DNA from: Cepaea nemoralis | Lineage: Eukaryota; Mollusca; Gastropoda; Stylommatophora; Helicidae | Direction: 5' to 3' | Assembly: GCA_014155875.1 (NCBI GenBank) | Contig: JACEFZ010014488.1 | Coordinates: forward strand, 62,001-126,000 | DNA length: 64,000 nt | Part shown: piece after piece, positions 1-64,000 of the stretch | Position numbering within the stretch: the first letter of the stretch is position 1 | Layout: each line of letters opens with the position of its first letter | The notes under the pieces: generated by a model | What the model saw: the letters and a program-made list of their open reading frames with translations, nothing else | The model's database searches: none | What the model was told of the DNA's origin: nothing | Translations under genes and position numbers: made by a program

Positions 1-504
1 AGAAAACACGATACATACACACATTGTGATTGTAACTGACTCAGAAAGCATGCTGAGAAGGGTGAGAACAGGTAGGCTTCGTGCAGAGTGGCTTGCTTCG
101 CTTCGGAGGTCACGGGTAGTAAGCATCACCTGGATTTTTTCTCCTGGGCATGCCGGTGTGCTGGGGAATGAACAGGCGGACAGATTGGCTGGCTTGGCAA
201 AATTTGGTGGAGTATTGATGCAGGACAAGGCAGACGTGGTTGCGGCCTTGTGGGAGCACGTGTACTCCTCGGAGGAGCAGATGGAGCACCATGGTCTGGT
301 AAGAATGAGACAACGAGGTGTGACGAGGGGTTCTGGCCGACGCTCGGCGCTCGGAGGAAAGGCGAGACGGACATATAATCAGATTGCTACTGGAACTATT
401 AGTGTTGGAACTCTTCGCTGGCTGCTGAGGATGGAGACGGAGCGCTTATGGGAATGTCCCGAATGCTGTGATGTCGGTTCCTAGATCAATCAATCAATCA
501 ATCA
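1..504 (+). mobile_element. LINE fragment: RNase H domain and 3' tail
   Basis: This is the 3' end of a non-LTR retrotransposon whose 5' part lies outside the window. The open frame 26-484 starts inside an RNase H fold. VTDSES carries a catalytic aspartate, and GHAGVLGNEQADRLAG is the conserved C-terminal RNase H block. A basic, Cys-containing tail (ECPECC) ends at the stop near 482. The copy is open here, but it is only the last ~150 codons. It ends in a tetranucleotide tail of ATCA repeats (about 484-504), the tail type also seen on the related copy at 22104-23379. The role in an intact element is removal of the RNA strand during target-primed reverse transcription. The I-like clade assignment is inference from the RNase H domain. 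Confidence 0.8.
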
Positions 505-522
505 TTGTACCCCTCTCGGGAT

Positions 523-760
523 TCTCCGTGGTGAAGTGGTCAAGCCGTCTGACTCGGGCTCCGAAGGTTGTATGTTCAATTCCGGGCCGCGTCCTTCATT
601 TCACGAGTGCATTTTTTCGGAGACTCCCGAGGGTCGTAGCTGAAGCTACGGAGTTCGTGCTTTGTGTGACGCTTTCCGCGCTGCGGAAAGAATCTGAGCC
701 ATATGGGATAAACACCCGGTGCAATGCAGCCGACCCTGTCAATTTTAAGCTAATTCTTTC
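523..760 (+). mobile_element. tRNA-derived SINE, family B
   Basis: The head has a pol III box A-like stretch (TGGTGAAGTGGTCAAG) and a decayed box B (ATGTTCAATTCC). The body then runs to a 3' end containing CATATGGGATAAA. The same family occurs at 8472-8703 (-), 43352-43893 (-) and, truncated, 2250-2385 (-). It lies directly behind the LINE tail. Confidence 0.7.
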
Positions 761-1047
761 ATTGCACACACTCTCATACGAATCCGGATACGCCTTTGTG
801 TGTCAACAGACTTGACATGTCTCACATTACCGTAAAAATAACTTCGTTAGCGAGAAATCACTAGTTGTTCAGCAAAAGATCAAAGGAATGTCGCCGCTTT
901 CAATGATTTAAGTTGTTTTTGGACCTATCAAAGACATATTCCTTGGGTGGGGGTAAATATAAGACGGCTGGAAAAATTTCATAACGATGCAACAGACAGT
1001 TTTCAAAATAATTGATCGTGAATGACAGCAAACAAATGTGGACATAC

Positions 1048-1226
1048 TATAGGCAAGATTACGCTCAGTAGTTTGCCATTCTTTCTGAGCGACCGGCTCA
1101 CATACCCCCGTAAGTTACCAGCGCGGTGCGAACCGCTGCCGATTCTCGCGCAGCTGCAATACTCACGAGAATATACTGGATTACAGAAATAGACGTTTAC
1201 CACTACGCCAAGGAGATCGGCCGCAA
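1048..1226 (-). mobile_element. tRNA-derived SINE, family A (degraded)
   Basis: Read on the - strand it begins with a tRNA-like head (GGCGTAGTGGTAAACG, then GCGGTTCGCACC as a box B relic). The shared central domain with CGGTCGCTCAGAAAG and GGCAAACTACTGAG follows. The same central domain recurs at 3035-3243, 4821-5064, 29000-29125 and 32795-33024. Confidence 0.6.
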
Positions 1227-1255
1227 TGTGAGAAGATTAAAAACTGGAAGATACT

Positions 1256-1474
1256 GTGACAGTTAGAAAGATTTGTGAAAATAGATGTAGAGGAAGACAG
1301 CGGGAGAAACATTTTAGACAGTTGTGTATTATGGCACCGAAAGAGTCAATACACGGATTGATACATGCCGTTGGAGATCGCAAGCTGTGGAGAAGCATGA
1401 TCGACCCTTACCAGTCGGCAAGGCACTTGATGATGACAATGAGCATAACTTACCTCCACAATCTGAGAGGTTGA
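1256..1474 (+). mobile_element. LINE 3'-end fragment (RT C-terminal tail)
   Basis: The frame reads GRQREKHFRQL, then DRKLWRSMI, a pattern typical of the extreme C-terminus of endonuclease/reverse-transcriptase LINE proteins. Only about 70 codons survive and the upstream sequence is not open. Similar C-termini occur on the - strand at 39755-39985 (DLWRAMNAYASWQGT) and 47465-47765. Clade (RTE-like or other) cannot be settled from this tail. Confidence 0.55.
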
Positions 1475-1539
1475 GCCAGGGGAGGTCAGTCTGTTGAATT
1501 GTTGAACCAGACGACAGAGAATCAAAAACAAGATGAAAG

Positions 1540-1665
1540 CGGCCGGTGAGTTGTGTCTGTCTGTTGTAACCGTTGTGAGCTATGTCTGTCTGTTGTAACC
1601 GTTGTATATTGCGTCTTTCTGTTGTAACGATCATGTGTTGTGTCTTTCTGTTTTGACCATCGTGT
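1540..1665. repeat. ~38-bp tandem repeat, 3-4 copies
   Basis: Units carry TGTCTTTCTGTTGTAAC followed by a variable GTTGTG/ATCATGTG spacer. Copies are diverged. 1670-2250 and 2390-2495 hold AT-rich sequence with no gene or repeat I can support. Confidence 0.6.
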
Positions 1666-2249
1666 GGACGGTTAGCACACAGACGGCTTAACCGATTCAT
1701 TTTTATATCATAATTTAAACGGAATAAACATAAACGTAGCATTTTTAGACAATACTTGGGTTTTTACTTTAGACAATACTTACAAAAATTTGGGTTTTAT
1801 TTATGAAACCTTCACAGTTGGATACAGATACAGCTTAACAAGGAGAATCCAACGGTATCTCAACGAAGATTGTACGTCAATTCTAAGCGGAGTTATTAAT
1901 ATTTTTGTGTCGTGGTCTACAAACAGGAAGTGCAAAATGAATCTGAGTATAATAAGCAGTTCTGCTTGCGGCCTATAAATTAGGAGCTGAGAAATTCTAT
2001 CTTCTATTACCGTGGTGTGTTTATTTTTAAACGAACCACATAGTACCATATGTTATTGCGTCCGGAGTGGCGAGGCCTAACTTGATGTATTATCTATTTT
2101 TCGATAGGATGTGCCGTGACCTAATTAACAATTAAAAATCGCCGCCTATATATTATTCATTAAAAATATGTTGCATTGCTAACGAACCTGGCAAGATGTA
2201 TATTTTATTGTGCGGCTTGGTAAAGGGAAAGTAAAGGTCACATTCCTCT

Positions 2250-2385
2250 TTTGATAGGATGTCGAGAGGATCGACTTCATTGCACCGGGTTTTATCCCAT
2301 ATGGCTCAGTTTCTTTCCGCAGGGCGGCCTGCCAAAAACATTGTACAAAGCACGAGAGTCTCAGAGAAAGATGCACTCAACTTTT
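2250..2385 (-). mobile_element. Truncated SINE, family B
   Basis: The - strand 3' half of family B is recognisable: GTTTTATCCCATATGGCTCAG and TTTCCGCAG on the + strand match 8506-8540. The tRNA-like head is missing, and the match fades after the motif corresponding to the central domain. Confidence 0.55.
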
Positions 2386-2511
2386 AAGACTTCGATAGGA
2401 TGTGCTGTGATCTAATTAACAGTTTAAAAAAGCTGCCCATTTATATTAATTAAATGTCATGTGAAATGTTCGTTGTTAGTGAAAGAACAATTCATGATAA
2501 TGTACTCACAT

Positions 2512-2848
2512 GGGACGCAGAGGTGTTTCCAAGGCACCAGGGCCGGGTTATATACTGGCCAAGACCTATTGACGCGTCCTCGTCGAGCGTCCTGGGCAAC
2601 AGATCCCTTCGGGGTCCTGGCTGAAGTCAATAGGATCGCCGATTCCTCCGAAGTCGGAGAGTGTCTGCCTGTATGGCGAGGAACCACCAGTCTGCACACC
2701 AATAAGCCAGACATGGGACAACGGATACTCACGCAAAACTCAGGTCCTGTATGACATCACACTGATGCTGGACAACAGGATGTCTTCATCCGACATACAG
2801 GACTTTGCGTTGGAGCTCAAGCCAACGAACACAAGCAAGCAAGCAAGC
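2512..2848 (+). mobile_element. SINE-like element, family C, with target-site duplication
   Basis: A ~337-bp element starts GGGACGCAGAGGTGTTTCC and ends in AAGC repeats. It is flanked by a perfect 12-bp duplication, ATGTACTCACAT (2500-2511 and 2849-2860), which fixes both ends. The same element occurs at 20692-21022 and 32206-32539, also with target-site duplications. No long open frame is shared, so it is non-autonomous. The duplication size and simple-sequence tail fit LINE-driven retrotransposition. I saw no clear pol III boxes. Confidence 0.85.
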
Positions 2849-3034
2849 ATGTACTCACATTATCTTAATGTACCCACTGCATTGCGACAGCCTTCTTTCG
2901 TTGATTAAATATCATGCATTAATGTAAGTAAATAAGTTTGTAACTGCTGCATAAATTAAGCCGTCACTCTCGCTAATAATTGATTTCTGCTTCTGCTCTG
3001 TAATTACAATGTTCTGTATCTAAAATTGTGTTGC

Positions 3035-3243
3035 GTATCCCTTACGGGACGTTGCAGTCAACACCAGCATTTTCAGCTTCTGTTGATGTACTAGGCAAGT
3101 GTTACGTTTAGTAGTTTGCCATTGTTTTCTGAACGACCGGCCCCTATACCTTTTTTGAAAAAACCAGCATCGCCGTGTTTCGAACCCGGGTATACGAGCT
3201 CACAAACTGCGTTCGCAAGCCCTTAGCCACAGAGACCGGTATC
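3035..3243 (-). mobile_element. tRNA-derived SINE, family A
   Basis: On the - strand the head reads GTCTCTGTGGCTAAGGGCTTGCGAACGC and then GGGTTCGAAACACGG (box B). The central domain (CGGTCGTTCAGAAAACAATGG) and a 3' part with GTTGACTGCAACGTCC follow. This is one of the better preserved copies. Confidence 0.75.
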
Positions 3244-3249
3244 TAAAAG

Positions 3250-4655
3250 TGGGCAATTAATAATTATATGCTAACTTTTTAAAAACCATAACTCATTTCA
3301 CAGTATTTTATTTAAATTTAAATAATTATGTACTAGTGCGCTGCTAAGAAAAAAGTACTCCTTACACTACTTACAGGTTTACAGACATCTGAAAACTGGC
3401 TTTCAAAATTTATTTTTAGTCATGTCAAAGGGTGACAAATTATACAAGTACACAGATAAATTACTTCTATAAATGAAACTTGTATTCTGTTTAATTTTAG
3501 TAGTTAAATTGCCAGTTCTAATTATAAAATAAATACGAATCTGCTCTGCTATACTACGCAATGCTAGCGGCATGGGTCTGCCATTGTTGTGCTAAAATTG
3601 TTTTTATTTTCTGATAAAGGTAAGAAATGGTAATTGTTGAAACTCAAATATGTTCAAATATATGTAAAAATGAATGCAGAATTTTAAAAAATGCATAAAA
3701 AAGTCAACAATTATTTACGATACAGGAATTATAAGAAAAATTAGCTTACCGTATGGCAGATATTTCAAATATTTTTGCTGAGACAAAAGTTCTAGGCGAA
3801 AAACGCTTGCAGCCTAGCAAACAGACCATAGTAGCATTTATTAGAGTTCTTTCTCCCTATCTGTGACATGTTGTTTTCGAATACATTAAATCACAAGCAG
3901 ACGGGGTACGAACACCTTAAACTGGAAGTGTCGCAGACAATTTTCCGCGAAAGACCCTTCCACCTTACCCACCCCAATTTTTAAAAGGCAGACAATTGAC
4001 ATTGCTAATAAACGCATCTGGTGTTTTGTTGTTGTTGTTGTAGTTGTTATTTAATTGTGAAATTGTCTCACATCAGTGCTCGTACACTCGTAACGATCAC
4101 CGAACAACTAGTACTAGTAGTTAAGTACTTGTACTTGACGTTTCATTTGTCAGAGTATACTGTTTACTAATCATATACAATTACAATATTAATGCTTTAT
4201 TATTATCTTAATTTACAAAACAAATATTTAATAAGTGACATTCTATCATTTCTATCTGATGACTGACATTTGATCAAATGACTGAAAAAAAATTAAGAAA
4301 AAATGCATTAGAGTACCTCCCGCTCACAGCTCACATCAAATAAACAATAATTACTTCCTAATTAGATAGAGCAAGCTCAGCAAGAGGCTTCCGATCATCA
4401 TAAATATTTCAGCCTTTTTACCTTCCTTACAAAGACCAGTACAACTATTTAGCCGCTGAAAAATTCTTGTCCAGGGGTACCTCATTAATAATTTGATGTC
4501 TTTTCTGTTATATATTGTCGAATGCCCCTCCCAGCCTTTGCCTCATTCTTCTTAATAAATTTGTTTCACATGGGTCTTGGTATTATTCCTTAGAGTGTCT
4601 ACTGCAATGTCTTTCTCATTGCTTACATGGAGTGGCATTTATTGTATTTACATGC
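3250..4655. other. AT-rich stretch without a recognised gene
   Basis: No open frame over 60 codons and no splice-flanked coding block was found. There are AT-rich runs and a short GTT repeat near 4025. I see nothing functional that I can support. Confidence 0.5.
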
Positions 4656-4670
4656 TTGTGATATCCGTTT

Positions 4671-4809
4671 CCGGGAAGGTTAACCCGGTCAACAAATGCC
4701 CGCAGAAGTCGGATGTGTCGGCCTAACGGCGCAAGAACGCAGCTCTGCTGTAAACAGGCACAACGCAATCACATCCGGAAAAAAAAAACTCCGGATGAAC
4801 GAAGAAGAA
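4671..4809 (+). mobile_element. SINE-like element, family D, with GAA tail
   Basis: A ~140-bp element starts CCGGGAAGGTTAACCCGG and ends in GAAGAAGAAG. It is flanked by GATATCCGTTT at 4660-4670 and 4810-4820. Near the 3' end ATCCGG, an A-run and TCCGGAT form a potential hairpin. The copy lacks the first ~15 bases present at 40656, so it is 5'-truncated. Confidence 0.8.
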
Positions 4810-4820
4810 GATATCCGTTT

Positions 4821-5064
4821 CTCCGGTCTCTGTGGCCAAAGGCTTGCGAACGCGGTTCGTGAGCCGCTTACCATGCGTTCGAAATGCAGCTGTGACCGAT
4901 TTGTGCAGCAGACCGTGTTGCATTGTGTTATAACGTATTGGTATGGGAGCCGGTCGTTCAGAAAGCAATGGCAAACTACGTAGAATTTGCCTAGTACATC
5001 AACAGCAGCTGAAAAATGCTGGTGTTGACTGCAACGTCCTGCAAGGGATATGCAACATTTAAAA
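4821..5064 (+). mobile_element. tRNA-derived SINE, family A, inserted at the same target
   Basis: Head CTCCGGTCTCTGTGGCCAAAGG, box B-like CGTTCGAAATGC, central domain CGGTCGTTCAGAAAGCAATGG. It is flanked by AAGATATCCGTTT at 4808-4820 and 5065-5077. It landed in the right-hand target duplication of the neighbouring family D element, so GATATCCGTTT now occurs three times. Confidence 0.8.
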
Positions 5065-5090
5065 AAGATATCCGTTTGCACCCACATCCT

Positions 5091-5094
<4 letters not shown>

Positions 5095-5137
<43 letters not shown>

Positions 5138-5142
5138 ACTTA
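5095..5142. repeat. Poly-C tract followed by CA repeat
   Basis: An uninterrupted run of about 28 C is followed by a short CA repeat. The opposite strand is a G-run able to form quadruplex structures and prone to length change. 5145-5740 holds T-rich sequence without a supported gene. Confidence 0.9.
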
Positions 5143-5746
5143 CATTATTTGCTCTACCTTTATCAATCTGAATAGTTCTATATGGTTTTAATCATTCATA
5201 GTTTTGTCACACACACATCCTCTGTACTCTCTTCACTTTGCCGCTCCACCCTCAATTATTTTTAGCATCTGCACCCCACTTCGTAAATATGACAGTTTAG
5301 ATTTACAGTTTTACTCATTAAACATGCCCACTCCATCAGTCAAAATATTTCACATATTTGGCTCACTCCTTTTCCTTTCAATTTGCATATGTATTATTAC
5401 ACAATTTTGTTCCCCCATCCTGTTTCCATGATGTATTACCAAGCAACCCATGTTGCCAGCGTGATGTAATTCAACACAATGATACTGGTGACAGTTGGAC
5501 AGGAATAACACCCATTAAGTAACTTGTGTACAATGTTTGTATATTTTCTAAAATTGTAGATGTATTAGTGTGTGTTTATTGTTTGTCTGCTGATAAAGCT
5601 CTAGCTGCATCATGCATTTTGTCACCCGTCAATTGTATTTTAGTAAAGCTTACCAATTGTACGGTTCGATTTTGTTGATTTATTTGCTGAGTTCAAGATT
5701 TAAAGACAGTCTGGTTGACCCAGCTGAAGATGCCTGGTGCATCTCC

Positions 5747-5890
5747 ACGTATAATAGTCAGCAGTATGTTTTACTAGCCACATATTAAATATCTTTGCTT
5801 AGAGTAACCAATAGTATGTTTTACTAGCTATATATTAAACATTTCCACGTAGAGTAACCAATAGTATGTTTTACTAGCTATATATTAGGC
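5747..5890. repeat. 51-bp tandem repeat, ~3 copies, in the INO80B 5' flank
   Basis: Three units share AGTATGTTTTACTAGC plus CATATTAAA/TATATTAAA and AGAGTAACCAAT. They end about 210 bp before the INO80B start codon and could lie in the promoter or 5' UTR. The transcription start cannot be placed from sequence alone. Confidence 0.75.
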
Positions 5891-6100
5891 ATCTTCATAT
5901 GCCTTACCTGCTGGTATTGGTGATCAGAAAATATGCAGCCATGTTTATGTGTCTCCACCATTTACTTTCAGTGTACCGATGAGAGATCTCAATGAACCAT
6001 TCTGCATCTGCTTCGACCAGTGATCTGCCGATGGTTGTCAAGTTTTCCGTCTTGAAAATAGCGAATATATTTTAATTGGTTCATTCTTTACATTGCAAAC

Positions 6101-6128
6101 ATGGATTTTTATGATGACAGTCCAGGAG
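6101..6128 (+). CDS. INO80B: INO80B coding exon 1
   Basis: The ATG opens MDFYDDSPG and leaves one base before the donor GAG|GTGAGT. Joined to exon 2 it makes a glutamate codon. The context CAAACATGG has a good -3 A and +4 G. Intron 1 begins with a long pyrimidine-rich stretch (about 6150-6670). Confidence 0.85.
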
Positions 6129-9100
6129 GTGAGTAGAATTACATGAAACCGTCTTATTTATTTCTTAGTGTCTTTCTATTTGTCACATCTTTTCTCAGAT
6201 CACTCTTTTTGTCTCATTTCTTTCTGTTCTCATTTCTTATGTTTCTGTTTTTCTTTCTCTATTTGTCTGTCCATTTCTTTCACATTCAGTCTCTCTGATA
6301 TGTTCTGTGATTGCTCCTTTGTGTCTCTTCTCTCGCTGTCTTTGTGTATCCATGTTTCTTAATCTTTATTTCTTTGTCTGTATTCTTTCTACACATTTCT
6401 ATTTTCTACACTGCACTCTATTATTTTGTTCATCTCTCTGTCTCTTTGTTTGTGAGTTTGTACAGATAGCAGAATTGTGTCTCTTGTCCCTATACTTTAA
6501 CTAGTTCCGTGTGAGGAATTCTGTCAGCAACTACATTACTGCCGGCTGGACGTTTGTGTTCACATAACCATTGTACCCATGTCAGCAGAGGGACTCAAAG
6601 CATTGAACCAAAAAAAACATGTTCCCGTGATGTGTCTTTCTGTAGCTTTCTCTTTATATTTCTCTTTCTCTCACTTGCAAGTCTCCCAGCAGGTCCGCAT
6701 GGCCGAATGGATAAGAACGTGTGTTCTTGAACATCCAGTGTGATTATGCCGAGGTTATCAGTTCATCCCCTACACCAGACAGCTGGACTAAAATGTTGAC
6801 CTGTCGTCCTTGACTTGGGGTTCGTAAATTACAAGTACCTCTGAAGTCAGAGTGGGTTTGCCTGATGGCGAGGGGCACTGTTAATAGGAACAGCTAACCC
6901 ACACGCACAATTCAGTCCATCTCTACTATAAAAATAGTGTATATGGACCACACTTGAGTTTAAAGCGAGCGAGCGCAAAAAAAAAAACCTTGTCTCCCTC
7001 TCTCTATTCTTTCCCCTCTCCATCTCTCTCTTGTTCTGCCCGTTTATCTTCATCTATCTCTTTCTTTCACTATTCCTTGCTCTATCTGTCTCCTCCCTCT
7101 TCTCCCCTATCTTTCTGAAGTCAACCCCTGGTCATCTTAATTCTTCTTACCATTGTTATCATCTAGTTTATACCAGGAAAGTGATGCTCAGCTCTGCCAA
7201 GGTACAGAAGGGAGTAATTATATCAGACCCTAAATCAGATCATTGATTGCTAGACTTCAGACTTGAGATGTTGTATTTCATGGAAACAAAAACATTTAAA
7301 TACAGATAGATGTTCTAGAAAAACTTGGAATGAAAAGAGAGTTGATAAAAGAAATAAAAAAGAGGCAAATTAAATATTTAAGCAATGTTAAAAGACATAT
7401 AACTCTTATAAAAACCATATTGGAGGGTAAGGTTGAAGGCAAGTGGTAGACAATAATGAAGAGGGAAGATAACATCAAGAGATGGAGGAACAGCAGTCTG
7501 ACAGAATGTACATTCATGGCGAGAGACAGAAAGTGTTGGGAGATCCATTGCAGCCAACCTTAATTGTGAAGACGGCAGTTGATTGATTAATAAAGAAGGC
7601 AGGGTACAGGAAAATCAGTGTCCTGTAATTATTCACTTCTGCTCTGTGACATTTGTGGTTGTGAACCGTAATAAGTGTATCTCACACACTATAAACATAA
7701 GTCCAAGACATTTAGTACTAATCTTGTTTTGCCACACTGTTTGTGATGTCTCTCCACAGTTTTAATTATAATTATGAGGTTTTGTATTTTGCTTTTTAAA
7801 ATCAGAACCACCTTCTAAAAAGCACAAGAAACATAAAAAGCACAAACATAAAAAAGAGATGAAACAAGAGCAAAACAGCGGCCTTTTGTCTCCCAAAACA
7901 TCGATCAAGCTGAAGTTAAAGATTGGTGGAGAAACCATGGGAACCAAGAAGTGAGTTGTGTTTTGTTTCCTGAATGAAATGGTGTTTACTCAGTGAATTA
8001 GAAGATATGTGATGTTTGTGATGAGTAAAATATGAAATGCCAGTTGTATTATGCTTTTGATAGGTAAAATATCAATTTGGATGAGTGACTTGCAAGTTGT
8101 GTGATGTTCATGAAGTGTTACGTTTATGTTGTGAAATATCTATGATGAGTAAAATATTAGATGCTTGTTGAGTGAAATATTAATTGAGTTGTTTGGTGAG
8201 TTATTTATGAGCTCTTTAATACTATAAATTTTACAATTGCTGGTATTTGTCACTGAAACATTGACTGATGTGTGTTTGTTGCATCCCTCAGTGTCATGTC
8301 TGTGGTGCAGAGTGGATCTGTTGTGGGAACTCCTGAAGGTATATTTCACAATTTGTGAATGTTTATTTGATTTTATTTTCTCTTAGTCCCATTTTTCTGT
8401 TCAGTTGATTTGTTATTGTTATGATGATATATGAAGGTACACTGCTTCTCTTTATTTGTAACTCCTGAGTTGCTTAAAAGTCAACAGGGTCAACTTCATT
8501 GCACCATGTTTTATCCCATATGGCTCAGTCTCTTTCCGCAGCGAACTACTGAAAGCGTCGTACAAAACATGAACTCTGTAGCTCCAGTGGCGACTCCCAG
8601 GAGTCTCCGAAAAAATGCACTCGTGAACTGAAGAATGTGGCCCAGAATCGAACCCACAACCTTCAAAGCCCAAGTCATACAGCTTGACCACTTCACCACG
8701 GAGACTCCTGAGTTACTTGTTTCTGTCTGGATGTTCTGTGTGTGTTAGTTGACAGATCACACTGACAGCATATGAAATCATTCATTCCGTAATCGCTCAG
8801 ATTCCCGCCTCAGTATCTCCATTGTTGTCCAATGGCTGACAGCATTTCTTTGTTGATTTACTATTCTTTTTTGGCCAATTTCATATTGTGACATGATGTT
8901 CTTAGTCTGGTTAAGGCTGTAGATTCACAGTCACCACTTGATTCTTGTAATCACCCTGCCTCGGTGAAAGCATACAGCATGTGAGGCTGGTCCATCAGGC
9001 ATCCACTTGACATAGTAGCCCCTCCCATAAACCTTGTCAGTATGTCAGCCTGGTCCATCTCACATCCACTTGACATAGTAGTCCCTCCCATAAACCTTGT

Positions 9101-12100
9101 CAGTATGTCAGCCTGGTCCATCACACATCCACTTGACATAGTAGTCCCTCCCATAAACCTTGTCAGTATGTCAGCCTGGTCCATCACACATCCACTTGAC
9201 ATAGTAGTCCCTCCCATAAACCTTGTCAGTATGTCAGCCTGTTCCATCACACATCCACTTGACATAGTAGCTCCTCCCATAAACCTTGTCAGTATGTCAG
9301 CATGGTCCATCACTCGTCCACTTGACATAGTAGCTCCTCCCATAAACCTTGTCAGTATGTCAGCCTGTTCCATCACACATCCACTTGACATAGTAGTCCC
9401 TCCCATAAACCTTGTCAGTATGTCAGCCTGGTCCATCACTCATCTACATAACATAGTAGCTCCTCCCATAAGCCTTGTCAGTATATCAGCCTGGTCCATC
9501 ACACATCCACTTGACATAGTAGTCCCTCCCATAAACCTTGTCAGTATGTCAGCCTGGTCCATCACTCATCTACATAACATAGTAGCTCCTCCCATAAACC
9601 TTGTCAGTATATCAGCCTGTTCCATCACACATCCACTTGACATAGTAGTCCCTCCCATAAACCTTGTCAGTATGTCAGCATGGTCCATCACTCATCCATT
9701 TGACATAGTAGTCCCTCCCATAAACCTTGTCAGTATGTCAGCCTGGTCCATCACTCATCTACATAACATAGTAGTCCCTCCCATAAACCTTGTCAGTATG
9801 TCAGCCTGGTCCATCACACATCCACTTGACATAGTAGTCCCTCCCATAAACCTTGTCAGTATGTCAGCCTGGTCCATCACACATCCACTTGACATAGTAG
9901 CTCCTCCCATAAACCTTGTCAGTATGTCAGCCTGGTCCATCACTCATCCACTTGACATAGTAGTCCCTCCCATAAACCTTGTCAGTATGTCAGCCTGGTC
10001 CATCACACATCCACTTGACATAGTAGCTCCTCCCATAAACCTTGTCAGTATGTCAGCCTGGTCCATCACTCATCCACTTGACATAGTAGCTCCTCCCATA
10101 AACCTTGTCAGTATGTCAGCCTGGTCCATCACTCATCCACTTGACATAGTAGCTCCTCCCATAAACCTTGTTTATTTACTCTTATATTTGCCTGTCCTGG
10201 AGTAAAAAGTAAGCTGATGGTTGTCAACCTTGGCCTCCTCAGAGACAGGACTGAAGGTCTGAGATGGGTCTGCCTGTCTGCTAGAGCATACTCACCAAGT
10301 AACTGAGAAATGACACCTGGGTGAAAGTCTGTGTCTCCAGATATTCATAAACTGTGACAGGGTGTATATTGTTTAAACATGTTGCTAGTAACTAGGTTTT
10401 TATCATCTCTGGCTGCGGGGGAGCCATGGTGGTTGAGTGGGAGCTGTGGTTGAGGGGTTCTGGTGTCTGTCAAACTCAGAAGGTACCGGGTTAAATCCCT
10501 GCACAGGGCGGGGATTGTTCCCAGGTACTATTGGTATCTGATGACATCACATGTGCCCTGATCTCTTGGGTGATGAGATAACACATGGGAGTACCATCAG
10601 CAGCACAAAACAGACAGACAGACAACTATGGACTGGGATGATCAGGATGTGTCACAACCAGCTCTAGGGCTGAAATACATGCTGATTATCATTTGTCTCA
10701 TTTCAAACCTAGTCATAATAGTGTCGTGTAGCATCATAACAGTGAGCGTGTGTGACTGTAGCACACATGTTAGTTATTTTGCTGTCTCTAGATAGACGTC
10801 AACCCAGGCAGTGAGCTGGGGATTTGCCCATGGGCAGGTTTTCTATCGTAACAGGTTTTCCTGGACAGCGGCCTTACAGCCTACTAGTTACAATTGTTCC
10901 TGGACAGCTGCCTTACAGCCTACTAGTTACGATTTCCAATTGTTGTGAGATTTTTAATGTGTACAACTTGCAGAAGAGGCCTAATTTTTTAGTTATTTAA
11001 TGTGACTAGCCGAGAGATCAGGGTGTCATGTGATATCATGAGCTAGCAGTGGCTCTAGGAATAGTTTCCAACCCTATGCTAAGATTGATTTCTGTCCCTA
11101 CCAAGTCCAAGGCATGCACCTTAACCTCTCAACCTATCCTGTCTCCCACGATGAAGCTGCTCTGACATGAACATGTGTGTGTGTCTGCAGGGAAGGCTTC
11201 CAGAAAGGCTGGCACTGATGATGATCACGAGACATCGGATGAGGAGAGGTGGCTGGATGCTCTGGAGAAGGGTCACCTCAACAGCTATGGGGAAATTGGA
11301 AAGAAGGACCCGGCTTTGTTAACTGCTAGACAGGTCAGTCATTCATGTCATGTGTTTTCTGTCTGTCTGTCTGTCTGTACTACCTTCATACACCTGTACC
11401 GTAAGCTCACTATGTGGATGTCATCTGCAGACTGCATTCTTCTGGTTTCCGGAAGAACAGTCTATGGTGAACGGAAAGCCCAATATATGGAAATGAGGCT
11501 AAGCAGCCATGTGCAGGACGTGACGATTCCTTGGGTGAGCCCAGTACCAGAGCGCAAGTATGGAAGCCTCCTTGGATGGCGGGGAATGCCCATGGTCTGC
11601 CCCTGCCTTCCCTTGAGGGCTGACCAGGATGTCCTTGGCTGTTCTATATGGGCCAGCTGGGATGGGGGATAACAGTGAGAGTCAAACGTCCTAAGAAACT
11701 CCCGGGAAGGTTAACCCTGTCAACAAATGCCCGCAGAAGTCGGATGTGTCGGCCTAACGGTGCAAGAACGCAGCTCTGCTGTAAACAGGCACAACGCAAT
11801 CACGTCCGAAAAAAAAGTCCGGATGAACGCAGAAGAAGAAGAAGAAGATACACCTGTACACTTGTTCCTGGTTGCTTGGACTACACCTATTTAGGTAGCA
11901 ATGTAGACCAAGAAGGGGGAACGCATAAAGACAGTTAACATGAGAATACAAAAGGCATTGTCGCCAGTCGTCCCTAGGGGGAAAGTGGAGTCAACAGGCA
12001 CACTGTTTAAAATCCTTTTCCTTATTGTGGACCTCTGCCGGACCTTTGTCTACATACCCCCTGTAAATCTTAGGTACCCTATCCCTCTCTTTCCTCTTCT

Positions 12101-15100
12101 TCTTCTTACCACTAAACAATACCCTTCATATTGTTTCAGAACATACCCACACAAGACTGTATTTTAACAAATGATAAAATAAAACATTTAATACAGAAAT
12201 TGTCACGTGTGTGTGTGTGCACTGTTTGCGTGTGGAAATATGTAGTATTTTCTATGGTGTATGCGAGAATAGATTAGTGAGCTCAGGATCGTTCTTCATC
12301 ATGTTAGGCCATGCCACATCACACCACAGTAAGTTCAGAACAGGTCTCACCGAATGAAGCCTCAATCCGGACAATGGTTGACTTCTTGGAGTTAATCATA
12401 TATATAGTCTGGGTGACTGTTCTCCACTACTGAATATGGTATACCAAAGTCCACAAGTTCAGAACCCCCGATGTATTTAATGTGTCTATAACGATCCTGG
12501 AACCTAGGAATCTCGGCACTTCTCTCACACGACTCCCCAAGAAACAAACTGATGATGTCTGTTCGAGTAAGTTCCTCCTGTATGTTTGTACAAGTTTACT
12601 GAACAGGTTTCCTCACCATTATGCCTTCTCTATATAATAATGTTATTGTCCTGAGAAGTAATCACCATTATACCTTCTCTATATAATAATGTTATTGTTC
12701 TGAGAATTCATCACTGTTAATATGAATCCGCCTTTTCAGTACCTCAGTCACTGCCAACCAGCCCTTTTTATGTTAAACACTCTGGGCTTTGATGAGGCCA
12801 TGATTGGTGGAACGGTGTCCCATTGCCGACACCATTTAACATAACTTCACTCAGTGTGACTGCTATTTTTCCTCCTCTCCCAGCTGTCCTTAATTTCTCC
12901 GGTACAGTAAAATATCACTCAGTGTGACTGGCTTTGTCTACACCTCGTAGTAATACTTCCTTTCTTTTATACCGTTGAACCTGTAGAGAATAGAACATTC
13001 GGTGAGAGAAAAACCCTATTCCAATCCACTATATGTGATTATAGGCCAAAGGCCACTCAGACATGTGTCCTAGTTAATCTAGAACTACCCTCTGACATCA
13101 AGGCAGAGTCGTTCGTCACATTTGGGTGATAAGGGAAAGGAAAGACCAAACGGAAAAACACAGGAGCCCCAGTAGGCCTCACTACCGGAATATCCCACCA
13201 TTTACATTTCCCCTATTCCCCCAGCCATCCCATTACACTGGTCTTACCCTGCCGAGTGAAATGATATATAACTCTACCTCTTTTAAGCTAGGCATCAGCC
13301 AGCTGCGGCCGACGCTCCTAGATTACTTTCTCCCAACACACTATCACTAAGTTCCAGTCATAACTCTATTTATAAATTAACTACCTTATGCTAGTGTTCC
13401 GAGTTTGAATTCACAATTCACAACATGAAAAACACTGTCCCTTGTTTCCAGACAACATGGGGACACTGTGAATCCATTCTCCATTCGAATTGGAACACAC
13501 AAACACTCCCGTTATCTGTAATTCGTAAACAGACTGAACACAGATTCCGTCAACTCCCCCCAACCAAAATGTTGCACGAGTGACGTCACTCACGTGACCG
13601 GACTTCAATCAAGAAAGCACCGCCTCCCCCTTCTCCATTCTGCTGAGATCCGGGCAAACAGAATGCCGAATTCCTTTGATGCCGGGCAAATTAACCTGCC
13701 GCCAATTTTCTTTGATTGGGGGACTTCTCAGGGAATCCCGGTCGTGTTTGAAACTGGGAACATATTTACCGACATCAAATAGTTGTGGCGCCTAGCGATA
13801 GCGGCTTTCAGGCCTTTCATCAATCTGGATCGAAATCCTTCAGTATTATGTGACAGGCATACAGAGCTGTCATAGCATTAGAACATGTGTTTTATGCAAA
13901 AGGAAATAACACTTGTACCAAACTTACAATATGTAACTCTAATGCTAAATCAGTACTGCTGTAGGGATAAGAAAAATGGAGAATGACTAAAACAGTTACT
14001 AGTAAGCTACAAACATTCGTTAACTGGTGCTTTCACAGAATAGAAGGAACCACTATTGTGAAGTCATGGAGGAGAAGTAAACAGATCCTAGCAAATCAAG
14101 TAGTGAGAGAAGGACACTAGCACACTGAGATCACCTGACAGCAGCATAACTAGCCAGTCCTGGCTCTGGAACACATAGGGCAAACACACAGTAGAGATGG
14201 AACACATAGGGCAAACACACAGTAGAGATAGCTACCAGTATATTGAACAGAGCATTAGAGGCAGACATAAATATGGAGGACATATAGGGAGCTGCAGGGC
14301 ATAGCACAGGATAGGACTGGTATTTGTCCATCAAGTGTTGTGATGACCATTCATTTCATCCAGTGAGGTAGAACGGTTTGAGCCATGAGTTCTAAGATGG
14401 CTGGCAAGGCCTGTTTGGGCTCAAAATGTTCCAATCCAAACCAGTGTAGTGAGAATGTTTCTCAAATCTAACCACAACCTCACATCTGTGTGGTGAGAAT
14501 GTTTCTCACATCTGTGTGGTGAGAATGTTCCTCACATCTGTGTGGTGAGAATGTTCCTAATATCTGTGTGGTGAGAATGTTCCTCACATCTGTGTGGTGA
14601 GAATGTTCCTCACATCAGTGTGGTGAGAATGTTCCCCCATATCTGTGTGGTGAGAATGTTCCCCCATATATGTGTGGTGAGAATGTTCCTCACATCTGTG
14701 GTGAGAATTTCCTCACATCAGTGTAGTAAGAATGTTTCCCATATCTGTGTGTTGAGAATGTTCCCCACATATTGTGAAATATCATTGCTGAAGACCATGT
14801 GTCTTGTGTCCACAGAAAGCCTTGTTACATGGGAGCCAGTCAGACGAGCTGCTGCAGTTGCCTTCAGGTGAGAACACGATGCTTTCATCAGGCAGGACAT
14901 CTCTCTCATCACCAAATCATTCTCCATCCATGACCAGTTCCTTTGCCTCATACATTGTCCTGCCCAGGCTGTCTTCACTGTCCTGTCCTGCCCCAGCTGT
15001 CTTCACTGTCCTGTCCTGCCCCTGCTGTCTTCACTGTCCAGTGTCCATCTACATGCTGGTCAACCCCCAGCCTCTTCTACCAGGCCCTACACCTTCCATC

Positions 15101-18100
15101 ACCGTTCTCTCCCAGCCCCTGTGGTTTTTAATATGGCCAATGGTAGGTCAGCATGGCTGAATGGATAAGAACATGTGTTATTAAACATACCGTGTGCTGA
15201 GGTAAGGGGTTAAACCCCTACAGTGGACAGTTGGACTAAAATGTTGACCTGTCGTCCTTGACTTGGGGACGTAAATTACAAGTACCTCTGAAGTCAGAGT
15301 GGGTTCGTCTGATGGCGAGGGACACTGTTAATAGGGAAAGCTAATCCACACACAAAATTCAGTCCAGCACAACTAGAAGTAGCATGTATGGACTATGCTT
15401 GTGTTCAAAGCGCGCAAGTGCAAAAAGAAAATATGGCCAATGTATTTCAGTTCTGAGGCATGTTGTTGACCTATGATGTTCAGATTCTTGTAGGATGTCA
15501 GTTCTGAGGCATATTGATGACCTACAATCTTCAGATTCTTGTAGGATGTCAGTTCTGAGGCATGTTGTTGACCTACGATGTTCAGATTCTTGTAGGATGT
15601 CAGTTCTGAGGCATATTGTTGACCTACGATGTTCAGATTCTTGTAGGATGTCAGTTCTGAGGCATATTGTTGACCTACGATGTTCAGATTCTTGTAGGAT
15701 GTCAGTTCTGAGGTATGTTGTTGACCTGCGATCTTCAGATTCTTGTAGGATGTCAGTTCTGAGGCATATTGTTGACCTACGATGTTCAGATTCTTGTAGG
15801 ATGTCAGTTCTGAGGCATATTGTTGACCTACGATGTTCAGATTCTTGTAGGATGTCAGTTCTGAGGTATGTTGTTGACCTGCGATCTTCAGATTCTTGTA
15901 GGATGTCAGTTCTGAGGCATATTGTTGACCTACGATGTTCAGATTCTTGTAGGATGTCAGTTCTGAGGCATATTGATGACCTACAATCTTCAGATTCTTG
16001 TAGGATGTCAGTTCTGAGGCATGTTGTTGACCTACGATGTTCAGATTCTTGTAGGATGTCAGTTCTGAGGCATATTGTTGACCTGCGATGTTCAGATTCT
16101 TGTAGGATGTCAGTTCTGAGGCATGTTGTTGACCTATGATGTTCAGATTCTTGTAGGATGTCAGTTCTGAGGCATATTGTTGACCTACGATGTTCAGATT
16201 CTTGTAGGATGTCAGTTCTGAGGCATATTGTTGACCTACGATGTTCAGATTCTTGTAGGATGTCAGTTCTGAGGCATGTTGTTGACCTGCGATCTTCAGA
16301 TTCTTGTAGGATATCAGTTCTGAGGCATATTGTTGACCTACGATGTTCAGATTCTTGTAGGATGTCAGTTCTGAGGCATATTGTTGACCTACGATGTTCA
16401 GATTCTTGTAGGATGTCAGTTCTGAGGTATGTTGTTGACCTGCGATCTTCAGATTCTTGTAGGATGTCAGTTCTGAGGCATATTGTTGACCTACGATGTT
16501 CAGATTCTTGTAGGATGTCAGTTCTGAGGCATATTGTTGACCTAGGATGTTCAGATTCTTGTAAGATGTCAGTTCTGAGGCATATTGTTGACCTACGATG
16601 TTCAGATTCTTGTAGGATGTCAGTTCTGAGGCATGTTGTTGACCTATGATCTTCAGATTCTTGTAGGATATCAGTTCTGAGGCATATTGTTGACCTACAA
16701 TCTTCAGATTCTTGTAGGATGTCAGTGTTTGTCTTCACAGCCTGAGATTCCCAGAATTCTGTCACATTTAAGATGAAGGGATGATAATGACAACCAGAAA
16801 AAACAAACAGTAGATGCATTTGTGGCTAGCTGTATTCACTGCTTCTTCAAAGCAGCACATATTTATGCTACTGTAATCTATTACACTGTCCTTCATGTTA
16901 ATTTGCTCAGTACATACTCACATATGAAATGTTAATTGTCATGTCATAAATCTAGCTTTTTTTGCCACCCATGAAATGGTTGTGACAGTTCCACCTTAAC
17001 TGCCATAACCACATAAGAAATGTACATATAGATATTTCACAGGGTGTCAGTTTTCTCATTGTTGGAACTGTCAGGTCAGCTGCAAGAAGACATAGCTGGG
17101 GCATTAGGATTGCTGTACTGTAAATATAGTCTGCTGTTGTGTATCCACACTAGTGGTAGAGGGTTGACATGTTGTATATCCACACACTAGTGGTAGAGGG
17201 TTGACATGTTGTATATCCACACACTAGTGGTAGAGGGTTGACATGTTGTATATCCACACACTAGTGGTAGAGGGTTGACATGTTGTATATCCACACTGTA
17301 ATGATAGAAGGCTGACATGTTGTATATCCACACTGTAATGATAGAAGGCTGACATGTTCTGTATCCAAACTATAGTGGTAGAGGGTTGACATGTGTATCC
17401 AGACTGAAGTGGTATAGGGTTAACATGTGTATCCACACTCAAGTGGTAGAGGACTGGCTTGTTGTGTATCCACACTAGTGGTAGAGGGTTGGCATGTTGT
17501 GTATCCACACTAGTGATTAAGGGCTGGCATGTTGTGTATCCACACTAGTGGTAGAGGGCTGGCATGTTGTGTATCCACACTGTAGTGGTAGAGGGCTGGC
17601 ATGTTGTGTATCCACACTAGTGGTAGAAGGTTTACATGTGTATCCACACTAGTGGTAGAGGGTTGACATATATGTATTCACACTGTACTCATAGATGGGC
17701 TGACATGTTGTGTATCCACACTAGTGGTAGAGGGCTGGCATGTTGTGTATCCACACTGCAGTGGTAGAGGGTTGACATGTTGTGTATCCACACTGTAGTG
17801 GTAGAGGGTTGACATGTTGTGTATCCACACTAGAGGTGGAGGGGTAACATGTTGTGTATCCACACTGTAGTGGTAGAGGGTTAACATGTTGTGTATCCAC
17901 ACTGTAGTGGTAGAGGGTTGACATGTTGTGTATCCACACTGCAGTGGTAGAGGGTTGACATGTTGTGTATCCACACTGTAGTGGTAGAGGGTTGACATGT
18001 TGTGTATCCACACTATAGTGGTAGAGGGCTGACATGATGTGTATCCACACTGTAGTGGTAGAGGGTTGACATGTTGTGTATCCACACTAGAGGTGGAGGG

Positions 18101-21100
18101 GTGACATGTTGTGTATCCACACTAGAGGTGGAGGGGTGACATGTTGTGTATCCACACTAGAGGTAGAGGGTTGACAAGTTGTGTATCCACACTAGAGGTG
18201 GAGGGGTGACATGTTGTGTATCCACACTGTAGTGGTAGAGGGTTGACATGTTGTGTATCCACGCTGCAGTGGTAGAGGTTGACATGTTGTGTATCCACAC
18301 TGTAGTGGTAGAGGGTTGACATGTTGCGTATCCACACTAGTGGTAGAGGGTTGACATGTGTATCCACACTGTAGTGGTAGAGGGCTGACATGATGTGTAT
18401 CCACACTGTAGTGGTAGAGGGCTGACATGTTGTGTATCCACACTATATTTGTAGAGGGTTGACATGTTGTGTATCCACACTATATTGGTAGAGGGTTAGC
18501 ATGTTGTGTATCCACACTATATTGGTAGAGGGCTGGCATGTTGTGTATCCACACTAGTGGTAGAGGGCTGGCATGTTGTGTATCCACACTGTAGTGGTAG
18601 AGGTGTGACATGTTGTGTATCCACACTGTAGTGGTAGAGGGTTGACATGTTGTGTATCCACACTGTAGTGGTAGAGGGTTGACATGTGTATCCACACTGT
18701 AGTGGTAGAGGGTTGACATGTGTATCCACACTGTAGTGGTAGAGGGTTGACATGTTGTGTATCCACACTGTAGTGGTAGAGGGGTGACGTGTTGTGTATC
18801 CACACTAGAGGTGGAGGGGTGACATATTGTGTATCCACACTAGAGGTGGAGGGGTGACATGTTGTGTATCCACACTAGAGGTAGAGGGTTGACATGTTGT
18901 GTATCCACACTAGAGGTGGAGGGGTGACATGTTGTGTATCCACACTGCAGTGGTAGAGGGTTGACATGTTGTGTATCCACACTGTAGTGGTAGAGGGTTG
19001 ACATGTTGTGTATCCACACTGTAGTGGTAGAGGGTTGACATGTTGTGTATCCACACTGCAGTGGTAGAGGGTTGACATGTTGTGTATCCACACTATATTG
19101 GTAGCGGGCTGGCATGTTGTGTATCCACACTAGTGGTAGAGGGCTGGCATGTTGTGTATCCACACTGCAGTGGTAGAGGGTTGACATGTTGTGTATCCAC
19201 ACTGTAGTGGTAGAGGGCTGGCATATATGTATCCACACTAGTTGTAGAGGGGCTGACATGTGTATCCACACTGTAGTGGTAGAGGGGCTGACATGTGTAT
19301 CCACACTGTAGTGGTTGCACCCCAAGCGAGAATCATACCCCAGGTTCGAAAGCAAAAAGAAGAAGAAAATAGGCATACGACATCACAACATACTTTGAAG
19401 GACAATACACAGAACCCTTTGTTACTGACGAAAGACTGTAAGGGGCTGACATGTGTATCCACACTGTAGTGGTAGAGGGGCTGACATGTTGTGTATCCAG
19501 ACTGTAGTGGTAGAGGGGCTGACATGTTATGTATCCAGACTGTAGTGGTAGAGGGACTGACATGTTGTGTATCCAGACTGTAGTGGTAGAGGGACTGACA
19601 TGTTGTGTATCCAGACTGTAGTGGTAGAGGGGCTGACATGTTGTGTATCCAGACTGTAGTGGTAGAGGGGCTGACATGTTGTGTATCCAGACTGTAGTGG
19701 TAGAGGGGCTGACATGTTGTGTATCCAGACTGTAGTGGTAGAGGGACTGACATGTTGTGTATCCAGACTGTAGTGGTAGAGGGGCTGACATGTGTATCCA
19801 GACTGTAGTGGTAGAGGGGCTGACATGTGTATCCAGACTGTAGTGGTAGAGGGGCTGACATGTTGTGTATCCAGACTGTAGTGGTAGAGGGTTGACATGT
19901 TGTGTATCCACACTGTAGTCATAGAGGGTTGACATGTTGTGCATCCACACTGTAGTGGTAGAGGGGCTGACATGTTGTGTATCCACACTGAAGTGGCAGA
20001 GGGTTGACATAGTCCAGTGACTCAAGTGCATTGTAACGTAGGTATTGGCAGGGTATTCTGTGTCAGACAGTCAGGAGATTTGAACCAGACAAAGCCGTAC
20101 ACAAACCTGTTATCTTGTATGTAGACTGGAGAAAGTCAAAGGCTAAGGAAAGCAAAACAAAATGCTTGTGTCAATAAGATGTACAGAGCCACAGGCTTAA
20201 CGAAAGCTTTATGATGAAATAATATTGGATGTTGAAACACATGGGGTGCAGTGTCGTATTATTATTTTTATCAACACTTCCAGGTTACAAAACTGTAGAG
20301 TTGACCGATGAACAGAAGAGAAGACGTCAAGAAAAGGCAAGAAGGAGACGGCAACAAGCAAATGAAAAAATTGAAAATGATAAAGTAAGTCGTACAGTTT
20401 TGTGTGCTGACTCTATTTCAGGGTTTTCGTTTCTCCATGGCTTCAGTTGGTAGAAAGAATTAAATGATTTTGACATTTAGCTAGAATGGAACAAGATCAA
20501 CTAGCAGCCAGAACGTTCTACATGATTGCATCAGGATACACATAAACTGTTTGCTCAATTAACATTAAAAGCTGAGAACACATATATTGTTTGTTGAATT
20601 AACATTGAAAGCTGAGAACACATATATTGTTTGTTGAATTAACATTGAAAGCTGAGAACACTATATTGTTTGTTGAATTAACATTGAAAGCGGGACGCAG
20701 AGGTGTTTCCAAGGCACCAGGGCCAGGTTCTATACTGGCCAAGACCTACCAACACGTCCTAGTCGTGCGTCCTGGGCAACAGGCCCCGTCAGGGTCCTGG
20801 CTAACGTAGTAGGATCGCTGATTCTTCCGAAGTCGGAGAGTATCTGCCTGCACGGCGAGGAGCCACCAGTCTGCACACCAATAAGCCAAATATGGGACAA
20901 TGGATACTCACGCAAACCTCAGTCCGGTATGACATCACACTGATGTTGGACAACAGGATGTCTTCATCCGACATACAGGACTTCACGCTGGAGTTCACAG
21001 CCAGCAAACGTAAGCAAGCAACTTGAAAGCTGAGAACACTATATTGTTTGTTGGATTAACACTGAAAGCTGAGAACACTATATTGTTTGCTCAGTTAACA

Positions 21101-24100
21101 TTGAAAGCTGAGAACACTATATTGTTTGCTCAGTTAACACTGAAAGCTGAGAACACAATATTGTTTGCTCAGTTAACATTGAAAGCTGAGAACACTATAT
21201 TGTTTGCTCAGTTAACATTGAAAGCTGAGAACACTATATTGTTTGCTCAATTAACATTGAAAGCTGAGAACACCTATATTGTTTGCTCAGTTAACATTGA
21301 AAGCTGAGAACACTATATTGTTTGCTCAATTAACACTGAAAGCTAAGAACACATGTATTGTATTGTCTCCTCCATAATCACTAAAAGCTAAGAACACATG
21401 TATTGTTACCTCCATAATCATTAAAAGCTAAGAACACAAGTATTGTATTGTTTCCTCCATAATCACTAAAAGCTAAGAACACATGTATTGTTTCCTCCAT
21501 AATCACTAAAAGCTAAGAACACATGTATTGTATTGTTTCCTCCATAATCACTAAAAGCTAAGAACACATGTATTGTATTGTTTCCTCCATAATCACTAAA
21601 AGCTAAGAACACATGTATTGTATTGTTTCCTCCATAATCACTAAAAGCTAAGAACACATGTATTGTTTCCTCCATAATCACTAAAAGCTAAGAACACATG
21701 TATTGCTTCCTCAATTGTCATTGAAAGCTGAGAACACATACATTCTTTCCTGCAGAATCTAACTGTTGATAAACTTCTGAAGAAGCAAGACAGCAAGAAC
21801 AAAAGGGTTGCCAAGGTAGGCAGTGTTTGTTTGTGTGTCTTTGTTTTGTTAGAATTCATTTGTGGCTTCACCAGGTGGATTACACTGCATTTTATTTTCC
21901 CAAGCATTTATATGAAATCTGCCTTTCCTGTCTTAATATTGCCTCCAGCCTCCCTACGAGGAAGCAGATTTGTGTCACAAAAAGCATCACACATTGTACA
22001 AACTTAAGTGACGACACCCAGCAGTCTCAGAAAATATGACATGTGTGAACTGAAATTGAGCAGGGAGACACCCAAGTGTGGCGTAGGTCTCTAATATATG
22101 TCAAAGTGTCAATTGGTGAAATTGGAGCACATACAGAACGAGGCTATGCGGGTAATTCTGGGATGCACCAGAGACACCCAAGTGGTGTGTATGCATTACA
22201 TCCTTGGTTTTCCGACTGTTGCTGGTAGGCTCAAGGAGATGCAGGCGAAGGCATACCTCAGAGTAGCTGCAAGCACAGATCACCTGTTGCATGAGGCACT
22301 GGATGCAGTTAAGGGTCAGCGACTGATAAAGAGGGAAATCATGGATGGCTCAGGCGGAGGATACGATCAGACGGGTGTGCATCTTGGAGAACATTAGGCG
22401 AGGAGAGGAGTGGGTCAAGAGTGCCAGCGGAGCAGTCAGACTTCTGCAGAGTTATAATCACATTGAGCCGGGAGTGCAGGGAGTGGCCAGCAGGGGCCAC
22501 GGAAGTGGAAATCCAGCAACTAATTCAGGATAATGCTCGCCCAGGTAATGTGATTATATACACAGATGGTTCGGTGTTGAGAGGTAGTAGAAGTGTCTGG
22601 GGGTTCTTGGCAAAGGCTAATGGTCGACGTTTGGTGCAGGAGAGCCTGGCATATGATACCACAACACATCTAGCTTAAGAATGGAGGTGGAGGCGGTCAG
22701 TGCAGCTTTCCGCTGGATGGAGAATACGATACACACACACATCGTGATTGTAACTGACTCAGAAAGCATGCTGAGTAGGGTGAAGACAGACAAGCTTCGT
22801 GCATAGTGGCTTGGTTTGCTTCGGAAGTCACGGGTGACAAGCATCGTCTGGATCTTTTCTCCGGGGCCTGCTGGTATGCTGGGGAATGAACAGGTGGACA
22901 GATTGGCTGGGTCTGCAAAACTTGGTGGAGTATTGATGCATGACAAGGCAGACGTGGTTGCGGACTTGTGGGAGCACGTGTACACCTCGGAGGAGCAAAT
23001 GGATCACCATGGTCTGGCAAGAATGCGACAGCGAGGAGTGACGAGGGGATCTGGCCGACGATTGACGTTCAGAGGAAAAGCGAGACGGACATATAATCAG
23101 ATTGCTACTGGTACTATTAGTGTTGGAACTCTTCGCTGGCTGCTGAGGATGGGGACGGAGAGCTTATGGGAATGCCCCGAATGCTGTGATGTCGGTTCCT
23201 AAATCAATCAATCAATGAATCTCCGGGATGGTTAACCCGGTCAACAAATGCCCGCAGAAGTCGGATGTGTCGGCCTAACAGCGCAAGAACGCAGCTTTGC
23301 TGTAAACAGGCACAACACAATCACATCCGGCAAAAAAAACAAAAAACTCTGGATGAACGCAGAAGAAGAATCAATCAATCTAATATATGTCAGTGAGACT
23401 TTCATGTGTGGTGTAGGTATCTAATACAAGGAGCTTCTCATAAGTCTTTAGCCTGACCATAAAGGAGCAGGCGGAGAACATTGAAATTTGGCACATGAAT
23501 CGCTCATTCAATTTGTAATATAAATATGAATTATGAATTTCCCTCCTCAACTGGTTTTCCCGATATGGTGCATGGTACAACACACCCTATTGACCAGATC
23601 TGCACATTCAACGGTTTGTCAGAACAATGGAGAAATCGGACACCAGGACTGTGATAAAGTTCTTGATGTTACAGGAAAAACACCTACAGAAATACATAGG
23701 GAGATGGAGCCAGTGTTTGTGGAAGTCTGTCCTTCGTAGGCTTCTGTAAAAAAAATTGGTGTTTGCAGTTTAAGTGTGGCCATTCTTAATTTGCTGATCT
23801 GCCAAGGTCAGAATGACCGTCCTCAGAGTGCAATGATGCAAATGCTGCAAAAGTGAAGAAAATCATAGACCAGTATAGGAAAATGACAATTGCAGAGATA
23901 TCGGGTTCAGCAAAACTGTGTAAGAGTACAGTTTTTAGAATTTTACACAACAGACTGAACATGAGAAAAGTGTGTGCCCGCTGGGTCCCGCGCCTGCTGA
24001 CATGTGAACAGAAACAAACACGGGTTGATTGCTGTGGCCAGTTGCTCAACATGTGGCGGTCAAAAAACATGTTGACGACCATGGTGACGGTAGATGAGAC

Positions 24101-27100
24101 TTGGATTCTCCATTATGACCCAGAATCCATAATTGCCAGCATGCAATGGAAAACCGCAGGCTCGCCAACACAAGTCAAGAGCACAATAATCTGCAAGAAA
24201 AGTGATGCTGACTGTTTTTTTTAAAAATTGGTATGTCAAAGGTGTCATATTGAAAGATTACATGCTTCATGGCAACACGGTTAATGGGCAGTACTATGCA
24301 GATCTCCTTATCAAACTAAGAAAGGCTGTGACCAGAAAATGAGGGATAGCGCGTACGCAAATTCTGCTTTTGCTTCAACACCACGCGCCCTCCCATAAAG
24401 CACGGCTTGTGCTGCAAACTGCCAACGATTTGAATATTGAAATTCTTTCACACCCACCATATTCTTCAGATTTGGCTCCATCAGACTTTTTTCTTTTCTC
24501 AAATCTTAAAAAACAGCTGAAAGGAAATCGTTTTGACAGTGACGAAGATGTCATACCGGCTTGTGATAACTGGTTTAGTTAGAAAAATAGGTTGTTTTAT
24601 TCTTAAGGTCTTTGAGTCAGAGAGACCCCCAAGTGTGGTTTAGGTCTTTAATATATGAGTCATGAAGACCCCCAAGTGTAGTTTAGGTCTCTAATATATG
24701 AGTCATGGAGGCCCCCAAGTGTGGTGTAGGTCTCTAATATATGAGTCATGGAGGCCCCCAAGTGTGGTGTAGGTCTCTAATATATGAGTCATGAAGACCC
24801 CCAAGTGTGGTGTAGGTCTCTAATATATGAGTCATGGAGACCCCCAAGTGTGGTGTAGGTCTCTAATATATGAGTCATGGAGATCCCCAAGTGTGGTGTA
24901 GGTCTCTAATATATGTCATGGAGACCCCCAAGTGTGGTGTAGGTCTCTAATATATGAGTCATGGAGACCCCCAAGTGTGGTGTAGGTCTCTAATATATGA
25001 GTCATGGAGACCCCCAAGTGTGGTGTAGGTCTCTAATATATGAGTCATGGAGACCCCCAAGTGTGGTGTAGGTCTCTAATATATGAGTCATGGAGACCCC
25101 CAAGTGTGGTGTAGGTCTCTAATATATGAGTCATGAAGACCCCCAAGTGTGGTGTAGGTCTCTAATATATGAGTCATGGAGACCCCCAAGTGTGGTGTAG
25201 GTCTCTAATATATGAGTCATGGAGACCCCCAAGTGTGGTGTAGGTCTCTAATATATGAGTCATGGAGGCCCCCAAGTGTGGTGTAGGTCTCTAATATATG
25301 AGTCATGGAGGCCCCCAAGTGTGGTGTAGGTCTCTAATATATGAGTCATGGAGGCCCCCAAGTGTGGTGTAGGTCTCTAATATATGAGTCATGGAGGCCC
25401 CCAAGTGTGGTGTAGGTCTCTAATATATGAGTCATGGAGACCCCCAAGTGTGGTGTAGGTCTCTAATATGTGAGTCATGCTCATTTGTTACCAGGGCTCT
25501 TCAGGGAAGCAAATAATAGCACCGCTGCAACCTGCCAAGCATTTTGTAGGAGGCGGCTACAGAGGGTTGACATGGGGCTGGCGGCCTCATGCCATTGAAG
25601 ACTTAGCTGCAAATTTCAACCAATCAGCAAGGCCCTGGCTAGTTGCCTCTGATTGTTGCCCCTCATAGTTGTATTTTTCCCCTTATAGTTGTATGTTTCC
25701 CCTCATAGTTGTATGTTTCTCCTCATAGTTGTATGTTTCCTTGTGCAGGCTCGAGGTGGCCTCTGTGTTTTTCCCTCATAGTTGTGTGTTTCCATATGCA
25801 GGTTTGAGGTAGCCTCTGTGTTTCTCCTCATAGTTGTATGGTTTCATATGCAGGCTCAAGGTGGCCTCTGTGTTTCCCTTCATAGTTGTATGTTTCTGTG
25901 TGCAGGCTAGAAGTGGCCTCTGTTTTCCTTCATAGTTGTATGTTTCTGTGTGCAGGCTCGAGGTGGCCTCTGTGTTTCCCCTCATAGTTGTGTTTCCATG
26001 TGCAGGCTCGGGGTGGCTTCTGTATTTCCCCTCATAGTTGTATGTTTCTGTGTGCAGGCTCGAGGTGACCTCTGTGTTTCCCCTCATAGTTGTATGTTTC
26101 CCCTCATAGTTGTATGTTTCCCCACATAGTTGTATGTTTCCCCTCATAGTTGTATGTTTTCATATGCAGGTTCGAGGTGGCCTCTGTGTTTCCCCTCATA
26201 GTTGTATGTTTCCATGTGCAGGCTCGAGGTGGCTTCTGTGTTTCCCCTCATAGTTGTATGTTTCTGTGTGCAGGCTCGAGGTGACCTCTGTGTTTCCCCT
26301 CATAGTTGTATGTTTCCCCTCATAGTTGTATGTTTCCATGTGCAGGCTCGAGGTGGCTTCTGTGTTTCTCCTCATAGTTTTATGTTTCTGTGTGCAGGCT
26401 TGAGATGGCCTCTGTGTTTCCCCTCATAGTTGTATGTTTCTGTGTGCAGGCTCGAGGTGACCTCTGTGTTTCCCCTCATAGTTGTATGTTTCCATGTGCA
26501 GGCTCGAGGTGACCTCTGTGTTTCCCCTCATAGTTGTATGTTTCCATGTGCAGGCTCGAGGTGGCCTCTGTGTTTCCCCTCATAGTTGTATGTTTCCATG
26601 TGCAGGCTCGAGGTGGCCTCTGTGTTTCCCCTCATAATTGTATGTTTCCATGTGCAGGCTCGAGGTGGCCTCTGTGTTTCCCCTCATAGTTGTATGTTTC
26701 CATGTGCAGGCTCGAGGTGACCTCTGTGTTTCCCCTCATAGTTGTATGTTTCCATGTGCAGGCTCGAGGTGGCCTCTGTGTTTCCCCTCATAGTTGTATG
26801 TTTCCATGTGCAGGCTCGAGGTGGCCTCTGTGTTTCCCCTCATAGTTGTATGTTTCCATGTGCAGGCTCGAGGTGACCTCTGTGTTTCCCCTCATAGTTG
26901 TATGTTTCCATGTGCAGGCTCGAGGTGACCTCTGTGTTTCCCCTCATAGTTGTATGTTTCCATGTGCAGGCTCGAGGTGACCTCTGTGTTTCCCCTCATA
27001 GTTGTATGTTTCCATGTGCAGGCTCGAGGTGGCCTCTGTGTTTCCCCTCATAGTTGTATGTTTCCATGTGCAGGCTCGAGGTGACCTCTGTGTTTCCCCT

Positions 27101-30100
27101 CATAGTTGTATGTTTCCATGTGCAGGCTCGAGGTGACCTCTGTGTTTCCCCTCATAGTTGTATGTTTCCATGTGCAGGCTCGAGGTGGCCTCGGTGTTTC
27201 CCCTCATAGTTGTATGTTTCCATGTGCAGGCTCGAGGTGGCCTCTGTGTTTCCCCTCATAGTTGTATGTTTCCATGTGCAGGCTCGAGGTGGCCTCTGTG
27301 TTTCCCCTCATAGTTGTATGTTTCCCCTCATAGTTGTATGTTTCCATGTGCAGGCTCGAGGTGGCCTCTGTGTTTAACCTCATAGTTGTATGTTTCCCCT
27401 CATAGTTGTATGTTTCCATGTGCAGGCTCGAGGTGACCTCTGTGTTTCCCCTCATAGTTGTATGTTTCCATGTGCAGGCTCGAGGTGGCCTCTGTGTTTC
27501 CCCTCATAGTTGTATGTTTCCATGTGCAGGCTCGAGGTGGCCTCTGTGTTTCCCCTCATAGTTGTATGTTTCCCCTCATAGTTGTATGTTTCCATGTGCA
27601 GGCTCGAGGTGGCCTCTGTGTTTCCCCTCATAGTTGTATGTTTCCCCTCATAGTTGTATGTTTCCATGTGCAGGCTCGAGGTGGCCTCTGTGTTTCCCCT
27701 CATAGTTGTATGTTTCCATGTGCAGGCTCGAGGTGGCCTCTGTGTTTCCCCTCATAGTTGTATGTTTCCCCTCATAGTTGTATGTTTCCATGTGCAGGCT
27801 CGAGGTGGCCTCTGTGTTTCCCCTCATAGTTGTATGTTTCCCCTCATAGTTGTATGTTTCCATGTGCAGGCTCGAGGTGACCTCTGTGTTTCCCCTCATA
27901 GTTGTATGTTTCCATGTGCAGGCTCGAGGTGGCCTCTGTGTTTCCCCTCATAGTTGTATGTTTCCATGTGCAGGCTCGAGGTGGCCTCTGTGTTTCCCCT
28001 CATAGTTGTATGTTTCCCCTCATAGTTGTATGTTTCCATGTGCAGGCTCGAGGTGGCCTCTGTGTTTCCCCTCATAGTTGTATGTTTCCCTTCATAGTTG
28101 TATGTTTCCATGTGCAGGCTCGAGGTGGCCTCTGTGTTTCCCCTCATAGTTGTATGTTTCCATGTGCAGGCTCGAGGTGGCCTCTGTGTTTCCCCTCATA
28201 ATTGTATGTTTCCCCTCATAGTTGTATGTTTCCATGTGCAGGCTCGAGGTGGCCTCTGTGTTTCCCCTCATAGTTGTATGTTTCCCTTCATAGTTGTATG
28301 TTTCCATGTGCAGGCTCGTGGTGGCAAGCGCAGCAACAGCCCTAGAGTTGTGTACAGAAACTCACTGGACAGGATCACAATCTGCATGCCACCTGATGTT
28401 GCCTTTCCCCTGGTGCCTCAGACTGCCAGGTGAGTCTTGCTGTTATTGTTGCTATTGATATTGTTGCTGTTGACAATGTTGTTATTCTTGCTGCTGCTGA
28501 CTTGTTATTGTCCCAACTCGACTATCTTAGATGCTGGATATTGAGCAGTCCGTGTGACTGTACCTGCTGGAAATTATGCTGTGTGCAGGATTGTTATCTT
28601 AATGACACCATTATCCTTCTCTGCCTGAAGTCTCCTCGGTGTGGTGCTGGTGTATGGGTGCTGCAGGGATCTTGTGCTGCAGGGGAAAAATGAGATGAGA
28701 TTTGAGCCATGTCAAAATCAAATACCATTCTGTGTTCTCCAAACTGTAGTCTGAAGCTCAGCTCTCTGATGTTGGTGGGCTAGGAGTGACAGAGATTAGA
28801 TATTTCTGTACAAATCCTGCATGTCCTTTTCAATACATGGCAGTCATCCCCAGGTAGATTTACTAGGCAATTGTACATTCAGTGTCCTGCCATGGCTTGC
28901 TCTGTGGTGAAGGATTTATTGACGCAAGTTATAATCCCGCAGACCGCCTTCAAAACATAGCTGCTGGCGATGTGGTAGAAGACCGCCTTGTGTTGGTTTT
29001 CATACAATGATAGGTGTGCCGGTCATCCAGAAAGCAGTGGAAACTACTGAACGTAAACTTGTCAAAAAATCACAAACAGTAAAGAAAAAAATGCTGGAGT
29101 TGACTGTGACGTCCTGTAAAGGATGTGCAAGTAACTTGTAACCTTGCCATTGCTGTCTGAATAAGGAGTCATTGTTTAAGTGTGGTGTTGGGAGTGAACA
29201 CACTTGTCCACCATCAGTCTATAACATGCAAGTAACTTGTAACCTTGCCATTGCTGTCTGAATAAGGAGTCATTGTTTAAGTGTGGTGTTGGGAGTGAAC
29301 ACACTTGTCCACCATCAGTCTATAACATGCAAGTAACTTGTAACCTTGCCATTGCTGTCTGAATAAGGAGTCATTGTTTAAGTGTGGTGTTGGGAGTGAA
29401 CACACTTGTCCACCATCAGTCTATAACATGCAAGTAACTTGTAACCTTGCCATTGCTGTCTGAATAAGGAGTCATTGTTTAAGTGTGGTGTTGGGAGTGA
29501 ACACACTTGTCCACCATCAGTCTATAACATGCAAGTAACTTGTAACCTTGCCATTGCTGTCTGAATAAGGAGTCATTGTTTAAGTGTGGTGTTGGGAGTG
29601 AACACACTTGTCCACCATCAGTCTATAACATGCAAGTAACTTGTAACCTTGCCATTGCTGTCTGAATAAGGAGTCATTGTTTAAGTGTGGTGTTGGGAGT
29701 GAACACACTTGTCCACCATCAGTCTATAACATGCAAGTAACTTGTAACCTTGCCATTGCTGTCTGAATAAGGAGTCATTGTTTAAGTGTGGTGTTGGGAG
29801 TGAACACACTTGTCCACCATCAGTCTATAACATGCAAGTAACTTGTAACCTTGCCATTGCTGTCTGAATAAGGAGTCATTGTTTAAGTGTGGTGTTGGGA
29901 GTGAACACACTTGTCCACCATCAGTCTATAACATGCAAGTAACTTGTAACCTTGCCATTGCTGTCTGAATAAGGAGTCATTGTTTAAGTGTGGTGTTGGG
30001 AGTGAACACACTTGTCCACCATCAGTCTATAACATGCAAGTAACTTGTAACCTTGCCATTGCTGTCTGAATAAGGAGTCATTGTTTAAGTGTGGTGTTGG

Positions 30101-33100
30101 GAGTGAACACACTTGTCCACCATCAGTCTATAACATGCAAGTAACTTGTAACCTTGCCATTGCTGTCTGAATAAGGAGTCATTGTTTAAGTGTGGTGTTG
30201 GGAGTGAACACACTTGTCCACCATCAGTCTATAACATGCAAGTAACTTGTAACCTTGCCATTGCTGTCTGAATAAGGAGTCATTGTTTAAGTGTGGTGTT
30301 GGGAGTGAACACACTTGTCCACCATCAGTCTATAACATGCAAGTAACTTGTAACCTTGCCATTGCTGTCTGAATAAGGAGTCATTGTTTAAGTGTGGTGT
30401 TGGGAGTGAACACACTTGTCCACCATCAGTCTATAACATGCAAGTAACTTGTAACCTTGCCATTGCTGTCTGAATAAGGAGTCATTGTTTAAGTGTGGTG
30501 TTGGGAGTGAACACACTTGTCCACCATCAGTCTATAACATGCAAGTAACTTGTAACCTTGCCATTGCTGTCTGAATAAGGAGTCATTGTTTAAGTGTGGT
30601 GTTGGGAGTGAACACACTTGTCCACCATCAGTCTATAACATGCAAGTAACTTGTAACCTTGCCATTGCTGTCTGAATAAGGAGTCATTGTTTAAGTGTGG
30701 TGTTGGGAGTGAACACACTTGTCCACCATCAGTCTATAACATGCAAGTAACTTGTAACCTTGCCATTGCTGTCTGAATAAGGAGTCATTGTTTAAGTGTG
30801 GTGTTGGGAGTGAACACACTTGTCCACCATCAGTCTATAACATGCAAGTAACTTGTAACCTTGCCATTGCTGTCTGAATAAGGAGTCATTGTTTAAGTGT
30901 GGTGTTGGGAGTGAACACACTTGTCCACCATCAGTGCACAGGAAGTTTAAGAGTGCGTGCTCTTATCCTTGTGATCACACTGGCCTCTTGTGAAAAAACG
31001 TGAAGATAGACACTGTATTCTGAAGTGTTCGGCCGTCACATGTTCTGTAGTCAAGTAAGGACGCTTGTACACACGTTCAGGTGCTGGGGCATGTCTTACT
31101 AGACTGACATCTGTATACACCAGTCGGTCAAGTGGTCAGTGTCACACTGGCCGCCTTCACTTCTCAAAACATTTCCTGGTACTCCCTTGGAGGCTGGGTC
31201 ATGTGGAACCCCAGTCCAGTTGTAACTATCTGCTTCATGCTTTCTAACCTACAACATAATGAGATGGGGAACCCCAGTCCAGTTGTAACTATCTGCCTCA
31301 CATATTCTAACCTACAACATAATGAGATGGGGAACCCCAGTCCAGTTGTAACTATCTGCCTCACATATTCTAACCTACAACATAATGAGATGGGGAACCC
31401 CAGTCCAGTTGTAACTATCTGCCTCACATATTCTAACCTACAACATAATGAGATGGGGAACCCCAGTCCAGTTGTAACTATCTGCCTCACATATTCTAAC
31501 CTACAACATAATGAGATGGGGAACCCCAGTCCAGTTGTAACTATCTGCCTCACATATTCTAACCTACAACATAATGAGATGGGGAACCCCAGTCCAGTTG
31601 TAACTATCTGCCTCACATATTCTAACCTACAACATAATGAGATGGGGAACCCCAGTCCAGTTGTAACTATCTGCCTCACATATTCTAACCTACAACATAA
31701 TGAGATGGGGAACCCCAGTCCAGTTGTAACTATCTGCCTCACATATTCTAACCTACAACATAATGAGATGGGGAACCCCAGTCCAGTTGTAACTATCTGC
31801 CTCACATATTCTAACCTACAACATAATGAGATGGGGAACCCCAGTCCAGTTGTAACTATCTGCCTCACGTATTCTACCCTACAACATAATGTCTTGTCAC
31901 CTTTCCATCCCAGAACATTGTCTGCTACCCGTTTTTTTTATGAGGTTGGATGGACCTCAGATCTGATGTCATTATGGCTGCAGTAGTAGGTAGTGTCTGG
32001 TGTAGGTAGTGACTGGGTCTAGTTTAAAGCTGCCCTGGTTAGAAATAGCTCTACTGTGACCAGGGGTCAAACCCAGGACCACTGTATTGGTCATAATTGC
32101 TCTCACATCTACTGTGTCAGGTCTCCTAGGTAGTGGTAGTTCTCTGAGAATGTCAAAGGCTGGGCACTGTTATCTGGATGAAACATTGAAGTTTACCTCT
32201 GAAGTGGGACGCAGAGGTGTTTCCAAGGCACCAGGGCCGGGTTATATACTGGCCAAGACCTATTGACGCGTCCTCGCCGAGCGTCCTGGGCAACAGGTCC
32301 CTTCGGGGTCCTGACTAAAGTCAGTAGGATCGCCGATTCCTCCAAAGTCGGAGAGTGTCTGCCTGTACGGTGAGGAACCACCAGTCTGCACACCAATAAG
32401 CCAGACATGGGACAACGGATACTCACGCAAACCTCAGGTCCTGTATGACATCACACTGATGTTAGACAACAAGATGCCTTCATCCGACATACAGGACTTC
32501 GCATTGGAGCTCAAGCCAATGAACACAAGCAAGCAAGCAACCTCTGAAGTATACACATGTCTGGGTGGCTACATTTCTGTGGAGAGTGAAAGGAAGAAAG
32601 ACAAAGGCAAGAGAGAGATGTAGTTTCTCTGACAAATTAAGAAACTCTTTTCTATACATCTTACCCTGGAGTTTGGCTATGGAGAAATAAGAGATAATTG
32701 ATCCCAGTGATAAGTTGAGATTGACTCTTCTGTTCTGTTATATTTACTTATATATATTACTTATATATATTACTTATATATATAGATCTGATCCGTCTCT
32801 GTGGCCAAGGGCTTGCAAACGTGGTTTGTGAGCCCGTATACCGGGGTTTGAAACACAGCAGTGCTGGTTTTTTCGAAAAAGGTATAGAAGCCGGTCGTTC
32901 AGAAAGCAGTGGCAAACTACTGAATGTAAAATTTGCCCAGGAATCACGAACAGCGAAAATGCTGGGGTTGACTTGCTACGTCCTTGTGAAGGACATGCAA
33001 CTTAATGTTTTTGTTCTTTTTGTTTAGATCTGATCCCAAAAGGCCAGCTTTGTTGTGTGAATAGATGGGGGAAGAATGGAGAGGTTGAGTAAGTGGTGGG

Positions 33101-33362
33101 GGAGAGAGAGACAGAGAGGGGGAAGTGGAGAGAGAGAGAGAGAGAATCATATATTTCTATGACAAGTTCAGATACTGATATATTCGGCTTGTATACCCCC
33201 TCTAGGCCGTACCCGCAGGCTGAGCTGTGTGGTGTGGAGGGCTGCCGAAACAAGAAGACCTCCGTCTGCTCCCAGACTTTAGTTCCTGTATGCAGTTTGC
33301 AGTGTTACAAGAGAAACCTGGCCATCTGGGCAGCTTCACAAACTTCAGACAGCCGTAGTTAG
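6101..33362 (+). CDS. INO80B: INO80 complex subunit B, nine coding exons
   Basis: Predicted nuclear subunit of the INO80 ATP-dependent chromatin remodeller. Coding exons are 6101-6128, 7806-7950, 8292-8338, 11191-11333, 14816-14867, 20284-20384, 21756-21815, 28314-28429 and 33206-33362. They total 849 nt, or 282 residues plus stop. Every junction is GT/AG and keeps the frame. Domains in order: acidic start MDFYDDSPG; a Lys/His-rich stretch (~11-27); SIKLKLKIGG (~43-52); an acidic DEERWLDALEKG block (~90-101); the basic PAPA-1-like region, ELTDEQKRRRQEKARRRRQQ (~144-163), to about residue 225; and a C-terminal HIT-type zinc finger with Cys 239, 244, 252, 260 and 264. This order matches the INO80B (PAPA-1) family. 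The protein is somewhat short, as I recall vertebrate members at ~350 residues. The start is the first ATG of a frame that continues into exon 2. An upstream non-coding exon cannot be excluded. Introns are unusually rich in minisatellites and mobile elements. Confidence 0.92.
6691..6990 (+). mobile_element. tRNA-derived SINE, family E (INO80B intron 1)
   Basis: The head GTCCGCATGGCCGAATGGAT resembles a tRNA Ser/Leu box A, with a decayed box B (GTTATCAGTTCATCCCC). The body with AAAATGTTGACCTGTCGTCC and TACCTCTGAAGTCAGAG ends in GCGAGCGAGCGC and an A-run. It is homologous to 15143-15429. The ends are less certain than in that copy. Confidence 0.75.
7806..7950 (+). CDS. INO80B: INO80B coding exon 2
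   Basis: The acceptor is TTTTTAAAATCAG|AACC. It encodes residues 10-57, with KKHKKHKKHKHKK (basic, likely nuclear or DNA contact) and SIKLKLKIGG. The donor AA|GTGAGT leaves two bases, completed by exon 3 to an Asn codon. Confidence 0.9.
8292..8338 (+). CDS. INO80B: INO80B coding exon 3
   Basis: A 47-nt microexon between CATCCCTCAG| and |GTATAT. It encodes residues 58-73 (VMSVVQSGSVVGTPE) in the only frame that fits both neighbours. It is recognised mainly by phase fit, because the linker is poorly conserved in the family. Confidence 0.75.
8472..8703 (-). mobile_element. tRNA-derived SINE, family B (INO80B intron 3)
   Basis: On the - strand it starts CTCCGTGGTGAAGTGGTCAA (box A) with GGGTTCGATTC (box B), and ends in CATATGGGATAAAACATGG. 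The perfect 11-bp duplication ACTCCTGAGTT at 8461-8471 and 8704-8714 sets the limits. This is the best preserved family B copy. Confidence 0.85.
8979..10170. repeat. 63-bp minisatellite, ~19 copies (INO80B intron 3)
   Basis: The unit contains CAGTATGTCAGCCTGGTCCA, CATCCACTTGACATAGTAG and CTCCCATAAACCTTG. Because 63 is a multiple of three and the units lack stops, a 387-codon + strand frame and a 162-codon - strand frame run through it. The encoded repeat (SAWSITHPLDIVVPPINLV) shows substitution without codon-position bias, so I read it as non-coding. Confidence 0.95.
10425..10622 (+). mobile_element. Probable tRNA-like SINE
   Basis: Box A-like TGGTTGAGTGGG and box B-like GGGTTAAATCCC are followed by a body ending in CAGACAGACAGACA. 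No second copy in the window and no clear target duplication, so confidence is moderate. Confidence 0.45.
10848..10936. repeat. ~45-bp direct duplication
   Basis: Two copies of CCTGGACAGC(G/T)GCCTTACAGCC continuing to TACTAGTTACAATT/ACGATT. It lies in INO80B intron 3. Confidence 0.7.
11191..11333 (+). CDS. INO80B: INO80B coding exon 4
   Basis: The acceptor is GTGTCTGCAG|GGAAGG and the donor CAG|GTCAGT. It encodes residues 74-121 with the acidic block SDEERWLDALEKG and an ALLTARQ end, both typical of INO80B upstream of the PAPA-1 region. This is one of the strongest family matches in the gene. Confidence 0.95.
11688..11849 (+). mobile_element. SINE-like element, family D (INO80B intron 4)
   Basis: It starts GTCCTAAGAAACTCCCGGGA, like the copy at 40656, and ends in a GAA tail. 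The hairpin GTCCG-A-run-GTCCGGAT is weaker here because of substitutions. Flanking duplication not clear. Confidence 0.75.
11862..11965 (+). mobile_element. LINE reverse-transcriptase fragment
   Basis: The frame reads DYTYLGSNVDQEGGTHKDS, a typical motif downstream of the RT catalytic site in LINE proteins, followed by a stop. Only ~35 codons remain. Confidence 0.5.
11970..14150. other. INO80B intron 4, no gene recognised
   Basis: Mostly unique sequence. There is a ~50-bp direct duplication at about 12615-12715 (TATATAATAATGTTATTG) and two copies of CACTCAGTGTGACTG (12850, 12915). No flanked coding block is conserved enough to call. It could hold an old LTR or DNA element, but I see no terminal repeats. 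Confidence 0.4.
14159..14230. repeat. 35-bp direct duplication
   Basis: Two adjacent copies sharing GGAACACATAGGGCAAACAC and CACAGTAGAGAT. Confidence 0.85.
14480..14775. repeat. 26-bp minisatellite, ~12 copies
   Basis: Unit GTGTGGTGAGAATGTTCCTC plus ACATCT, with GT-rich drift at the right end. The array stops about 40 bp before the exon 5 acceptor. Confidence 0.9.
14816..14867 (+). CDS. INO80B: INO80B coding exon 5
   Basis: The acceptor is GTGTCCACAG|AAAGCC and the donor TCAG|GTGAGA. It encodes residues 122-138 (KALLHGSQSDELLQLPS), continuing the ALLTARQ helix of exon 4. Phase 0 in and phase 1 out both fit. Confidence 0.88.
15143..15429 (+). mobile_element. tRNA-derived SINE, family E (INO80B intron 5)
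   Basis: The head GTCAGCATGGCTGAATGGAT is followed by box B-like GGGTTAAACCCC. The body matches 6691-6990. A 13-bp duplication, AATATGGCCAATG, flanks it (15130-15142 and 15430-15442). Confidence 0.88.
15447..16725. repeat. 51-bp minisatellite, ~25 copies (INO80B intron 5)
   Basis: The unit contains CAGTTCTGAGGCATATTGTT, GACCTACGATGTTCAGATTC and TTGTAGGATGT. The length is a multiple of three, so a 486-codon - strand frame and 163-214-codon + frames cross it. Both are judged spurious. Confidence 0.95.
17125..20010. repeat. ~37-bp minisatellite, ~75 copies (INO80B intron 5)
   Basis: Unit GTATCCACACTGTAGTGGTA plus GAGGGTTGACATGTTGT, with 1-4-bp length variants. Left of 19315 most units read CCACAC. 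Right of 19440 most read CCAGAC with an extra G (AGGGGCTGAC). A ~125-bp unrelated insert lies between. Confidence 0.95.
19315..19440 (-). mobile_element. Short insert inside the 37-bp array
   Basis: Non-repeat sequence with AAGAAGAAGAAAATAG and, on the - strand, a tRNA-3'-like CTTTCGAACCTGGGG. It looks like a truncated SINE, but no second copy was found here. Confidence 0.35.
20284..20384 (+). CDS. INO80B: INO80B coding exon 6 (PAPA-1 region, first part)
   Basis: The acceptor is CACTTCCAG|GTTAC and the donor AAA|GTAAGT. It encodes residues 139-172 with ELTDEQKRRRQEKARRRRQQ, the basic helix that opens the PAPA-1-like conserved region. Confidence 0.95.
20560..21350. repeat. 39-bp minisatellite (INO80B intron 6)
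   Basis: Unit GCTGAGAACACTATATTGTT plus TGCTCAGTTAACATTGAAA. It is split by the family C element at 20692-21022 and merges on the right into the related 40/45-bp array. Confidence 0.9.
20692..21022 (+). mobile_element. SINE-like element, family C, inside the 39-bp array
   Basis: The same GGGACGCAGAGGTG start and AAGC tail as at 2512. An 8-bp duplication of array sequence, TTGAAAGC (20684-20691 and 21023-21030), shows that it inserted into a pre-existing repeat. Confidence 0.85.
21351..21755. repeat. 40/45-bp minisatellite abutting the exon 7 acceptor
   Basis: Unit AAGCTAAGAACACATGTATT, GTTTCCTCCATAATCACTAA. The last unit runs directly into the splice acceptor (CATTCTTTCCTGCAG|AATCTAACT). 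TTTCCT-CCAT-AATCACT in the array lines up with TTTCCT-GCAG-AATCTAACT at the exon. Confidence 0.9.
21756..21815 (+). CDS. INO80B: INO80B coding exon 7 (PAPA-1 region, second part)
   Basis: A phase-0 exon of 20 codons (NLTVDKLLKKQDSKNKRVAK) between TTTCCTGCAG| and |GTAGGC. The N-x-T-V/I-x-x-L-L-K pattern followed by basic residues fits the middle of the PAPA-1-like region. Confidence 0.92.
22062..22103. repeat. Detached unit of the 43-bp minisatellite
   Basis: One unit (CCCAAGTGTGGCGTAGGTCT, CTAATATATG) is separated from the main array at 24600-25480 by a LINE and a mariner insertion. Confidence 0.8.
22104..23379 (+). mobile_element. 5'-truncated LINE with RT end and RNase H (INO80B intron 7)
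   Basis: Flanked by the 13-bp duplication CTAATATATGTCA (22091-22103 and 23380-23392). It encodes the end of the RT region (QNEAMRVILGCTRD, KAYLRVAAS) and then an RNase H domain with YTDGS, MEVEAV, VTDSES and GNEQVDRLAG, spread over several frames. At least two in-frame stops or frameshifts (near 22675 and 22805) disable it. The 3' end is an ATCA-repeat tail into which a family D element inserted. It is closely related to the copy at 1-504. Confidence 0.88.
23221..23372 (+). mobile_element. SINE-like element, family D, in the LINE tail
   Basis: CTCCGGGATGGTTAACCCGG start and GAA tail. It is bounded by ATCAAT-type sequence on both sides, so it went into the tetranucleotide tail of the LINE. 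The hairpin arms ATCCGG and the diverged CTCTGGAT surround an A-rich loop. Confidence 0.82.
23405..24600 (+). pseudogene. Mariner-like transposase pseudogene (INO80B intron 7)
   Basis: A DD34D-type mariner transposase relic in pieces, from the ATG at about 23627 to TAG at 24580-24582. Recognised blocks are a helix-turn-helix (MTIAEISGSAKLCKSTVFRI), TVDETWILHYDPE (first catalytic Asp present), LLQHHAPSHKARL (the second Asp, normally in a DNAPSH motif, is His here) and HPPYSSDLAPSDFFLFSNLK. Several stops and frameshifts separate them, so it is inactive. It sits inside the 43-bp minisatellite. Clean terminal inverted repeats were not resolved. Confidence 0.88.
24605..25478. repeat. 43-bp minisatellite, ~20 copies (INO80B intron 7)
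   Basis: Unit GTCATGGAGACCCCCAAGTG, TGGTGTAGGTCTCTAATATA, TGA. Copies differ mainly at GGAGA/GGAGG and one 4-bp deletion. Confidence 0.95.
25665..28313. repeat. 52-bp minisatellite containing a splice-acceptor copy, ~44 units
   Basis: The unit is CATAGTTGTATGTTTCCATG, TGCAGGCTCGAGGTGGCCTC, TGTGTTTCCCCT. Some units carry an extra ~20-bp CATAGTTGTATGTTTCCCCT. The last unit is the real exon 8 acceptor: TTTCCATGTGCAG|GCTCGTGGTGGC. I counted 44 upstream copies of the TGCAGGCTCGAGGTG-type core. Reading from any decoy acceptor meets a stop within about 30 codons. Confidence 0.95.
28314..28429 (+). CDS. INO80B: INO80B coding exon 8 (PAPA-1 region, end)
   Basis: The acceptor GTGCAG|GCTCGT is the last of a tandem series. 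The donor is CCAG|GTGAGT. It encodes residues 193-230, including ARGGKRSNSPRVVYRNS and the proline/valine-rich ITICMPPDVAFPL found before the zinc finger in this family. Phase 0 in, phase 2 out. Confidence 0.95.
28900..29125 (+). mobile_element. SINE, family A (degraded; INO80B intron 8)
   Basis: The central domain (CCGGTCATCCAGAAAGCAGT, GGAAACTACTGAACG) and 3' part (GTTGACTGTGACGTCC) are clear. The tRNA-like head is poor. Its 3' end (GTGCAAGTAACTTG) forms the left edge of the 101-bp array. Confidence 0.6.
29126..30935. repeat. 101-bp tandem array, ~18 near-identical copies (INO80B intron 8)
   Basis: Unit starts TGCAAGTAACTTGTAACCTT and ends CACCATCAGTCTATAACA. By eye the copies are letter-identical, unlike every other array in the window. 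Confidence 0.97.
31210..31890. repeat. 63-bp tandem array, ~10.7 copies (INO80B intron 8)
   Basis: Unit GGGAACCCCAGTCCAGTTGT, AACTATCTGCCTCACATATT, CTAACCTACAACATAATGAG, ATG. Nearly perfect copies. The multiple-of-three length opens 284 (+) and 234 (-) codon frames, judged non-coding. Confidence 0.95.
32206..32539 (+). mobile_element. SINE-like element, family C (INO80B intron 8)
   Basis: Flanked by the 11-bp duplication ACCTCTGAAGT (32195-32205 and 32540-32550), with an AAGC tail. Very similar to the copy at 2512. Confidence 0.88.
32795..33024 (+). mobile_element. tRNA-derived SINE, family A (INO80B intron 8)
   Basis: Flanked by the 12-bp duplication TAGATCTGATCC (32783-32794 and 33025-33036). 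Head GTCTCTGTGGCCAAGGGCTT, box B-like GGGTTTGAAAC, intact central domain, T-rich tail. It ends ~180 bp before the exon 9 acceptor. Confidence 0.88.
33206..33362 (+). CDS. INO80B: INO80B coding exon 9 (HIT zinc finger and stop)
   Basis: The acceptor is TACCCCCTCTAG|GCCG. It encodes residues 231-282. The zinc finger shows C-x4-C (239, 244), Cys 252 and C-x3-C-Y (260, 264), with KRNLAIW after it, matching INO80B-type HIT fingers. The last residues (SQTSDSRS) and the TAG stop fall in the first unit of a 43-bp repeat, so this short tail is probably lineage-specific. Confidence 0.95.
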
Positions 33363-33530
33363 CACACAAAAATAGTATTCACAAACTTCAGACAGCTGTA
33401 GTTAGCACACAATACTCATATTCACAAACTTCAGACAGCTATAGCTAGCAAACAAGACTACTTTTCACAAGCTGTGTGCATACACTACATGACACAGGTT
33501 TCACAAACTTCAGACTACCTTAGTTAGTAG
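33331..33530. repeat. 43-bp tandem repeat overlapping the INO80B stop codon, 3-5 copies
   Basis: TTCACAAACTTCAGACAGCC, GTAGTTAGCACACAA repeats at 43-bp spacing with decay to the right. The first unit is the coding end of exon 9. Confidence 0.85.
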
Positions 33531-33676
33531 TAAAACTAGTATCACAGACTGCACGGAAAGGAGTAGCTTATGCAGTCTAGCGTTGGTTGTCTGGTTGTGA
33601 AGTTTGTGTCTCTCTCAGACAAATAGTCGTTGATTGACACAGCTACATCTGTGTACCGTGTAAATATATTTATGTG

Positions 33677-33682
33677 AATAAA
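33677..33682 (+). terminator. INO80B poly(A) signal
   Basis: Canonical AATAAA 315 bp after the stop codon, followed by TGTTCTGTTG within ~15 bp. This implies a 3' UTR of ~340 nt. Confidence 0.75.
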
Positions 33683-33959
33683 GTTTCAAATGTTCTGTTG
33701 AATTACGTGAAGGATGTTTTTTATTTTCTGTCTTGATTTACTGGAATGTAATTCTTTCCTAATAGAGTTACCTATGTGTGTTGTTTGTTTCCATATCATC
33801 ATAAACACGTACAGCCTCTCATTGACAAAGCAAAGCCGGCTTCCAAATTCCATATATGTTAATATATGCATCTCAGTAGTGTCAAAACTGTTGTTCTGCT
33901 GTTTTACATCAAGCATGTTTTGTACGTTCACATTTCTGTTCTGATTCACTGGCATCTGT

Positions 33960-35125
33960 CTATAAATAAATGATTCACTGGAATCGGTCTATAAATAAAT
34001 GATCCACTGGAATCTGTCTATAAATAAATGATCCACTGGAATCTGTGTATAAATAAATGATTCACTGGAATCTGTGTATAAATAAATGATCCACTGGAAT
34101 CTGTGTATAAATAAATGATCCACTGGAATCTGTGTATAAATAAATGATCCACTGGAATCTGTGTATAAATAAATGATCCACTGGAATCTGTGTATAAATA
34201 AATGATTCACTGGAATCTGTGTATAAATATATGATTCACTGGAATCTGTGTATAAATAAATGATTCACTGGAATCTGTGTATAAATAAATGATCCACTGG
34301 AATCTGTGTATAAATAAATGATTCACTGGAATCTGTGTATAAATAAATGATTCACTGGAATCTGTGTATAAATATATGATTCACTGGAATCTGTGTATAA
34401 ATAAATGATTCACTGGAATCTGTGTATAAATAAATGATTCACTGGAATCTGTGTATAAATGATTCACTGGAATCTGTGTATAAATAAATGATCCACTGGA
34501 ATCTGTGTATAAATAAATGATCCACTGGAATCTGTGTATAAATAAATGATTCTGATTCACTGGAATCTGTGTATAAATAAATGATCCACTGGAATCTGTG
34601 TATAAATAAATGATTCACTGGAATCTGTGTATAAATAAATGATTCACTGGAATCTGTGTATAAATATATGATTCACTGGAATCTGTGTATAAATAAATGA
34701 TTCACTGGAATCTGTGTATAAATAAATGATTCACTGGAATCTGTGTATAAATAAATGATTCACTGGAATCTGTGTATAAATAAATGATCCACTGGAATCT
34801 GTGTATAAATAAATGATCCACTGGAATCTGTGTATAAATAAATGATTCACTGGAATCTGTGTATAAATATATGATTCACTGGAATCTGTGTATAAATAAA
34901 TGATTCACTGGAATCTGTGTATAAATAAATGATCCACTGGAATCTGTGTATAAATAAATGATTCACTGGAATCTGTGTATAAATAAATGATTCACTGGAA
35001 TCTGTATAAATATATGATTCACTGGAATCTGTGTATAAATAAATGATTCACTGGAATCTGTGTATAAATATATGATTCACTGGAATCTGTGTATAAATAT
35101 ATGATTCACTGGAATCTGTGTATAA
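33960..35125. repeat. 29-bp minisatellite with repeated AATAAA, ~40 copies
   Basis: Unit TGATTCACTGGAATCTGTGT plus ATAAATAAA. Most units contain AATAAA, and a minority read ATAAATATA. It begins ~280 bp past the INO80B poly(A) signal. 35130-36110 contains no supported gene. Confidence 0.95.
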
Positions 35126-36124
35126 GTTCACAAGCATTAATTGGTGCTGGTGGAAGTAGAAGAAAGAAGTAGACATTGTGACTGTGGAGTCGGCCATGTG
35201 TCAACACATACACTTGTTCCGCAATGGGGCACGGTGCTTATTTGGAGGTAACAGGTTCAAAAGTGTCATCAAGCGATGCTACAGGCATTCCGGGATAAAC
35301 TTCTCTCGCACCACACAAAAAGACTTGTCAGTCGTACAAGAGGAATTGATTACACATTTTATTGCCACTGGCTCTTACAATACATAACTGCACAAAACTG
35401 TCTCTAATGAATACACAGAACTTCCTATCTCTAGTCGTCCCTAGCCCTACTGCTAAATCTATCTATTCACTTAAAGAAGGACGCATCGACTCTAAGCGAT
35501 GTGTCCGCTACGAAGTCCGTCCCCTGTCTGACAATCCTCCGTGTCCTGATTACACAGCACGCGGAGGGTCTTCATGCGCACTTCGGCTTTTGCGTGCTAC
35601 ATCATTCCACACGCTTAGAGTAGTAAGCCTACTCTTGAGTTCTATTCCAAGTTCTTGGTGTCTATCACGTTGAGGTGATTACACCGTGACCAGAGTGCTT
35701 ACCCTCTGGTACACTTACGTGTCTCATGAGGGAACTGTTGACAGTTCCCCTTCCTATCTACTCCCTACACCTACCCTGCCCTCTTGTTGGGGCACTGGGT
35801 TACCTCTAATCTACTTGAGGTAGACCACTCACTCAGGGTGGTCTTCCCTCCTATATATTCTAGTCTTTGACAGAAAGGAAGTATGGTAACTGAAGCTTTC
35901 AATTGTGATGTCTTGTGTGTCCTCTATTCTCCATTTCTTTCTTCTACTTCTATGAGAGTTAATCAATACTGTACATTTATTTATGCATGTCTTAGTGGCC
36001 TCCAACAGTTCCCTCCTTAAGGACGTTTAGACACAGACTCTGACAAAGCCAGCTTTGGTATAACCTATAAATATATTCATCTCAATAGTTTCAAATGTAA
36101 TGGTGAATTGTATGAAGGAAATTT

Positions 36125-36520
36125 TTGTTACTTTCACATGTCTGTTGGTGTAGAGTCAAGAACCAAGATCACAGAACATTCCCATACATCCATCTTCATC
36201 TGCAACAGCCAGTGAAGAGTCCCAATACTAATGGTGCCAGTAGCCGTCTAATTATGTGTCCGTCTGGCCTTTCCTCTGAGTTTTGGGTGTCAGACAGATT
36301 ATCTGGTCACTCCCTGCAGCACCATTTTCTCCAAGCCATGATGATCTACTCGCTCTTCTGCACTAGACACACGACCACAAAGGACCTCGACCACGTCTGC
36401 TTTATCACGCACCAATACCCCACCAAGTGGTACAGACCCAGCTATTCCATCCGTCTGCTTGTTTCCCACCATCAGCATGTCCTGGGGGAGAATCCAACAG
36501 ATGCCCTCTATTTGTGATTG
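36125..36520 (-). mobile_element. Antisense LINE RNase H relic
   Basis: On the - strand, FSPGHADGGKQAD, DHHGLEKM and QGVTR match the RNase H tail of the LINE at 1-504. Stops are present in the aligned frame. Confidence 0.65.
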
Positions 36521-36654
36521 TTTAAGGGCAGCCTAAACTCTGCCCGAAGCATGCCTGTCTTCACTTTTATCATCATACTTTTGAGTCCATCACAATCTTA
36601 ACACACATGTGCTGTTTTGAGGTTTGGTCTGATTGATGTCTCATTAAAGGTAAA

Positions 36655-36810
36655 TCTTTTACATCTGTACTTACTGTCCTAGAGAGGTGCTGCAGTGTCA
36701 AGGCTACACAAATATCTATAGAACTTTGCTGGCCTCGACAGTACTGTCCTGGAGAGGTGCTGCAGTGTCAAGGCTACACAAACATCTATAGAACCATGCT
36801 GGCCTACAAT
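36655..36810. repeat. ~70-bp direct duplication
   Basis: Two copies of GAGAGGTGCTGCAGTGTCAA, GGCTACACAAA, CATCTATAGAAC. 36815-37850 holds unique AT-rich DNA with a short ATC run (36945) and CA-rich patches, and no gene. Confidence 0.85.
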
Positions 36811-37854
36811 TCCCAGTCTAATGCGCCCTGTTCAAGACAGAACAATGACGATCTTCTCATCTTGCCATGAAAGTTGATGATAGTTTTATCACGTTTTAAC
36901 TGGATGTTACAGTTCTCATCCTGTCAGCATATTCATTATTATCATCATCATCATCATCATCAGCCTGGACATGGGCGATTATGTGCCTCCATATATATTA
37001 CACTAGCATGTTATGTGACTCCCACACATCAAGGCTTAATACCTCAACCATAATCACATACGACCTGCTACACACGCACACACACACAATCATACAAAAG
37101 TGGCATATTTTTCAAACTGAAATGAAGCATTCACACAATCCATTAACAAATGATATCACTACTTTCCACCTGAAACGTTTACAAAATAACTATGCCAAGA
37201 CAATCAGCAATCCACATTTAGCATCTGTAAATTAAAAACGACAATCGAATGCAAATCGAGTTTATTGCTGACAAAATGTTAGTGCAATGATAATTTGACG
37301 AGAATTAAAATCCCAGGACCATGCACGCCAGATACAAACAAATTTGCGAACATAATTACAGATGAAAGGAATGCCTATATGACAACATTCTGAAGTTCTA
37401 GACTGTGTGGCGGACATTCGTACAAAGTGGCACAGAAACATTCAGGTCAATATGGTGGATCAATGTTCAATCTAGAGTATGCATAATGGTCCTTCATTGT
37501 TAGTTGCCAGGTAATTGTTGCATACCTGGCTTGGTACTAGCATACATGTAACATATACATAAATATGACCACGTACGAACACACATACAGCATGCACATG
37601 TATATAAATATTACACACAGCGTGTGTTATATATTTACAAAAACATTACATAACGCACAGCACTCACCTGAGTAAGTGTCCATTCACACACAGACAAATT
37701 ACATATACATTCACATTTTCATGTCATTCACATTAACACAAGTGTTTATACATTCACACACAGACCAATTACATATCAATTAAAAAAACATGACATAACA
37801 TACAGAGTTGAACTGAGTCAAGAAATGACATAGTACTCGGGACACTCCCATTTA

Positions 37855-38062
37855 TGCTCTGTGCTCACCTTCAACAGTCAGTGAAGAGTCCCAAAACAGG
37901 GCCAGCTGCAGTCTGTTTGTGTGTCTGTCTGGCCGTTCCAGTCCTGAGTGTCGGTCAGATCCTCTGGTCACTCTCTGCTGCTCCATTCTCTCCAGGCCAT
38001 AATGATCTGTCTGTTCATCTATGCTGTGCACTTGATCCCAAAGGGCTCTGACCGCATGTGCC
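37855..38062 (-). mobile_element. Antisense LINE RNase H relic
   Basis: On the - strand DHYGLERMEQQRVTRGSDRH is homologous to DHHGLARM...GVTRGSGRR of the LINE at 22104-23379. It abuts the 31-bp array. Confidence 0.65.
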
Positions 38063-39370
38063 TTATGGACGGGTACTTCTGTGTATCACATGTGTACAGA
38101 TGGCCACTTCTGTCTATCACATGTGTACAGATGGGCACTTCTATGTATCACATGTGTACAGATGGGCACTTCTATGTATCACATGTGTACAGATGGGCAC
38201 TTCTGTGTATCACGTGTACAGACGGGTATTTCTGTGTATCACATGTACAGATGGGCACTTATGTGTATCACGTGTACAGATGGGCACTTATGTGTATCAC
38301 GTGTACAGATGGGTACTTATGTGTATCACATGTGTACAGATGGCCACTTCTGTGTATCACATGTGTACAGATGGGCACTTCTATGTATCACATGTGTACA
38401 GATGGGCACTTCTGTGTATCACGTGTACAGACGGGTATTTCTGTGTATCACATGTGTACAGATGGGCATTTCTGTGTATCACATGTGTACAGATGGGCAT
38501 TTCTGTGTATCACATGTGTACAGATGGGCATTTCTTTGTATCACATGTGTACAGATGGGCATTTCTGTGTATCACATGTGTACAGATGGGTACTTCTGTG
38601 TATCACATGTGTACAGATGGGTACTTCTGTGTATCACATGTGTACAGATGGGCACTTCTATGTATCACATGTACAGATGGGCACTTCTGTGTATCACGTG
38701 TACAGACGGGTATTTCTGTGTATCACATGTACAGATGGGCACTTATGTGTATCACGTGTACAGATGGGCACTTATGTGTATCACGTGTACAGATGGGTAC
38801 TTATGTGTATCACATGTGTACAGATGGCCACTTCTGTGTATCACATGTGTACAGATGGGTACTTATGTGTATCACATGTGTACAGATGGGCACTTCTGTC
38901 TATCACATGTGTACAGATGGGCACTTCTATGTATCACATGTGTACAGATGGGCACTTCTGTGTATCACGTGTACAGACGGGTATTTCTGTGTATCACATG
39001 TGTACAGATGGGCATTTCTGTGTATCACATGTGTACAGATGGGCATTTCTGTGTATCACATGTGTACAGATGGGCATTTCTGTGTATCACATGTGTACAG
39101 ATGGGCATTTCTGTGTATCACATGTGTACAGATGGGCATTTCTGTGTATCACATGTGTACAGATGGGTACTTCTGTGTATCACATGTGTACAGATGGGCA
39201 CTTCTGCGTATCATGTGTGTATCAGTTGGGTACTTCCATGTATCACATGTGTATCAGTTGGGTACTTCTGCATATCACTTATGTATCAGATGGGTACTTC
39301 TGAGTATAAGATGTGTACAGATGGGTACTTCTGTGTACCACATGTGTACAGATGGGTACTTCTATGTATT
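38063..39370. repeat. 31-bp minisatellite, ~42 copies, with higher-order repeat
   Basis: Unit ACAGATGGGCACTTCTGTGT, ATCACATGTGT, with 28-bp variants. Blocks at ~38190-38365 and ~38675-38850 are the same for ~175 bp, giving a higher-order period near 0.5 kb. All three + frames stay open for 430-450 codons because the unit lacks stops. Judged non-coding. Confidence 0.95.
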
Positions 39371-39754
39371 AAATGAATAAGAACTGGTACTTCTACTTCT
39401 CGTATGTATATGCCATTAGTAAAGATTGGTACTTTTGTGATCATGGCTGGTATTTTGTGATCACATTAGTCAAGACTGGTATTTCTGTGATCACATTAGT
39501 CAAGATTGGTACAAAATGTACGAGAACTAGAGAAACTGCAATCAGCATACATATTTTAAACTGTCAACAGTCATTGCAGAACATGTGAATTTCAGAGCAA
39601 ACAAAACTCTCACACATACATGTCGAGAAAAACTGGAAAACACCAGCAAGATGATCCTACCTCTCAAACACATGCTTGAAATATGCACAGTAGAACTGAT
39701 ATACTCACAAACTAACAATATCCACACATTTTCCATTTATGTCACCATATTCGT

Positions 39755-39985
39755 TCATCAATCAATCAAGTGCCCTGCCAGCTGGCATAGGCATTCATGG
39801 CTCTCCACAGATCTCGGTCTTTGGTGTTCTGGATCAACTCTGTTGATGATATTCCTCCATGTCACCATCTCAATCCATCCAGCATAATTTCTTTTGGTCT
39901 GCCTCTGCCTCTCTTCCCTCTGATTTTTCCAGCTGTCACAATGTTCTCCAATGCCTCTCTTCTCATCTCACGACCAAAGAAAGCT
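39755..39985 (-). mobile_element. LINE 3'-end fragment, antisense
   Basis: On the - strand: RGRGRPKEIMLDGLRW, then DRDLWRAMNAYASWQGT and a stop, followed by a TGAT-type tail (ATCAATCA on the + strand, 39759). It is the C-terminus of an endonuclease/RT LINE protein. Confidence 0.7.
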
Positions 39986-40292
39986 GTTTGCATTCGTTCA
40001 TACATGATTTTATTTTGTCATATTAATAAAAAATAACTACACTTAACATCTTTCAATCTGGCAATATTGGGCATTTCATGATGCCTGCTGGTTTGAAAGA
40101 GATATAGACAGAGACAACAAGACAAACATATTTCTGTTTAATGATAAATTAGACACCACAAAAATATTTGAAGTGAACATGAATATTTGACAATAATTTG
40201 GGGGAATAAAATATTTCAAAGACATGAAACCAAAACCTGACATAAATGAGGAAAACATAGGACAATAACCAAATGACAAGAAGCAGTCAGTG

Positions 40293-40357
40293 TCAGCGTG
40301 GACTAGTCAATCCGGTATCATCAGCTTGTCTACCATCTAGTGATGCACGTTCATCGC
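40293..40357 (-). CDS. Terminal exon of an unidentified - strand gene
   Basis: On the - strand a good acceptor (TTTCTTGTCTTTCTTTAAACAG|) is followed by DERASLDGRQADDTGLTSPR and TGA. The incoming phase (two bases needed to finish a codon) fits the donor of the exon at 50873-50917. A TTTATT on the + strand near 40008 could be its poly(A) signal. The protein was not recognised. Confidence 0.45.
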
Positions 40358-40655
40358 CTGTTTAAAGAAAGACAAGAAAAATATCGCTGATGTTGGTTTC
40401 AGTAATGACAAACGGCAATAAGATACAACAAAAATATAGCAGTAGCTTATATCTATTTATTATTTGAAGAGAAAGATTGGGCTAGAAATTGATCAAGTAT
40501 GTGACATATAAGCAACATGAAAATATCAAAATCCCACCCCACTCCCCGACCATCTTTAGCATGGAGAACAGCCAACAATCACAAGGAGCCCTGTTGAGAG
40601 AGTAGGGCATCTCATAAATCTGAGGAATATTTTGATTGGCTCAGAATCATTGCCT

Positions 40656-40805
40656 GTCCTAAGAAACCCCCGGGAAGGTTACCCCGGTCAACAAATGCCC
40701 GCAGAAGTCGGATGTGTCGGCCTAACGGCGCAAGAACGCAGCTCTGCTGTAAACAGGCACAACGCAATCACATCCACAAAAAAAACTCCAGATGAACGAA
40801 GAAGA
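40656..40805 (+). mobile_element. SINE-like element, family D (full length)
   Basis: A 13-bp duplication, AGAATCATTGCCT (40643-40655 and 40806-40818), defines the full element. It starts GTCCTAAGAAACCCCCGGGA and ends in GAA repeats. It helps to show that the copies at 4671 and 23221 are 5'-truncated. Confidence 0.88.
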
Positions 40806-40819
40806 AGAATCATTGCCTT

Positions 40820-41390
40820 GGTGATATTGAGCAACACAAATGAATGGGGAAATGGAAATTTGGCAGCTTCATCATGACAATATACCCACCCATTCTTTGC
40901 ATCTGATTAAGACTTTATATACAATACTTTTGTGGTTCGTCAAGCTACCTGCTCTCCCAACATGGCTCCTTGTGGTTTTTAACTATTCCCTAAGATGAAA
41001 ATGCTGCTGAAAGTTGCACAATTTGAGTTATATGAAGGCATTATGTGGTTTGCTTCAGCCACACTGTATTCCATCCCCACACAGACCTTGCTGAAGTGCT
41101 TCCAACAATGTAAGATGACTGGCTGAAGTGTGTACAGCCACAAGGAGAGAAATGGGAGAAGTGTGTACAGCCACAAGGAGAGAAATGGGAGAAGTGTGTA
41201 CAGCCACAAGGAGAGAAATGGGAGAAGTGTGTACAGCCACAAGGAGAGAATTGGGAGAAGTGTGTACAGCCACAAGGAGAGAACTGGGAGAAGTGTGTAC
41301 AGCCACAAGGAGAGTACTGGGAGAAGTGTGTACAGCCACAAGGAGAGAACTGCAAAGGGCATTAGGGTTTCAGACTTCCATGTGAGTAAC
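40820..41390 (+). pseudogene. Mariner transposase C-terminal pseudogene with internal 33-bp expansion
   Basis: WQLHHDNIPTHSLHLIKT (second catalytic Asp region), MAPCGF, then LFPKMKMLLK and LLKCFQQC are the C-terminal half of a mariner transposase, broken by frameshifts and stops. The end of the protein, KCVQPQGE, has become a 33-bp in-frame repeat (GKCVQPQGE-type, ~7 units, 41127-41350). Confidence 0.75.
41127..41350. repeat. 33-bp tandem repeat made from transposase codons, ~7 copies
   Basis: Unit TGTGTACAGCCACAAGGAGA, GAAATGGGAGAAG, encoding CVQPQGEKWEK in the transposase frame. Confidence 0.93.
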
Positions 41391-41704
41391 TATTTTTAAC
41401 CAGAAAAATGGCCGACATGTTGTGAAAAGACCTCACATTTCCCCACTTATGTCATGATCTCTGTGTTAGACTCTAGCTATTAATTCTGTTTTTAATCAAT
41501 GTATTCCCTGAGTGAATTTACACAAAGTTGCTGTAACAAAAATATTGCATGATTTATTGCCTGGCATATTTAACTGGATCACGTCCGGTGCATACTGCAG
41601 AGTTGTGTAACATATGAAGTGGATAAATGAATAATACTTCAACTGAAGTCACTGACTATTTCAGCCGAAGTATTTCATGATGTCGTCTGATATGTCAGTG
41701 TATC

Positions 41705-42375
41705 TTGTGTCATCAGCATATTATCCCACTGCCCACCATTATATTAACTCGTTATATCACCTCACCTCATATTATGCCACTCCGCAAACGCCTGCTTTTC
41801 AATAAGGCCAAACTAATTCACAAAATCCTGCATCGGAATGACCAAAATGACCTTTGGCCATTGTTTAAATATAATGCAAGACACAGTAAACGACTAAATA
41901 TATTACACATTCCAAAGCCTAGGATTGACTTATACAAAACAAGCTTAACGTACTCCGCAGCTCAGCTGTGGAACAATCTTCCACAAGAAATCAAAGACAT
42001 CACCAATCCCTATACATATAATCGCAAATTATTTGAACACTATCTCAGTACGGATTACCTTCCCCCTTAATAATAGAAGTAATAATAATAATAAAACCCT
42101 AGTATGACAGCCAGTCCCCTTTTGGTAGGCCAGTATATCCCACATAGCTAATAACAAGTGCCACACCAGTTATTACTATTACTGAGTGTGTAATATTGAT
42201 TTTTAATTTTCCCCATGCCTTTATAATACATATCTTTTATATTGTTTCTGTTTACAGTTAGACTTGAATGATGTGTGAATGATATATGTATGAAAGAGAG
42301 TGATAGAAGGGCAGAATGTTAGACAGGCCTGCATGCCTTATTCTTAACCCTTTGAAAATAAAGTTTTTTTTGTCT
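41705..42375 (+). mobile_element. LINE fragment: RT C-terminal domain and 3' UTR
   Basis: MPLRKRLLFNKAKLIHKILH, then YKTSLTYSAAQLWNNLPQEI, is the region after the RT core in CR1/jockey-like LINEs (the LWNxLP motif). The frame is open for ~120 codons to TAA at ~42069. A non-coding tail with AATAAAG near 42357 follows. The family is clear, but the exact clade is not. Confidence 0.75.
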
Positions 42376-42639
42376 GTTTGTTTTCTCATTTCATGTCACC
42401 TATTCAAAGATACATGAAACACAACATAAGATAGACTAACTAAACAGCTGACCAGAAGGGAAGCATCACGGCACAATGACACTACAGCGAAGCAGACAGT
42501 AAAATACGAAAACTGCCACACTACCAGCAAACCGTGCCTAGGTTCATATTTCAGTGAAAGCAATATGATACCATATCCGTACAAAGACATGCATGCATAG
42601 CAGAATCTGCTACTGACAAATATTGTCATTCCTCTTCTA

Positions 42640-43095
42640 ACCTGCAGTGTAAAGACAATTGTCTGTTTAGGCTCTCCTCTTCCACCCTGCGGTGTAGAGG
42701 CTTTTATCTTTCCTTTTCTACCCAGGGCTGTAGAAGCTGTTGTCTTTCTTCTTCTACCCTGGGGTGTAGAGGCTTTTGTTTTGCCTTTCCTCTTCTACCC
42801 TGGGATATAGAAGTTTTTCTGCTGCTTCTTTTATTCATTTGAAATATGTCTATATCTGCAATGTTGTCTCTTGTACAAACTTCACTTCTTATTTTAGTTC
42901 ACCCATTGGTATATATAGTTTATCTTCCACTGTTGTTTCTCTAGGCCAATATATTTGCCTAGATATGTCGTATTTTGGGCTGACGTGGAGTATGTGCTCT
43001 GCTGGTAGATGCTTGTGTTTTGTCTTTCCTCTTCTACCCTGGGTGTAGATGTACTCTATGGTTATATTTAGCCTTTCCTCTTCTACCTCGGGCTA
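42640..43095 (-). repeat. Degenerate repeat of the GGTAGAAGAGGA family, inverted
   Basis: On the + strand, CCTCTTCTACCCTGGG-type units recur at uneven spacing (~50-90 bp). This is the reverse complement of the motif in 45215-45555 and 56590-59630. Confidence 0.7.
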
Positions 43096-43351
43096 ATGGT
43101 GGAGTAACTTCCTGAATTTTTTCCTCGCACAACTGAAGGAAAGAGTTCAGTCCTCATTCCATGACATGTTGGATGTGATCTGTCGGTAGTGTACCCCCTT
43201 ATCCTCTCCTATGAGTGTCAATCATGTCCCACATCACACTGACTAGGTTCATCAGACATTTCATGTAGGCAAGAGTTGCAACACAAACACATTACCATTG
43301 AGGAACACATCTTCTGAAACCTTCAACTTCTCTCTGGACACAAAGGCAGGT

Positions 43352-43893
43352 GGTTTAAAGGCAATACGTCCGACATTACACCGGATGTTATCCTATATGG
43401 CTTGGTCTCTTTCTGCAGAGCAAAAGTGTCACATACTCCATGTTAGAGAGATTGCTTTGTCTCTTTCTGCAGAGCAAAAGTGTCACATACTCCATGTTAG
43501 AGAGATTGCTTTGTCTCTTTCTGCAGAGCAAAAGTGTCACATACTCCATGTTAGAGAGATTGCTTTGTCTCTTTCTGCAGAGCAAAAGTGTCACATACTC
43601 CATGTTAGAGAGATTGCTTTGTCTCTTTCTGCAGAGCAAAAGTGTCACATACTCCATGTTAGAGAGATTGCTTTGTCTCTTTCTGCAGAGCTAAAGTGTC
43701 ACACAGAATCCATATTAGAGAGATGGCTTGGTCTCTTTCTGCAGAGCTAAAGTGTCACACAGAATCCATATTAGAGAGATGACGCAAAGGATCTCTGGAA
43801 AAAAAATCCGCCTGTGAACTGAATGACTGCTTCTGGGAACAAACCCAGGACCACTGCAGCATGGGACAGATGACTCGACCACCTCACCATGGA
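43352..43893 (-). mobile_element. SINE, family B, with internal tandem expansion
   Basis: The - strand head (CCATGGTGAGGTGGTCGAGT, GGGTTTGTTCCC) and 3' end (CATATAGGATAAC) match family B. Between them a 54-bp segment (GCTTTGTCTCTTTCTGCAGA, GCAAAAGTGTCACATACTCC, ATGTTAGAGAGATT) is repeated ~7 times. Confidence 0.75.
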
Positions 43894-43894
43894 A

Positions 43895-45195
43895 ACCCTG
43901 TATGTGTCACAGTGCTGCACTTTAGTGTTCTCTCTGGATGTGTCACAATGCTGCACTTTAGTGTTCTCCCTGACTGTGTCACAGTGCTGCACTTTAGTGT
44001 TCTCCCTGGCTGTGTGTCACAGTGATGTACTTTAGTGTTCTCTCTGGATGTGTGTCATAGTGCTGTACTTTAGTGTTCTCCCTGGCTGTGTGTCACAGTG
44101 CTGCACTTTAGTGTTCTCCCTGGATGTGTGTCACAGTGCTGTACTTTAGTGTTCTCCCTGGATGTGTGTCACAGTTCACAGTGCTGCACTTTAGTGTTCT
44201 CCCTGGATGTGTCACAATGCTGTACTTTAGTAGTGTTCTCCCTGGCTGTGTGTCACAGTGCTGCACTTTAGTGTTCTCCCTGGATGTGTCACAGTGCTGC
44301 ACTTTAGTGTTCTCCCTGGATGTGTGTCACAGTGCTGAACTTTAGTGTTCTCCCTGGATGTGTCACAGTGCTGCACTTTAGTGTTCTCCCTGGATGTGTG
44401 TCACAGTGCTGCACTTTAGTGTTCTCCATGGCTGTGTGTCACAGTTCACAGTGCTGCACTTTAGTGTTCTCCCTGGCTGTGTGTCACAGTTCGCAGTGCT
44501 GTACTTTAGTGTTCTCCCTGGATGTGTCACAGTGCTGCACTTTAGTGTTCTCCCTGGATGTGTCACAGTGCTGCACTTTAGTGTTCTCCCTGGATGTGTG
44601 TCACAGTGCAGCACTTTAGTGTTCTCCCTGGATGTGTCACAGTGCTGCACTTTAGTGTTCTCCCTGGATGTGTGTCACAGTGCTGTACTTTAGTGTTCTC
44701 CCTGGCTGTGTGTCACAGTGCTGCACTTTAGTGTTCTCCCTGGCTGTGTGTCACAGTGCTGCACTAGTGTTCTCCCTGGCTGTGTGTCACAGTTCACAGT
44801 GCTGCACTTTAGTGTTCTCCCTGGATGTGTCTCAGTGCTGTACTTTAGTGTTCTCCCTGGCTGTGTGTCACAGTGCTGTACTTTAGTGTTCTCCATGGAT
44901 GTGTCACAGTTCTATACTTTAGTGTTCTCCCTGGATGTGTGTCACAGTGCTGTACTTTAGTGTTCTCCCTGTATGTGTCACAGTGCTGTACTTTTGTGTT
45001 CTCCATGGATGTGTCACAGTGCTGCACTTTATTGTTCTCCCTGGCTGTGTGTCACAGTGCTGTACTTTAGTGTTCTCCCTGGATGTGTCACAGTGCTGTA
45101 CTTTAGTGTTCTCCCTGGCTGTGTGTCACAGTGTTGAACTTTAGTGTTCTCCCTGGATGCGTGTCACAGTGCTGCACTTTAGTGTTCTTCCTTGA
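43895..45195. repeat. 36/38-bp minisatellite, ~35 copies
   Basis: Unit TGTGTCACAGTGCTGCACTT, TAGTGTTCTCCCTGGA, with an optional TG and an occasional CACAGTT insertion. It starts at the edge of the SINE head. Confidence 0.95.
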
Positions 45196-45214
45196 CATGT
45201 CACGGTGCTGGACA

Positions 45215-45555
45215 GGGGGTAGAAGAGGAAAGACTAAACAAGATTAAGATAATCTTACATTCCTGGATAGAAGAAGACAGACTAAACAAGACTGTAAGAT
45301 AACTTTATATTCCTGGATAGACGAGGCCCGACTAAACAAGACTGTAAGATAAAAAACTATAGAGGAAGAAAGACAATGCAGGCCATAAAATACCTTTACA
45401 CCCAGAATAGAAGAGGAGAGCTTGAGTTGGGAGAGGAAAGACTAACATAGATTGCATGTACATCTACAGCCCACGGTTGAAAGGGAAAGTCTAAAGTAAA
45501 TGACCGGGTATGCCTGCAGCTAGGGGTAGAAGAGGAAAGATCCAAACCTGAGGGA
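45215..45555 (+). repeat. Degenerate repeat of the GGTAGAAGAGGA family, direct
   Basis: GGTAGAAGAGGAAAGACTAA and relatives recur at ~50-70 bp. The same motif lies in opposite orientation at 42640-43095. 45560-45940 holds nothing I can support. Confidence 0.7.
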
Positions 45556-45944
45556 GAATGTGTCGACCTGGCAGAGAAACAACTGGCTTTCTAGGCTAGA
45601 CAAGTGTAGTAGAATTTTATGTAACCACTCTTGAAGCACCCTCAACTATCCACAGACAACCCTCTTTGCCTTGTATCACAGACTACCACAGACTATTGTG
45701 AAAATACAATCCTGATAAACACAGCAAACAACGTAACAAATGGCTGGCAACAACATGGGCAGCACTATGAGAAAACAACTCTTGCAGAAGCTGAGTCCAG
45801 ACAAGGGCAACTATATGTTTATGGACATATGTTTGGTCAGGCGATGGACAGAACATATTTGGTCAGGCAATGATTACAACTTGTTGGATACTAACACAAT
45901 TTTGCTATTTTTGTTACAGGTGATTCTAGCTTTTGTTTTTATGT

Positions 45945-46055
45945 TTGAAGTTTATACAGCTTTATACAGATGAAGTTTACAAAGCTTTATATGGATGAAG
46001 CTTTATATAGATGAAGTTTATAATGCTTTATATAGATGAAGTTTATAATGCTTTA
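45945..46055. repeat. ~30-bp degenerate repeat, ~4 copies
   Basis: GATGAAGTTTATAATGCTTT and variants. Confidence 0.7.
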
Positions 46056-46089
46056 CAGTCTGGGAATTACTGAACTGCAAATATAAATT

Positions 46090-46410
46090 TACATGATTAT
46101 AATCTAACATAATGTCCTCTATGTAAACAGAATTAGATGACTGCAATCCAACAAAATGTCCTATCTGTGAACAGAATTATGAGATTCCAATCCAAGAAAA
46201 TATCCTATCTGTACACAGTATTGCATAATTGCGGTCCAATAGAATTTCATGACTAAACATTATATGATTATTTATAGACCCAGAGAATGTCCTATCTGCA
46301 CACAGAATTGCATAATTGCGGTCCAATAGAATTTCATGACTAAACATTATATGATTATTTATAGACCCAGAGAATGTCCTATCTGCACACAGAATTACAT
46401 GATTCCGCTC
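46090..46410. repeat. ~87-bp repeat, 2 full and 2 partial copies
   Basis: GAATGTCCTATCTGCACACA, GAATTGCATAATTGCGGTCC recurs. A partial unit also lies at ~47390-47480. Confidence 0.75.
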
Positions 46411-46584
46411 CAACAGGAAGTTCCAATAACACAGAGAAGTACATCACTTAAATCACACAAAACATCTGCCACGGTCTGGTTTATAGTATTATCGACCATG
46501 GCAGGATAAGTGTGGTCTATACAAGGAGACCGTGCAAAGTGACGCGCCACGAGCGTTGGTCACTACTGCGTGAAAAGCGCACGG

Positions 46585-46610
46585 GACGTTTTGCCAGAGG
46601 ACAAAACGTC
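46585..46610. other. Perfect 9-bp inverted repeat (hairpin)
   Basis: GACGTTTTG, an 8-base loop, then CAAAACGTC. It lies in unique sequence before the 18-bp array. Confidence 0.8.
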
Positions 46611-46704
46611 ACCGTCAAATCAGTTGGGCTGGAGCTATGGTCAGAGCTGGATCGAGTTCTTTCATTCTCGTAGAATGACCATGTACTGAGTCTCTACATT
46701 GTTA

Positions 46705-46921
46705 GTGAGATGTATAGTTATAGTGAGATGTATAGTTATAGTGAGATGTATAGTTATAGTGAGATGTATAGTTATAGTGAGATGTATAGTTATAGTGAGA
46801 TGTATAGTTATAGTGAGATGTATAGTTATAGTGAGATGTATAGTTATAGTGAGATGTATAGTTATAGTGAGATGTATAGTTATAGTGAGATGTATAGTTA
46901 TAGTGAGATGTATAGTTATGG
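46705..46921. repeat. 18-bp tandem repeat, 12 copies
   Basis: Unit AGTGAGATGTATAGTTAT, essentially perfect. AATAAA follows at 46998-47003. All frames are open, none plausible as a gene. Confidence 0.97.
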
Positions 46922-47464
46922 TGTAGACTCTTGGCATGGTGAAGAGTGACAGACATGTTGTGAAATTGATAATGTGAATCGTCTAATGCCTGGAGTCAAT
47001 AAAGAGTGAAAACTGAACTGCGTTCTGTGATTCGAGATGCGTTTGTTCTAAGTAGTTAGCTGTTGTGAACTGTGCAGAGTGATAGAGTTGAAACAGCAAA
47101 TACGATAACAATAGAAACCAGCCACAGTGAGAAGATTATCAGCAGCAATGGATATAGAATATGCATGCATCATCATCACCGCCGCAAACAGGTCAGGGAT
47201 TCTGCAGCCAGCACTCATAGAAGATTCAAGATACCACAGAATAATTACATGTATGAGCGCTATAATCAAAGACCCATCCACACCTAGATGAGATGAAGCA
47301 ACAGTCATGCGAGCCCTAGTGTAACTTCATGCAATCACAAGCAACAGCTGCGAGCCCTAGCTACTGCCTAAACATGACATGACTGCACCCTAACAGAATG
47401 TCCTATCTGCATACCTTGACTGTATCCAAAATAATGTCCTATAAAGACATATTTACATGGTTCA

Positions 47465-47765
47465 AATTCTAGAAAGTGTCCTATCTCATCATCATCATGT
47501 GCCATGCTGATAAGTGTGGGCAGTCATGTTTCGCCATCTCACTCGATCACCAGAGTCGTGGATAGACTGTATTCTTGTCTCGACCATGCCACGTAGCCAC
47601 GCCACGCAGATATTTACTTCTCTGTCTCCCCACTCGTTCTTTTACCCTCAATCTTGCCAGTTTTCACCACGTTCTCCAGTTTATTTCTTCCTATAATGTG
47701 TCCGAAAAATGGTGACTGCCTACGTCTAATTTCTCTAATCAGTTTACGGCTTTCATCATATCTAC
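47465..47765 (-). mobile_element. LINE 3'-end fragment, antisense
   Basis: On the - strand, KLIREIRRRQSPFFGHIIGR, KLENVVKTGKIEGKRTSG and DRVRWRNM(T) lead to an ATG/ATC-type simple tail. Frameshifted and truncated. Confidence 0.7.
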
Positions 47766-48125
47766 ACAGAATGAGATGACCGTAACCCAACAGTAATGTT
47801 TCTCTGACAATGACAAGAGAGAGATCAGACAAGGGTTTGAAGCCAGGTTTCACTGTCCACCACGGGAGGAATAGATCAGCCACCCACGCATTCAGATCCA
47901 CAAAAGTATGATGGTGCAGACACATCACATCCCCACAGCAGTCCCATGCTACTGGACCCCTGGCTAATGAATCCCTCGATGTGTTCTAATTGTTCACAGA
48001 TGAGACTGAGGACACGGCAATGGCAGGCGGACAATGGAAGAATTTCACTGATCTGTCATGAATGATCTATAAACTGAGGACACAGCAATAGCAGGTGGAC
48101 AACGGAAGAATTTCACTGATCTGAT

Positions 48126-48350
48126 ATGAATGAGCAACTGGCCGAGTGGCTAGAATGGAAGATTCTCCTTCAGGAGATCTGGATTCAAATCCTCAGTAAG
48201 GTGTGGGATTTTGTTTCTGTCGGGGGCAAAAAGAAAATCCTAACCTGCACAGTTTGCGTCACTGCACTAGCTCTGGCGGCCTTAATTCCTCAGGTTCAAA
48301 GAACTCACTTGCCATACACCGCAAGGTACTATATTGGCAGTAAATGACAG
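48126..48350 (+). mobile_element. Probable tRNA-like SINE
   Basis: CTGGCCGAGTGGCTAGAATG (box A) and GGATTCAAATCCTC (box B) are followed by a non-tRNA body. No discriminating secondary structure for a real tRNA was confirmed. Flanks are short ACTGAGGACACAGCAAT-type duplicates. Confidence 0.5.
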
Positions 48351-48479
48351 TTTTGACAGTAAATGACAGTAATGAATGTTCTACAAACTGAGTACACAAC
48401 AATGCCAGGTGGACAATGGCAGAATGTTGATGATCTGACACGAATGTTCTACAGAGTACACAATGGCAGGTGGACAATG

Positions 48480-49400
48480 GAAGACTTTCACTGATCTGAC
48501 ACTAATTATCCACAAACAACTGTTGGAATTTGACCTAGAACACTTGGCACAAGCAGACAGAATTATCTACTTTATCCCAGCACACTGTCACAAGCAGACA
48601 GAATTATCTACTTTATCCCAGCACATTGTCACAAGCAGGCAGAATTATCTACTTTATCCCAGCACATTGATATAAGCAGATATAATGATTTACTTTACCA
48701 AAATTGTTACAAGCAGATAGAAAGATCTACATTTACTCATTGCACAATATTACAAAAAGACAGAATTACCTACTTTAACTTAATTCAATTATTACACCCA
48801 AATACCTGACACATCTCCTGCTGTAACCCATTACAATTATTACACACAAATAGAAAGATCTGTTTAACCAATTACAATTGTTAAACACATATAGCATTTC
48901 CTACTGTAACCAATTACAATTGTTACAGACAGATAGCATGGACTATTGTAAATCATTACAATTGTTACACACAGATAGAAAGATCTATTTTTACTCATTA
49001 CAATTGTTACAAACATATAGAAAGATCTACTGTCACCCATTACAATTAATACAGATAGAATGGCCTACTGTAACCTATTACAAGCAGATCAAAAGATCTA
49101 CTTTAACCCATTATAATTATTACACAGAAAGATCCACTTTAACCCATTACAACTATTACAAGCAGATAGAAAGACTTACTGTAACCCATTACAATTATTA
49201 CACACAGAATGAATGGCCTACTTTAACCCATTATAAACAGATAGAAAGATCTACTTTAACCCATTATAAACAGATAGAAAGATCTACTTTCACCTATTAC
49301 AACTGTTACAAACAGATAGAATGATCTACCTCAGCCTAGCACAATTGTTACAAGCAACATAATAATCTAATTTAACCTACCACAATATGCGGCAGATAGA
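48480..49400. repeat. Degenerate ~40-bp minisatellite
   Basis: CCCATTACAATTATTACA, CAGATAGAAAGATCTACTTT recurs ~18-20 times with heavy drift. The left part reads ATTATCTACTTTATCCCAGC. Confidence 0.8.
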
Positions 49401-49404
49401 CTGA

Positions 49405-50865
49405 ACAAAAGAATTGTGACTTTCAGTTTCTTGGCTTGGGAAATTCATTGTAAAACATGACAGTGATAAAATCACATTGAATCGAATGACAGACAATGTT
49501 CAGTCATTTAACACACGAACAAGGCAAAAGTCTTTGATGTCAACACAATAGGAATTAAGTCATACCACAAGCCTTGTTCATTTCATCACCTCTTTATTTT
49601 GTTTCATTATTTTCAAATTATTCCATACTTAATGAGTTTGCTGGTTTTTTCCACAAAATGCTTGTTTGTGTGTCGAAGGACACAATCATGATGAATGAAG
49701 GAGATGTTAAAATCTACAATCTGGATGACTCACTGTTCGAAATAAATTGCCGCTGGTGAAAAAATGTGTTGGTCTGTGAACGAGATTGTAAATAGTGAAT
49801 TGTGTTACCATTACGATTTATAGAGATCACACAGCAGTATACATTTATATAAATTAAAATGTCAGGAAAAAAAATCTGGAATGAAATTGTATAATCAGCT
49901 AGTACAAGGCAATCTGGCGGATGGATTGTGGAATTATACAAAAAAGAAACTGCATTTTTTAACCTGGCAAGAAATAAAATGTGGCACATGAGAAAATGTC
50001 ACAGTACTGTATGGTTAGAAATCCATGGTACATCTGGTAAAACTGTGAAAAAATGATACACTTTGACTAGGAGATGCCACAAAAGGTGAAGTTAATCATA
50101 TAATTTGCTGAACTGATTCAAGTTTTCTGCGAACTTCTACCCAAGTAATTAACAGTTAAAAAATCATATTACTTTCTGAATTCTATTAGAATAGTTTCTG
50201 ATTAGCATCTGACCCAACAAATTAGCAGATCTTTAATCACAGTACTGTGTGAATCTAAAATCTAAAGTACTGTGTGAATCTAAGATAAGTTACTGTGTTA
50301 AGCTAAGATTCTAGTACTCTTCTTAATCTTAGATCCAAGTACTTTCTCAATCTCAGGCTGCAGTACCAAAGAAGACATTAGAAACCTTCTGAATCTCATG
50401 AAAAAAAAAAGATATGTGAATAGCATCTAAAATAAGTACCAGTTTAAAACATGCACACACAATAATTGTGGAAATAACATTCAAATATGAGTGCCAACAG
50501 ACTACACATCACACACCCATTTTTATAAGGCACAGTAGATCATTTGTTCATTTTATTTAAACTGCAGAAGTATCCCAACTAATTTATCAGTTTATATTTC
50601 AAAATCTGTAGCACTCTGATTCTTATATCTTAAATAAATGAATTCAAAGTTGTAGAAATTCACATCCTCAAATACACATTGCCTGATTTCTCTAAATTCA
50701 CAAGCCAAGCAGAAACTGAAAGCCACAAATTCTGAAGTGACACACATTTTAGCTTTATCTGGCCAATGAGATATATCAGCAAATAAGTGCAGCACTGTGA
50801 AGTACAAGCAGGCATGCAGTTAAACTGGCTTACTGTATGTTTATCAGAAATATTGCAATGCAGTT
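49405..50865. other. AT-rich stretch without a recognised gene
   Basis: Short frames on both strands (e.g. 49574-49759 +, 50592-50807 -) show no known motif. A weak ACTGTGTGAATCTAA repeat lies at 50240-50350. It would be intron of the - strand gene. Confidence 0.4.
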
Positions 50866-50872
50866 TACTTAC

Positions 50873-50917
50873 GTCCCTTGATCAGAAATAATTCAACCAT
50901 AAATTCAAGTGTGGCAG
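50873..50917 (-). CDS. Internal exon of an unidentified - strand gene
   Basis: A 45-nt exon between acceptor GCCTGGCTGCAG| and donor GGGAC|GTAAGT. Only one frame is open, giving ATLEFMVELFLIKG. Phase 1 on both sides matches exons 52086-52199 and 40293-40357. Confidence 0.45.
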
Positions 50918-50995
50918 CTGCAGCCAGGCAGTGGCGAGGGTGTCTGCCTACCAACCTGGTGTTCATGTGTTCAAATCCACATCCAGGCAGCAAAA
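50918..50995 (+). mobile_element. Possible tRNA-like SINE head
   Basis: AGTGGCGAGGGTGTC (box A-like) and TGTTCAAATCC (box B-like) at the left edge of the 70-bp array. Confidence 0.3.
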
Positions 50996-51004
50996 TGGAT
51001 ACCA

Positions 51005-52020
51005 ATTGTTGTGGGAAATAGAGATGACCAGTATAACATTGACCGAATCTCCCATGGCTGATTGGTCGACACAAATGTGGACCAGCTCCCAAGATGACCA
51101 GTACAACACTGACCGGATCTCCCATGGCTGATTGGTCGACACAAATGTGGCCCACCCCCCAAGGTGACTAGTATAACATCTCCCATGGCTGATTGGTCGA
51201 CACAAATGTGGCCCATCCCCCAAGGCTGATTGGTCGACACAAATGTGGCCCATCCCCCAAGGTGACTAGTATATCATCTCCCATGGCTGATTGGTCGACA
51301 CAAATGTGGACCAGCCAAGATGACGAATATAACACTGACCGGATCTCTCATGGCATGCAGATTGGTCAACACAAATGTGGACCAGCCAAGATGACCAATA
51401 TAACACTGACCAGATCTCCCATGGCTGATTGGTCGACACAAATGTGGACCAGCCCCCAAGATGACCAGTATACCACTGACCGAATCTCCCATGGCATGCA
51501 GATTGGTCGATACAAATGTGGGCCATCCCCTAAGATGACCGGAATAACACTGACCAGATCTCCCATGGCATGCAGATTGGTCGACAAAAATGTGGACCAG
51601 CCCCCAAGATGACCAGTATAACATCTCCCATGGCTGTCAGATTGGTCAACACAAATGTGGACCAGCCCCAAGATGACCAGTATAGCATCTCCCATGGCAT
51701 GCAGATTGGTGGATACAAATGTGGACCAGCTCCCAAGATGACTAGTATAACACTGACCATATCTCCCATGGCTGATTGGTCGACACAAATGTGGACCAGC
51801 CCCCAAGATGACCAGTATACCACTGACCGGATCTCCCATGGCATGCAGATTGGTCGATAAAAATGTGGACCATCCCCTAAGATGACCAGATCTCCCATGG
51901 CATACAGATTGGTCGACACAAATGTGTACCATCCCCCAAGATGACCAGTATAACACTGACCATATCTCCCATGGCAGATTGGTCAACACAAATGCAGACC
52001 AGCCCCCAAGATGTGGAAGA
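51005..52020. repeat. 70-bp minisatellite, ~14 copies
   Basis: Unit CCATGGCTGATTGGTCGACA, CAAATGTGGACCAGCCCCCA, AGATGACCAGTATAACACTG, ACCGGATCTC, with 4-bp (ATGCAG) and ~20-bp length variants. It fills the intron between the two - strand exons. Confidence 0.95.
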
Positions 52021-52085
52021 CGTGTCCCTGACACAAGCTGACACAAACTCTCGCCCAGCTGCGCTCACGCCATTGTCAGCATAAC

Positions 52086-52199
52086 CTGCTGATTTCACAA
52101 AGGCGTCCTGGACTTTCACTTTAATAAATTCAGATTTGCTCTGTGCACAAACACATGACAGCTTCAGTTGTAAAACTGCTGGTTGCCAACTATCAAACA
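52086..52199 (-). CDS. Internal exon of an unidentified - strand gene
   Basis: A strong acceptor (ATCTTTGTTCTCATTCAG|) and donor GCAG|GTTATG (weak). It encodes FDSWQPAVLQLKLSCVCAQS and then KSEFIKVKVQDAFVKSA, which looks like natural alpha-helical protein. A stronger-looking donor (GGC|GTGAGC) 18 bp on would give a phase that hits a stop in the next exon. I do not recognise the protein. Confidence 0.5.
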
Positions 52200-52649
52200 C
52201 TGAATGAGAACAAAGATACACTTACTCCATTCGAGTGAGCACACAGACAACAGTGACTCCAGTCTCTTAGGTACAATTACCTTATATGATATGGTTCACA
52301 TATAACACAACACTTGCCCAAATAAACAACCATTATGTAGATAGTTTACTGCCATTGGTAACCCAACCAGGGCTGGGGGACAACAGACCAGCGAACAATG
52401 GACAGCGGACAATAGACATGGAACAATGCACAAGAGGGGACAATGGATAGGAAAGGATGGACATGCATCTTTGCTGCTATCATACAAAATACCAGCAGGA
52501 AGATTTCCATTGCAAGAAAAGTGTCAGCTTGACTACATTTGAGAATCTGTGCCCAAGAATCAAAGATTAGAAAAATACAAATCAAGCCCTGTTCCTAGAA
52601 CATGCTGTGAGTACGTGAAGTGTTAAGGCCATCACATTGTTCCAGCCTG

Positions 52650-52785
52650 AGTGAAAGTAGGCACAGATGGCCAGCCCTTATCTCCCGTAGCGAATGTCAA
52701 GCCCTTGAATCTGAACCCTTATACATCTGTGGTCACGCCATTGTCAGCGCAACTTCTAACCGCTACGCCACCGAGCCAGCTAGAT
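52650..52785 (-). mobile_element. tRNA-like SINE
   Basis: On the - strand, CTCGGTGGCGTAGCGGTTAG (box A) and GGTTCAGATTC (box B). The segment GCTGACAATGGCGTGA is shared with the sequence just past the exon 52086 donor. Confidence 0.55.
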
Positions 52786-52786
52786 C

Positions 52787-53100
52787 TGAAACACTTGTAT
52801 CTTAACTTACACAAGTCACAAGCCAGTGGTGACATCCCCCCCCCCCCCAACACACGTGCTAAATTACTCATGTGATTTTAAAAAGCCACAAATTCTGACT
52901 GATTGCCCTACCTCCATTTCAAGACAAGTTTAACCTTAATTGCAACTGAGGATCAGCATCGACAGATCTGAGACGCATGTATCTTACCCTACAGGAACCA
53001 ATGACATTTTCTCAGATGACAACACAAACTACCATCAAACACACCTGCTAATTTACACACTCATGTGATTTTAAAAAGCCGTCAATTCTGGCTGACCTCA
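52787..53100. repeat. ~130-bp diverged duplication with poly-C
   Basis: Two blocks both start AGATCTGA(A/G)AC and end CTCATGTGATTTTAAAAAGC. The first contains a run of ~13 C. 53100-53460 holds no gene I can support. Confidence 0.6.
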
Positions 53101-53469
53101 TTTCCACTCAACGACTGCCCTGGGCACCTAGTCATTTGCAAACACACAGTCTGAGAACAACAGAGAGCAGAGAATAACAAAGAACAACAGAGAAAACAGA
53201 ACAAAAGATGGAAGTCTTCAATAAAATTGACAGAACTCTAAATCTCTAAGAAGAACATGCTATTTCCAGCGCACATAACCAGATTGAAGAGGGGCATCAC
53301 AGAAGCCAGGAAGGGACGTGGGAAAATCATGTCATGAATCTAAGGAAAACATCACAAAACTAGTTTCTGACATATGTACGCAATCCAGCTCTAGTCAACA
53401 CACAATCAATTGTGAACGCAGGAGAAATGTCCACACCTTCCAGTCTTTTACACAAAGACATGTTCAATT

Positions 53470-54060
53470 ATTCCTGAGTTGATTTTGTCAGCAGAAATGT
53501 TCCATAAATACCGAGTCTTTTATCAACATAAGTGTTCCACAATTCCTGAGTATTCTGCCAAATAAATGTTCTATAATTCCCTGAGTCTTTTATCAGCAGA
53601 CATAAGCTATAATTCCCAAGTCTTTTATAAGCAGAACTTTATCATTCCTATAATTTCTGATTATTTTACCACCAGAACTGTTTTATAATTCCTGATTATT
53701 TTATCACCAGAACTGTTCTATAATTCCTGACTCTTTTATCACCAGAACTGTTCTATAATTCCTGACTCTTTTATCACCAGAACTGTTCTATAATTCCTGA
53801 CTCTTTTATCACCAGAACTGTTCTATAATTCCTGACTCTTTTATCACCAGAACTGTTCTATAATTCCTGACTCTTTTATCACCAGAACTGTTCTATAATT
53901 CCTGACTCTTTTATCACCAGAACTGTTCTATAATTCCTGACTCTTTTATCACCAGAATTGTTCTACCATTCCTAAGTCTTTTATCACCAGAAATTTTCCA
54001 AAACACCTGATTCTTTTACCAAAAGAAATATTTCATACCTTGGAAGTCTTCTATCATTAG
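53470..54060. repeat. 35-bp minisatellite, ~16 copies
   Basis: Unit TTCTATAATTCCTGACTCTT, TTATCACCAGAACTG. The centre is perfect and the edges decay. Confidence 0.93.
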
Positions 54061-54169
54061 ACATCTTCCAAAATTCAGAATATTTTAGCCCCAAAAAAAT
54101 GCACACCTTTACAAAATAAGCTAAAGAATGTAACGTGCACACAGGAAGAAAGTACGATACATCTGGACA

Positions 54170-54335
54170 TATCTATACACTGTATGATATACAGGACATC
54201 ATCAACAGAATGATACACAGGACATTGTCCATCCATCCATCCACTGTATGATACACAGGACATCATCAACAGAATGATACACAGGACATTGTCCATCCAT
54301 CCATCCACTGTATGATACACAGGACATCGTCCAGA
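54170..54335. repeat. ~62-bp repeat, 2.5 copies
   Basis: CACTGTATGATACACAGGAC, ATCATCAACAGAATGATACA, with CCATCCATCCATC. Confidence 0.85.
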
Positions 54336-54599
54336 GAGCAACTGTACACAGAATCATGGTTATGTAAGCCTGGCTGAGTGCCATTAAGTCAAACTGAGGT
54401 ACGGAAAACCAACATTGATTATCAACAGTAATGAGTATCTTAAGAATATTCATGAGTATTATAAATGCTGGCTGACTGTGTTTCAAATGTCAACACGTGC
54501 TGATTTAATGACCAAAGCTGATTCAGATGGTCAAGACGTCACAATGTAAAAAATCAGGAGAAATAAACATATGCAACACACACACATCTAGAACTTTCT

Positions 54600-54722
54600 T
54601 GTCATAATGTCTGTCCAAAGGTCTTGTCTTAGCCAAGTTTCACACACAATGTCTGTCCAAAGATCTTGTCCTAGCCAAGTTTCACACACAATGTGTCTTA
54701 AAATCTTGTTTGTCCTAGCCAA
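54600..54722. repeat. ~47-bp repeat, ~2.5 copies
   Basis: CACACACAATGTCTGTCCAA, AGATCTTGTCCTAGCCAAGT. Confidence 0.8.
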
Positions 54723-54724
54723 GT

Positions 54725-55340
54725 TTGTCAGTGGATTTTACGTTGTGATTGTCAGTGGATTATGTAGTTGTAGCTGTTAGTGGATTATGTAGTTGTGGTT
54801 GTTAGTGGATTATGTAGTTAGGGTTGTCAGTGGATTATGTAGTTGTGGTTGTCAGTGGATTATGTAGTTGTGGTTGTTAGTGGATTATGTAGTTGTAGTT
54901 GTCAGTGGATTATGTAGTTGTGGTTGTCAGTGGATTATGTATTTAGGGTTGTCAGTGGATTATATAGTTGTGGTTGTCAGTGGATTATGTATTTAGGGTT
55001 GTCAGTGGATTATATAGTTGTGGTTGTCAGTGGATTATGTAGTTGTAGTTGTCAGTGGATTATGTAGTTGTGGTTGTCAGTGGATTATGTAGTTGTGGTT
55101 GTTAGTGGATTATGTAGTTAGGGTTGTCAGTGGATTATGTAGTTGTGGTTGTCAGTGGATTATGTAGTTGTGGTTGTCAGTGGATTATGTAGTTGTAGTT
55201 GTCAGTGGATTATGTAGTTGTGGTTGTCAGTGGATTATGTATTTAGGGTTGTCAGTGGATTATATAGTTGTGGTTGTCAGTGGATTATGTATTTAGGGTT
55301 GTCAGTGGATTATATAGTGGTGGTTGTCAGTGGATTATGT
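54725..55340. repeat. 25-bp minisatellite, ~24 copies
   Basis: Unit GTCAGTGGATTATGTAGTTG, TGGTT, alternating with ATTTAGGGTT variants, which suggests a higher-order pattern. Confidence 0.93.
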
Positions 55341-55404
55341 GGCTAGCATTGTCTGCGTTACCAAAGTTTGAGAAGTAGATAGTTACAAGACAGGGAGAAA
55401 GTCA

Positions 55405-56480
55405 GCTCACCTCATAAGCACATGACACCGGAGCTCACCTCATAAGCACATGACACCGGAGCTCACATCATAAGCACATGACACCGGAGCTCACATCATA
55501 AGCACATGACACCGGAGCTCACATCATAAGCACATGACACCGGAGCTCACATCATAAGCACATGACACCGGAGCTCACATCATAAGCACATGACACCGGA
55601 GCTCACATCATAAGCACATGACACCGGAGCTCACCTCATAAGCACATGACACCGGAGCTCACATCATAAGCACATGACACCGGAGCTCACATCATAAGCA
55701 CATGACACCGGAGCTCACCTCATAAGCACATGACACCGGAGCTCACCTCATAAGCACATGACACCGGAGCTCACATCATAAGCACATGACACCGGAGCTC
55801 ACATCATAAGCACATGACACCGGAGCTCACCTCATAAGCACATGACACCGGAGCTCACATCATAAGCACATGACACCGGAGCTCACATCATAAGCACATG
55901 ACACCGGAGCTCACCTCATAAGCACATGACACCGGAGCTCACATCATAAGCACATGACACCGGAGCTCACATCATAAGCACATGACACCGGAGCTCACCT
56001 CATAAGCACATGACACCGGAGCTCACCTCATAAGCACATGACACCGGAGCTCACCTCATAAGCACATGACACCGGAGCTCACATCATAAGCACATGACAC
56101 CGGAGCTCACATCATAAGCACATGACACCGGAGCTCACATCATAAGCACATGACACCGGAGCTCACATCATAAGCACATGACACCGGAGCTCACATCATA
56201 AGCACATGACACCGGAGCTCACATCATAAGCACATGACACCGGAGCTCACATCATAAGCACATGACACCGGAGCTCACATCATAAGCACATGACACCGGA
56301 GCTCACATCATAAGCACATGACACCGGAGCTCACATCATAAGCACATGACACCGGAGCTCACATCATAAGCACATGACACCGGAGCTCACATCATAAGCA
56401 CATGACACCGGAGCTCACATCATAAGCACATGACACCGGAGCTCACATCATAAGCACATGACACCGGAGCTCACATCATA
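55405..56480. repeat. 28-bp minisatellite, ~38 copies, donor-like on - strand
   Basis: Unit AGCTCACATCATAAGCACAT, GACACCGG. On the - strand each unit contains GAT or GAG before GTGAGC, similar to a 5' splice site. Confidence 0.95.
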
Positions 56481-56589
56481 AAAACACGACACTGGAGTGT
56501 CTCAATGGTCAAAGCTTGGCAAACCAGCTCAGTGTGAACAGTTATGCAGCTCAGTGTGAACAATTATGCAGGAATCAAAAGACGGTCAT

Positions 56590-59500
56590 ATAGCATTTGC
56601 ACAACCCCAGGGTAGAAGAGGACAGTCTAAACACAATGTCCATGTACCACAGGACCCCAGGGTAGAAGAGGACAGATAAACACAATGTCCATGTACCACA
56701 GGACCCCAGGGTAGAAGAGGACAGTCTAAACACAATGTTCATGTACCACAGGACCCCAGGGTAGAAGAGGACAGATAAACACAATGTCCATGTACCACAG
56801 GACCCCAGGGTAGAAGAGGACAGTCTAAACACAATGTTCATGTACCACAGGACCCCAGGATAGAAGAGGACAGATAAACACAATGTCCATGTACCACAGG
56901 ACCCCAGGGTAGAAGAGGACAGTCTAAACACAATGTTCATGTACCACAGGACCCCAGGATAGAAGAGGACAGATAAACACAATGTTCATGTACCACAGGA
57001 CCCCAGGGTAGAAGAGGACAGATAAACACAATGTCCATGTATCACAGGACCCCAGGGTAGAAGAGGACAGTCTAAACACAATGTTCATGTACCACAGGAC
57101 CCCAGGATAGAAGAGGACAGTCTAAACACAATGTTCATGTACAACAGGACCCCAGGATAGAAGAGGACAGTCTAAACACAATGTTCATGTACCACAGGAC
57201 CCCAGGATAGAAGAGGACAGTCTAAACACAATGTTCATGTACAACAGGACCCCAGGGTAGAAGAGGACAGATAAACACAATGTTCATGTACCACAGGACC
57301 CCAGGATAGAAGAGGACAGATAAACACAATGTTCATGTACCACAGGACCCCAGGATAGAAGAGGACAGATAAACACAATGTTCATGTACCACAGGACCCC
57401 AGGATAGAAGAGGACAGATAAACACAATGTTCATGTACCACAGGACCCCAGGATAGAAGAGGACAGATAAACACAATGTTCATGTACCACAGGACCCCAG
57501 GATAGAAGAGGACAGATAAACACAATGTTCATGTACCACAGGACCCCAGGGTAGAAGAGGACAGTCTAAACACAATGTTCATGTACCACAGGACCCCAGG
57601 ATAGAAGAGGACAGATAAACACAATGTCCATGTACCACAGGACCCCAGGGTAGAAGAGGACAGATAAACACAATGTTCATGTACCACAGGACCCCAGGGT
57701 AGAAGAGGACAGATAAACACAATGTCCATGTACCACAGGACCCCAGGATAGAAGAGGACAGATAAACACAATGTTCATGTACCACAGGACCCCAGGATAG
57801 AAGAGGACAGATAAACACAATGTCCATGTACCACAGGACCCCAGGATAGAAGAGGACAGATAAACACAATGTTCCATGTACCACAGGACCCCAGGAGTAG
57901 AAGAGGACAGATAAACACAATGTCCATGTACCACAGGACCCAGGGTAGAAGAGGACAGATAAACACAATGTTCATGTACCACAGGACCCCAGGGTAGAAG
58001 AGGACAGATAAACACAATGTCCATGTACCACAGGACCCCAGGATAGAAGAGGACAGATAAACACAATGTCCATGTACCACAGGACCCCAGGGTAGAAGAG
58101 GACAGATAAACACAATGTCCATGTACCACAGGACCCCAGGGTAGAAGAGGACAGATAAACACAATGTCCATGTACCACAGGACCCCAGGGTAGAAGAGGA
58201 CAGAATAAACACAATGTTCATGTACCACAGGACCCCAGGTAGAGAGGACAGATAAACACAATGTCCATGTACCACAGGACCCCAGGGTAGAAGAGGACAG
58301 ATAAACACAATGTCCATGTACCACAGGACCCCCAGGATAGAAGAGGACAGATAAACACAATGTTCATGTACCCACAGGACCCCAGGGTAGAAGTAGGACC
58401 GTCTAACACAATGTCATGTACCACAGGACCCCAGGATAGAAGAGGACAGATAAACACAATGTCCATGTACCACAGGACCCCAGGGTAGAAGAGGACAGTA
58501 TAAACCACAATGTTAATGTACCACAGGACCCCAGGGTAGAAGAGGACAGCTAAACACATGTCCATGTACCACAGGACCCCAGGATAGAAGAGGACAGATA
58601 AACACAATGTTCATGTACCACAGGACCCCAGGATAGAAGAGGACAGTATAAACACAATGTCATGTACCACAGGACCCCAGGATAGAAGAGGACAGTATAA
58701 ACACAATGTTCATGTACAACAGGACCCCAGGGTAGAAGAGGACAGATAAACACAATGTTCATGTACCACAGGACCCCAGGGATAGAAGAGGACAGATAAA
58801 CACAATGTTCATGTACCACAGGACCCCAGGATAGAAGAGGACAGATAAACACAATGTTCATGTACCACAGGACCCCAGGATAGAAGAGGACAGATAAACA
58901 CAATGTTCATGTACCACAGGACCCCAGGATAGAAGAGGACAGATAAACACAATGTTCATGTACCACAGGACCCCAGGATAGAAGAGGACAGATAAACACA
59001 ATGTTCATGTACCACAGGACCCCAGGGTAGAAGAGGACAGTCTAAACACAATGTTCATGTACCACAGGACCCCAGGATAGAAGAGGACAGTCTAAACACA
59101 ATGTTCATGTACCACAGGACCCCAGGATAGAAGAGGACAGTCTAAACACAATGTTCATGTACAACAGGACCCCAGGGTAGAAGAGGACAGATAAACACAA
59201 TGTTCATGTACCACAGGACCCCAGGATAGAAGAGGACAGATAAACACAATGTTCATGTACCACAGGACCCCAGGATAGAAGAGGACAGATAAACACAATG
59301 TTCATGTACCACAGGACCCCAGGATAGAAGAGGACAGATAAACACAATGTTCATGTACCACAGGACCCCAGGATAGAAGAGGACAGTCTAAACACAATGT
59401 TCATGTACCACAGGACCCCAGGGTAGAAGAGGACAGTCTAAACACAATGTTCATGTACAACAGGACCCCAGGGTAGAAGAGGACAGATAAACACAATGTT

Positions 59501-59630
59501 CATGTACCACAGGACCCCAGGGTAGAAGAGGACAGTCTAAACACAATGTTCATGTACCACAGGACCCCAGGGTAGAAGAGGACAGATAAACACAATGTTC
59601 ATGTACCACAGGACCCCAGGGTTGACCCAA
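56590..59630. repeat. 49/50-bp minisatellite, ~61 copies
   Basis: Unit ATAAACACAATGTTCATGTA, CCACAGGACCCCAGGATAGA, AGAGGACAG. Single-base indels cluster at 57870-58720. It is the same family as 42640-43095 and 45215-45555. A further decayed unit lies at ~60000-60055. The 80-230-codon - strand frames are spurious. Confidence 0.96.
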
Positions 59631-59634
59631 GGTC

Positions 59635-59915
59635 AAAGAGGACAGTCTAAACCAGGTGCAGCTGTAGTTTGTGAATCCTCAGTTTTAATTCTGAAATCAC
59701 ATACATTGACATTCAGGCCGCTTGAGCACTCGTATCTATTGGAATGAGTGAGGTATAGCCTTTCCACCCAACTTGCTACCACAGTACCGTCGGCACAGCT
59801 CCCAGAAACCAGCGGAGTGTGCAAGTATGGTACTAAAACAGCCCATCTGGGGGAGAACCATAGCCAGGCGAACCAGGTCACGATGTAACACAGCACCCAC
59901 AGGCAGGCTGCGTCT
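59635..59915. other. Unique block between arrays
   Basis: A - strand frame (QPLPRRSLPVGAV...) is open for ~85 codons but shows no known motif. It may be a dispersed-element fragment. Confidence 0.3.
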
Positions 59916-59919
59916 GGGC

Positions 59920-60010
59920 AGAGGCTGGTCCATTTTGCTTCTTAAAGCAGTACATTTCCAGGCAGAGGTTGGTCCATTTTGCTTCTTAAAGCAGTACATT
60001 TCCAGGCAGA
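59920..60010. repeat. ~45-bp direct duplication
   Basis: GGTCCATTTTGCTTCTTAAA, GCAGTACATTTCCAGGCAGA in two copies. Confidence 0.85.
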
Positions 60011-60119
60011 AGAGGGAAAACTATAAACAGATGTTAATGTACCATTGCACCTCTCTGTACAAGTGAGAAGCTATAAATATGCGACTAAATCCTGGACACA
60101 TTAACAAGAGACCAACTAC

Positions 60120-61290
60120 AGCAGCCAAAGCCAGAAATCACCAGGCCACACAGACGACTAGGGTCTAACCAATTGTACAGAATGTTGTATCTTGGCCACA
60201 CAGACGACTAGGGTCTAACCAATCGTACAGAATGTTGTATCTTAGCCACACAGATGATTAGGGTCTAACCAATTTTACAGAATGTTGTATCTTGGCCACA
60301 GATGACTAGGGTCTAACCAATTGTACAGAATGTTGTATCTTAGCCACACAGACGACTAAGGTCTAACCAATTGTGCAGAGTGTTGTATCTTGGCCACACA
60401 AACTAGGGTCTAACCAATTGTACAGAATGTTGTATCTTGGCCACACAAACTAGGGTCTAACCAATTGTACAGAATGTTGTATCTTGGCCACACAAACTAG
60501 GGTCTAACCAATTGTACAGAATGTTGTATCTTGGCCACACAGACAACTAGGGTCTAATCAATTGTACAGAATGTTATATCTTACTAGGGTCTAACCAATT
60601 GTACAGAATGTTGTACCTTGGCCACACAGACAACTAGGGTCTAACCGATTGAGCCTGACTATGGAAGTCATGGCAGTAAGTAAAGCAATAACATGGCTCC
60701 AGACACAGACATTCACTAGGGCATGTTTCCTTGGCAACTCAATGAACATGATCAAGATGATAGAGGAGGGGTCGATCCAAAGAGAATGGTTGCTGCCTCT
60801 GGAGCGGTCTCGGCTGGCAAAGATTAGTTTCATCTTCGTGCCAGGGCATGCAGGAGTACAAGGAAATGAGCGGGCTGATAAGCTCGCAGGTGAGGCTACT
60901 GTGGAGGTCGGAAGCGCCATGGACCAGGCTGACATTCTGAATGCTCTACGAGAAGTAAGACTTTTGCGTGAACCAAGTGATGACTGTGAATCTACAACCA
61001 TGGCCAGACTGCGAGAACAGCAAATTAAAAGAGGGGTGGCCAAACAAGAACACTACGCAGGAAGCCAAAGAAGATTGGTAAACCAACACAGAACTGGCGT
61101 TGTTAGCCGCTACACGCTGCGGGATTTGCTGAGGAGGGGATCCGAGCACTTATGGACTGAATGGTTCGATGTGCAATGATGATGATCTGTCGACTAACTA
61201 ACAATTGTACAGAATGTTGTATCTTGGCCACACAGACAACTAGGGTCTAACCAATTGTACAGAATGTTGCATCTTTGCCACACAGACCAC
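60120..61290. repeat. 50-bp minisatellite, ~12 copies, split by a LINE
   Basis: Unit GGCCACACAGACGACTAGGG, TCTAACCAATTGTACAGAAT, GTTGTATCTT. Interrupted at ~60645-61200. Confidence 0.92.
60645..61200 (+). mobile_element. LINE RNase H relic inside the 50-bp array
   Basis: The frame reads MEVMAVSKAITWL, FVPGHAGVQGNERADKLAGE and an Arg-rich tail to TGA at ~61177. It is an RNase H domain related to, but clearly diverged from, the copies at 1 and 22104. The usual VTDS aspartate is replaced by FLGNS, so it would be inactive. The 3' end is a short ACTAACTAA tail. Target duplication is ambiguous because array sequence lies on both sides. Confidence 0.75.
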
Positions 61291-61389
61291 TTGATTCTAA
61301 ACAACTGTACAAAATGTTCTATCCTTGTTTCAGGGTTTTTAAATCAGGCCAAATATCAGTTGTGATAACATCTTGCCATGCCATGCACA

Positions 61390-61930
61390 TTTATAACTTT
61401 ACATTACCCCACTTCATATTTCCCCACCAGCCACACACGTCTAACTTGATATTTCCCCACCAGCCACACACGTCTAACTTGATATTTCCCCACTGAACAC
61501 AAATGTCTAATTTGATACCTCCCCACTGAATACACGTGTCTAACTTGATCCCCATCGACCACACGTCTAACTTGATATTTCCCAACCAACCACACGTCTA
61601 ACTTGATATTTCCCCACTGACCACACGTCTAACTTGATATTTCCCCACTGACCACACGTCTAACTTGATATTTCCCCAGCGACCACACGTCTAACTTGGT
61701 ATTTCCATCAACCACACTTGTAACTTGATATTTCCCCACCGACCACACGTCTAATTTGATATTTCCACATCAACCACACATCTAACTTGATATTTCCTCA
61801 CCAGCCACACGTCTAACTTTATATTTCCCCACCGATCACACACAACTAACTTTATATTTCCCCACCGATCACACACAACTAACTTTATATTTCCCCACCG
61901 ATCACATGTCTAACTTGATATCCACACCCA
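61390..61930. repeat. ~31-bp minisatellite, ~18 copies
   Basis: Unit CACACGTCTAACTTGATATT, TCCCCACCGAC, with frequent 1-3-bp changes. Confidence 0.92.
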
Positions 61931-62269
61931 CCCCCCCTGCCCTTTTTATTTTCAACCACACACACAGCACACGTTCCACACTAAGTGTGGTGAGGTATAT
62001 TGTCTGCTCACTTCTGTACAAAAGCATATAAAAAAACACACACACAACAAAAGAAAACTGAAAACTGGCACCTTAAAGAAGAATAGTCACAATACCACAA
62101 CCCAGAACAAATTCTCTCATGATACTGAACATTCAACATCAACCAAGAGCTACTAAAATGATAAAATTTAAAAAAAGGTCAAATGACAGATACAACAAAC
62201 AAGGCTGAAGCAAGGACAATATAAATCTAGACATGCAATGCAAAATAGCTTGTGCTTGAACTGCAGGTC

Positions 62270-63170
62270 AATGTAGAAGTAACTGGGTAATTGTAGACTA
62301 TAAACACAACTTGAAAGGGTAATTGTAGATTATAGAGACAACAAAATATGGGTGAGTGTAGATTACAGAGACTACTTGGATGAGTAATAGTAGATTATAG
62401 ACACAACTCAAATGGGTAATAGTAGACTATAGAGTAGACTATAGAGACAATGTAATGGGTGAATGTAGATTACCAAGACCATTTGCTTAAGTAATTGTAG
62501 ATTATAGAGACAGGTTTAGTCATTGTAGATTACAGAAAAAACTTGAGTAATTGTAGATTATAAAGACAACTCAAATGAGTAATTACAAATTATAGAGACA
62601 ATATAATGGGTGAGTGTAGATTACTGAGACCACTTGGATGAGTAATAGTAGATTATAGAGACAATGTAATGGGTGAATGTAGATTACCAAGACCATTTGC
62701 TTAAGTAATTGTAGATTATAGAGACAGGTTTAGTCATTGTAGATTACAGAAAAAACTTGAGTAATTGTAGATTATAAAGACAACTCAAATGAGTAATTAC
62801 AAATTATAGAGACAATTTAATGGGTGAGTGTAGATTAGTGAGACCACATGGATGAGTAATTGTAGATTATAGAGACAACTTTAGTAATTGTAATAGAAAC
62901 AACTTGAGTGACCAGATTATAAAGACAACTCACACAGGTCATTGTAGATTACAGAGACAATGTAATGGATGAGTGTAGATTACCGAGACCACTTGGATGA
63001 GTAAGCGTAGATTATAGAGACAACTTGAATAACTTCAGATTATAAAGACAACTTGAATAATCGGAGATTTTAAAGACAATTTGAGTGAATAATTGTAAAT
63101 TATAGAGACAACTTGAATCAATAATTGTAAATGATAGAAACTTGAGTGAATACCTGTAGAATATAAAGAC
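62270..63170. repeat. Degenerate ~27-31-bp minisatellite
   Basis: GAGTAATTGTAGATTATAGA, GACAACTT in ~30 drifting copies. Blocks at ~62380-62590 and ~62635-62820 repeat each other, giving a higher-order period near 240 bp. Confidence 0.85.
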
Positions 63171-63179
63171 ACAAAACAA

Positions 63180-64000
63180 AACATGACTAGGTAATTACAG
63201 TACATGAGCCTAACTGGCTTCTTCTCAAACATTCGATTATGGAAGAATTCTGCTCAAAACCACTGCAGGCAGACATGTTCCACACAAAATAGGGAAGGAC
63301 ACTAACATTAAAAGCAAATCTACCCGAGGTTGATTAGGCTTATTTCCCTTGTTCTGGTTGGTGATGAAGCCTCAGAAAGACAGCTCTAATCCTGAAGATC
63401 CAAGCACTGATGTTCGGGTCATTAGACTTGCTTCTCGGAGCAAGGCTGGTGCAGGCACTTTTTGTCCTGACCCAGTAGGAAAGCATCACTCACACAATGA
63501 CTATTACAGACTTTGCCTTGCCCTCCCGAAGCTCAGTAATCAGTAAGATGTGTAAGATCTGTAATGGAACTAACTCATCTACAGAGACACATCAGGCTGT
63601 ATGTAGCAAGGTGGTGATTCAGTGCAGCACATTCAGACTGGCTGGGTAGGCCTGGGTTCAATCATGTACTGTACCCTTCTTGGGGTGTTATATTTCATTG
63701 TTAACACATTCCACACAAGGCCCAGGTCACCCGTTCTACAATGTATAGCTGTCTCTACTGGCAGGGCATGGTCAACAAGTATCAGAACACACACACAAAC
63801 AAGGACATGAGATGTTTACTGCTAGCAATATTTGCATGCTGTTATATGATGTTTACTGCTACCAATGTTTACATGCTGCCATATTTGTAAGACATGCAAC
63901 CCCATAATGAGTTTAACACTTTCCGGACAACATAGAACCACTTCCATATTTGTATTGATTATTACAAGTGATTATTCATTATTATGCATTAAATAGTAAG
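63180..64000. other. Right edge, no gene recognised
   Basis: A 65-codon + frame (63349-63546) shows no motif. A tRNA-like GTGGTGATTCAGTGC...GGGTTCAATC at 63611-63662 hints at a SINE. A ~37-bp duplication (GATGTTTACTGCTA) lies at 63806-63880. Confidence 0.35.

Follow-up and report, generated by a model that had tools for sequence, protein, structure and literature searches.

How is one 3′ splice site chosen when 44 near-identical sites precede it? This question is raised by intron 7 of the INO80B gene of the land snail Cepaea nemoralis, which we analysed within a 64,000-nucleotide (64-kb) stretch of contig JACEFZ010014488.1, referred to hereafter as the window. The coordinates of the gene, its exons and the arrays are collected in Table 1.

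Table 1. Features of the INO80B locus, in window coordinates.
Feature	Position	Strand	Description
INO80B gene	6101..33362	+	9 coding exons, CDS 849 nt, 282 aa, single open frame
Coding exons 1-5	6101-6128, 7806-7950, 8292-8338, 11191-11333, 14816-14867	+	
Coding exons 6-9	20284-20384, 21756-21815, 28314-28429, 33206-33362 (with stop)	+	
Coding exon 7	21756..21815	+	NLTVDKLLKKQDSKNKRVAK; joint also present in the retrocopy
Coding exon 8	28314..28429	+	116 nt, starts ARGGKRSNSPR, donor CAG/GTGAGT
Intron 7	21816..28313	+	6498 nt
Second acceptor array	20538..21755	+	~40-bp units, insertion at about 20692-21023, ends at exon 7 acceptor
52/72-bp junction minisatellite	25645..28313	+	44 decoy 3′ splice sites; also contains nested 20-bp subrepeats, TGTTTCCCCTCATAGTTGTA
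Array left edge	25645..25668	+	GCCTCTGATTGTTGCCCCTCATAG
First bases following the decoy whose identity with the true site spans 112 intron bases plus exon +1 to +5	28118..28122	+	
Decoy acceptor	28170..28241	+	144 nt upstream; use would add 48 in-frame residues, no stop
Decoy acceptor	28242..28313	+	72 nt upstream; use would add 24 in-frame residues, no stop

A single-locus array of decoy acceptors ends at exon 8

The predicted INO80B product shares 91% identity with its Bradybaena similaris counterpart. The joint between exons 7 and 8 (VAK/ARGGKRSNSPR) aligned free of insertions in Bradybaena, Candidula and Arion, and no insertion at this joint was found in a 24-row alignment of relatives' proteins. 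With nine coding exons counted, the exon following the array is indeed exon 8, as first numbered. Intron 7 also holds RNase-H-like and mariner-like fragments and a 43-bp array.

Each unit of the array reads, in order, a branch-point motif, a pyrimidine tract, CAG and about 12 exon-like bases. Between 25601 and 28340 there are 45 GCAG/G sites, of which the one at 28314 is the true acceptor and the other 44 are decoys; this agrees with the original prediction of about 44 decoys ending at the true site. Their spacings were 52 (29 times), 72 (11), 50 (2), 53 (1) and 112 bp (1), and TRF reported a 52-bp unit in 49.5 copies. The array had been placed at 25665-28429; it does lie there, but its left edge is 20 bases further out and the last 116 of those positions are exon 8 itself.

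The unit had been described as the acceptor plus the first ~12 exon bases, and it is in register with the true joint. Compared with the exon over its first 12 bases, decoys agreed at 8 to 11 of them and typically read GCTCGAGGTGGC where the exon has GCTCGTGGTGGC; the 11 of 12 matched by the typical decoy have a chance of about 2e-6 at one fixed place. When a 26-mer of the unit was searched through the 3.47-Gb genome with up to 3 mismatches, all 41 matches fell inside the INO80B array, and the reversed-pattern control gave none. The decoy array is not a chance pattern. A dispersed repeat or transposon lying beside the exon was considered and rejected, given 41 of 41 matches at a single locus; occurrence at unrelated loci, which would have spoken against a tie to this junction, was not found within the reach of the 26-mer search.

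Local signals do not distinguish the true site

Thirty-three of the 44 decoys are identical to the true site from -20 to +3. In the units inspected, a yUnAy motif precedes the AG by 22-24 nt, and all 45 sites have a branch-point motif in the 50 nt before them, at -15 or beyond. That the last unit stands out by its branch point was rejected on this count: the suggestion that a branch point occurs only near the end does not hold, since a motif present at every site cannot mark the last one.

The expectation that use of any decoy leads to a stop within about 30 codons was too broad. This is so for 33 of the 44; with nine others the stop would lie 31-75 codons in, and with the final two (Table 1) there would be none.

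The true acceptor was used in a natural cDNA

A processed INO80B retrocopy (L075), found on another contig, is 96.2% identical to the gene over 795 aligned bases, and all eight exon joints are contiguous in it. Because the exons are joined exactly, the retrocopy is a natural cDNA. At the exon 7-8 joint it reads GCCAGG/GCACGTGGTGGC, which places the joint at 28314, so that exon 8 does not start elsewhere in the one cDNA at hand; a 27-mer of exon 8 matched only the INO80B locus and the retrocopy. The true acceptor was therefore used in at least one mRNA, this being one molecule and possibly older than the array.

This cDNA bears on two other readings of the locus. The decoys might be used appreciably and their products mostly cleared by NMD, in which case the array would lower INO80B output and its length would modulate dosage. 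A premature stop would follow from 42 of the 44 decoys, and 33 of the 44 have the true site's local sequence; the sole natural cDNA seen is nevertheless correctly spliced, and INO80B is intact and conserved, so we consider such tolerated mis-splicing unlikely, although it is the rival to be taken most seriously. The second reading is that the decoys at 28170 and 28242 make isoforms with 48 or 24 additional residues, an alternative acceptor system generated by a minisatellite as in IFI6, where downstream repeat units serve as splice donors according to the cited passages of PMC4526556. Both decoys are in frame and stop-free, and their use would lengthen the exon to 260 and 188 nt. The corresponding insertions are absent from the relatives' proteins in the alignment and from the retrocopy, which makes this reading improbable.

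Choice of the last site

Exon definition is the likeliest selector of the last site. Exon 8 is short, has a strong donor and is flanked by introns of 6.5 and 4.8 kb; the acceptor nearest the donor would therefore be the one paired with it across the exon. The spliceosome would thus take the 3′-most copy, and use of decoys 4 and beyond would create pseudo-exons of more than 300 nt. In published work on 3′ sites of equal strength under exon definition, preference for the upstream site was strongly reduced but not clearly reversed; proximity by itself may thus fail to exclude the decoys at -72 and -144, and the length of the resulting exons forbids neither.

Removal of the intron in steps, by recursive splicing through the units, was also weighed. 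A weak donor-like sequence, GAG/GTGRCC, stands 7 nt after each unit's acceptor; in the array GAG/GTGGCC occurs 25 times and GAG/GTGACC 12 times, with U1 duplex values of -5.9 and -6.7, computed with what we take to be the U1 sequence. These are near the values of two real donors, those of exon 2 (-5.7) and exon 6 (-5.6), but most real INO80B donors are stronger (to -12.2), and recursion requires a donor at the junction itself, where CAG/GTT is found in only two units. We give stepwise removal the least credence of all.

Taken as a whole, the locus is best explained by a minisatellite that straddles the junction and whose exon-proximal copy is chosen by exon definition, a reading to which we assign a probability of roughly 70%.

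Origin and growth of the array

Base +6 is T in both exon 8 and the retrocopy; of the 44 decoys, 43 have A at this place and the remaining one has G. Since the retrocopy keeps the exon's T against the A of 43 decoys, the array derives from the junction. The proposal that it grew out of the splice junction is thus upheld by protein conservation, the retrocopy joint, the +6 base and the single genomic locus. A tandem duplication may have covered the final 40-50 nt or so of intron 7 together with about 12 nt from the start of exon 8, and the left edge of the array may be a remnant of the original intron copy that seeded the unit. The coding exon is unchanged because the copies sit on its intron side. 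Further growth would have occurred by unequal exchange or slippage at little cost, and the array is probably close to neutral.

Per 42 nt, the average number of mismatches to the unit consensus fell from 3.5 (units 1-10) to 1.06 (units 11-27) and 0.12 (units 28-44), in an ungapped comparison that counts indels as mismatches and so overstates the divergence of the oldest units. This gradient argues for growth near the exon. It also bears on a possible assembly artefact, whether inflated copy number or a misassembled junction. The assembly is a long-read draft of a heterozygous genome, as the cited part of PMC8022989 describes it, and the 3′ end of the array is 98% repetitive; set against this are the graded differences among units along the array (44 copies as assembled) and an intact exon matched by the independent retrocopy on another contig. 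An artefact is very improbable.

Other junction arrays

Arrays make up 45% of the window. The second acceptor array, before exon 7, has GTTTGCTCAG decoys in five of the units listed, and its exon-adjacent units read CCAT or CAAT there. Comparable junction arrays were found at other acceptors and donors of the Cepaea nemoralis genome, among them one in a myosin gene with about 80 strong decoy donors.

No enrichment at junctions was detected. In the INO80B survey, whose tests left out the acceptor of exon 3 and the donors of exons 1 and 3, two of seven acceptors reached a score of 40 or more when compared with the DNA upstream of themselves, as did 45% of 1500 random window positions. At myosin acceptors, 3 of 44 scored at least 36, compared to 24 of 185 intronic control positions. 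The myosin survey scored 65 of 319 candidates, with 40 loci sampled from the 69 myosin-head matches listed. The acceptor was uncallable at three of the 40 (L028, L029, L063) and the donor at one (L029); the acceptors of L044 and L056 had to be placed manually, as had six others, and L040 and L042 are near-identical. For kinesins, 40 of 122 matches were picked before any flank was seen, and six loci were examined.

As junction scores do not exceed those of the controls, arrays are not enriched at junctions; those at junctions look as if, among densely spaced minisatellites, a certain share simply came to lie across a joint. The occurrence of similar arrays next to other genes suggests that they arise repeatedly as a side effect of minisatellite growth, and the INO80B array needs no single cause of its own, because arrays are dense and junction arrays occur elsewhere. 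It is a tentative proposal, to which we give slightly less than even odds, that such minisatellites are general in this snail's genes, lying at a few per cent of junctions, both acceptors and donors, with as many as about 80 decoys that equal or surpass the true site in strength, and that splicing uses the copy next to the exon throughout.

Discussion

To a model that reads only the sequence near the AG, 33 of the 44 decoys are indistinguishable from the true site, yet correct joining did take place in at least one mRNA. Junction arrays make the choice among equal sites (by order, distance to the next donor or exonic signals) testable, and natural length variants could be used in place of designed constructs. 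They also show how minisatellites and splice junctions can grow together, and they provide raw material for alternative exons. If they are general, the genome would be a natural large-scale experiment on exon definition, in which position relative to the partner site would override local splice-site sequence.

Among known systems, the amphioxus "mirage" comes nearest to the INO80B array. In the cited passages of PMC3087553 and PMC3902484, mirages are minisatellite-like repeats over splice junctions, at either 5′ or 3′ boundaries, with AG/GT signals in many units and splicing reported as normal; units measure 10-72 bp in Adh3 and 150-160 bp in the globins, and the two BflGb6 haplotypes carry six and three units. 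As in a mirage, the INO80B unit spans the intron-exon boundary (the 3′ end of the intron plus 12 exon-like bases) and is of minisatellite size, 52 and 72 bp. The snail is a mollusc rather than a cephalochordate, however, and the numbers differ from those given for BflGb6 in these passages, the INO80B array having 44 decoys and the myosin gene about 80 decoy donors.

Human IFI6 likewise has a minisatellite at an exon edge that offers competing splice sites. According to the cited part of PMC4526556 its units really are used and make isoforms, on the donor side, whereas the INO80B array is on the acceptor side and its decoys are putative sites. In human duplicated genes, variable internal tandem repeats at exon-intron boundaries (on average four 30-bp units) are also of the minisatellite class and able to create new splice patterns; in the cited part of PMC2812944 they are assessed mostly for novel introns rather than as arrays of tens of acceptors like that of INO80B.

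INO80B and its retrocopy

INO80B (window positions 6101 to 33362) has nine coding exons and an 849-nt open frame for 282 aa plus a stop. Its best protein matches were in the land snails Bradybaena similaris, Candidula unifasciata and Arion vulgaris, and identity to the 282-aa Bradybaena protein was 91% without gaps. The start of exon 8 (ARGGKRSNSPR) was identical in all three, and no added residues were seen at the 7|8 joint in 24 aligned protein rows. Tandem arrays covered 45% of the window (1-64000) and 29% of a further 120 kb of the same contig; window coverage was far above the 8% found in 43.6 kb (six pieces) from other contigs.

A search of the assembly (3,472,891,610 bases, 26,579 contigs) with the 27-base start of exon 8, at up to 3 mismatches, found two places: the window locus and contig C6698, which carries a processed retrocopy (L075). 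The retrocopy is 96.2% identical to INO80B across 795 aligned bases, differs by one 15-base deletion and one 1-base insertion, and is intronless (8 of 8 exon joints contiguous, in a piece that stops within exon 9). These joints include 6|7 and 7|8, each of which lies behind an array in INO80B. Its 7|8 joint corresponds to 28314, and the retrocopy is direct evidence that one mature mRNA was spliced to 28314 with no decoy used.

Features of the INO80B window (G000:C13419:62001-126000) and of other loci in the assembly (G000)
Feature	Position	Strand	Description
Exon 7	21756-21815
Intron 7			6498 nt
Exon 8	28314-28429
Intron 8			4776 nt
Exon 9	33206-33362
Insertion	about 20692-21023		interrupts exon 7 array; translation recurs in window, e.g. 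near 2428 and 32190
Mariner-like transposase fragment	about 23817-24579		identified by eye; adjoins 43-bp array
43-bp array	24613-25479		20 copies, immediately 5' of splice-site array
101-bp array	29126-30935		intron 8; 17.9 copies, 100% identity; very recent expansion or assembly effect
L075, retrocopy	G000:C6698:43950-45950	reverse	includes part of 5' UTR
L048, myosin			acceptor side, 41 bp; CAG decoys before true acceptor; alignment, score 35
L064, myosin			acceptor side, 40 bp; CAG decoys before true acceptor, GCTTTCAG vs CTGTCCAG; by eye
L069, kinesin	652-966		donor side, 30 bp; extends past fetched piece; by eye
L073, kinesin	584-888	reverse	donor side, 34 bp; extends past fetched piece; by eye
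L027, L067, L068, myosin	G000:C25496:234504-241500		donor is first unit of 34-bp array

Structure and origin of the exon 8 array

The array and its end contain 45 GCAG|G sites, the true acceptor and 44 decoys, in agreement with the original prediction of about 44. The predicted 52-bp unit was also found, but some units are 72 bp, with one further 20-bp subrepeat, and the left edge lies at 25645 rather than 25665. The edge reads GCCTCTGATTGTTGCCCCTCATAG, near to the unit's GCCTCTGTGTTTCCCCTCATAG, and might tentatively be taken for the intron copy from which the array began; only two bases (GC) are common to the exon and the breakpoint there. Exon-proximal units are almost uniform (0.12 mismatches per 42 nt against the consensus) while distal units are diverse (3.5 per 42 nt), which places turnover at the exon side. 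At exon +6, both exon 8 and the retrocopy have T, whereas 43 decoys have A and one has G. T is thus ancestral and the array founder bore a change; the array, as predicted, is therefore an outgrowth of the INO80B intron 7/exon 8 junction. Divergence among the oldest units is 14% (ungapped, indels counted) compared to 3.8% between retrocopy and gene, a hint that the array was perhaps already present when L075 formed, although minisatellites may mutate faster.

Choice of the last acceptor

Of the 44 decoys, 33 cannot be told from the true site over -20..+3, and 32 over -26..+5; decoy 28118 matches it across 112 intron bases and exon +1..+5. A branch point only near the end had been suggested as selector, but each of the 45 sites has a yUnAy motif no more than 50 nt upstream (its position is -24 or -22 in the sites inspected). 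Local sequence cannot single out the last site, and the decider is therefore something past about +5 of the exon, or site order. Exon definition would be the most likely selector. Among six donors of INO80B that were scored, that of exon 8 is the strongest (-12.2 kcal/mol, computed with a U1 tail). One study reports that, with large flanking introns, sites nearest each other across the exon are preferred; for 3' sites it describes a weaker effect, upstream preference being strongly reduced without clear reversal (PMC9225289).

Use of 42 of the 44 decoys is predicted to give a premature stop. The stop expected within about 30 codons of any decoy holds for 33; nine reach it at 31-75, and the nearest two (28170 and 28242) keep the frame stop-free, so that their use would lengthen the protein by 48 and 24 residues.

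Other junction arrays

The exon 8 array is not unique in this genome. A second INO80B array, with units of about 40 bp, ends at the exon 7 acceptor and has five units with GTTTGCTCAG decoys. Survey loci (40 of the 69 listed matches to myosin heads, and 6 of 122 to kinesin) were picked before their flanks were seen. An acceptor could be called at 43 of them, 37 in myosin and 6 in kinesin, and at 2 (L048 and L064) an array includes the AG; tandem arrays that include the GT were present at 3 of 45 donors (39 myosin, 6 kinesin; L027, L069 and L073), and L043 has the end of its exon and the donor duplicated once. In every instance the true copy lies next to the exon, which partly reflects the method, exons having been recognised by protein. 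L027 is the mirror image of the exon 8 array, on the donor side: its 34-bp unit occurs in 83 copies, with about 80 GGTGAGT sites beyond the true donor (83 in three joined pieces, a total that takes in the true donor and another that lies beyond the array). At 77 sites the sequence is TGG|GTGAGTGA (U1 duplex -11.2), compared to GAG|GTGAGTCT (-10.8) at the true donor.

Joints showed no enrichment of arrays: 3 of 44 acceptors scored at least 36, compared with 24 of 185 control positions within introns. Most simply, minisatellites would arise at high density and some of them would happen to lie across a joint, the intron-side ones persisting because they leave the exon intact.

Relation to known systems

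Among the papers listed in a limited literature search, none reported junction arrays in molluscs. Amphioxus 'mirages' are reported to be minisatellite-like duplications of either intron-exon boundary that leave splicing undisturbed (PMC3087553, PMC3902484), and the INO80B array appears to be of the same kind. Human IFI6 is a donor-side relative whose units are used (PMC4526556). The INO80B array belongs with these known junction minisatellites, and its number of decoys is unusually high.
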